Part shown: positions 1 through 51,220 of the stretch, one piece after another
Numbering within the stretch: position 1 is the first letter of the stretch
Layout of the letters: each line of letters starts with the position of its first letter
NCBI RefSeq assembly: GCF_000003605.2
Contig: NW_003123908.1
Location: 177,949 to 229,168 of the forward strand
Source: Saccoglossus kowalevskii
Taxonomy: Eukaryota; Hemichordata; Enteropneusta; Harrimaniidae
DNA: 51,220 nt
Reading direction: 5' to 3'
The notes under the pieces: model-generated
Told to the model about the DNA's origin: nothing
Database searches by the model: none
Seen by the model: only the letters and a program-made list of their open reading frames with translations
Program-made: the position numbers and the translations under genes

Positions 1-3000
1 ACCAGACTCGTGAAAATAAAATAGTGTTCTTCTGCGAACTAATATAGACGATTTTTCCAATCTTCTGGTACCACTCGATTTTATTATTTGAACTTGGCGG
101 CAAGTAACCTTTAGTTTCCCAGTCTATTGTGTCCATTCATAGTCTTAACAATAGGGTGTAAATTGCCATGCGAGCCTACCGCACTTGACCGCGGTAAACC
201 GGGGTCATGGAATCTATGCATAAATTTGCATAAAATGCGGTCGACCGGCGAGCACCCACCACCACCGCGGTAATGACCGTGGTAAACCGCGAGTTTGATT
301 TCCTACTCTTCCCTCACTAATGAATTGCCAGCCGCTAGGTTTTCAAATTTCTAGTTAGATAACCTTTGCTTACAAAATGTAGTGTAGAACTACCATAGAT
401 AGAGTAAAAAAAAATCACTTTCTCTTTATCTCTGCCTATATTGACATAATTGTACTATTACTTTGCACATTGTGAAAAAATATTTTTGAATATTAGTCTA
501 TGAAGTTCAAAGAGTTCAATTTATACACTGCCCCCTAGTGGCAGACATTTGCTATAATCTGTGATGACTCATTCACTTTCTTAGTGAATGCTGGTCAAAC
601 ACAGAAAAAACAGTATTTGCAGTAACTGTAGTCTGAAGCATGACTGTACATGTACATGTATGGCTTGCCACTCGTCTCTTTCTCACTTTATCTTTTTCAA
701 AAAAAACACACTATTATACTGCTCTTCAGGTTGTTTGCTGCCATTAAACCTTATCACCAGACTTTTACCATACGGCTTTATTTTATCCTGTTTTTTTACA
801 AAATCTAGATAAAATGTTATGTTCATCGAACTACTTTTTATGCAAAAAAAAAAATGTTTTTTTTTCCCTTTTTTTATAATAGGTTCAGTGCCCATATTTA
901 CTACTTAAAAGGCTAGTAAATAATATCAAATTCTAATCATAATTTGTGAGCTATGTCTATATGATGAGAAAAAAAAGTTCTGAAAATAAGCAATTTTGAC
1001 TGCTAGTTTCTTTAATCATTGAGACAGCATTAAAGGAAATCATAGCTCAAGTCGCCTTGCTCATTAAACTAGGACCATTTGCTGAGTATTACGATGACTC
1101 AGAGTGTGTGACTGACTCTGTTTTGCCTGAAGGACGTTAAAGATATTGGTAAACCATATATCATAGTAAACCCCCTCCCCAAGGCATATTCTCATTATCA
1201 TAATATATTTATATGCCAGTAGGCCGTCCTTGCGATACTGAAGGTGACATTATGAATACAATTGTTGCACGTGGGGAATGCAATGTTAGTAAAGAATTAT
1301 TGTTTCAAAATATACATGGATGCTCGTTAAACATGTCCAGTTTACTTTATTTTACGAGTCTCTTGTAACAGAAATTGTTGTTTTCTGTTTAAGGAAATAT
1401 TCTTTATTTGAGGGCACCATATGACTTGAATAAAATTGGAAAAAGTACCTTTAATAAATATGTTTACCTAACTGCTTTAAATCATAAACTGAAATTGTGC
1501 ATGTATGATATAATTTATTTTCATAAATAATATTATGTTCCTGTTCTTACTTCCTAACCCAAAATAAATAAAAAACGGGATAGGTTCATGTGAGGATAAG
1601 GGAAAAATACAGGATAAGGGTAAGGAATAATTTGGATTGTACATGTATCGTTGTAGAGGTGGATGTTGATCACCCATAGCACTGCATTCTGTACATACAT
1701 GTAATGTATGGAGTCAATTTTACTACACTCAGTCATACTTACCCTACCAGCATTCAATATTTTGAATATCCAATAAACTCAATGGGCTAACTTTCTGAGT
1801 TTGACCCTAGTAAAGAGATTAATTTGCGATATCCAATGTGTTAGGGATTAATAAATTCAAAGCGGAGGAGTCATCACCTAGAGTCTCGATCAACGATAAC
1901 AACGCACATATTTTTGCGAGGGAAATCGTTGAGATGCAGTTTTTATGACCACTTTTTTTCTGTACCATCTAAAATGTTTCCGCTGTTAATGTATTAAGGT
2001 TAATAACTTATAATAAATGGTATATTACAGAGAGAAATATATTTCCTGTGCTATACTGTGTATGCAGAGTATTAAAAGCTTTCAATAAATCTACTGAACA
2101 CGCACTAGAGTATTGCAGTTTACTCCTAGCATATATACAAGGCTGAATCTGATTCGTCGAAAATACCTGTCAACAAATAAGCTGCTCTCTGATTGGTCTG
2201 ACTGTTACATGTAGGTGTTAGTTTTAGATAGCCAATCAGGTACAATCTTGTATTAGCTTTGCATTGGCTCAACTATTGAACACTGAACTTCCAAACTCCA
2301 TGTACATACATGCAGAATCTAAAAAAATTTTGAAAAAAAAAATGTAGTTTCCAATTCTTATTTGTTTCAGAATGTGTTTAAAAGATATTCAGATTTGTTT
2401 CAATTAAAAGGATTTGATTCTTCCCTCAAAAATATTATTTTTTGCATACTGTCCAGAATTCTGTTTTTTAACATAAAATATAATGAATATCAACCCAATT
2501 TTTTTCTGCTGAGATGCATCATTTTGTCTTGTGTTCTATAAAATTTTTCAATAATTTTGGATTAAATGAATATAATTTCCTATTTGCTGAAAGTCTTCAT
2601 AAGATTCTTTATAAAAATGTGAAGAAAAAATATGACAACAGATAAAAGTTGACTTGGTTTTCCCAAAGTGTTGATAAATAAGCATGGGCACCGAGCGAAT
2701 TTTTTATTTGCATCAAAAAACTGTAGTTTTATTCCTTCTAAATTACTTTATGCCAAAGGCGATCAAGGCCGATTTTTAGAATTTAGTAAGTTATTTTTTG
2801 AATCTTGTTAGGGGAGAGTAGGAAATTAAAAAGACGGTTTAATATTTTCTTTTTTCCCTCGTAACCTACTTCCACCTATATTAACCTAATGCACTTTTAT
2901 AAAACAAAATGGTAGTTACACTTTGTGTTTTGCATAATGTCACGGTGCGCTAATCAAAGTACCATACCTGGTATCTTCGTTAATTTTACTCGGAAACCAA

Positions 3001-5398
3001 TAAACCTTTATATATTTGATGTGAATTGATCGTGGCTAATGACTAAATTGAACGGAAGTCGCTGTGACTCGTCGATATAATGCCGGGGAAATTTTCACTG
3101 CTACAAAATTTTGTGATTTTCTCCGACCCTGACGATCAATTTTCCTCAAATTATGCACATTTGTTAATGGAGAATATAAGAATAACACCCTGTACTGTTC
3201 ATAATGTATCCATTATCGTAAACAGACTTGCGTCAGTGGTTAGAATCAAGTGATATTGTAACAAAGATCGATCATACAATAATTACAGGTTTGGGATTAT
3301 CCTGTTGCAATTGGAGATTCAGTTCCAATAGACCCCCAATAATAAAACCAACCATAGTTGGATTGCTTGATTTTGCTGAAACCGTACATGTATATTTAGG
3401 TCCACTGTCGACTTCATATTACTGATTTTCTGATTTGTTCATTTCATGTTGATATCTTGTCTCTTGATACCTTCAATACTCTAATTTTACTGAACATTTT
3501 TGTCATTTTTGGTAAAAAAATTCTATTTTTGACTTCTTTAACACAAATTGCTTTGATATTTTATATGAAGACACCTTGGGTGGACTTCTAACAGATTTTT
3601 TCTTTTCGTGACAATATGTTTCATTTTAGTGAATAACTTTTAACTCACTACAATCTTTACAACAGAGCTATATCAGCCATCAGCGTGTTTATATTCTTCG
3701 ATCACATGACAGGAAATGACATCAGACGTTTTAAATCCACCTTGTTTCTTCTTTTTGTCGTCTTTCTGAATTAATTTTCAATTTTTTACATTTTTGAAAT
3801 TGCCTCCATTGACATTTAATGTTACTACCAAAAGCCACTATAGTAATTGAACCTCTGACTCTAAAAATACAATTTTAATTTTTCTTTAAAACATCTGTCT
3901 TCTCAAAAAATAATGGCCCAATTAATGATCTATTTCAATATGTATTTAATAAATGCAATATTCTCATTAAATTTTATTCTCTTACTGAATAGGATTCTTA
4001 AGATTCCTCTTTTTCAGGATGTAATATTTCAAGCTAGTGCATTTATTTCCAAGAAATTATCAATTCATGAGCTTTTTCTTCTATCTTTTTAGAATGCTTT
4101 TATATTATATTCCATATTTGCATGTGATATCTCAAAATATATATAGACAAGGACCATTAGTGGTAAGCAATTGACAAAAATTAACCTATGCCACAGGGAA
4201 TTGTAATGTCCAATTCATCATCTTCACTGTAATTGAGAGATAAAATTTAGGTAGATCAGCATCACTTCGTTTCCGTGGTAATGGCAATTACGCGAGTAAT
4301 ATGTTCTCTGGTTGCTTAAGGTTGCTTAATATTTTGTCTTTTATGTGTGTACTGAAAAATAACATTACGAAATAGTATGTGAAAAATTATAAAATTTCAA
4401 AGCAATGTCAAATACACTTTACACTTCTATGAAATTTGAGCATACTGAACAGTGATTTTGGTGCTATTTTTTTTACTACGACTTAAACAAGGAATTAGGA
4501 TTTAGATTATTTTGGAAATGCTGTTTGTACTTGTAGTTGAAACTCCCCTCCAAAAACCAATTCTACCACCCCTGCCTTTGATAATGGAATTTCCTCAAGG
4601 TATACTTTCAAAAATCAAGTCTTAGAAATCTGGAAATACATTTTGTAGTTTGTAGCTCGTCTGAATGGAAACTTAATTCCTGTATGTTTGAAAAAGAAAA
4701 AAATGATTGAATACGGAAACCTGGTGATAGAGCAAGGATGAAATCGGAGGCCACATATCAAAATGGAAACGATGTCTTTTGTGTTTACTGGGAATTCATT
4801 TCCTCTTTGATATTCTTGTGCTTTCAATCTATCCATGTGGAGAGAACTGCATCATGGGATAGCTAAAGCATCAAAGGGCAGGCGTTGAAGTGCTCATTTG
4901 ATTAGCATTAAAACCTGATGTGGTTTACAGTAGCATAAGAGATCGTGATTGGTTAGTGCGTTGAATGTCGGAATCATCGTGCAAGTATAGTGATTCACTT
5001 GTTAGTGTGTGATTTATTCATTAATTCAATATGACTCATGGTTGCTGTCAGTTGACCACTCACCGATCATTAACGAGTTGCTGTTTCACCTTCTGATGAC
5101 TGAGATCGAGCCGTTGATTCTTGATGAGATTGTAATATTTCGGATTTGAGCACCAACTTTTACTGCCTTGTTCCATATGGCGTAATTGCTTATCTGTTTC
5201 CAGCTGGATTGCTGCTAATATCTCATCTTATCATTTTTTGGATTCTAATAAGACCAAAATTTGTTTAAAAATCGATGAAAATGTCTTCTACGTTAATTGC
5301 TTTGTAATTCTCCGACACTTTGTGGCTGTCTTCAAGTGTGTTTCTTCATTCAAGTTACGAGTATATTGTAGATGCCAGTAACGCTACCTGTTTTCATA
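1..5398. other. Upstream region of BMPR2
   Basis: AT-rich, no coding exon recognised on either strand. Near the left end, 178-296 is GC-rich with three copies of ACCGCGGTAA or ACCGTGGTAA. BMPR2's promoter should lie in the part close to 5399, but no CpG-rich block or TATA element stands out. Confidence 0.6.
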
Positions 5399-5513
5399 AT
5401 GCATTCTACTTCCTCAAAACCTGTGCTTCCAAGTCGTTTTTATCTCCTGGTTGTGTTCTGGACAGTGGTTCTGATGATTCTTATGGTGATGGTGTTTTCT
5501 CTTCAACATCGCG
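5399..5513 (+). CDS. BMPR2: BMPR2 exon 1: signal peptide
   Basis: Codes for 38 residues plus one base. A short polar start with a basic residue (LPSR) is followed by a strongly hydrophobic run ([20 protein letters not shown]) and then SLQHR, as expected for a signal peptide. The donor is CG|GTAGGT and leaves one base (phase 1), exactly what the acceptor at 12836 needs; the join makes a glycine codon. I chose the ATG at 5399 because it has A at -3; the in-frame ATG at 5372 has a weaker context and would add nine residues. There is no homology proof, since signal peptides are not conserved, so this exon rests on its position, hydrophobicity and phase. Confidence 0.72.
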
Positions 5514-8500
5514 GTAGGTCTTTATTTTGTATCCTGTATGTGGGTAAAAGTATTATAAGTATCTTCCCACTCAAATTGTTACTATTAAACAGTTATTCTG
5601 TATTTCCGATTGTAGAAGAGTTTAAAAAAAAAAGAGATTATTGTAAATTGTAGAATTTCATGATTTAAGCATGTTCCTATTGTATTGTATCGAATCGTAT
5701 TCTATTCTATTCTATTCTATTCTAAAATGTTATTTATCCTAGTTAGCCTCCCTTAGCCAAATGTAATTTCCAAAACACCTTACAATTAAAGAAATGACAA
5801 ACTATAAAATAATTACATATGCATTAAAAAAATTAAGTCAAAATGAATTGATGTTTATTATTGTTAGGAAGATAAATGTGCAGGGAATCTCTCTGTGTCT
5901 GAATGTTATGTTCTTGTTGGAGACATTCATAAAGGCCTAGTAAATGTATTATACCGGTAATAATAATTGTTATTAATTTGCACATTCTTGTAACGTAGTT
6001 GGGAGAACTTCCTTGGGAGGCATGGAATTACTTTACTATTAAAATACCTAAATAATATACTGTAAAGGGGTTAATTATTCACTGGGTTTTAATATCGCTT
6101 ATTTCGCTGGCTGGAAAATGCGCTAAATTAAAACTGTGAATTTAAAACCCACTGAATATGCCTGAAATGGTAAATCAGCGAAATTTAAACCCAGTGAAAA
6201 TTAGTCTTTTTACAGTATTACAAAAGAAATTTGCATTAGTCGTTGAAATTTTCAAAACATTTCCACTTGAGATAATTGTATTCTGATATGATTAGTAATT
6301 GTTCATAGTTGGTTGAGATACAGCATAGAGAAGACACAACAAATCATCTCTGTAGATGGCAAAGCAAGCAGATGAACAACTTTGATGCCTTGTAGTTGTT
6401 TACATGTTTGAATTGCTTGAGTGGTTTTAGAAGATATACAGTTACAATAATTGTACTTTCAAAGTCTGTCATTCTTATAATTATTCAATCTTTATAATTT
6501 TTCAACATTTTGTATATTTTTCTTTAATTGTTTGATTTATTTTTTACTAAATTAAGATAATTTCTCATTTGTTATACATGTGTGTGTGTGTCTTGATTTG
6601 AAAATTGTAATTATTCTGTCTTGATTTAAAAATTATTATTATTCTGTCTTGATTTGAAAATTGTAATTATTCTGTCTTGATTTGAAAATTATTATTATTC
6701 TGTCTTGATTTGAAAATTGTAATTATTCTGTCATGATTTGATAATTATTATTATTCTGTCATGATTTGATAATTATTATTCTGTCTTGATTTGATAATTA
6801 TTATTATTCTGTCTTGATTTGAAAATTGTAATTATTCTGTCTTGATTTGAAAATTATTATTATTCTGTCTTGATTTGAAAATTATTATTATTCTGTCTTG
6901 ATTTGAAAATTATTATTATTCTGTCTTGATTTGAAAATTATTATTATTCTGTCTTGATTTGAAAATTATTATTCTGTCTTGATTTGATATTTGTTATTAT
7001 TTTGTCTTGATTTGAAAATTATTATTCTGTCTTGATTTGAACATTGTTATTATTCTGCCTTGATTTCAAAATTGTTATTATACCAGGGCCTGAAGTTAGG
7101 AGTTGAAGGTACCAATATTCCAAAATTGAAAAAAAAGGCCTTTAATACCTCATGAACATAAGACACCAAGGCAAATGCTTTTGATGTCTGTGAAGTTCAA
7201 GCCATGTTATTTTGTAGAAATTGACTTTTGTGTTTTAAGATTTATTATTGTCAGCAATGTGTTTTTACTGTGGTGACAGGAAATCTATACACACGTATTC
7301 ATTTGCAGACAAGTGGTGAGTGGATGTTATTGACACCATGTTCTTGTGTTTCCGAGTTGAGGCTCTCCACTGATTGAACTTCCATTGCCGCGGAGTTTCG
7401 CCCACACGCATATCCATTTAAATACGCTTTTAGCCTTTAAACAGTGGCTTAAGTTGCACATGTAGATGTATCTATCCCAGCATGCACCTGTGCTCTAAGT
7501 TTTGTCATAATACTCAGTTAATTAATTTTTGTATTTATTGAATTCAGTATAGCTGTGTGTGAGTTATTGATGTCAGAAATCTACTCGTCTGTACAACTAA
7601 AAAACACAAATAAGATGAGTACAATGCTCTGAAGTAGGCTGATGCATCATGGGAATCCCTATGGCATTTCACATTCAGGATTTACACCATTGCCTTTGAA
7701 TCATCAAACTGCTCTCAAAACTTGCTTCCAAACACATCTATAGAAATGCTTGTCAATTCTTGGCTATTCTTTCATTGAAAACTTGTCAACTTTAATACGG
7801 TTGAATCATCAATTCTCATGCATTATGCTACTTATTTTATTATTAACTTTTTGTTTTTTATTTAGTTTTGTTCTAATTTTTGTTACTTTTGTGCCCAAGA
7901 TGAAGTTAAAATTATTGATAATTATAAATGAATAATATTGTATTATATCACAACATTTTGTTGATACTGTACACTACACAGCTACACAGCTTTATCTTAA
8001 AGAATAACCCTCCCTCAATCCCTCCCTCCCTCATGTCCATTGTTATGAGCGTTTTCCAAAGAATAACCCTCCCTCAATCCTTTCCTCCCTCATGTCCATT
8101 GTTAGCGTTTTCCAAAGAATAACCCTCCCTCAATCCCTTCCTCCCTCATGTCCATTGTTATGAGCGTTTTCCAAAGAATAACCCTCCCTCAATCCTTTCC
8201 TCCCTCATGTCCATTGTTAGTGTTTTCCAAAGAATAACCCTCCCTCAATCCCTTCCTCCCTCATGTCCATTGTTATGAGCGTTTTCCAAATTGAGGATTT
8301 GTATCACATTGAATCATGAAAATATTACTTATTTTGACCCTAGAAACACCTCTGTATTTTATGTAGTTGCCTGCACTATCATACTGATGAAGAAAATACA
8401 GTATTTTGCTTTGAATGCAAGTCAGTAAGTTATAAAGCAGCTGCTACCTATAGATTACAGACAGCATTCTGGCATAATAAATGATTGGATTCTGGTCTGT

Positions 8501-11500
8501 ACGTGTACATATCTAAAAGTTTCCCATGTGTGTATTTATGAATTCAGTACAATGGCCTCAGGCCTATTGTACAATGAATCAAAAATAGAAAAAAATAGAT
8601 AAAAGGGATTCCTTTTAATAATTGTTGAATCTACTAGTCACAACTGGTTAAGTAGATTTTCTCTATGTTTAGAAGCATAGAATATAAATTTTGATAAATA
8701 GTACAGATAAATTGTCAAACTGCATTAACTAAGACATTCAGTCTGATCTGACTGATGAAATATAGGTAAATATTTTTTTCTAAGAATTTCATAACGTGGG
8801 CATACAAGGCAAAAATGGTATTTATCCTCAACACACCCTGAATTACATAATTTACAGATTCTCATATTCCTCTGTATGTTTAATTTACGATCAGATTCAA
8901 CCCGAAGGTTGTGGGATGATGTTCTAAGCTGGCATAGCACAGAACGTAACTTGCTATCTTTAATTATGTATGTATTTACCAGTAAGTGATTCACAATATT
9001 TTTGTCAAAAAAAACACTCATCATCATCATCAGCAGCAGCAGTAATGAAGTCACTTCATAAACTCTGGTAAATACAAGATCAATTTGTAGGGTTCCATGT
9101 TGTGGAAAGTGACCTACATTTTGCCGGACAGTATTAATAATTTACATACTTGATTAGGATTCTGTCATGTGACCTGGTTAACTTCCATGCAGATAAAATA
9201 CAAGCTGTTGATACTTTAATACAGTGAGTCTCAGAAGTATTAGGAAAAGAAAATTGGGTTGTTGAGTGACATTTTATTTCCAAACTGATATTCACACATC
9301 AGACATTTATGCAGGTAATCTGTCAGTAGGGAACAGGAAGTTATTATGTATTGATATTAGAACACTAATTTGGTCAATTTAAAGTAATTTTGATGAATTT
9401 CTACATTATATGAAAAGTCCACAACATAACAATTGTTTTATTTGTTCATGATTTTACAGTGATGTAAGTTAATCAACAAACTCTGCTTGTCATCAAATCT
9501 AAAATAACCTGACTGTATTCAAATCCAATAGCAATTCGCTATGTGCCAAATTGACATAAAATTTGTGAAGAGATCTGAAGGAATTTCTTGTAGTTTTAAT
9601 AACTGCAGCACTATTTGCATTATTGCATCCCATGATGCATCTCTGTATGTGAACATTAGATTACTTTAATACTTAAAATGACAACAAAATGTTTCAGTAG
9701 TGATGTCATTGTTTTCTCTGACTCAATTTTAAGTTTGTTTTGAAGATTTGTTTTAATTGGTTTCAGTGAATAAGTATAAACAAAAATACCAGTATGTGTG
9801 ACATATAAGTTTAATAATACAGTAACAATAAAATAAATATTCAATACTTGCAGGCTGGCTGCTATTTATGTTGTGACAGAGATGAATGTAAACCTATAAA
9901 ATAGCCTGTGTTACTTTGGCCGCTTGCCAGCTTCGAATTCCAATTTGTTGATATGTCTTACTGAAAATCCCTCATGAAAAATGGTTGTTTGAATTGCCTG
10001 GCTACTGTGTGTCAGATAAATATCTATGATATATATGTAATGGAGAAGTCTACTTGTGGAGATTATACCATATTGAGGGTACATTACAGTCTCGGCATAA
10101 CTTAACTTCCAAGCTGGTTGCCTTTAAAAAAAAAAAAAAAATAATTTTAACTTTGAATAATTTCAACTTATTCTTTATAGTATTTTAATACCCATGTTAC
10201 TATAGTTACTGAGATATGCTTACCAAAGTTACATTCAAATATAAAAAACTTCAATGGTGTAAAATTTTATAAAACTGACCAGCGGGGATAATAAATACAC
10301 CAGAAATACAGGGATTGAAATAGAATTTTTTTCCCCTGCATGCACAGTGTGCATGTTGAATTTGAAATTTACCTGCACTAACTTGTTGTGAAAGGCACCA
10401 CTCTTAAAGTTTAAATAAAATTTACGGTTTATCGATTGATGATTGATTTTTTTAGTTGTCTTACAATGTTGGTTGAACTTAATTTAGGAATATAATGAAT
10501 ATAATGAGAAAATTTGTTAATTTCTACATGCACAGCGTGCACATTATATTTTGAGTTTACTTGCACTAGCTAATAATCTATGTGCATAGTGCAGTGTGCA
10601 CCAGAGTATTTCGAACCCTGAAATAGCAGCAAATGTGTCCTGTTTAAGCCTGACTGGTGATTAGTTTAACTCGTATTACTTTTATACCGTTTCTGGTGTT
10701 TTCATTATTTCCGCTGGTCAGTTTTATCAATTTTGAGACATATCCAAGGCAGATTACAATTTTGATATGTGATATTTTTAAAAGCAAGCTAAGGCCAGAC
10801 ATTTATTATCCCTTGTTTGGTGAACCCGCCAAATGAACAGGAGCCGAAAATGAAAAAAAAAAAAAATTTAATTTTAGCATAATTTCTCGCGTTCACTGAC
10901 TTGTAAGTGCAAAAAATTGCTAAAAAAACTTATTTTTATCTTCATTTTTTTTTCACTTATAGTTGTGCATCTTATCCAATTAAATTTAATCTCACAATTG
11001 GTATGGTAATTATTTCTCTCATCCAATCACATTCAATCTTTCACTTACATTCGTACATCTTATCCAATTAAATTTGATTTCACAATTGGAATGGTAAATT
11101 GTTCCTCTCTTTCACTCATAGTTGTACTGTACGTCCAATCACATTTGATTTTTCACCTATTACTGTACACTGTAGTTGTTCATCCCACCAAATCACATTA
11201 GATCTTTCAATTGAAGCAGATGAACCCTACTTTCATTGCATCACATCACTTTGCGTTCATTATGGGCCCCTCTACGCGCAACATAGTCACGTCATGTAAA
11301 ATACGCTGTAGTGACCATACCATAGCGATTCTTTATAACCAGTGCTATTACTTGAATGAAATTTAGATATTTTCAAGTTTTTCTTCTCATGTGAACTGCA
11401 TGTACATTTTGCATTTTATTTTTGTTAAATTTATTTGTTTTTCTTGCTGTAGTAAAACATGCGTAATGAATAAAAAACAAACACCCATCTTTAAAATAAT

Positions 11501-14500
11501 ATTAGCCTAGCCCACTATTGTAGTACTAAGAATACGCGTAAATCTAGTAGATTATAGGTAATCATGGTCTCAGCTGTCACTGTATATATATAAATATTTA
11601 GCAAAGTGTCGCCTCTATGTCTGTCGCTGTGCAACAAAGCATGTGTGTTTGCGAGTAATCAAATTTTTTCGCAGTCACTACTGGGAGTCTGGAACAGATG
11701 TCGTTGATCGTAAAGGTCAACTTGTGACCGTATTCATGACACTTCAGCCCGTTTAACTCAAAATGAATTATTGCAATTTGCACTGAATTTTAAAATGTAT
11801 ATGTAAACATTATAATAATGTAACAGTATTTAAACGTTTCACAAAATGGTGTTTTTTTTTAAATTTAAATGATCTTTTTTGTGATTATCATTTATATACT
11901 AATTGTTGTTTGTAGTGGTTTTAGATTCCATTAATCATGAAATACTGAGTGACACATGCACATTTCTAGTACTAACGTATTTATTCACCGTCGTTACGCA
12001 GTGTTTTGTTTGATATATCGGTCCCTGATTGTATGAAATTCTAGCATGTGTTGCATGACAACTTTGCGTTCCTTCTTTTTGTGCCCTGTGGTTATTGCAT
12101 GGCTCACAATAGTGTTGTATTCTGGTAATCTTGCCTGTTTCTGTTTCCGCAATAGTGTGGTCTCTAAGCAGATATGACGCGCCGTTGACGCACAAAGATG
12201 TGCTGTGACGCAACTACATGTAGTTGTGCTAATTCACTGGCGTGTTATTGACGCAACTGAAAATCACACTTTGATAGGGAATGAGTGATCTTGAAAAACC
12301 TCTTGCTATTAATAATACTGTAAAAGGGTTAATTATTCACTGGGTTTTAATTTTGCTTATTTCGCTGACTGGAAAATGCGCTATTAATAAAATTAAAACA
12401 TTATCTAAATGGTAAATCAGCGAAATTTAAACCCAGTGAAAATTAGTCATTTTACAGTAATACATGTGAGTGATTTGGTACATTTTGTAAAATGAATTTC
12501 ACTTTTTGTAAACAGAGCAAGTGTGAAAACGAGAAAATCAGAGGTTACAATATTTTTCACCCATACAGTCGCATGCAATTTTTTTTTCCTTCCCAGCAGT
12601 CAACAAGTTTACCCAACTAGATTGTGGGGGAATCCATTTTAACCCCGGATTCTTAAAACATTAGTCCTGTTAAAGTGGGCACATTATTCTGCAATCAAAC
12701 TTTTCACTGAATGTATATATTTCATGATTTCCATACCCTAGCGTAGTATGCAGGTTTATATCATGATGTCAATTGATCAGATTTACTTGCTGTTATTAAT
12801 TTATTAATTTATTTATAATTTTCTGGATATTTCAGGTGCAGTATCTGGGGAACCAATCACATGTGCTTATTACAGAAATGAAAACGACGATAGTACGCTT
12901 GAAATTCATGCAGATTTTGGTATTCTAGACATGGTGACCAATACTACGATAACATGCACTGAAACGGAAGACCCACCATATTGCTTTACTGCCTGGAAAG
13001 AACACTCTCAGGAAAACAAAAATATCATTCTTCAAGGTGAGTGATTGGATAGCTTTAGTCACATGATGTTGAAATTGATTCGAGTTGTACTTTGATTTGT
13101 CGGGGCTTGGTTATTGAGTCATTATTAATCTTACTGACTTAGAGACTTGGTTATTTGGTCATTGGCCATTGTGCCAATTTCGAGACTTTGTTACTTTATC
13201 ATAAGTCGTTGTGTAGACTTAGATACAGTCTCTTGTTTTTTCAATAAAATAAATATTATGCGAGGGTATAGAATGGTAATAGCTGGGTTACAGCGAAACA
13301 AACTAGAGACTTATGTTCCATGCAAAGGTTTCCTTGCTACTAATATTAATGAGCACTTCAATGACATCACAGGATTTGATTGGCAGATCATGCATACATA
13401 CAAGTTTACATTTATTCAAGATGGCCTTGAATGGCAAAACAAACCTCTGTGCCACTGATGTAGACAGCCTTCAGATTGTATCATTTTCTGTACTTGCTCT
13501 TTCATGAGTCACTAGTAGAAAAATAACTATGGTCCTTGGATGTACATTAAAAGTTTGTAGAGCAAGCAGAAAAGGTGCACTGGTAGCATATTGGTTGTTG
13601 CATCAGACTCATATGATTGACAGACCCAAGTTCAAATCCTACCATAGGCTGAACATCAAAAGGGTCGACCCCTACCCTGGGTGAGAGTGCCACAGACTCA
13701 ATGGGAAGGCCAATTCCACTGGCCGAGATTCATTCACTAACGAATGCGACTTTGGGGGAACCTTGGTTAAGGTCCACAGGTGCTTGTGTTCGACCAAGCC
13801 TTGTTGACGCCAGGATAGCGCATTAAATTGTCATCATTTGATAGAGAGATGGCCGCACAGTCCTGTCATGCCATCATAAAAATTTCTCAAAAAATATCAA
13901 GAAATGCAAGTATGGTTTTTTACGGTTTCTATCAAGACAATGTTTGTTTATGAAAATTTAACTCCCAATTTGACCCTGGCCTTGATTGGTGGAACATTTG
14001 TTTGTTTTGTGGTTCTGGCTTTTGCCATTCCTTCACTCACATAATATTTGTTTGAATTGAAAAAACATCAAAAAATGAACAAGAGACTGTATGCAAGTCT
14101 AGTTGTTAAATTCTTGGTTATTTGGTCTTTGGCCATCTTTATACTACCTGTTGTTCTGTATTTCTTTTATTTGAAAAGAAGAACTTAACTTTAAAATTTA
14201 ATTTTAAGAACAGACATCTACAACATGCGGTATATGCAAATGGTTAATCGGGTCAGGTTGATGATTTCATTTCAGCTTAATACCTAATAGTTTTACCCTT
14301 TTATTGAACCCTATAAAACTAGACATAATTAGTGATTTATTTCTTTAGGCTGTTGTAGTTACCATGGCAACATTGGTGATTATACTTAAGTTATGATGTA
14401 ATGTCTGGTTACCATAACCCATATTTTATCTAAAGTAGTTGTTTTACAGCTTGGGCCAAACAACATAAAATTAATTCTTTTTTCCATTAGATTTGTGTGA

Positions 14501-17500
14501 TTCTCAAAGAATTGTAAGTGAGATCATTGATCAGAGAGAAGAAATAAAATAAAATTTTATTCCATTTATAACCTTGTTTCTCATCTGCGCGAGACTTCGT
14601 TGCTTTGATCATGTCAATTTTCCAGTCAGCGAAATAAGCAAAATTAAAACCCAGTGAATAATTAACCCCTTTACAGTATATATTCCATTTGATATCAAAC
14701 AGCTAATGAAAAAGCCATTGAGATTCCTATATTAGGAAGGTTGTGAACTCCAATGCTGACTCAGGCAGATTCACAGATATAAGAGAATGTAGTAAGGTTG
14801 TTAGCTTCGCACCACTGATGCAATTAGATGACTCACTCTGTGTTGACTTGCATAAATTATGTGCATGCTACAAACAGTAGAATTCGCAGTACCCCTTGGT
14901 ACTGAAAATTTGATTTGATTTGGTGCCCCCATGAGCCCCAAATCATATTTTTATACTGAATCATTTAAATATGACTTATCTGACAATTAACACAAGCTGT
15001 GATGCACATATTAGCACGTATGCTATTAATAGAGTAAATTGTAACAGTTTATAAAATATTAAGTATTACAAATGTCTGTTTTTACAGTCTGTTCCCTTTT
15101 AGTCTCATTTTCACACAATTTGCTCAGTGCCACATTTGCTCCCTTTCTTTTCAGTAGCATCTAAATTTCAATGAATTTAATAAGTATACAGTAATTAGTA
15201 TAGCATTTTACAGTAATTAACATTCTTCCATAATTGTTAATTTTTTGAAATTTCCACTAATTTGAATGCTAATTCTGGACCAACCAACCAATTGATTGAC
15301 TTTAATTATTTTGCATTTTAAAACAAGATATGAGATACAAAACACTCTAGTTTGATACGAGTATCAAAAATTGAGAATGCTGATAATAGCTGCAGTCTCT
15401 GTGATCAAAAACCATTTTTCAGTGATAGGGTGATTCATTATATCCCCTAATAACGACACATTAAGGACTATTACTGTAAAATGATTAATTTTCACTGGTT
15501 TTAAATTTCACTGATTTAGCATTTCAGGCATATTCAGTAGGTTTTAAATTCATGGTTTTGTCATTTAGATAATGTGTTCTATGCTAAATTTTACATGTTC
15601 ACTGGGTTTTTATTTAGCACGTTTTCAGGTCAGCGAAATAAGCAAAATTAAAACCAGTGAATAATTAACCCTTTTTACAGTATATTGAGAGATGACTGCA
15701 TTGTTTGTGTCAATAATATAACTTATTACGTGATGTCCTTAAGACACAGCTTGGGAAACCCCTCTTGTACAACTATGATTATAGATGGATGATTCATTGA
15801 TCATTTGAATGTTGTCTCATTGCTATCACTCTTTATTTACTGTAACTGTTCCTGAAGTATTATGAAAGCTGAGATATTGATGTTTTTAGTTCAAAAAAAA
15901 CTTTGGATACATGACAGGGTTAATACGTAGGATAGTGTATGTTAATCAAAAAGAATATGTAATGTATGTACATGTATGTGTATTGCGAACTAACGCACAT
16001 TTAATATATGTACTGTGTGTATTGCCAAACTGACTCGCATATACTGTACAAGATCACCTAGTTACCAATCTTCCCCTCAGCCACTGGATGCTAAAGAGCT
16101 AAATTATTACGCATGGAAACTGTGAAACTATTTCTACTGAGCCAACTCCCACAACCTAGCAACCATAACTTCATTGAAAGTCAATACTTCACCCACAATC
16201 CTTTGCTGGATAATCAAGATGGCTGACTACATAATACTGATGAAAAGTTAAATATCTTGAGAATGAAAAGTGATATAAAAAAACTGTAAATTGCATTCTC
16301 CTACATTTGTGGAGCTCTTTTTTTAGGAAGCATTATGTTGTTTGCTTTGACTTCCCCTTGAATTTCAATGATACTATGGTGACTTCCATTACTAGGAATT
16401 GAGCGTTGTTTCATATTTTACACATAAAAAAACGGGTGATGTATACAAACAAGTGTTATAAAAACAGTTTGCTTACATAAAATTCAAATTTTTTAACACA
16501 CAAATAATATCATGGTTGTCATAGTTACTTTAGTGTTGTCTCAATTAACTGTAATGTGGTTTTATAATATTAACATTGTATCATGTCAGTACATGGAAAT
16601 GAGAATATTATGAATGAAATGTATTCCTATGTTTTTTTGAGTTAACTTGCTGAAGTGTCAGCCCCCCCCCCCCCCCCCCACCAAGAAGAGATTGAGGTAA
16701 ATGAATGATTTCTTTCAAAAATGCATTGACCTGAAATTATTCATATTTATGAATATTATTTTTAAAAAAAAGGCTGGCAGGTGGGGAATCTGTTAAAATC
16801 ATTGATATTGTGTCCCAGAGATTGAAAAAATTCCCTGTCATTTGTAGTTACAGGAAGTGAGTCATCGTGATGTTTTCATCAAGTACAGAATAAGAGAAAG
16901 AGAGGTCTTTTTTTAGTAGTTGGTTGTCTCCATGACTTTTGTGTTGTAAACGTGTGAAAGCTGCTGTAAATCGTATATACTATGGATGTATGATGTATGA
17001 AAAAATCATTGACGATTTTTGTTGTAATTTTCCCAGTACATGGATTCAAAGAAATTAGCAGTTTTAGGTCCCCAGAATTTTTTCACTTTTTACACCTAGC
17101 TAACATTAAAACATTAAACGTAGTTAATATCAGGTTAATGTTAACACAATCAGATTGTGTTAGTGTGTCTTTTCACCACCTGTTCCCTCTTTTCATCACA
17201 AATTCACAAAATAGTCCTGTTTATAGTCTGCACTTTTCTTCTGAAGATTTGGACAAAAATAGCCAAATTTTCTGAGTAAAAACTGAAAATTTAATAAAAT
17301 TTTGTCTGTTGGCTTCAAAATTATGGTTCATTTAAAAAAAATTGAAGAATTTAAAAAAAAAAAGTGCAGAAAAATTTGGGCAGAAATGTACAAATATGTG
17401 ATTCAGAAGATGGGACAAAAATAGCCAAAAACAGAAAATTGACTCAAATTGTTGTCTATTGGATCCAAAACTAGGGTTCATTTTTATAAATATTGAAGTA

Positions 17501-20500
17501 TATAAGAAAAAAAAAGTGCAGAAAAATTTGAGCGAGAGAGTCTGGTGGTAAAAATTAATCAAAATGGAATCTCTCCAAATCAAGGTGAGTCAGCTTGTTG
17601 ACTGCTGGATGAGTCGATCCTCAAGAAAAAAAAAATTATAGGTGACTTAATGCACAAGCTAAAATGTTGTGGCTCCCATTTCTCTCCAATTTTACACTTA
17701 TTTAGTTTATTAAATTTGAATTTCTTTTTACAAAATTCCAAATTCTGTAACTATAGTAAGATGTTTTTCAAGAGCACTTTATCAACGTACGTTTTTATCT
17801 TATGTCAATAACATGTCAGTAAATCACCACTAGTAGTTATGTCACAGCAAATCTTTGTGCGTTAATAGTGTGTCATATCAAACCACTCTGGTAATAATGA
17901 CTAGCATTTCCATCTCAAAAACGCATTATGCAATCTGATATTTTGGCTAAAGTGGAATTTTTTTTTTCATTTATGATGCTGATTTTCATGAATATTTCAA
18001 AGATACTTAGAAATGCAACACATAAATTTATAAGGTTGTATGTGATCGACATGTATTTCTCATTTTTTTGTGAATAGCAATTTGTAAGTGTAAAGAAAAC
18101 ATTTGAGTACCAAACTAGCTGTTTAATTAGCTCAGTTTTGTATTAATTACTTGAGTGCATGTTTTTTTCCATCCAAATTTGGTGTCACATTTTAATGTAT
18201 TTTACTATTTTTTTGTGTTAATTATGAGCCAAATGAACATAATTTCTCGTTGGTCACAGATCTTAATCAAAATCATTGCGGAAATCTAGTAAAGTTTAGT
18301 TTATGAATCTATTTTTTCGAATGTTGACAAAAGTTGATGGCTCAGCTAATTTCTAATACAAGTTGGCGAGCACCAAGTCAGCATTTCCATGGAAACATGT
18401 TTGAAGTATTTTGCTCAGAAAATTATCCTGATCAAGATGTGCTTCATACATGTATTCTCCCCATTTGTATTCAATTCCCTAATTTCAGGAAGCAGTACTT
18501 AGTATCACCATGGCTACCAGTAATAAATGTATATCCTGAATTTAACTACTTTTCTGTATCGTACATTGTACCATGATCTGGGCTGAAGGATTGTGGGTAC
18601 ATGAATTTTCCAAACCTTTTGTGGGGGGTGAGGTGTTTATTTTGTTCATAATAACAGCAGGCTGAAATCAATGGTTGTTTTATTTTGGGTAAAATCTGTC
18701 AGGCTCACTGAAAGAAAAATACACAATTGTAAATTGGCATGTAAACCAAAAACTCCACTATTTTATGCTTAATCATTAAATTAATACTCGTTATGAATGT
18801 ATCCTTATGATACTTCTCTTTATTGTACATTGAACAGTGATTAATTACTTTGTGAGCTGAAGGATTATGGGTACATGAATTTGTTTTTGGAAATTGTTTT
18901 AAGTTTGTTCACCATATGTACATGTATATATATCAAATAATAACAATCTCTGGTAGTGTTTGTTTGGGGTGGGTAAAATTTGTCAAGCTCGCTGTAGAAA
19001 AAATACACATGTGTGAAATTGCTATATACTGTATTTTCTCTTATTAGAAACGTGCATAAACAAAAAATTACATTTATTAAATGCTTCATCATCTAAGTAA
19101 TAATTATGTTATGATTTATAGAAGTGCATCTCATGGAACTATTTGTCACTAATTTAAGTAAATATTCATACCATTGGTTTGAGAATGCCTTACAATCTGC
19201 TATTATCCATGGTATTTGTGTGCATTTCACATTGGTTCATACTATGTTTCCACACACTTTGCTACATTCAGTGTTCAGTTTTACTCCAGGGTCCATAGCG
19301 TTGAAAAAATCCTTTGAAAGTCTTTGAATTTTTTGAGGTATGGAAAGTCTTCCAGTTGTGTTTAAATTACAGAAAAAATAACAAAATCTTTGAGAAGTCT
19401 TTAAATTATTTCATTTTCATTCTACCATATCCTCAGAACTTTGATAAGCTTTGGTGATGATGTTGGCCTGAATTAAGGATTATAATGTCATTGGAAAAAT
19501 GCAAGAAAATTTGGGAAAAGGTCTGGAAAATTCTTGGAAATCATTTGGCTCTTGGTGCTATGGACCCTGTATTCTAAATTTGAGCATATGTGGTTGCAAC
19601 CAATGCCCTGATTTAGATACCATTACTTTACATGTGTATTTTTGTTTGAGATAAGTCATGTCATCTTTTGGTATATATTTATGTGTGTATCCAGTGACCG
19701 TGTGTAAAATGAGCCGACAAATTGGTGATGTAATCAACAAAATACCAATCTCATATGAAACCCACAAATAGATTTATAATTGTCAGCTATTAGATTTAGT
19801 AACACTCCCCATTATAAAATATTCAAAATGTAACCCCAACACACCAGATTCCATTGTGGAAGAGATATTTTTTTCACATCATAATTCTAAAATTATTTTT
19901 TCAGGTTGTTGGCCTTACACAAGCGGAACTAAACCATGTATTGGCGGATCTGATTGCGTTGCAACGGTGAACAAAGTGAGCAACGAAACAGTACAATTTT
20001 GTTGCTGCGAGGGGGACTTATGCAATATGAATGTGTCTTCTGTTTATGTACCTGCCACTGTGTCCCCAGATAGTATCCTTCCAACTCAAGGTGAGTATCA
20101 TGTGACTGATGATTGTAACTCTAATTGGTGCACTTTCAAATTAAGATTACTGTCATATTGTTTGACATGATATCCATGTAATTTTGATGTCAAAATGAAA
20201 ATAGATCTTCTTATATATACATGTAGTGTATTTATTGGATTTAAATTTAAATAATTTATATTTTTAATTAAGATGACTATCAGAGATTTTTTTGTGAATT
20301 TAACAGGATTTCCAATATTAGGAATTTAGAATTTTGTGGGGCTTTTGCATTTTGACAAAACAAAAAAAATAAATTGTTCTATAAAAATAATTCGAGGAAT
20401 GAAGAACTTTGTGGGGATTTTGACAAAACAAAAAATAAATCTGTACTACTACCTATTCTCAATATCAATTGATATTTTACAATTTTGAAATCCATAGATT

Positions 20501-23500
20501 ATTTATCTTGTTTCCAGGAAACAAGATATAGACAAAGGTCAAGCAGTGGGATCTCATACAAGGACGCTTTCTTTAAATTATTAATATCTCCAAAACATTC
20601 TCTGATCTATGTCAGGTCATCAATATCTTCGACAATTTTAAAAGTCGTTTGTTATATTATTCTATCCTTGTGGCCTTTAACAGGGATCACAACAGATCAT
20701 GATTTCTAGGAACTCAAATTTACCGGAAGCGAAATAAAATTTGTCTAATAATGTATTTCAGCTATACTGAGGAAAAATGTTGTTTAAAGGCTGATGTTAA
20801 TTTTTTTTTTTTTTTAAATACATCAAATAGACTGTCATTTAAAATCAGTTAATTCAATAACTTCTCCACAGTACAATGTTATATTTCGTTTCAGTGTTTA
20901 GTTTGTAGTCAGAGTTTTCCTTCCTAAAATATATGTATTACTAGTATCAAATGTGTGCGGACATTTTATTCAAACACAGCAACTCTTATATCTGCATTGT
21001 GGATTTTGATGTGCTTAAGCTGTATATAGAAGTCCTGTCTGCCCAAATAACAGGGTCTACATTTATCAGATATTAACCCTTTCACCACCAATTCCCTCTT
21101 TTCATTACAAATACACAAAATAGTCAAATTTATAGTCTGCGTTTTCTTTCAGAACATTGGAATAAAAATAGTCAAATGTTTTGAGCAAAAACTGAAAATT
21201 GACTAAAATTTTGTCTGTTGGCTCCAAAATTAGGGTTCATTTCCGAATATATTTTGTCTGTTGGCTCCAAAATTAGGGTTTATTTCCAGATACCGTATAT
21301 TGAAGAATATTAAAAAAAAAGTGCAGAAAAATTTGGTCGAGAATATCTGGTCGTGAAAAGGTTTAATGTATTTCAGGAAATGTATTTATATCCTATAATA
21401 TGCTTGCATTTATCTGCCATAAATTCTTCATACTTATAGTAGTTTTTTCATATAATATAATGGTTTAATTTTAAAAAATTTAAAAGCAGGGTTAAATTCC
21501 TTATATTTTGAAATAGGCAAAGAATTGATAACTATAGAAGGCACCCAAGTTTGTTTCCATGGTAATAGTCTTCTATTTGATAACTTTACTTGGCTATCTG
21601 CTTTTAGTCCAAAGTTCAATAATTATTAGAGAATTCTCAGTCTCTTATTTAATAACTTTCCTTGGCTGTCTGCTATTGGTTCAAAATATAATAATTATCA
21701 GAGAGTTTGCAATTATCTGATATTGATTGGAGAGTTCTCAATCATTATTAAATGTCTGACGTATTCTTGAACAGCCAAGAACAAAAGTACCAGTACCAAA
21801 TCAACACATATCTGACACCAATGAGTTGGAGTAAATATTGCATAGTCCAGTAAATATAATCTTTTTTTTCCCCCCGGAAATGTTGTTCAAACCCTGTAAA
21901 ATTGGTGGAAAATTGTCAATTTGTTTCAAAATTAACAAATACTTCAAAGTTAAATTCATAAAAAACATCCAAAATGTGATAAAAATTATGTTTTTCACAA
22001 CAACGAGTGGGATCAAATATTCTGGATGGTTGCAATTTTCATTCACATTCATGTAGATGTTTAATAAGAAACCTGTCCATAGAGGGGGCTGTTGCATATT
22101 TGCCTGCTTTTTTTTTATAATTGAAATTATATCATCTTTCTTTCAGATTACATCGTAGACAAAAGAATAAATTATAGAGAGGAAACAATCATCATTGCCT
22201 TGGCATCGGTTTGTGCTGTCGCTATAGTTACTGTCGTCGTTTATCTTGCGTATCGTCTATGTCTTGGGTCGCGGAAAATGAACATGTCAAATGGATCCAT
22301 TGATGATACCCGGTCATCTTCACCGTCGTTTGATGTGGATAATCTTAAACTCATGAACAAAGTCGGCACTGGACGATTCAGTAACGTTTGGAAGGGATCA
22401 CTGAATGAATCACCAGTCGCAGTTAAAGTTTTTCAAGCTCCTTATAGACAATACTTCCTGAACGAACGTGAAATTTACTCACTCCCATTCATGGATCACA
22501 ATCATCTTCTTCGTATGATCGGTGCCGAAGAACAGTATGTTGGTGACGGCATGCGAGAGTACTTAATTGTTTTACAATACATGCCACATGGATCATTACA
22601 AAATTATCTCCGGAATANNNNNNNNNNNNNNNNNNNNNNNNNNNNNNNNNNNNNNNNNNNNNNNNNNNNNNNNNNNNNNNNNNNNNNNNNNNNNNNNNNN
22701 NNNNNNNNNNNNNNNNNNNNNNNNNNNNNNNNNNNNNNNNNNNNNNNNNNNNNNNNNNNNNNNNNNNNNNNNNNNNNNNNNNNNNNNNNNNNNNNNNNNN
22801 NNNNNNNNNNNNNNNNNNNNNNNNNNNNNNNNNNNNNNNNNNNNNNNNNNNNNNNNNNNNNNNNNNNNNNNNNNNNNNNNNNNNNNNNNNNNNNNNNNNN
22901 NNNNNNNNNNNNNNNNNNNNNNNNNNNNNNNNNNNNNNNNNNNNNNNNNNNNNNNNNNNNNNNNNNNNNNNNNNNNNNNNNNNNNNNNNNNNNNNNNNNN
23001 NNNNNNNNNNNNNNNNNNNNNNNNNNNNNNNNNNNNNNNNNNNNNNNNNNNNNNNNNNNNNNNNNNNNNNNNNNNAAAGTTTTATGTCACCAACATTATA
23101 ATGTATTTGTGATATTATTTCCAAAATGTGGGAGAGGTGGAATTTGTGATTAATGTCTAGCACTTTGAGTTTTTGCTTCAATCCTAGTAGTTATTGTTAC
23201 CTTGGCTACAGTGATACCATGACAATGGTTAACATAGTGACAATGAAATTAGCTAACATTTTGATTGGTGTACAATGCTGAAAGCCGTTTCAGTTTTCAT
23301 TTCATGACATTCCAACGCATCAAGTTGGCCATGAATATAAATATGGTTACCAGCTCAGGATTACGGCTAAAAATTAAAACATTATAAACATGTCAAAAAT
23401 ATACTAAATTAAGTGACAGATCAAACTCCCCAGCAGACGTGTAGATTGCAATGAATAATAATCACTGAATGATTCTGTTTACAGGTTGGAACGATACGGT

Positions 23501-26500
23501 ACATGTCACCCGAGGTCCTGGATGGAGCGGTCAATTTACGTGATTGTGAGGTAGCATTGAAACAAGTTGATGTGTATGCAATGGGACTTGTGTTGTGGGA
23601 AATAGCCACTAGATGCTATGATCTTTTCCCAGGTTAGTTAATCACATTTGTCAACATTCATAACCCACAACCGAAAACTATAGAAATATGACACCTGTAA
23701 ACACATGTTTGAAACTTATTTGGATCGTATCACATATCACATTGAAACACTTTCTATTGCTAGCAATTATGTGGTGCGTGGCAGTAATTGAATCATGCAA
23801 ATCTCCTGAAATGGTATATTATCTGGCATTTAGGGCTGTTACAGAAAATTATAATTAATAAGGTTTTCACTAGAATACCGTAACAGCATTCACCAGTCAA
23901 CATATACTGCCTTTGTGCATGCTTTGCCTTACTTTTGTGATAAAAAAGTGATGATTAGTTTTCTAAACATTCTATCAAATCAAGTTTTGTTTGGTCTAAC
24001 CTACAGTGCTATAGTCATCCCTTGATGCCTTTTCTGCTATGAGTACATATGTCATCTATTGTGTTATATAAAATGTAAATAATTCCAAAATACACTTCAC
24101 AGAGACTGTGACACTAACCTTTTCACCACTAGATTTTCTCGCCCAAATTTTTCTGCACTTTTTTCTTATATTCTTCAATACTTCTGGAAATGAACCCTAA
24201 TTTTGGAACCATCAAACAAAATTTGAGTAAATTTTCGGTTTTTACTCAAAAAAGTTGGATATTTTTGTCCAAATTTTCAGAAGAAAAGTGTATACGAAAA
24301 ACTGCTGGCATCTACTACAGATGCAACAAAATCATTCTGCTCTCTGCAAAGTTTACAATTTGCTAGTATTCGTTGCAAGTAAATTCACAACAAATCACTG
24401 AAAAGTTACATGATTTGACTGATTATGTTCAAATTTAATATATTCATTTTACATCATGTTATAGATTTACAGATGTATTCAAAATGGCTGACCAGTGGCC
24501 ATTTTAATTTAATTAATGCTGTTCCAGAGCCATATCTCTCAATATGGACAAGTACTCGTTTAACGATCAGATAGAAGATGATTGAATGTCAGTCATTTCA
24601 TAAGCTTCTGGATCCATATCTCTGACATGTTTATGTTTGAACTGTATTTATCTCTTAAGTTTGATATCTAACTGGGATTGTGCCATGCATGGCTTGTTCA
24701 TTTATGCATTTGACATGCTGAACATTCTGTAGTTGCGTCAGTTCTTAATAAGCTCTTGTAACCCTAACAAACACTATTTCAAGTCACTCACTCCCTGTCT
24801 GAAGAATCACTTAAAAAAATTTCAATGCTGCAGAATTTGTCAGTTGTGATTTTTTACATTTTGGATGAAAAAATATACATTTTTGTTCGTATCATTGCTG
24901 GGAAGTATGCAAAAACTTGTGTTTGTTGAATATTGTGACTGTAAATAGAATAAATGCATTCTTGTCTTCTGAAATCCTGCATTTCTAGGTGGTCCTGTAC
25001 CAGAATATGAACTCCCTTTCATGTCTGAAATTGGTAGCCACCCATCATTTGAAGATGTACAAGTGTTTGTATCCCGAGAGAAAAGACGTCCAGCATTTCC
25101 AGATGCATGGAAAAAGAACCATCATGTAAGTCCTAGTTTAAGATGATGGGTGTAATTTTATTTCATTTTAATTTGTCAAGACTAGCTTTATTTGTGTCTT
25201 TGCTTCAAGTTGAAAGAGCTAATTTTTCATGGACATTACATGAAAATATATCCTGTTTGTATTTGCGCAGCATAATTAAACAGGCTTGTACCACTGTTGG
25301 TCATATGACTAAGAGTGGCTAATTACAATGTGCTGACCAGAACTGTAGTCTTTATAATCCTAAATGCATTCCAACTTGTTCAATTATATACATAACGTCG
25401 ATAACTTTGTATATTGTCTATATATATAACAAATTCTTAAATTGAGTCCCAATAGATGATAACAACCCATGCTAATAATGCCCTCTCAATATATGCAAAT
25501 GAGTCCAAAATTTAATTCTACACAATTTTTTTTTGTGTGGCATCAGGATACTAAATAATTGCAGATGTTTAACTTTTAATTACAATGTTAAGTGATGAAT
25601 TTCAGCGAAGTCAACTTGCATATTTACAGAACATCATTTATAAAGTTGATTTCATAATTTTATTGACACCTTTTTTTTTTTGCAGGCTATTCGTTCACTG
25701 AAAGAAACAATGGAAGACTGCTGGGATCAGGACGCTGAGGCCCGATTGACAGCGCTGTGCGTTGAAGAAAGGATGATGGACCTGATGAATTTGTGGGACA
25801 AAAATCATTCTGTTAGCCCAACTGTGAACGCTACCTCCACTGGTGGTACTGGTACAACGCAAACACTGACTGATCATACTGGAAACACAAATCAGAATCA
25901 ACGGGGTGTTGTTGGCGGCGTTGGAGTTGTCAGCATGACAGATGTTATGGATCATAATAGTAACTTCACAAGTAGCGACCGTACAATGGGTCGTACACAG
26001 CATTTGCAAGAAGTGCCAAGAACTGTTCACAGAGAGGAAGCACTCTTAGACCGAAATGCCAATGTGGAACGAGCAATGTCACAGCGTCGAGCCTTGCTTG
26101 CAGATCACTCAACATCAACAAGTTCTACTGCCGAAAAGAACGTGTTAAGTGGTCTAGGCTTGGATCGCCATAGCAATCATCTGTCCCCTGATACCATAAG
26201 TACAAGTCTTTCAGCGACCTCTGATATTAACCTTGGTGAATTCAGTTGTGCTCAGTCTGTTGACCCCAAAAACTTACACCACTCGGATGAAGACGTTCAA
26301 GGAGCAACTACAGATTTGAAGTTTAGCGGTGGCTATGGACCCTGCCTAGAATATTCGGCACACAGTGAGCCATCCACATCACCCAGCAGACCGCTTATGT
26401 TGTCAGAGATGAGACCTAGCTTGGCAAGAGATCTTATGACCGATAACCTTTCTAATTCGCACACAAGTGTACGACCCAAACAACAGAATACTGGACACAA

Positions 26501-27806
26501 TTACCATGGTAACCCACCTTGGGGTCAGATGACAGTTAATCAGGCACGAGCACGTACTGGTAGTCAAGGAAAGTTTAAGGTAGACACAAACCGACACCGA
26601 GAACAGTTAATTGCGCAAAGACGCCATCATTCAGTCGATAGCCGACCAGCTCAGCTGCAGCCTGGAATGAACATTGGTGGGCGCTTGATCAACCCGCTGA
26701 ATGTCAATGAATTTGAAGAACTTAATAGACAGGCAGAGAATGTCCCCCAACAACGTAGTAATTCTCCACTAACACTCCCAGATAATCCCACATTGAGTTA
26801 CCACGATGACCGTGTCAAGCGACCAACATCTTTAGCTCTGAGTGCTGGCTTGAATGGGATGAAAAAAAAACTTGTGGCTATGTATGTTCCCGGTCGTAGT
26901 TCAAAAAGTGGCGTCCAAACAGGAATTGCCAAAATGGAGGCAAGTGACCCACACTGCCACCAGGCGACAGTTGCGCACAATGACCGAACATCAAAAGGCA
27001 GGGGAAACATTAGCAACAAAGTTGTTAAACAGGCATCAACAAAAGTTGAAATCACTCAACAGCCAGAGAGGTTAGCTACTGCAGCTGTCCAACAACATCA
27101 GCCGAGTGGACGATTGCGAAAAGATGGATATGAGTTGGTGAGCACACAGTCCGATGGTGACGATCGAAAACAAACCCCAGCTGTTGTTCCTCGACCAACT
27201 GCTGTAACACAGTTATCTCAAAATTCTTTGGAAGGTTCACATTCGCCAAGTAAGGTGGACAAGAAAAATAAAAGACGGGGCACTCCCTATAAACTTTTAG
27301 CAGGCAGGTTTTCATTACACGAGGACAGTAAAAGTGATATAAATTTCAGGGAGAATGGAAAAGGGAAAGACAGAAGGAAAGCAGTCAGTGTTGACATTGA
27401 TTGCATGAATACGTTATCCTTATCAAGCACTGATCTCAACAAAGTACATATACCGAATACACCACCGATTGGAAGTAGCCAATCAGAAAGCTCCTTACAT
27501 CAGAATGGTAACTCAGTACAGTGTCCTAATAACAAAGTCACTCTTATTGGACAAGCACAAAATGTGACCTCACCACCGAATAATAGTACAAACAACAACA
27601 CAGCTCTCGAAAATAAAGTGAATTCACAAAATTGTGAAAAAATACCCAACGGCGTTATTAAGTCTCCAGTTATTTCTAGTAGTCATATGATAACCATGGC
27701 AGACGGGCAGTATCAGCTGAACGATATCCAGGAAACAGTCGTAAAACCACCGCCAAATACCATTGAAAGAAGTGATGATGTGTCATTCAGAGTCTCTTGT
27801 CTTTAA
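5399..27806 (+). CDS. BMPR2: BMP type II receptor serine/threonine kinase (gene span)
   Basis: Type II receptor that binds BMP ligands at the plasma membrane, phosphorylates type I receptors and so starts SMAD1/5 signalling. Coding exons: 5399-5513, 12836-13036, 19905-20090, 22147 to at least 22617 (cut by the N gap), 23485-23632, 24989-25125, 25686-27806. All visible junctions are GT/AG and phase-compatible. The ectodomain has ten cysteines including the FCCC...DLCN signature; then come one membrane helix, a kinase domain and a tail of more than 600 residues. The ending of the kinase ([12 protein letters not shown]) and the following SVSPTVN match vertebrate BMPR2 nearly residue for residue. 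The catalytic loop and DFG motif are not visible because about 85 residues fall in the assembly gap. An activin type II receptor is excluded by the long tail and the BMPR2-specific kinase end. Confidence 0.96.
5690..5724. repeat. (TATTC)n microsatellite
   Basis: About five TATTC units preceded by degenerate copies from about 5676, shortly after BMPR2 exon 1. Confidence 0.85.
6058..6217. mobile_element. MITE family A, copy 1 (TA target site)
   Basis: TA-CTGTAAA at the left and TTTACAG-TA at the right are inverted; inside, the arms (GGTTAATTATTCACTGGGTTT and its complement) also pair, so the 160-base unit can fold into a hairpin. TA duplication points to a Tc1/mariner-type source. BMPR2 intron 1. 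Confidence 0.75.
6591..7081. repeat. 28-base minisatellite
   Basis: About 17 units of TCTTGATTTGAAAATTRTWA plus TTATTCTG, some three bases shorter. Two main variants (TTGTAATT and TTATTATT) alternate at the start and then the second takes over. Starts right after a (TG)n run. Confidence 0.92.
8001..8289. repeat. 56/59-base minisatellite in alternating units
   Basis: Five units starting AGAATAACCCTCCCTCAATC at 8001, 8060, 8116, 8175 and 8231, with lengths 59, 56, 59, 56, 59. Long units have GTTATGAGCG, short ones GTTAGCG or GTTAGTG. Confidence 0.93.
8725..9005 (-). mobile_element. LINE (non-LTR retrotransposon) C-terminal fragment
   Basis: A minus-strand frame reads [20 protein letters not shown], then [20 protein letters not shown] and [10 protein letters not shown]. 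The pattern R.C..C......ED..HF...C..Y...R is the zinc-binding end found after the reverse transcriptase in many invertebrate LINEs. Only about 90 codons remain and no reverse transcriptase domain is visible; this is a fragment in BMPR2 intron 1. Confidence 0.6.
10260..10738. mobile_element. Element with about 40-base inverted ends
   Basis: AAAACTGACCAGCGGGGATA with ATAAATACACCAGAAA at 10271-10306 is mirrored by TTTCTGGTGTTTTCATTATT with TCCGCTGGTCAGTTTT at 10690-10725. Inside, two copies of a GCACAGTGTGCA / GCACAGCGTGCA segment lie about 180 bases apart. Non-coding; single copy here, in BMPR2 intron 1. Confidence 0.68.
10955..11180. repeat. Degenerate CCAAT-containing tandem repeat
   Basis: CATCTTATCCAATTAAATTT occurs at about 10968 and 11056 with similar followers (ACAATTGGTATGGTAA / ACAATTGGAATGGTAA), and looser copies (TCCAATCACATTYRAT) lie between and after. 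Imperfect, roughly 88-base period. Confidence 0.6.
12316..12459. mobile_element. MITE family A, copy 2
   Basis: Same ends as the copy at 6058 with a slightly shorter middle; flanked by TA on both sides. Only about 380 bases upstream of BMPR2 exon 2. Confidence 0.75.
12836..13036 (+). CDS. BMPR2: BMPR2 exon 2: ectodomain, first half
   Basis: Phase 1 to phase 1 exon (66 whole codons), acceptor TTTCAG, donor GTGAGT. It codes for the N-terminal half of the three-finger ligand-binding domain, with three cysteines in ITCAYY, ITCTE and PYCFTAW. Cys-(Y/F)-x-x-W after the second finger is typical of type II receptors (vertebrate BMPR2 has CYGLWEKS here). N-glycosylation sequons: NTT before the second cysteine. 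Confidence 0.93.
13570..13880 (+). mobile_element. tRNA-derived SINE
   Basis: The head resembles a tRNA gene: a box-A-like TGGTAGCATATTGG and, about 35 bases on, a box-B-like AGTTCAAATCC (consensus GGTTCGAATCC), ending TACCA. A non-tRNA body (CCTACCCTGGGTGAGAGTGC and on) follows. Such RNA polymerase III promoters mark SINEs. Lies in BMPR2 intron 2; the ends are approximate. Confidence 0.6.
14619..14678. mobile_element. MITE family A, single arm
   Basis: Only one arm is present (TCCAGTCAGCGAAATAAGCA to TTTACAGTA). The left half is missing, so this is a truncated copy in BMPR2 intron 2. Confidence 0.65.
15472..15682. mobile_element. MITE family A, copy 3
   Basis: Longest copy (211 bases) with extra internal arm sequence (GTTCACTGGGTTTTTATTTAG), TA at both ends. 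Confidence 0.72.
17165..17559. mobile_element. MITE family B, copy with internal duplication
   Basis: Begins TTTTCACCACC and ends GGTGGTAAAAATTAAT (inverted). The inner part GCAGAAAAATTTG...GAAGATGGGACAAAAATAGCC occurs twice, so this copy is longer than the one at 21073. BMPR2 intron 2. Confidence 0.65.
19287..19569. mobile_element. MITE family C (CAGGGTCCATAGC ends), copy 1
   Basis: CAGGGTCCATAGCGTTG at the left, and GCTATGGACCCTG at the right, a perfect 13-base inverted end. The CAGGG start recalls hAT-type transposons, but no clean 8-base target duplication is seen. BMPR2 intron 2. Confidence 0.72.
19905..20090 (+). CDS. BMPR2: BMPR2 exon 3: ectodomain, second half
   Basis: Phase 1 to phase 1 exon (61 whole codons) between TTTTCAG and GTGAGT. 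It starts with GCWPY, corresponding to GCW in vertebrate BMPR2, and carries seven cysteines, including [10 protein letters not shown], the hallmark end of the type II receptor ectodomain. A Ser/Thr/Pro-rich juxtamembrane stretch ([13 protein letters not shown]) follows. A sequon NET lies just before the CCC motif, in the same region as NGT in the vertebrate protein. Confidence 0.96.
20091..22146 (+). other. BMPR2 intron 3
   Basis: 2.1 kb, with MITE family B at 21073-21366; otherwise plain AT-rich sequence. Confidence 0.7.
21073..21366. mobile_element. MITE family B, fullest copy
   Basis: TTAACCCTTTCACCACCA at the left and TGGTCGTGAAAAGGTTTAA at the right are inverted. A 25-base segment (TTTTGTCTGTTGGCTCC and AAAATTAGGGTT) is duplicated inside. 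BMPR2 intron 3. Confidence 0.72.
22147..22617 (+). CDS. BMPR2: BMPR2 exon 4 (partial): transmembrane helix and kinase N-lobe
   Basis: Acceptor TTTCAG; the first two bases complete an Asp codon. Membrane helix at about residues 181-203 ([20 protein letters not shown]), followed by a basic stop-transfer (RKM). The kinase begins with [20 protein letters not shown] (glycine loop GTGRFSNV), the ATP-binding lysine is K261 in VAVKVF, and the alpha-C glutamate lies in LNEREIY. The hinge [12 protein letters not shown] is followed directly by the N gap. Helix and N-lobe share one exon here; the vertebrate gene uses several exons, so introns seem to be missing. The true 3' end lies in the gap. Confidence 0.94.
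22618..23075. other. Assembly gap (458 N) inside BMPR2
   Basis: A run of N interrupts the gene straight after the kinase hinge. From the vertebrate protein, about 85 residues are expected between here and the next visible exon: the HRDL catalytic loop, the DFG magnesium motif and part of the activation segment. The stretch 23076-23484 after the gap reads as intron. Whether the receptor is catalytically intact therefore cannot be judged from this window. Confidence 0.95.
23485..23632 (+). CDS. BMPR2: BMPR2 exon: activation segment and kinase C-lobe
   Basis: Phase 0 start after TTTACAG, phase 1 end before GTTAGT. Codes for [20 protein letters not shown], the P+1 loop and APE-like motif (SPE instead of APE), then the alpha-F region [16 protein letters not shown] and DLFPG. 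Nearly identical to vertebrate BMPR2, which has [21 protein letters not shown] at this place. Confidence 0.96.
24114..24300. mobile_element. MITE family B, partial reversed copy
   Basis: Reads as the complement of the other copies (CTAACCTTTTCACCACTAGA, then TTTTTCTGCACTTTTTTCTT) and stops after the middle. BMPR2 intron between the two C-lobe exons. Confidence 0.65.
24989..25125 (+). CDS. BMPR2: BMPR2 exon: kinase C-lobe
   Basis: Acceptor TTTCTAG, donor GTAAGT, phase 1 to phase 0 (45 whole codons). The peptide begins [20 protein letters not shown] and continues to [14 protein letters not shown]. The EVGNHPTFEDMQ.LVSREKQRPKFPEAW segment of vertebrate BMPR2 aligns without a gap. Confidence 0.95.
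25686..27806 (+). CDS. BMPR2: BMPR2 last exon: end of kinase and long C-terminal tail
   Basis: 706 codons plus a TAA stop in one exon; acceptor TTTTTTTTGCAG. The first 40 or so residues finish the kinase ([20 protein letters not shown], then [11 protein letters not shown]). The rest is a low-complexity, Ser/Thr/Asn/Gln-rich cytoplasmic tail, the part that sets BMPR2 apart from other type II receptors. Islands shared with vertebrate tails: SVSPTVN just after the kinase, KRPTSLAL, a basic K/R/S-rich patch followed by [17 protein letters not shown] (vertebrate DEHEPLLRRE), KRRGTPYKL (vertebrate KRVKTPYSL), [17 protein letters not shown], and a final Cys-Leu. In vertebrates the tail binds LIM kinase, dynein light chain and other partners; that these are kept here is inference. 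Confidence 0.95.
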
Positions 27807-29533
27807 CAGTATGGTCATGTGATCAATAACATGAGTGATAATAATATGGCATTCTGGAAACTTGTAATTGTTTGTAAAGTTTTTTAAGATTAGTGCCAAA
27901 GTGTTGGAAAATTGAGTTGCGTGCAAAAAAGTTGACATGAAAGCAGTTTCATTTATGACTCCCTTCTCAATATTGAATATACAAATTTTATTTAACACAA
28001 AATATATTTGTGGTTGTTGTGATCCTGTTCAGTGAAGATTGTGTGTCAAATATTAACCCTTTAGTATAAGGGGAATAGATTTTCTGAGTTTTATTGAAAT
28101 GATCTCAACTCTCTTAACTTGCGAAAGGTCAGTTTGGTGACAAAATCCTAATATGCTGACATTGTAAATAAAAAAATAATATATTTAGTGGTCTACAAGT
28201 TATGTTTTGATCTACATTAATGGGATAGAGCTTATTTAATTCACAATCCTTAATTATAATCTTATGTAAAAATTGCAGTAGGTTTCAAAAGCGCCCTCAT
28301 GTGATGAGTGACAGTGATGTATTTGTTTTTATGTTTATTAACATGTCATAACTTGGGATTTAGTATTTTCATCGCTGAATATTTCTAATTCTGTTTTTGA
28401 ATAACTGGTCTCTCAGAAGCACATCTTTTTTTAAGCCCTGGTAAATGGATTTGAGCTTTCATGTAACATAGCTGTTATATTCATGACCATGTTTTAAGAC
28501 GTAAATATTTTTGAAATTTCAGAAATTTGAGCTTGCATATTTAGTAAAAATAGAAATGTATTACACAGACTGAATTGTGTAACTGTAGAAGTGTGTATTC
28601 TGCTTTGCTTTACATGTGAGAGAACAGACTGATAGTCAGTTGATTGGACAGACCAACCATGATTGCTTGCAATTAATATGCATGCAGTAATATTATAAAT
28701 TAATTTTTATTTTTTAATTGAATGATATACAGAGTACAAGTTATAGACAGAGGCAAAATGAAGGTTGTCATGGTGAACAGTTGAACGGTGTCTATTAGTA
28801 GTAATGCTAATATGAAAAAAATAACACAAAATAATGTTAATATTAATGTTGAATCATTTATGAAATGATTTTATTATATTAAAATATGTTTGGAGTGTTA
28901 GCAGAAACAAAAAATATCTATCAGTTTTCAAATTGAGTATGTTTACAGAATACATATGACCTATCGGTAATAAAAATACTCTTCAACATAGATGCAAGTG
29001 TAAATTTTGAATTGCAGCAGCTTTTTATATTGTGTGATATAGATTGGAACTGTGCCGACATTAGAAACTAGAAATGCAAGTTGAATTTTGGTGAAAAAAG
29101 TACAAAGCTATTATGTGCAAAAAAAAAAAAAAATACAAAAAAAATCATGTTGATTTGACAAAATCTTTATGTCCAAAAAAAATATTGGACTTGAAATACC
29201 TGGTAATTACTTTTGAAGGCTAAGCCATCCATTGTTTATGTATATAGTACCTATAGTTACCTATAGTTTTATTTTACTTTAGACAGGTTACAAGATGTAG
29301 ATGTAATGAAAACTTGTAGATTTAATACTTGCTATATTAGATGTAATTAAGTTTTAATATGCTGATTAGCACAAACAAAATAATATATTCTTCTTGTGGT
29401 TCAAAGTAACCATGGAAATGACAGAAATTTTAAGTCTGGGTTTGATTTTCGAGAGTACTCGTTAAATTTTCTTTTGTATTTTCACGTATCATTGTTTTCA
29501 AAAGAAAGAAGTGTATAATATTGTATTTTGCTT

Positions 29534-29750
29534 TTAATCTTTTTACCACCAGTTTCTTGTTTTCATCACAAATTCACAAAATGGTCTTGTTTATAGTCTG
29601 CACTTACCTTCAAAATATCGAGACAAACAGCCAAATTTTTTGAGTAAAATTGACTAAAATTTTGTCTGTTGGCTCCAAAAATATTAAAGAATACAAGAAA
29701 AAAAGTGCAGAAAAATTAGGTTGAGAAAGTCTGGTGGTGAAGAGATTAAT
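29534..29750. mobile_element. MITE family B, copy downstream of BMPR2
   Basis: TTAATCTTTTTACCACCAG at one end and CTGGTGGTGAAGAGATTAA at the other, near-perfect inverted ends. Internally deleted relative to 21073. Confidence 0.7.
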
Positions 29751-29967
29751 GTATATTTCAAGTGTTTTGAAAGGGGATTGCTTGGCATTGACAAACATGA
29801 ATTTCTACAACTATACAGTAATGAAAAATTTTTGGGATTCTGGGTTGCATTATATTGTGTTCATCACATTGGTTCATTCAACCTTGGTTAAGCACCTGCT
29901 CGTCCAAATTGAAATTAGCACCAAAAAATGAATTGCACCGTTTTTAAAATCGATTAATATTTGGATT

Positions 29968-30078
29968 ACTGTAAAATCTGTATTCGAAACCGTGGCTTCT
30001 ATTAAAATGGTACAATGCAACAGAGGGGTTGCTGCTTCTATTAGAGCATCTACACATATGAGAAATGATGAATTTTTG
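29968..30078. repeat. Dispersed repeat F, copy 1
   Basis: GTAAAATCTGTATTCGAAACC, GGCTTCTATTAAAATGGTAC, GAGCATCTACACATATGAGA; about 80% alike to 32927-33020 in the same orientation. No clear ends. Confidence 0.55.
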
Positions 30079-32481
30079 TTACATACCTAATGTTTTAAAA
30101 ACAATTTTGTTTACAAAGTATATTTTGTAAATTTCCATAAACCTTTAACTTGCACTGCATGGAACTTACTGCATGGAGTCTGTTCGTCCTTGTGTGCATA
30201 GTAACTCACGCATACTACGTTTGTGGTTCGGCTGATTTGTAGTGTCTTGTTCCATTGAATTTGACAATCAGTTAATAGTTCTATAGAGTGTTGTTCATCG
30301 TATCAGTACTGGTACAAAGTTGTATTACACCCTTATTTCTATAAGAACCCTTATGGACAGCTACATTTGAACCAAATTGCTTCAATGAATTTAATTAGGA
30401 GAATCTTTGTTGAACACCATGTGTAGACTTAGACATGTTCATATTTCGTAGGGTTAACCTGTACCTAGGCAGTGTAATAGTATTAGTGTTGTTGCATATG
30501 GTCCTGGGAAATGTACAATTAGAATAAAAAGCCATTACTGTTGTAAAGTGCTCTATTTGAAATCACCTTTAAAATGTTAAGAAATGAAGCCAGCTATCTC
30601 ATTACCAACCACTATAATTTTCACATCTATGGAAAACAGTCCTGAAAAAAAACTGCTAAAAAAAAGTTTTAGAATTTTATTTTGTGTGTCTTTATTTTTA
30701 TGTAGGTGAGAGAGCAACTATCATTGTTTGACCCCCCCCCCCCCCGACTTTCACAGTTGCATTCCAGGTTCACTTGTGAGATATAAAATACCTAATGATA
30801 GTGTGAAACCTTGATTGAGGCTCTTAACACATTTGCCATCATTGTCACCTTTGATATAAAAATTCTTTTCAAAATTCCATACAAGTTGTTGACCATATTA
30901 AAGCAATATATTTTACTGGAATAAAATTTGCTCCAAAGATTCTCGACATGAATAGTTGTTTACGACAGAGTTTCCTATTGAAGTATACAGTGTCTATTGC
31001 TGGTATGCTGTGTACGGCAAGGCAATGAGCTAGTTTGTGCATATACAGTCAATCCAAGCAAATTGAAATGTTCCTTGATGCTAAATTAATTATATATATG
31101 AAATATACTTGTGTCATTGGATGATTTTTACGCTTTCAATTGTATATTTAATTTCCATTAAATGTTTCATAAACGTTGATCTGGAAAAAAAAACTTGCTA
31201 TCTTTGCTAATTTTTTTTTCTGTTTTTATTTTAAAGTATATCATTTTATTGAGAGTATTTGCAATTGCTAAGCATTTGCCAGCTTATTATAATAATAATA
31301 AAAATGTTATGAAATACATTGAACTGGATTCTGTCTGTGTTGCGTGTCCATTCGATGAATTTAGTAAAAGTCGCTTTACAAAAACTTACTTTCAGTGACC
31401 ACGTTATGTTCACCATACAGGGCGTTTATGTTTACAATAGTATTGTTCCTGGGGTGGGGGCACAAGAGGATGGCATCCAATCTGGGTGGGACATTTTGAA
31501 GGCTGTCGGGCTGTAAAATTGTCTATTGCAAATCAAATTCAACCAACAATCAGTTTGATGCCACTAGTATCTAGCTGGAGTGCTACGCGTGATTTGATTG
31601 CATTCAAAATTGTTTCATTTCAAACTGCACTGCACAATGATTTCTCAAAATACATACCAACTTGTCATCGGTTGAAGTTATTTTAAGCAATAGTACTAGA
31701 CTGAAATATCAAAGTTCCTCTGCATTCTCCATGGATTCGCAACGTACAACATGTATGATCCTGTAAAGTAAAATCTTGTTACTCTCTTATCATGCACCCC
31801 ACCCCCACCCCCATGACTGTACCATAATCTATAGGTGTTATGAAAACAAATTCAGGTTCTGGGGCTAAAAATTAATAACTGATGGCAATTTGGCGAATGA
31901 AAGACTGCCCTTTGTTGCATCATAACATCGCTCAGACGAGGATGTGGGCAATACTTTGCGAGACTAGTCGAACTCGTAAGTAAACATCACCATCCAAGCT
32001 TGAAGTCCTTTATTTCAATTATAATGCGTAATGGACTGTTGAAACGAAAATTGAAAGACAAAGATAGAAATAGACTGCGTGGTTAGCATATCATGCATGC
32101 TTGTTTTCAGTTGCGCATAGAAGTTCATGACGATATGCAAACATAAACACATAGGTAAATTTTCAGATGAAAATACTGAGGATTTGTTGAGCTATCCATA
32201 CAAATGTGGGAAATATTGCGTCGCGCACACACACACACTATCTTGTTTGTATACTCACGCATTTGCCCTCAAGCACTACCATGTTATGATATACCAGTTG
32301 AACAATGAGAATGCAGTATTATAGAAGACTTATCGCTGTTGATATACCAACAACAAAATATGGTTGTGCTATATATAATATAGAATATGTGGTCGACCAA
32401 TTAGAAATTTTGATGATTTGATAGGAAAAATACAAAAAAACATGCACAATTGATAGAGAAAAACGAGTAAAAATGATCTAA

Positions 32482-32786
32482 CAGGGTCCATAGCACCAGG
32501 AGCCAAACGATTTCCAAGGCTTTTCCAGACCTTTTCCCAAACTTTCTTGCATTTTTCTCCAAGACCCTTAATTCAGGCCAACATCATCATCATCATCGTT
32601 CTGAGGATATGGTAGTTTCCTGGGGAAAACGAATCTTTCTAAAATGAATTAATAACTATGAAGAAATTTAAAGAGTTTTCAATTTATTTTTTTATTTTTC
32701 CTGTAATTTAAAGACAACTCAAAGACTTTCCAGACCTAAAAAAATCCAAAGACTTTCAAAGGATTTTCCCAACGCTATGGAACCTG
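32482..32786. mobile_element. MITE family C, copy 2 (inverted)
   Basis: The same element in the opposite orientation: CAGGGTCCATAGCACCAGGA and AACGCTATGGAACCTG. Flanked on both sides by TCTAA, a possible target duplication. Contains a (CAT)n expansion absent from copy 1. Confidence 0.72.
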
Positions 32787-32926
32787 TCTAAGCACAAGGA
32801 GTTTTTCTTCCTTCTCCCCTCCTTGAGATTCTAATTGTGAAGCTCTGATTCACTTGTTGACAAACTGATGGCCATCAACTTTATTTAGAATATGACCAAG
32901 TACGAAGGACTTTTAGGCATGTGTAT

Positions 32927-33020
32927 GGTAAAATCTGTATTACAAGCTGCGGCTTCTATTAGAATTGGACAATGTAATAGAGCATCTACACACATAGGAG
33001 AAATGGTGAATTCTATTACA
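32927..33020. repeat. Dispersed repeat F, copy 2
   Basis: GTAAAATCTGTATTACAAGC, GGCTTCTATTAGAATTGGAC, GAGCATCTACACACATAGGA. Lacks the roughly 20-base insertion of the first copy. Confidence 0.55.
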
Positions 33021-33290
33021 AATTTAACGGTAGTCACAGAAATTCTGACGCTTTATGACAAGGTGCAGATTGTTTAACTATGTTTATTTGACTTTCATTA
33101 TTCAAAATAATTTTCAAATCAAGGAGAGACTACAGTGAACTCTGTATAATCAAAAGAGACTGAGAAACTTGTTACAACAGGTTTTTGAATTAGAAATATT
33201 TTTATTGACAATTTTTATTCAATGCATTTTCCAGAAATGACACGTAATTTTTTTTATCGAGTGCATATAGAACGGAAAGATGAATGCATA

Positions 33291-33567
33291 GCAACAGGCG
33301 ATTTTCGGTTCACTGCGAGATCTCGCGTAATGTGAGAAAGTCATGGATCGAACATATGCAGCAAAAATCAAATGATTTGACTGTTTTAATAGTTCAATGT
33401 CAAAATGTACAGCACAATATTAAGTGTGGAAATACCAAAAGAATACTTTTGCGTTGTTGAATTCCATGTGATGCGATTTGATGCTACTATGACCTTTGTT
33501 TATCCTGTTTTTACGTTCGATTTCACACATAACACGGCATCTCACAGTGAATGGAAAATGGTCTATT
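33291..33567. mobile_element. MITE family D, CpG-decayed copy
   Basis: Inverted ends CGATTTTCGGTTCACTGCGA and CTCACAGTGAATGGAAAATG. Compared with the copy at 39781 it has TG or CA at many positions where that copy has CG (TCAAATGATTTGA against TCGAACGATTTGA). Confidence 0.7.
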
Positions 33568-34399
33568 GAAAACTGTTTAGAAATCTGACATGTACAATAT
33601 AATCACCAACACCAACATTACTAGTAATGAGGTCTTCTGATACCATATTCCACTCTCCACAGACTTGGCACCCAGGCTTGACTAAAGCTCCCATTCTCCC
33701 ACTTTTGGGGGATTTCTATTTTGGGGCTCATGTTTGACTTATCCCCCCTTTATGAAACACCCAAATTATACAATTATACTGTCAAGTTATGTAACTAATC
33801 ATCATTTTCACTTTTCTGAATAATTATAATGTTATATCATAATTGGGGTTTGATTGAGTAAACTACGATTTGACATAAGCTGTTGACTACATTTAAAGAT
33901 GTTAAATACTTCTTTAACAGTCACTTTACAAAAGATGCAAACCCCTAATTATTTTTTTTTTGGTCAAAAATAATGCCAACAGCTTTCTCATTGCATTGGC
34001 AAAATACCATTATCAATAATTGGGAATTCAAGAAGAATTGTATCAGTATGACACAGCATGGAAGTAATTTTTCTCCATTGACACAGGATTTTGATTGCCT
34101 AATAACAGACTTTATGTAACTTGATTCAAAATTGTACTATTTTCCAAAATTAGGCAATATTCCCCTACCTAACATTGTGAACAAAAAATGTCATTTAAAT
34201 AATTTTTGGAAGGGAGTGCCAGACCAAGTGTTCACCCTCTGTTTTCAGAGCTTAGGACTCTTTTCACAAAGAGTATGGTATGATACAACTACTGTTTCAC
34301 CAAAGATGTACAAGGTCAACATCGACTGAAAATAATGAAAATAAAAGTTATCATTAATCTATCTCTTGTCAAATAGCAATGTCTTTCGTTATCTTCAAT

Positions 34400-34725
34400 G
34401 ACCAATCAAAGCTGGTCTTACAGACTGATGTTGCAGATAAGGTGATTTCTGATTGGTTCTTCGAGCTACATTTATGATAAGCATGACCAATCGAAGCTGG
34501 TCTTACAGACTGACGTTGCAGATAAGGTGATTTCTGATTGGTTCTCAGAGCTACATTTATGATAAGCATGACCAATCAAAGCTGGTCTTACAGACTGATG
34601 TTGCAGATAAGGTAATTTCTGATTGGTTCTCACAGCTACATTCATGGTAAGCATGACCAATCAAAGCTGGTCTTATAGACTGATATTGCCTATGATATAA
34701 TCTATGATTGGTTCTCATAGCAAAT
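34400..34725. repeat. 85-base minisatellite with paired inverted CCAAT boxes
   Basis: Four units starting GACCAATCAAAGCTGGTCTT at 34400, 34485, 34570 and 34655, exactly 85 bases apart; the last is diverged. Each has GACCAATC near its start and GATTGGTTCT about 50 bases on, i.e. CCAAT on both strands. It begins 84 bases past the LTO1 stop codon, so part may be in its 3' UTR. Confidence 0.92.
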
Positions 34726-34808
34726 TTACCATATTAAACTATCTCACTTACCCAATAACCCTTACTTGTCACACATCAACATCACAGTTCATTTGCATAT
34801 TATTTACA

Positions 34809-34874
34809 TTAAAATGATAAAACAGATTTCTTCTCATCGCTAAATTCTAATGTTACATTGAGTAAAGAGCAGAC
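34809..34874 (-). CDS. LTO1: LTO1 exon 4: C-terminal CIA-targeting end
   Basis: 21 codons plus TAA, in phase 0 after a clear TTTCTATTTTTAG acceptor. The peptide VCSLLNVTLEF...VLSF matches human FCSLLNVQPDF...GLSF. The last three residues, LSF, fit the C-terminal [LIM]-[DES]-[WF] signal through which clients and adaptors are known to bind the CIA targeting complex. Too short to show up in a simple ORF search. Confidence 0.92.
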   Translation of the reverse strand, partial: VCSLLNVTLEFSDEKKSVLSF

Positions 34875-37164
34875 CTAAAAATAGAAATAAATATGTATTG
34901 CTCATAAATTTTTACTTTATGAATAATAGATATAAAACCAGACTTGTGGGAATTATAAAGACTTTGACCTAGCTTACCTGTTTAAATTTTGCTCTAATTT
35001 TATTCAAATCACTGAAGAAATTTTCACCATGAACATTATGCACGTCAAATTTGTGCAGCATTTCCTGTAGAGATTCTACTGCTTTTAATATTCTGAAAAC
35101 AAAATGTGATATATTAGCATGTAGGTGAAGCCCTACAACATGGCAGTACTCCCATGATGCACCTCAAGCTTTTTGGTACTTTAGTAATGAAATNNNNNNN
35201 NNNNNNNNNNNNNNNNNNNNNNNNNNNNNNNNNNNNNNNNNNNTGGTAGTACTCCCATGATGCATCTCAATCATTATACGCAGGATTTCTAGTTGCAATT
35301 TTGAAAGACACAAATCACCTAAATTTATAAAATTGCAGACACTTTTATTTCGACTTGCCAATCATGGCAGACAAATGACATTTAACTGCTAAACAATGAA
35401 ACTGAATTTAATTCACATTAGAACTACCAAATGATGATAATTGAAGGGAAAGAAAACACAGCCGTTTCATGGTATCCATGTCAATAAACTGTATTTGACA
35501 ATCATTCTGTGATATTGCGTCAAAAATATACCAAGCCATATTCCTGTAACAAGGGTCTAATTTTGCCCATTAACTTGGCTAACAGCCAATAATATTTGAT
35601 TCAACCCAAAATAAGTAAATTATATCTATGTGTAAAATGCGATTTCACACTAATGGTTCATTTGATACAACCTTTATAATCTGTCTTCATTAAAATATTC
35701 ATTTTCTTAACACGTTTGAGTGCATTGTTTTCAATGTACAATTTTCTCTTGTTAAATCGTACACACAATAACATACACATGTAACCATACACGAATATTT
35801 TTGATTAAACATATGAACACTGAATCTGATGCAAGAAAACCCATAGATGAAGTGCCACTACATAATATAGTAAATTTCAAATCATGACTTTACCTTGGAT
35901 TCTTATCAGACTCTTTTTCAAGTAACTTTTTCCATGTTGAAATAAATCCCATATAAAATCCAACTTCAGAACCAATTTCATTTCCTTTATTTTTTCCTAG
36001 ATTTTCTCCCTCTTGTAAACCTTTTTGTTTTCCGGCTGTATACCCATCACTGTAGCCTTCATCATAGAAGCTGTTGTAGACAACAGGAAACAGGAACATA
36101 AAAGGCTTGACCATTAGAATGTCAGAGTAGAACTACTGTGTAATGTATTTTTTTTTATAGTTTTTTCTTCACATTATCGCTCTCCATAGCAAATACAACT
36201 CATGTTAGCATAGATATCTGACAAATGACTCGCTTGTTGTACTCACTCTCTTAAATCTTATGTCTGGAATGACTTGTATATTTTTCTTATTGTCCAAGCA
36301 AATTTATTGCAACTGCTGTTTTTTTTTTTTATTGCTGTGGCAACTAACAGCTGACACAGTGTGTAGGGAAAACATGTAACCCTTACTGACTGCGAAGTCA
36401 AAATATAACAGCAATTCCAGACACCAATAAAGAATGGCTAATCAGTGGAACAGAAGTCAGGTACCCTGTCTTATTCGTCTTGTGGTTTCTGAGAAGACCT
36501 TATTTACAGATAAATAGTTATTATATTCATCATTAGCATCTCGTCAAACCACAGCCCTCTAAAAAAAAAAGATTTTTTTCTATTCGAGCACATCCAGGGA
36601 CACGTTTGCCTTACTATACACGATTCATCATGAACAGCTGAATGGTAAATTATTTTGATGATGTTGGTGTATTTTGTTATAACATGTGTGTGTATGTCTT
36701 TTCACCGGTACCTGTGCAACAGGACAACTCTCGATTCTGAGACTATTGGGTTAGAAAGACTGACAAACCTGTGTGTTTTGTTTTTGATCCATTTTGTAGA
36801 AATTAAGCTGGCGAACATCCATTTTTCTAACCAGAATTCCATTACCAACAAATTAAAACAATATTTGATCTTTGTAACCTTTTTTTTTTCAGGAGAAATT
36901 CAATCAAACGCTAACAAAACATTGTCGTCTGCGGAGTTGTTCTAATAGTGGTATGAGCCCTCAAGATACAGCTACTTCCGGGACTGTCAACAAATGGTGT
37001 TATGACAGAAATAAAACACGAGTTTTATTTTTTTTTTCAAATTCTGAAAGTGTGTTGGCAACGTTTATAGCTACAACTTACCGTTCTCCAGCCAAAACAA
37101 TGGCATCAAACGCAATGTCGAGTTCATCGAGATCATCATACTCTCGTGTATCACAGGAAGCCAT
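34809..37164 (-). CDS. LTO1: LTO1 / ORAOV1 homologue, ABCE1 maturation factor (gene span)
   Basis: With YAE1, LTO1 forms the adaptor that links the cytosolic iron-sulfur assembly (CIA) machinery to ABCE1 (Rli1), the ribosome-recycling ATPase. Coding exons on the - strand: 37164-37082, 36070-35894, 35092-34978 and 34874-34809, giving 146 residues (human protein 137). All borders are GT/AG and in phase. Residues 33-69 carry ten glycines spaced exactly every four residues (deca-GX3), the family signature. The start DIAFDAIVLAGER, the helix LNKIRAKFKQVCSLLNV and the end LSF all match the human protein. The gene converges with BMPR2 and runs in the same direction as the lectin receptor upstream. 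Confidence 0.94.
34978..35092 (-). CDS. LTO1: LTO1 exon 3
   Basis: 38 codons coding for two helices, ILKAVESLQEMLHKFDVHN and FSDLNKIRAKFKQ (human VLESLIGMIQKF and LHEDLDKIRGKFKQ). Acceptor GTTTTCAG, donor GTAAGC. If the following intron is retained the protein ends three codons later, losing the C-terminal client signal. Confidence 0.93.
35194..35243. other. Assembly gap (50 N) in LTO1 intron 2
   Basis: Fifty N, a conventional size for a gap of unknown length. Almost the same sequence (GTACTCCCATGATGCA followed by CTCAA) occurs just before the gap at about 35145 and just after it at about 35249. The join may be a collapsed tandem duplication or two haplotypes placed end to end. No coding exon is affected. 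Confidence 0.9.
35894..36070 (-). CDS. LTO1: LTO1 exon 2: deca-GX3 region
   Basis: 58 whole codons. Residues 29-70 run FYDEGYSDGYTAGKQKG and on to GSEVGFYMGF, with Gly at 33, 37, 41, 45, 49, 53, 57, 61, 65 and 69: ten GX3 units without a break. In yeast and human this segment pairs with the matching segment of YAE1. The exon continues with STWKKLLEKESDKNP. Acceptor CTACAACAG, donor GTAAAG. Confidence 0.95.
37082..37164 (-). CDS. LTO1: LTO1 exon 1
   Basis: 27 codons plus two bases, beginning MASCDTREYDDLDEL and ending in the conserved helix FDAIVLAGER (human FDAIVMADER). The donor is CG|GTAAGT on the - strand. The start ATG at 37164-37162 has A at -3 (TAAAATGG), a good initiation context. The upstream 300 bases or so are richer in CG dinucleotides than the surroundings, as in a promoter. 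Confidence 0.9.
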
Positions 37165-38523
37165 TTTAATCCGAGAGGATTGTGGGATAAAAACAATAGA
37201 ATCCACAGACATAGAGGGCGTAAACAATTCAGTGCAGTAATCGCAGTGTTCAAAGCAATTACAAAAATAGTGTTATAATTTTTGGAAATCCCGGACGTAC
37301 ACTTTTACGGTGCCGAGTGTTTCCGAAGATAGACACATTTGACGAAAACTTGACGAAAAGGACGTCGCCAGAAAACAAGTTTTACAGGTGGATGCATAAA
37401 ATACGACCTGGTCCGATGTATCATTTTGAAATCGGGGTAACGTCGGGTTATCGTTCGGATTCGCTTTACATTGTTTTCGAATTTTCCAGTATTCATACTT
37501 TAGCTGCCTTTGTCATTTTTACCCGCTTCGCTACCGAAAATAGATCCATCGGCAGTCAAGCATAGAAAACAGACATGGCAGCTGGAGTAAAGTATTTACA
37601 AATTCGAAGTTTCCTGTTGTCTGTTTACGTAACGTAACGTTTAGGGATCGGATGATTCAGTTTTTCAAAGTGTGAAGTAAACACTGAAGATACAAACACC
37701 TCATAAATGCATCATAGTAAGGCTGTTGATATGAAGTATGGCCAAAACAAAACTCAAACATAACTAACAAAAAATAGAATATATAGAATGTGTGGAGAGC
37801 ACTAACATGTGGATGATACCGTTCACACACTTTACCGAATAAACACGCACGACAAAGCAGATGCGAATAAGGTGACTACAGTTTTTTTTTATTTCATCCA
37901 GTGGGTGCTAATTACACATACTAATTGTATCTTGATTGTATATTTGCTCATCATAATAAAAAATATATCTTGATATTAGGGCATTGCGTTGTGCGTGCGC
38001 CCTCATGGATAAAATAATTAAAAATTTTCGTTTTTTCTTATCATGTTGTAAAGCGAAAACAAAACTTTACACGAGGTAAATGTGTCGTACGCCTTCATTG
38101 ACAACATATATAGAGTATTAGTATGTGCCTGCTGATATGTATCGATGATACTTTATTCTGTCCAGAAACGTTGATCGGAAATTAAAAATATGTGCCTATC
38201 ACCTGTGTGTGTTGTGCGCCCTCATTAACAGAATGTTTTTTGTTCCATGATCACGTTTGTAGCCAATTTGATCTGAGATACAAGTAAGCAAATAACACCG
38301 AATAAACGGCAAGGTAAAGACTATGTCTAATTATAGTAAATACGTACTGCGTGCGTGACTCGAACCGGCGCTCGCTGATGTACAACAATACACATTCCAG
38401 CAATATAAATATATTGCTAGTTTCTCAATAGCAACTGTAGATTTCCAAACAAAATGTCTCGATTTGGGTACCGACTCTGACGTAAACCACGTGTAAAAGT
38501 TGTCCGATGTGCGATTAATACAT
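37165..38523. other. Spacer between lectin receptor end and LTO1 start
   Basis: 3' UTR of the receptor and promoter of LTO1, both on the - strand. 37250-37660 has more CG dinucleotides than its surroundings and open frames on both strands, as promoter-associated sequence often has. No gene recognised. Confidence 0.5.
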
Positions 38524-38574
38524 CTACAACATTTCTAAATTGACGTAAATATTTTCAGTTCTGCCGGTGTCTTC
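38524..38574 (-). CDS. Lectin receptor exon 14: C-terminus with YVNL motif
   Basis: 16 codons plus TAG: EDTGRTENIYVNLEML. Tyr716 lies in YVNL, which is both a YxxL motif and a Y-x-N motif of the kind bound by the GRB2 SH2 domain. Acceptor TTTGTTTGCAG. The reading frame ends here. Confidence 0.8.
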   Translation of the reverse strand, partial: EDTGRTENIYVNLEML

Positions 38575-41500
38575 CTGCAAACAAAAATATTACAAAGTGA
38601 ATATTTTATAAGGCACATATGTCGATTGATGTGAATAGTTGAGAACACTCTATTTACCTCATTTCGATGCAATGCAGGCCGTAGATCTGTGTAGTCTAGG
38701 AGAGACAGGATATGAAATTAATATGTAATATGTTTATTACACGATATACACATTCACAAAGAGAAGTACTTATATATATATGGTAATAGAGAAATTAAGA
38801 CACAACTACTCTACAGAACTGTTTGGAAGCGTACAAGTACCCCACTCATCAGAAGCTTAATGTTGTGTTTTAATTCCTCTATTACCGCCGTATATATATA
38901 TATATCGAAGGCACGTCGAACTGATTCGGGTTAACAATGTGACTAACAACATCACACTAAAATGACTGATTGAATGTGAATATTATATTATTATATTTTG
39001 TTTCTATAACTTCAGGACAATTCAACAACACACACATTGTCCATTCGTTCTATATGGTAGACTAGTATTATGATAAACAAATCGGTCAATAACAATTTTG
39101 CAATAAATATAAATGCACATTGCATTGTCATTACTCGTCATCAATTTATAATATCAGAAATACATTGAAAGCATCGTAAGAACCACATTTTACTGCAGAT
39201 ACAATATAATAAAGTGAACTAGAACAAACCTTGGTCGCTTGCCAGTGAGTTATTGAATACGAGATCCATATAGAGATTAGATGAGTCTATGGTATATATA
39301 TTAGACGAGTCGATAGGTGTTCCATCTTGTTCAATGGGTCTGTTAATTCTAGATATATATGCACGTCAATACAACATTTACTAAATTAATGGTACTTTTG
39401 ATGACAATATTGAATTATTAACCATAGAACCAGGAGAGCTTAGAGCAATGCGAAATCAAGTGAATATCAGTTATATATATAATCGAGTTTAAGATAGTTG
39501 TTTGACTAATACTTACCTTTTTGTTAATTCCGTGTCATCTGTAAATGAGAAGTGTGTTTTATATATTTTATTGCTGCGTTAACAAACATCATCGGTATTA
39601 ATTGGAACGTCAAGACAAGTATTAAACATATGTTTACTCACCTTTTGCCGATTCAGTACTTTTGCGCTGTTTAAAGATGAAAAGTGCCTCAAATAGAATG
39701 ACACCGACAAGAATCACTATAAATACGAGTAAAACCACCACAAGAATAGATAATGGATTCCCTGTGTAAGCAATAATAATAATAGGTGATTTTCCGTACA
39801 ATTGCGAGATCTCGCGAGATGCATGAAAGACGCGCGTCGAACGTCTGCCGCAAAAATCGAACGATTTGATTTTGAACTAGAATTTCTTTATTTCGTAGCT
39901 TACATTGACCGGCCGATTTTCGACAGAGGAATATTGCTTCCGAATACCCTTACTTAATCAAAATTGCCTATCATCAAATGTGGACAGCACATTATTGAGC
40001 ATGGAAATGTCCCCGAAATACTTTCGCGTTTGTCGAATCCCACGCGATGTTTGACGCGACTACGACGCTATGACTTTTGTTTGTCCTGTTTTTACGTTCG
40101 ATTTCACGCATAACGCGTGATTCTCGCAGTGAACGGAAAATGGTCTATTCCGATCAGTTCAACGGTACTCGGATGTATTAGACAACTAGATAAACAATAT
40201 CATAGTTTCCACTACGGGCGCCATTAATCTACCAATTAGGCTTCATGAATACCGACATAACTGTATGATGTAGTCACTGTTATCTTCAAAACACAAAATA
40301 GGCCGACTTTTCCTTAATATCAGAAGTGTTTACACAATCTCTGACATATCTCATTTTGCAGTTGACACGTTCATTTAAATTTCGTATCTAAGAACGAGAT
40401 TAATTTTAAGTTAAGAAATGTCATTAACTCATGGTTGCATTACAGTTATGGTAAACAAAATTTGCCCTGATGTTTTTGTTTATCTTTTGTGTTGAGACAG
40501 TAAATCAAATTTGGCAAAACGATGGGGAAAAAATGCTTATCATTTGTAATCACTAATTATTTTGAATTTCATTTATAAAATGTAGAAGAATTATAATTGA
40601 TTTTTTTTTATTTTTATAATTCGGATTGTTGGTTTATACAAGACACAAATACATATATCCTATAATATAGTTTTTTGGGCAAAACGCAGAAATACTATGA
40701 AAACAATCGTTTTTTAACTCCATGTATACATCATAAGTTCTTTCGTTGCTTACCTAATGTAGTTTCCGTTATCGATCCAGAAGTTGCATTTCCAATCCAG
40801 TTCTCACTCACCACTTCAATCGCATATTCTGTTGCAATAAAAAGTGCTGTGATGGTTTGTTCAGTATGTGCTGTCCAGCGTGTTCGTTGAGTTTGACTCG
40901 TTGGTAACTCAGAATACACTAAACAAAACTGCTGAGAGGCTCCGCCATCAAACCCCGCAGTCCAAGAAATACTCACTGTGGTTTCGGTTGTGTCAGTAAC
41001 GGTAAGATCAGTGGCAGGCTCAGGCTCCCCTGTTAATGTCAATGAAACTGATTCAAATTCCAGTAGTACATTTAAACGAGTGGTTGGACATTTACTGAAT
41101 AAAGGATCACTCCGCTGATACAAACATCACTTAGGCAGCTGGATTTTTGTTTGATCTCACCAAAATTCAATTATTAAGTTTGCATAAACCTTAAAAATGT
41201 ATTTTTAAGGTCTATGCAAAAACACTGCTATCAGTGGCGGCGGCACCGGGGCAGAATGGCGGTCGCCCACCCGGAAAAAAACATGTTGGGGCGCCCCCCC
41301 CCCCAAATCAAGCTGAAACTTTTTGTGCTAGCAAAATTTGCCACTCAAAATGCAGGAAATATCGTTCCAGAGGGTCTAGATATCAGATCTCGCTCACTCA
41401 TGCAACATTTCGTGCCACCGCCTCTGGTTATATATCAAATGAAAATTACAACGTGTTATGTTCATTCAGTGAATGTACATAATTGAAAAAACACTATAAC

Positions 41501-44056
41501 AATGGCAAACACCTAGCTCATGCAAAGAGTTTAAATGTTTAGTCCTAGTGATCCCAGTTTCAGATTTACTAGTATTACGAAACTACTAACACGTGACATG
41601 TATGTATGAATGCATTGAGCAGATTAGAATATGAGAGAGGATGTTAAGCGTGAATTTCTGAAGAGATATTGTGAATAATAATACTGTAGTTTGTAAGACG
41701 CGTCAATATACATGTATATCATATATACATACACATAATATCAATCCATGTGGTTGCCTCGTCTGTGTATTCTTCGCCATCAAGTAACGTATTTCTACCA
41801 ACACAGACATATTCACCAGACTGATGTCTGCTGATTCCCGGGATATTGAGTTGATTACCTTCTTGTATAATGATGTCACCTTTCGTCCACACTACGTCAG
41901 CAGCGGGGTTAGCGTCAACTATACACTCAATTGACACGGCAGCTCCTTCAGCCACAGTAAACCTATCCTTCACCGACACCTCAGGTCCATCTAACAGAAA
42001 ATATGTATTTAAATGACGATAGTCGCACCGCAGTGTACCAGTAAACAATGTATTTTACACGCACTGTGTACGTCGCGACGTGACGATCACCACAATTTAA
42101 AGCAGGAGGTTCGTCACTTGCGCACGCGCGGGAATTGAGTCCCATGCGACGATAACAACACACGCTAAAAACGCAAAGGCTCGTGGGTAGACGCTTCTTT
42201 GTAAACAATGACACGCTATGGCCATCTGCGTATGCGCAGGCGATGACTCCCCCGCTTTAACTAAGAACATGCTGTTTTTCAAATACAAACTGAAATCACG
42301 AATTACATTCAATGACAGGTCATCAAGAGGTCATACTCACATTGGACGTCGATATGGGTAGTGTTCTCCCCGGTTCCTGGTCCTATGGGTTCTGACGTGA
42401 ACGTATTCGTAGCATGGCATGTGTAAATACCGTCGTGTGACTTTTGTACGTTTTGTAGAGTCAGAGTTTTTCCTTCACTTTCCCGATCGTTAAATGATAT
42501 CCACTTAATATCTGCGTTAGGCACAGCGTCAACCATGCAGTTAACAATGACGTCATTACCAACAATAACAGAGTACACATCCGGGACATATACATCTGGG
42601 GGATCTGTAAGTTTTCACACAAGATATCTGATTCATATGATTGGTTGCGAACTTGTTGGCTTATGCATAACATAATATATCGGTTTTAAAGAATTCAGTT
42701 GTTGATTAGATTTTATATATATATATATATATTTTTTTTTTGTGTGTGTGTTAATAACAATTTTTTTTTTATTTTGAAAACATGGTGAATCAATTTGAAA
42801 GAACATTTTGAATAAGTCGTTATTACAAGAGGTTTATTCAGCGTGCCTGATATCGAGTGTGTCATCGCGTCAACGCTAAAATGCCAATGAATTTATTTTC
42901 ACTGATTTTTGACGAGTTGAATGTAAAATATAAGGAAAAGGTATATTCGCTGGATTTTATTGTCACTGGACCATTCCTTCGGGGAAAATAAAGTATTTTA
43001 CAGTAGTACACATAGGTGATATATTTGATTTGACCAACAAAATATTCAATTATGAAAATGAAAAAAAACAAAAAAAAACATAAAATATACGCAGCAAAAT
43101 AATTTGTTGGTCACAATTACCAGGATAATCGCTCGGAAAAATGGAATCGATAAAGTAAATCACCAGTAATAGCTGGAAATATGGAGTACCTAAGCGTAAT
43201 AATACCATGTCTAATACACTGTCCTCCAGTGAGTGGTTGTACCCGGATGTACTGGTGAGGACAATCAATTTCCAAAGATAAAATGATTTTAGATAGTGCA
43301 GTCTCTTTAAAACTTACATTCAACTATGACATTGGATTCTGATGACCCTTGACCTTGGTCACCATTATAATATGTATTGGTTACTTCACATAAATAAATA
43401 CCAGCTTGGTTACGTTGAATATTATGTATTTGTAATGGGTTATCTGTATTGAATACTGTGTCTTCGGGCCTTTTCCATCGAGCAGAATCACTGCAAGGTA
43501 GCGGGTTGCCGTCAGTTACTTTGCATAAAATATTGGTCGTCAGCCCTTCTCGAACTGCCACTATACCATCTGTTTCAGCCACAGGTGGGTCTTTAACAGA
43601 AGTTAGAGTTACAGACGCTGTTATTTAGAATATTATTTGTTTTTACTTTTGTTTTTTATTTTTTTTTATGAAGGTGATATTTGTTACATCTTGAATCTTT
43701 TTTTGAAGTCGCCCGTAATGAGTATGTTACTTAAAACGACATATATTAACGCAATTTCAAGTTCGTTCAAAGTGACAATTTGTTTAATTTGATTTACTGA
43801 ACGAAATTGTACGTGTGAATTTTGCAGTATTTACTGTGAATGTTTCACTTATTCACCGGGGTTTAATCTCGCTATTTCCGGCGATACGTAGAAAGTAGTA
43901 GAAGTTGTTTTTAAGTTACTGGTAATTTTTTTAAAATGTAAAACCCACAGAATATTTTCAATATTTTAAAATAGTGAAACCAAATGCCCGTAAAAATAAA
44001 TAGTTTTTACAGTATTATAACAATCGCATGTATTACACAGTAACACAGCATACAAA

Positions 44057-44115
<59 letters not shown>

Positions 44116-47100
44116 ATATACAATTCTTACACTGTACATCAAGGTGTGCAACTGCATCATCATCTTCTCCTACGCCATTGTCAGCGACGCACAGATAATC
44201 GTCGTCATCTGACAGTGCAATATATTTTATACGAAGTAATCCATCATCAATATAGTATTTATTTCCATCTGATCTGAGTCTGATATCATCTTTATACCAT
44301 CGGTACGTTACAGCCTTTGGTGTGCCAGTGGCCATGCAGGTAAATGTAACCTCTTCATACCGGAGTGCCGACGTGTCTGTTGGAAAGTGATAGATGGTCG
44401 CGGGGTCTACTCACGGAGGAAATGTAATAATACAAAATGTGCGAAATTAAAATAATAATCATTAGACAATTATATGTTATTTATACATCCTGCTGAGAAA
44501 TATCATTCACAAAGGAAATAAATAAATATTTCACTTAGTTTAGATATGATATATGTTACTGTAGAAATTGGATATAATATTAAACAAATATTACCATCAA
44601 TCCTTTTACATATATAATATTTCTCAGTATCAGCAACATCATTCCATTCTCCGTTAGTGAGCATTTCAACGACGTGTTCAGCAGAACCGAACAACTTGCC
44701 ATTGTTTGGTTCACCTTTATCCCAATTACTTTAAGGAAATATTGACAGATATAAGATGCGCATCTTCGCAATGAACATTCATAAATATAGCAAACTCGCT
44801 GACAGTGAATTGATCTACGAACTAAAGTTATACATCAAATGTTTGTTTGGAACCAATTGTCCTAGCCTGTTGGCTGATTTATTCTGGAAACTTGGGAAAT
44901 TGTTAAAAAATGGAATATTGGACGAACAGAAAGATGGATTGACTTGAATTTAACTGATGGTGTAGAACGAATCAGGCCACTTACCTGTAATCAACCTCAG
45001 TTCCATCACTCCAAAGAAATAAGCCCTCCTTGTAAAGATCATTAAAACCAATCCAAGTTGTGTCCTGTATTCTACTTTTTATCCAAGACTGTGCACACAT
45101 AGTGAACAAATTGTAATATTTAATGTATTAAATTATGTTATGAAATAACATTGGTTTTGTTAATGACAATTATTTGTCACTGAGTTACATCATTATTACA
45201 TCACTGAGTAAATAATAATTTATCGTGACATATAGATAAACCGTAAAATATGATAGGCGGCCAAATAATACGTATTAACAGTTTGAAGTGGTAGTAGTAT
45301 TCGGCATGCAATTTTTAATTACGATGTTCAATGAACATCACAGAGAAGCCTTCGAAGAAAGATGATAGACTGACTCTTCCGGTAGCCGTGTTGCTTTCCT
45401 GTTTTTCCTTTATGAGCTATGTTAAAGATGCTCCACACATTTTATGAAATGCCTGAAGAAACACTAATCAATTAGGTTTGAGCTGCAAATCGCCCGAATT
45501 TTCCTCTCATTATATAGCGAAAATACATTTACAATATATACTTTGTTTGGCAGCAAATTTCGCAACCTTTCTGTGTATGATTGGCCTTAAAAGACACGGG
45601 CAACAGACGTAAACTGTTATAAATATTTACATGTTTGAATAAATTATGGTAAATACCATAAATAAATTGATACGACTAATTATATTATCGTCTTCTCAAA
45701 ATCAAACTCATGAACGGTAGACCCAATTTTAATTTTACCTTGGAATGAACAATAAAAAGTAAGTGAACCATCGACTCAAAACCGGGGGATCAAATCGAAT
45801 TTCAGTATCAATTGACTTTGACAGTGACTTTGGGAGAAACTTATTTGATTGATGGTAGCGGCCGCATTTATTTTCCAAAGTGTTAGTATAACAAAAATGG
45901 TCCAAAGATAGAATATGGTTCCTGCCAGTGTGGAAACCATCATTAACTGTAAGCAGATAAGTCGCCGTTTTCTCTCACAAAAACATTTCCTGAAAAGAAA
46001 TATGAAATAGCTACATTCCTTTTTAGCGAATTTGACTCTTCTACATCTTCTACAGTCATCTTTGAACAGTTAAATACATGTATAATGTCTGGCAGTTTAA
46101 CGTCACATTTTACACATAAAAGCTATTATTTGGATTTATGTTTTTTTGTTTTGTTTCTAGATGTGGTCCAAATTATACAAATCATTATACTTTTTAATAG
46201 AGCCTTATACTTTCTTCACCCGTGGCAAGTTTCTTGTGTGATAATGACTTTAACAAAGTTCGAGTATATAAGAGAGTTGGGCTAACAGGATAATTTGATG
46301 CATTAGCTCAATTGATGAACCACAATTTGAGTTAAAGGGCGGCGGTTGTCGCGCCACGCATGCGCGAGATATGGGACTCATATGAACAAAAATGGCGACA
46401 TTGACTGTTTTGCAACCAACAAGCACAAATTGAGACGTTAGTAAGCGTGACAATGTAATTTCTTTGGTGAAAATATCGAAGGAGTCACCGGTGGTAATTA
46501 GCGACCTTGTACCCAGATCAACCCTCGTGATTTCCATTAGAAGAGCGCATTGGATTTTGGGAAAATCGATGTTGATCAACATAAATGTCGGTCACGCACA
46601 GTGCGACGACCACCCCACTTTAATCACAAATACAAAACGACAGTGAAAATTAAGGTAAACGTGTCTTACATTTTCACTTTCACTATGGATGCTTGCTAGT
46701 TCGCCATCTCTAGATAAACACCAATCCCTCGACTGTAACCATTCTTTTTCACTGTTACTAAAGTAATAACAGTATGTTCCATAATCCTCCCATCCTGACT
46801 GACAATCTGTGAATATTGATATATATCAGTTCTATCAGCGGTCGTCATACATTCCCATAGTAACAAAGCAAACATTAGTGGCTTTTCATCTTAAAACCGA
46901 AAACTCTATACGGCACCTAGGTTAGTTTTGCGGAATCCTCGTGAAGCGGAAGTAAAGCAGAGAACGGAACTTGCGCGTTGGTTGGTAAGGTTGCGAGAAT
47001 TGGAAAAAGTAAACTCCGCATAATATAAATACACGTATTATGGGATTTCAAAAAAAAAAAAAAACGCTCTTTGGAGTATATAACGAAAACTTTCATATTG

Positions 47101-48235
47101 ATCATTTTCAAACAATTATCGCAAAAATAATATTGTGTAGTCATCATTTTAGGAAGTGTGGTCATTTAATAAATAAATCTCAGTGATTGTTGACAACCAT
47201 CTGACCATGTTAACTCATGTCGGTCTTGTATCAGCATTCATTCAAGTACTGGGGTATGCTGAATATTTCAAACCAGAAAGTGTTTATCTGTTTATCTAAA
47301 ACATTTCACCTTTCAATTTAAAACCCCCACTGAATAGAGGTTAACAATTTTGGGTGCTATGAGAATTCTAGTGTTTGTTCTAGTGTTTAGGTTCATTATA
47401 TTCGGCAAAACGAACGACAACAATTTTCGTTCTGTCATATAATTGCTAACACCTCCAAAGTACTATTATGACTAAGCCACCTGTGGAGGCAAGTAAAAAC
47501 AGGAAATAACAAGTTACCGTCACTGAACATATGAGACTTGCGTAATATAGTTAGTTTTATTTTACTCACAGTAGAACACTTTTTTTTTTACTCAAGGTTC
47601 CAGTTATAGATGCAAATTCGATGCTGATTTCTATTGATGAGTGTCACAAAGTTTACCCCTGGTGTATTACTAGCCTGCACAATGTAAATCAACAGATACT
47701 GCTCTGCCAATACGGGTGAACACATTACGTAAATATGTACATTCCTAAGGTGATTAGATATTATCAGGTGGTGTGCATGTAAACACAGTGAACTCATCTG
47801 TTATCTACGCCATTATATTCAAAGGGCGGCAGTCGTCGTGCCGCGCCCTGTTCGATACTGGGACTCATAGCGACGTATACAACGTGTGTAAAATACATTG
47901 TCTATTCACATGAAATTCGAACACGCGCTGCGCGACGACCACCGCGCTTTAGCCATAGACCTTAGAAAAATTATAGTTATATCTGAGTGTGTTCATCGGT
48001 ACTATTAACTTACAGGCAACACTTAAATATAAATACAAATTTAGGTTAATTCCTCTTAACGAGTTTATATGTTGTGCATTCACAAGTAATATTAATGATC
48101 AAATTTCATGTTCTGGTGTGACTAATAATGTTAATACATACCTTTGGATTCAACGCTCAAATAAATCATCGATTGCACAATCCATAGCAACATGCAGACC
48201 CTGGCCACCAAGTAGTAACAACTGCACTGAAACAT
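38524..48235 (-). CDS. Novel C-type lectin / Ig / FN3 transmembrane receptor with tyrosine-motif tail (gene span)
   Basis: Fourteen coding exons on the - strand, all GT/AG and in phase, joined to 722 residues. Order: signal peptide (1 to about 30), C-type lectin domain (32-157), Ig1 (157-250), Ig2 (250-341), Ig3 (341-429), Ig4 (429-515), FN3 (515-607), membrane helix (610-630), KQRK stop-transfer (637-640) and an 82-residue tail with tyrosines 672, 680, 695 and 716. It should be a type I single-pass surface protein that binds sugar through its outermost domain. Each Ig and FN3 domain is one phase 1-1 exon, the usual layout for shuffled extracellular domains. I know no named vertebrate gene with this order, so no symbol is given. 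TTTATT at 38152-38157 is a possible poly-A signal (AATAAA on the - strand). Confidence 0.88.
38658..38695 (-). CDS. Lectin receptor exon 13: YTDL motif
   Basis: 38 bases: DYTDLRPALHRNE, with Tyr695 in YTDL. Acceptor CTCTCCTAG, donor GTAAAT, phase 1 to 0. Short, but in phase with both neighbours and carrying the same YxDL pattern as the preceding exon. Confidence 0.78.
38773..38907. mobile_element. Hairpin-forming MITE
   Basis: TATATGGTAATAGAGAAATT with AAGACACAAC is mirrored by GTTGTGTTTTAATTCCTCTA with TTACC, flanked on both sides by (TA)n. About 50 bases of loop. Lies in the intron between tail exons 12 and 13 of the lectin receptor. Confidence 0.68.
39230..39348 (-). CDS. Lectin receptor exon 12: cytoplasmic tail with DSSN-Y repeat
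   Basis: 39 whole codons. IDSSNIYTIDSSNLYMDLVF contains a back-to-back repeat, DSSN(I/L)Y, giving Tyr672 and Tyr680; Y680-M-D-L is a YxxL motif. Acceptor ATATCTAG; donor GTTTGT, weaker than the others. Confidence 0.82.
39517..39538 (-). CDS. Lectin receptor exon 11: 22-base micro-exon
   Basis: Codes for DDTELTK between acceptor CATTTACAG and donor GTAAGT. It enters in phase 1 and leaves in phase 2, so it is needed to put the following exon in frame. If it is skipped the tail is replaced by about 20 unrelated residues before a stop, removing all the tyrosine motifs. Supported by phase and by both splice sites; not by homology. Confidence 0.75.
39642..39761 (-). CDS. Lectin receptor exon 10: transmembrane helix
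   Basis: Residues 608-646. The helix spans residues 610-630 (LSILVVVLLV, then FIVILVGVILF), followed by EALFIF and the basic stop KQRK, so the C-terminus is cytoplasmic. Acceptor TTACACAG, donor GTGAGT. No charged residue lies inside the helix that would suggest pairing with an ITAM adaptor such as DAP12. Confidence 0.9.
39781..40148. mobile_element. MITE family D, CpG-rich copy
   Basis: Same element with about 90 extra bases (around 39890-39980) and CG dinucleotides intact, including the palindrome TCTCGCGAGA. Ends ATAGGTGATTTTCCGT and ACGGAAAATGGTCTATT. Lies in the intron between FN3 and transmembrane exons of the lectin receptor. Confidence 0.7.
40754..41029 (-). CDS. Lectin receptor exon 9: fibronectin type III domain
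   Basis: Phase 1-1 exon, acceptor CATTAACAG, donor GTAAGC. EPEPATDLTVTDTTETTVSI, SWTAGFDGG, QQFCLVYSEL, ITALFIATEYAIEVVSENWIG: the B-strand Trp, the C-strand Tyr and the TEYAIEV F-strand of an FN3 fold are all present. It lies just outside the membrane. Confidence 0.93.
41232..41426. mobile_element. MITE with CAGTGGCGGCGGCAC ends
   Basis: CAGTGGCGGCGGCACCGG and, inverted, GTGCCACCGCCTCTGG. The interior has a run of C (41296-41305). In the intron between Ig4 and FN3 exons. Confidence 0.6.
41733..41990 (-). CDS. Lectin receptor exon 8: Ig domain 4
   Basis: Phase 1-1 exon, acceptor TTCTGTTAG, donor GTATGT. Core residues: VSIECIVDANPAADVVWTKG and HQSGEYVCVGRNTL. The donor was placed by requiring phase 1, as in the neighbouring exons; a GTGTAT one base pair upstream would break the frame. 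Confidence 0.92.
42098..42260. mobile_element. MITE family E (CpG-rich), copy 1
   Basis: Ends TAAAGCAGGAGGTTCGTCA and TGACTCCCCCGCTTTA are inverted, and the marker GGAATTGAGTCCCATGCGAC is shared with the other copies. In the intron between Ig3 and Ig4. Confidence 0.62.
42341..42604 (-). CDS. Lectin receptor exon 7: Ig domain 3
   Basis: Phase 1-1 exon, acceptor AACTTACAG, donor GTGAGT. Core residues: VIVNCMVDAVPNADIKWISF and KSHDGIYTCHATNTF. A sequon NTT lies near the end. Typical I-set domain of 87 codons. Confidence 0.93.
43318..43590 (-). CDS. Lectin receptor exon 6: Ig domain 2
   Basis: Phase 1-1 exon, acceptor TGTTAAAG, donor GTAAGT. NILCKVTDGNPLPCSDSARW and later NQAGIYLCEVTN give the canonical Cys-Trp-Cys Ig core. 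An additional cysteine (PLPC) sits between the B and C strands. The domain starts with the PPVAET linker. Confidence 0.92.
43832..44014. mobile_element. MITE family A, diverged copy 4
   Basis: TA-CTGTGAA... and ...TTTTTACAG-TA with the same inner order (CACTTATTCACCGGGGTTTAAT, GAAACCAAATGCCCGTAAAA) but many substitutions. Lies in the intron between Ig1 and Ig2 of the lectin receptor. Confidence 0.6.
44054..44118. repeat. (AAAT)n microsatellite next to a splice donor
   Basis: About 16 uninterrupted AAAT units, only about 12 bases inside the intron from the donor of the Ig1 exon. Confidence 0.95.
44131..44409 (-). CDS. Lectin receptor exon 5: Ig domain 1
   Basis: Phase 1-1 exon. B-strand cysteine in VTFTCMATGTPK, tryptophan in YRWYKDD, and F-strand DDDDYLCVADNGVG: a normal I-set/C2-like Ig domain. 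The acceptor (TCCGTGAG) has a poor pyrimidine tract, so the exact 5' edge is the least certain in this gene. The donor is followed within 15 bases by a long (TTTA)n microsatellite. Confidence 0.88.
44595..44728 (-). CDS. Lectin receptor exon 4: C-type lectin sugar-binding loop and end
   Basis: Codes for NWDKGEPNNG, then SAEHVVEM, NGEWNDVADTEKYYIC. EPN (118-120), E129 and N141-D142 correspond to the five side chains that hold calcium site 2 in mannose-binding protein, and EPN predicts mannose/GlcNAc/fucose-type specificity. The cysteine expected after E129-H130 is Val131 and its partner after WNDVA is Asp145: both halves of the inner disulfide are gone. The last core cysteine, C152, is kept. 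Confidence 0.93.
44985..45088 (-). CDS. Lectin receptor exon 3: C-type lectin domain, central part
   Basis: 34 codons plus two bases, starting phase 0: SWIKSRIQDTTWIGFNDLYK, then EGLFLWSDGTEVDY. WIG.ND....G.F.WSDG is the most diagnostic C-type lectin motif (the WIGL core strand and the loop before the sugar site). Acceptor GTGCACAG, donor GTAAGT. Confidence 0.94.
45089..46669 (-). other. Lectin receptor intron 2
   Basis: 1.6 kb between the first two lectin-domain exons; contains the longest MITE family E copy and no further exon. Confidence 0.65.
46332..46622. mobile_element. MITE family E, longest copy
   Basis: TTAAAGGGCGGCGGTTGTCG at one end and GCGACGACCACCCCACTTTA at the other. The ATATGGGACTCATATGAACA segment matches ACTGGGACTCATAGCGAC of the next copy. 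Just downstream of the first lectin exon's donor. Confidence 0.65.
46670..46806 (-). CDS. Lectin receptor exon 2: C-type lectin domain, N-terminal part
   Basis: 45 whole codons: CQSGWEDYGTYCYYF, then W..SRDWC and GELASIHSESEN. This is the start of a long-form C-type lectin fold: the extra N-terminal cysteine pair (DC and YC), the first core cysteine (DWC) and the LASIHS.xE motif are all present. Acceptor TTCACAG, donor GTAAGA, phase 0 end. Confidence 0.93.
46807..48141 (-). other. Lectin receptor intron 1
   Basis: 1.3 kb with the short MITE family E copy and a poly-A/T run near 47050. No exon seen. Confidence 0.6.
47821..47951. mobile_element. MITE family E, short copy
   Basis: AAAGGGCGGCAGTCGTCG and CGACGACCACCGCGCTTT: 18-base inverted ends with two mismatches. 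In intron 1 of the lectin receptor. Confidence 0.7.
48142..48235 (-). CDS. Lectin receptor exon 1: signal peptide
   Basis: 31 codons plus one base: MFQCSCYYLVARVCMLLWIV and on to SVESK. The hydrophobic stretch YYLVARVCMLLWIVQSMIYL is a plausible signal peptide. The donor AAAG|GTATGT leaves one base, which with the next acceptor at 46806 makes the Asp of DCQSGW. The start ATG has C at -1 and A at -3 (ACCAAAATG). Evidence is position, hydrophobicity and phase; an alternative upstream exon (49169-49445) has the same donor phase. Confidence 0.68.
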
Positions 48236-49168
48236 TTTGGTGCGAATGTCTGTCTTCGTAATATATGAATCTAAATGGAAAACTTGAACAAGTCACAGTT
48301 TCGGAGCAGCCTGTTCGAAATTTAAATCGCATGAAAAGATTGCAAAATCTGTACCCACCGATGCAGAATTTACCAAGAAATGTGTTACCAGCCTCAAATA
48401 ACGTAACGTCTATTTTTTAACAGTGAAGCGAATAGTTTTGCACAGCGCATGCGTCAGGTTGAGTATGAACTTACACGACATCTTCCATGGAGTTTTCTAT
48501 GGTGTCTATAGAATGAAACTGTCTATATTTATGCTGTATGCTGCACAGCAATACATTTTTTTATTCATTTCGGCAGCTATCAACACGTGACATTATTGTA
48601 CTCGTAATACTTCTACCATCTTAAGTGTTCGCTTCGTGCATTCTGGTAATATAATACCCCCCCCCCCCTGCCGACCTCTTCTCCACAAATCATGCTCTAT
48701 TATAAAACATTATAACATAGCTATTTATAGATATTTTTTTAGTTTCCTCACGATTCAGAATACGTGGTACGATTCCACTATTAGTGCAATATTATCTATC
48801 CTTTCCTCAGCATGAGTATGTCTACTATATATGATTTATTATTAATTGTATAATGGCTTCCGGTCCATTACAATCATACAAATTAATTATTGAAAAGAAA
48901 TAAATTTATATTACAAAATATGTATGAAAATATAGATGAAGAGGGCGTCAATAGATAATATAAGTACTATATAATAATGTGATGGGGATATATATATATA
49001 TATATACATATACAAGCTTATTAGGTTATTCGAATTTGATATATGTCTATGAATGTCTATGTGGTATATATAAGCGAAACGTGTGGCACATTAAACTCTG
49101 TGGGACGATAAAGGAATTGTGTAAATTGTCTTTGTTTCCTTTTCTAAATCTACCCCTAGTTTATTTAC
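48236..49168. other. Upstream of the lectin receptor start
   Basis: Should contain the receptor's promoter if the signal-peptide exon is the first. Holds a poly-C run near 48657 and a (TA)n run near 48990; no recognisable coding sequence. Confidence 0.5.
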
Positions 49169-49445
49169 CTGAATGATTTTCCAGATTCCTAAATTGTAGA
49201 ATATGTTCATCAAAAACAACTACACCGTGACTGTAATCACCAATCATAGAATGGAAGTCTTTCAAAACGAATTCTTGGTATATTTTGGCATGAATACCTA
49301 ATTCAGAATTAGATAAACGTGTAGGTATCACTCCATTAATAGCGAAATTAAGACAGACTGATGATGGATTGGATATTTTGCATTATCAATCTGCCCTCAG
49401 GTTGATCCCAGATGGTAGCAGAGGTAGCCCACAACCGAGGGAGGT
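49169..49445 (-). pseudogene. Frame-broken exon upstream of the lectin receptor, possibly a decayed Ig-like domain
   Basis: A strong acceptor (TTGTTTCTTTTCAG) and a donor (CATTCAG|GTAAAT) bound 277 bases. One frame reads LPRLWATSATIWDQPEGRLI, then is lost after the ATA near 49386; from there the next frame reads CKISNPSSVCLNFAINGV and, further on, VLKDFHSMIGDYSHGVVVFD up to the donor. Length is one base more than a multiple of three, and without one base the exon would be phase 1-1 like the Ig exons nearby. The layout resembles an Ig domain with the second cysteine replaced (YSH), but I do not recognise it firmly. The donor phase would fit the lectin exon at 46806, so it may be a dead or mis-read alternative first domain, or the end of another gene beyond the window. 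Confidence 0.45.
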
Positions 49446-51220
49446 CTGAAAAGAAACAATTGAAAATGAAGTGAGCAATTGAATGCCTTTATAACTTGTT
49501 ATGACACTAAGATGACGTCATATATCTTGCCATGGGCACGGTGGGCAAAATGTATGGTTCTTTTCTCTGATTTCCCCTGTCTCCTCCAAAATAGTTTACT
49601 CCCCCAAGCGGTAATTCATAATCATACACGTACACAACAATCAATGTATGTATAACTGTAGACGTGCTTAATCGGTGCGGCCATGCTCGTATTATGTAAT
49701 GAACTTTATACAGACAGTTTGCTGCTTATGTGTACATTTCAGTATTGTCCAGGTTATCTCAGCGCGTGGTCCAAACAAGGTCTTTAGCATTAAGTCACGT
49801 ATGTGCATCGCTTTATACAGACATACAAATAAGATAAATGGTTATAATGTGGTTTACTCTAGATAGTTGACATAGCCTCAGACCACTAAAGAAGACATAG
49901 CTCAGTTTTACACGACTGTCGCATGCGGACATTTAACAGCGTTCTCTATAGTCGTTCGTAGCCTAAAAAAGTTCGTAGCTGCATCGTAATGTGATGGTGG
50001 ACATTTAATTGACGTAACAACTTGAATGTCATAGTGAATGTTAGGGGAATCGTAACAATTTGCATCTGCATTCCAATTCCATTATCGGGTGTAACACTGA
50101 CATCATCACATAGCACACATAGAAGAGAAGTGTAGGGTAATACAGTATACGGGGTCACATGAGAACCGACTGGCATCATTTGTTTGGTTACCATTCTTGA
50201 ATAACGACTAAGGGTTTGAACATGTCAGAAACAAAATGTCGAATGAATGAATGAATGTCTAGTGTTTTCTGTATATAAGTGCTTAGCAAAGTATCCTACC
50301 AAGGATACTTGCTTTATATACTCTGTAACTTCGCATTTTGTCTCGTCAATCCAGGCATATCCGATTTTCAGGAATTGTCACATACACATGGTGTGCTGAA
50401 GTAACACGCCACGAATGCAATGTTTAGTTTAACGTGAAATTATAATAAAATTGAACTCAACAATATCATTATGACTGGCAATTGTTTGTATTTTCGGAAT
50501 AAAAAATATGTATTATATTTTGAATAATTTGCTTCAAGCTCCAATTTCTATTATAAGAAATTTGATATTAGCACGACAATGAGATACTTTTCTGCTAGTA
50601 CGGTCGAACTGACCCAAGACAAGCATATGCAAAAACCCAGTTATTGCTAAGTTCGTTCTATAATGTTACGTTTCACTTGCATTGTGTTCATTGCACTATG
50701 TAGCTACCATCCATATGGACCTAACCTCCCCAGCATCATATAAGGAATTATCTCTTTGGCTACACTAAAACCATTTTATTGTGCGAAATGAAGCACCAAT
50801 CTAAAAGTGTTGCTAAGCAACATACTCAATTTACATAACTTCTATCTTTCCAGTAAATTTTTCGGTTGAAATGGGAATGTGATATTTTGAGTATATTTCT
50901 GATATAGATAGGGCACTCAAAAGATCGATTAGTCACTTTGCGTAATTGGTTTCCTGAAATTCGACAAATAATTTATTAGCAATCGCCTTCTCACATAGCT
51001 GGACACGGAACATATTATTGAGGCTTAGAATTTACGCATTTGCAATCTTCAGCAAGTGTCATGAATTTGTTTTTGCGTATCTGTTAACCGACTTAATTAG
51101 TTGATTATTAGCGAATTGCTGTGTTATGTCTGTCATCGTTTAGGTCTATTTGAAGTTTTGGACGGAACTTGGCTCAGTGATTTGGAACTAATTACCAGAT
51201 AACCGCCGCTTTTTAGACTA
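49446..51220. other. Right end of the window, no gene recognised
   Basis: AT-rich. An 82-codon minus frame at 49946-50194 has no recognisable domain and no convincing splice sites. If 49169-49445 belongs to a second gene, its other exons would lie here or beyond. Confidence 0.5.

Follow-up and report, generated by a model that had tools for sequence, protein, structure and literature searches.

A candidate cell-surface receptor of Saccoglossus kowalevskii in which a C-type lectin head, an Ig/FN3 stalk and a tyrosine-bearing tail follow one another in an unusual order

In a 51,220-nucleotide stretch of the Saccoglossus kowalevskii genome (hereafter the window), a minus-strand gene is predicted to encode a believable cell-surface receptor that carries a putative sugar-binding head, an antibody-like stalk and a signalling tail on one chain. 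The animal's mitochondrial code makes a hemichordate origin probable. Our analysis of the DNA and its conceptual translation establishes the predicted anatomy of this receptor and the homology of its parts; a role in pattern recognition or adhesion is plausible. Every one of its parts is of a known kind and has relatives at other loci of the genome, so we regard the gene as an unusual reshuffling and not as a new kind of molecule; its domain order is unusual but not unprecedented. The interpretation that we favour, with moderate confidence, is that of a single gene for a kinase-less type I receptor, assembled by the shuffling of phase-1 exons, whose EPN-type C-type lectin domain (CTLD) would bind a glycan and whose tail would signal through tyrosine phosphorylation.

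The gene extends from an ATG at 48235 to a TAG ending at 38524 (-), and its 14 exons are joined across 13 GT-AG introns of 83 to 1581 nt with the frame kept throughout (table 1). The initial annotation had placed the outer boundaries at exactly these positions and had found 14 exons without a phase error, which an independent in-phase model bears out; the 722 residues that it counted are replaced in this model by 727 and a stop codon. One junction offers two possible donors, the GT at 46669 and another at 46660; use of the latter would add three residues (730 aa). The donor at 46669 is preferred because its GTAAGA is the better sequence and because a paralogous locus, L029, has GAAAAT directly before GTAAGA at this junction.

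Table 1. Exons of the predicted receptor gene, in order of transcription (positions of the window)
Feature	Position	Strand	Evidence
Exon 1: ATG and signal-peptide-like N-terminus; 3' end in phase 1	48142..48235	-	hydropathy; L029 exon 56.5% over 23 residues, same donor
Exon 2: CTLD part 1, phase 1 to 0	46670..46806	-	Pfam; L029 58.7% over 46 residues, same junctions
Exon 3: CTLD part 2 (WIG motif), phase 0 to 2	44985..45088	-	Pfam; L029 exon 38% over 34 residues, same phases
Exon 4: CTLD part 3, EPN and WND, second-disulfide cysteines both absent, phase 2 to 1	44595..44728	-	
Exon 5: Ig domain 1, phase 1-1	44131..44406	-	Ig_3 46.3 bits
Exon 6: Ig domain 2, phase 1-1	43318..43617	-	Ig_3 29.7 bits (cut-off 30)
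Exon 7: Ig domain 3, phase 1-1	42341..42604	-	Ig_3 44.6 bits
Exon 8: Ig domain 4, phase 1-1	41733..41990	-	Ig_3 40.6 bits
Exon 9: fibronectin type III domain, phase 1-1	40754..41029	-	fn3 30.1 bits alone; L032 homologue
Exon 10: membrane helix and basic stop-transfer, phase 1-1	39642..39761	-	hydropathy; L032 counterpart
Exon 11: 22-nt juxtamembrane micro-exon, phase 1 to 2	39517..39538	-	L032 16-nt micro-exon readable with same phases
Exon 12: tail with NIYTI, NLYMDL, phase 2 to 1	39230..39339	-	L032 counterpart, same phases
Exon 13: tail with DYTDL, phase 1 to 0	38658..38695	-	no relative seen
Exon 14: tail with ENIYVNL and stop codon	38524..38574	-	no relative seen

The predicted chain consists of a signal peptide, a CTLD (residues 32-156), four Ig domains, one FN3 domain, a single membrane helix and a tail of 82 residues, four of them tyrosines. 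Pfam profiles run on the 727 joined residues matched Lectin_C (54.4 bits), Ig_3 (139.5 bits over four stretches) and fn3, the last exactly at its cut-off of 25.0 in the whole chain and at 30.1 bits when the FN3 exon was scanned alone. When the Ig exons were scanned singly, three of the four exceeded the Ig_3 cut-off and Ig2 fell narrowly under it (29.7 vs 30, E 9e-7); exon 4 alone gave no Pfam match. The structure prediction for the FN3 exon (mean pLDDT 50.5) is too poor to use. Hydropathy analysis revealed a signal-like N-terminal stretch and a single strong helix that starts near residue 619 and runs into a basic segment. The gene model withstood each of the sequence tests applied to it, and the one-chain type I protein proposed initially, with this order of domains, is supported.

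The head retains EPN, an acidic residue and WND, the sequence hallmarks of a mannose-type calcium site 2, all within exon 4; we take these residues to be calcium and sugar ligands, as they are in mannose-binding protein. Of the two conserved disulfides of a C-type lectin domain the outer pair is present, together with the N-terminal pair of the long form, and in an alignment to DEC-205 the positions of Cys2 and Cys3 are occupied by Val and Asp. Because both cysteines of the second disulfide are missing, the domain may be less stable or may not bind sugar. Among solved chains, the best single-domain match to the head is CD23 (95.2 bits), and the best summed scores belong to multi-CTLD chains of the mannose-receptor family. 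CD23, a type II protein, and this family have the CTLD in common with the receptor described here but lack an Ig or FN3 stalk.

Within the tail, Leu stands at +3 of three of the four tyrosines (binomial probability 0.0012 at the protein's own Leu frequency, for a feature picked after inspection of the tail). One candidate ITAM, YMDL-x11-YTDL, fits the pattern Yxx[LI]-x(6-12)-Yxx[LI], with a spacing at the long end and a Ser instead of the acidic residue at -3 of the first tyrosine. The strict ITIM pattern [SIVL]xYxx[LIV] fits none of the four; a YVN motif is present. The kinase domain that defines a receptor tyrosine kinase (RTK) was not matched within the 727 residues, nor was one found 3' of the stop codon: seven kinase exons from the related locus L032/L036 matched the window at E 0.09 or worse, apart from a single match at E 7e-4 that falls inside a neighbouring BMPR2-like gene.

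Separate relatives of the head, of the stalk and of the FN3-helix-tail block, which were beyond the view of the initial annotation, occur in the same genome; a second copy of the full order was not found in the sequence read. L029, on contig C2847, is a second CTLD head, the one close paralogue of the first, that repeats exons 1-3 with their phases of 1, 0 and 2. Its sequence enters a gap before any Ig exon, the 8 kb in which the Ig part would be expected (L030) being all N, and the full domain order is therefore seen once only. Ig exons adjoin V-set exons at L031, L033 and L034. At L032, an FN3-helix-tail block aligns with that of the receptor (32% over 182 columns, phases the same exon by exon), and none of 2000 shuffles reached the score of its juxtamembrane part. 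L032/L036 thus resembles the receptor in its FN3 domain, helix, micro-exon and tyrosine exon, which have the same phases, but it bears kinase exons after this block, for a tyrosine kinase that looks degenerate, and visual inspection gives it six Ig-like open frames, of which Ig_3 matches two. No CTLD was matched across 10 kb at L032, 3.3 kb of these being N, and the last two tail exons (13 and 14) have no relatives in the sequence read.

On contig C1649, no tandem paralogue with Ig exons was detected at E 1e-3 in 20 stretches covering 200 of 546 kb; the matches there are to CTLDs only, several of them at 40-60 kb. Co-location was judged by eye across the genome from at least 147 Lectin_C places (150 of 480 candidates scored) and at least 150 Ig_3 places (150 of 621 scored), a comparison blind to exon-split CTLDs, the window's own being absent from the 147. 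The contigs common to the scored places are C1649, C2261 and C3647. The matches on C2261 are 1.2 Mb apart, and C3647 is the only remaining candidate, with its matches on the same strand, about 3.3 kb apart and the Ig first. The C777 locus (L035), with several CTLD matches and no trustworthy Ig match, was discarded as a relative of the whole receptor.

Siglecs, CD22 and the FcR-like receptors have, like the predicted protein, an Ig stalk with one exon per Ig domain and a phosphotyrosine tail, and Siglecs add recognition of a lectin type; there, however, sugar is bound by a V-set Ig domain and not by a CTLD, and strict ITIMs are absent here. Drosophila Contactin shares the chain order CTLD, Ig, FN3, but it has more stalk domains (six Ig and four FN3) and is GPI-linked, whereas the receptor has a helix and the 82-residue tail in place of a GPI anchor without a cytoplasmic tail. 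The initial annotation, which knew of no named family with this order, is not supported in that form: the same set of modules in one membrane-bound chain is published for this fly protein, which is listed as 'C-type lectin-like, Ig, FN3' (PMC8006247 Table 1). Nor is the combination as unfamiliar as was claimed, since a CTLD with Ig is also published for BSCLT of Botryllus, PcLec3 of a crayfish and the CREPs of snails (PMC4944128, PMC10875847). BSCLT has an N-terminal CTLD and a C-terminal Ig, the order seen here, but the passage describes one of each and does not mention FN3, helix or tail (PMC4944128). PcLec3 and the CREPs likewise unite Ig and CTLD in one protein, in reversed order, with one or two Ig and with FN3 and helix unmentioned in the relevant passages (PMC4944128, PMC10875847). 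The snail CREP/VIgL class is characterized there by a signal peptide, an N-terminal IgSF region and a C-terminal CTLD (PMC10875847); the CTLD of the receptor is N-terminal. The exact combination of CTLD, four Ig, FN3, helix and tyrosine tail was not found described in open-access full text, which is weak evidence of absence.

In the interpretation that we favour, phase-1 exon shuffling would have built the receptor: a CTLD on three exons, entering and leaving in phase 1, was seated on a stalk made up of four Ig domains, each with an exon to itself, and a single FN3 domain, followed by the helix and the kinase-less tail. The head would bind a mannose-type glycan with calcium, and a multivalent ligand (microbe or cell) could cluster the receptor; a separate kinase might then phosphorylate the YxxL and YxN sites, and the SH2 proteins recruited could lead to adhesion, uptake or activation. 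So read, the gene would be a clear case of phase-1 exons uniting three sources that this genome contains: the lectin head, Ig domains encoded by single exons, and a tail resembling the juxtamembrane part of an RTK. Given expression in immune cells, a CTLD would here, in an invertebrate, perform the task that falls to a V-set Ig domain in Siglecs, and the receptor would be relevant to the origin of kinase-less phosphotyrosine receptors from receptor kinases.

A less probable alternative, though one to be taken seriously, is that the protein is mainly a homotypic or heterotypic adhesion molecule in the style of contactin or Robo/DSCAM, with a CTLD that binds protein, a tail that is chiefly an endocytosis or adaptor site, and no recognition of microbes. 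Its Ig stretch (730-residue variant) has its best match among solved chains in Robo2 (E 1.7e-27), followed by contactin-2 (8.8e-20) and DSCAM (8.9e-20); the second CTLD disulfide is lost; and CD23, the nearest single CTLD, has a protein, IgE, as its main ligand. Retention of EPN and WND argues the other way, as do the wealth of YxxL in the tail and the Ig arrangement, in which every domain has a single phase-1 exon, a feature of many immune Ig receptors. Fly Contactin, built from the same modules, is a septate junction molecule (PMC8006247), which again speaks for adhesion; the Ig region is not nearest to contactins in a comparison made with solved chains and not with the fly sequence itself. 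It is also conceivable, if doubtful, that the receptor founded an ambulacrarian class of Ig-FN3 receptors whose usual Ig head gave way to a CTLD that binds glycan, and whose tail, derived from or ancestral to an RTK juxtamembrane segment, now signals without a kinase through ITAM-like tyrosines.

That the model has fused two genes, with exons 1-4 coding for a secreted lectin and exons 5-14 for an Ig receptor of its own, is improbable. Exons homologous to Ig1 do adjoin V-set exons instead of a CTLD at L033 and L034, and the full order has no second sighting; but exons 4 and 5 lie only 188 nt apart with fitting phases, and the Ig1 frame contains a stop codon shortly 5' of the acceptor and no ATG downstream of that stop. 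So short a CTLD-Ig intron and a frame closed just upstream make two genes unlikely. It is hardly credible that the gene is recently decaying or unexpressed, for although two CTLD cysteines are missing, 14 of 14 exons are open, 13 of 13 introns are GT-AG, and CTLD exons 1-2 diverge from the L029 paralogue most at codon position 3 (identity at 45, 54 and 39 of 69 for positions 1, 2 and 3).

The receptor gene could be rebuilt from the raw sequence as 14 exons on the minus strand, from an ATG to a TAG whose positions coincide exactly with the gene ends in the initial annotation. All 13 introns are GT-AG (83 to 1581 nt) and the frame remains open across every join, as that annotation had claimed for its fourteen exons; its protein had 722 residues, and this model predicts 727. 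The coding part has a GC content of 41.8%, compared with 35.6% for the region. The C-type lectin domain (CTLD) is carried by exons 2-4 (entry phase 1, inner introns of phases 0 and 2, exit phase 1), whereas the four Ig domains (exons 5-8) and the FN3 domain (exon 9) occupy one phase 1-1 exon each; the helix exon is also phase 1-1, and the tail is spread across a micro-exon of 22 nt and three further exons, all short. The lectin and Ig exons lie only 188 nt apart (exon 4 to exon 5), and shortly before its acceptor the Ig1 frame meets a stop codon, with no later ATG within that intron; hence Ig1 can be reached only by splicing. In our view the gene is well supported, and its domain order is uncommon. 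Introns of this AT-rich gene contain repeated GC-rich elements, about 74-86% alike and with one pair inverted, which are perhaps a short mobile element. A coding-like open frame of 73 residues without a Pfam match lies just upstream of the gene.

Coordinates of the receptor gene and of the other features discussed (window positions unless a contig is named)
Feature	Location	Strand	Remark
Receptor gene	48235-38524	-	ATG to TAG
Upstream open frame	49164-49382	-	73 residues
Intronic GC-rich elements	46325-46622, 47812-47951, 42042-42076		
BMPR2-like neighbour	12808-27806	+	
Assembly gap in its kinase	22618-23075		
Yae1_N exon	35893-36132	-	33.3 bits
Ig and Lectin_C pair	C3647:774918-778706	+	3.3 kb apart, Ig first
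Lectin_C series	C4110:4287-36599	both	about every 8 kb
Ig-FN3 receptor with kinase exons (L032/L036)	C768:162501-179000		
COX1 (L037)	C4830:13523-14863		

Domain profiles, proposed in the initial annotation as a check on the joined protein, bear out its architecture: across the 727 residues Pfam finds Lectin_C (54.4 bits), Ig_3 in four stretches (139.5 bits) and fn3 at exactly its cut-off (25.0 bits), the last rising to 30.1 bits when the FN3 exon is scanned alone. Scanned singly, Ig1, Ig3 and Ig4 exceed the Ig_3 cut-off of 30 and Ig2 reaches 29.7; exon 4, the last third of the CTLD, gives no Pfam match alone. Hydropathy indicates an N-terminus resembling a signal peptide and a single strong helix, followed by a tail of 82 residues whose four tyrosines lie in NIYTI, NLYMDL, DYTDL and NIYVNL.

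The lectin head retains EPN, an acidic residue and WND, the calcium and sugar ligands of mannose-binding protein. When the head is aligned to DEC-205, Val and Asp stand where the two cysteines of the second CTLD disulfide would be, a paired loss. Among solved chains, scores summed over several CTLDs place the mannose-receptor family at the top (yolk sac IgY receptor, DEC-205, PLA2 receptor and mannose receptor), while CD23 is the best single-domain match with 95.2 bits; the highest-scoring individual CTLD of DEC-205 reaches about 50.

A search of the animal's genome assembly (572 Mb, 4830 contigs) with a 730-residue variant of the whole receptor gave at least 63 matches, with 61 of 379 candidates scored. 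One of the loci, L029 on contig C2847, holds a second head: its signal exon is 56.5% alike over 23 residues to receptor exon 1, its CTLD exons 58.7% over 46 and 38% over 34 residues, and the junction phases are identical. Searching with this second head gave at least 51 matches (150 of 151 candidates scored), and among those listed its only close relative besides itself is the window (53%, E 9e-15); the next (34%, E 3e-8) has internal stops. As a candidate for the paralogue of the same order sought by the initial annotation, L029 matches in head exons and phases, but its stalk is unseen because the sequence after the third CTLD exon is N (4799 of the 9500 bases of the locus, and the following 8 kb). 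Elsewhere, the same-strand pair on C3647 is possibly another Ig-CTLD gene of reverse order, and the recurrent Lectin_C matches on C4110 point to a tandem array or an assembly repeat.

The Ig stalk also has relatives. Ig1-like exons are present in loci L033 and L034 (46% and 43%), each preceded on its own strand by a V-set exon; L031 carries a V-set exon together with Ig4-like (42%) and Ig1-like (36%) exons. From order and strand we infer that at each locus these belong to one gene. The five Ig exons of L031-L034 for which both ends were covered can all be read as phase 1-1. A stretch of about 470 kb on contig C3771 bears dozens of Ig_3 matches, every one on the minus strand, and open frames as long as 1825 residues; it would appear to be an Ig-repeat gene, or a cluster, of very large size.

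The most unexpected part of the receptor is its exon-level tie to the tail of a receptor kinase. L032 has an FN3 exon, a helix exon, a 16-nt micro-exon and a tyrosine exon, whose phases (1-1, 1-1, 1-2 and 2-1) are those of window exons 9-12. With exon ends picked by hand after the resemblance was seen, the joined pieces align to exons 9-12 at 32% over 182 columns, and the juxtamembrane score was reached by none of 2000 shuffles. The locus (L032/L036), which has six Ig-like open frames by eye, FN3, helix and a tyrosine-kinase domain, runs on into kinase exons, the best scoring 56.1 bits to PK_Tyr_Ser-Thr and the others 13.5 to 21.9, below the cut-off, with the first lacking a match. Since by eye the kinase has DLE instead of DFG and its glycine loop is poorly matched, it may encode a pseudokinase receptor. 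When seven of its kinase exons were compared with the window, one match (E 7e-4) fell in the BMPR2-like neighbour and the others had E of 0.09 or worse; no kinase was therefore found after the receptor's stop codon, and by these tests the receptor is not a receptor tyrosine kinase.

From this anatomy and these homologies, as seen in sequence, the receptor may work like a lectin receptor: the head would bind glycan with calcium, and once receptors were clustered by ligand a separate kinase would phosphorylate the tail, the output of which could be uptake, adhesion or activation. Leu stands at +3 of three of the four tail tyrosines (chance 0.0012 given the receptor's own Leu frequency, calculated after the tail was seen), one pair is spaced by 11, within the ITAM range, and one tyrosine lies in YVN, a Grb2-type site. 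The head, each Ig domain, the FN3 domain and the helix all lie between phase-1 introns, so each module could be moved without a break of frame. The simplest history would be that a CTLD cassette was placed before an Ig-FN3 receptor, the tail of which has a common ancestry with a receptor kinase tail.

The combination of CTLD and Ig is a recurring one: fly Contactin is described as 'C-type lectin-like, Ig, FN3' and GPI-linked (PMC8006247), a fly CTL that also carries several Ig and FN3 domains is cited and Botryllus BSCLT has a CTLD then Ig (PMC4944128), CREPs and that study's own PcLec3 have Ig before the CTLD (PMC4944128), and a ctenophore combines CTLD with several Ig types (PMC11797021). 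The initial annotation's statement that it knew no named family with this order must therefore be narrowed: the CTLD-Ig-FN3 set is published, at least in fly Contactin, but no case with a helix and tyrosine tail was found in the open-access literature searched. The receptor shares all three domain types with Contactin, yet its helix and 82-residue tail in place of a GPI link argue against its being a contactin. Its CTLD precedes the Ig domains, the reverse of CREPs, which sets it apart from these, and none of its four tail tyrosines fits a strict ITIM, which dismisses an ITIM-bearing Siglec.

Two neighbours in the window were also noted. The first, which by its sequence resembles a BMP type II receptor (BMPR2), has an activin-receptor match below cut-off and a kinase N-lobe match, followed by an open frame of 718 residues that we take as its long tail; the Yae1_N exon is probably from LTO1/ORAOV1. 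The single COX1 match in the assembly, on a 17,037-base contig, has 447 codons under table 5, with no AGA/AGG, seven TGA and eight ATA. Because the query carried Ile at the ATA positions, only the best-matching solved chain, which we take to be mouse, is informative; it has Ile at five of the eight, Val at two, Leu at one and Met at none, so that ATA is apparently read as Ile. Reading ATA as Ile and TGA as Trp rules out the codes of chordates, arthropods and molluscs. The single AAA aligns with Lys, evidence from one codon against echinoderms, and the DNA probably comes from a hemichordate, for example Saccoglossus; the ATA and TGA readings by themselves are also compatible with cnidarian or sponge codes.
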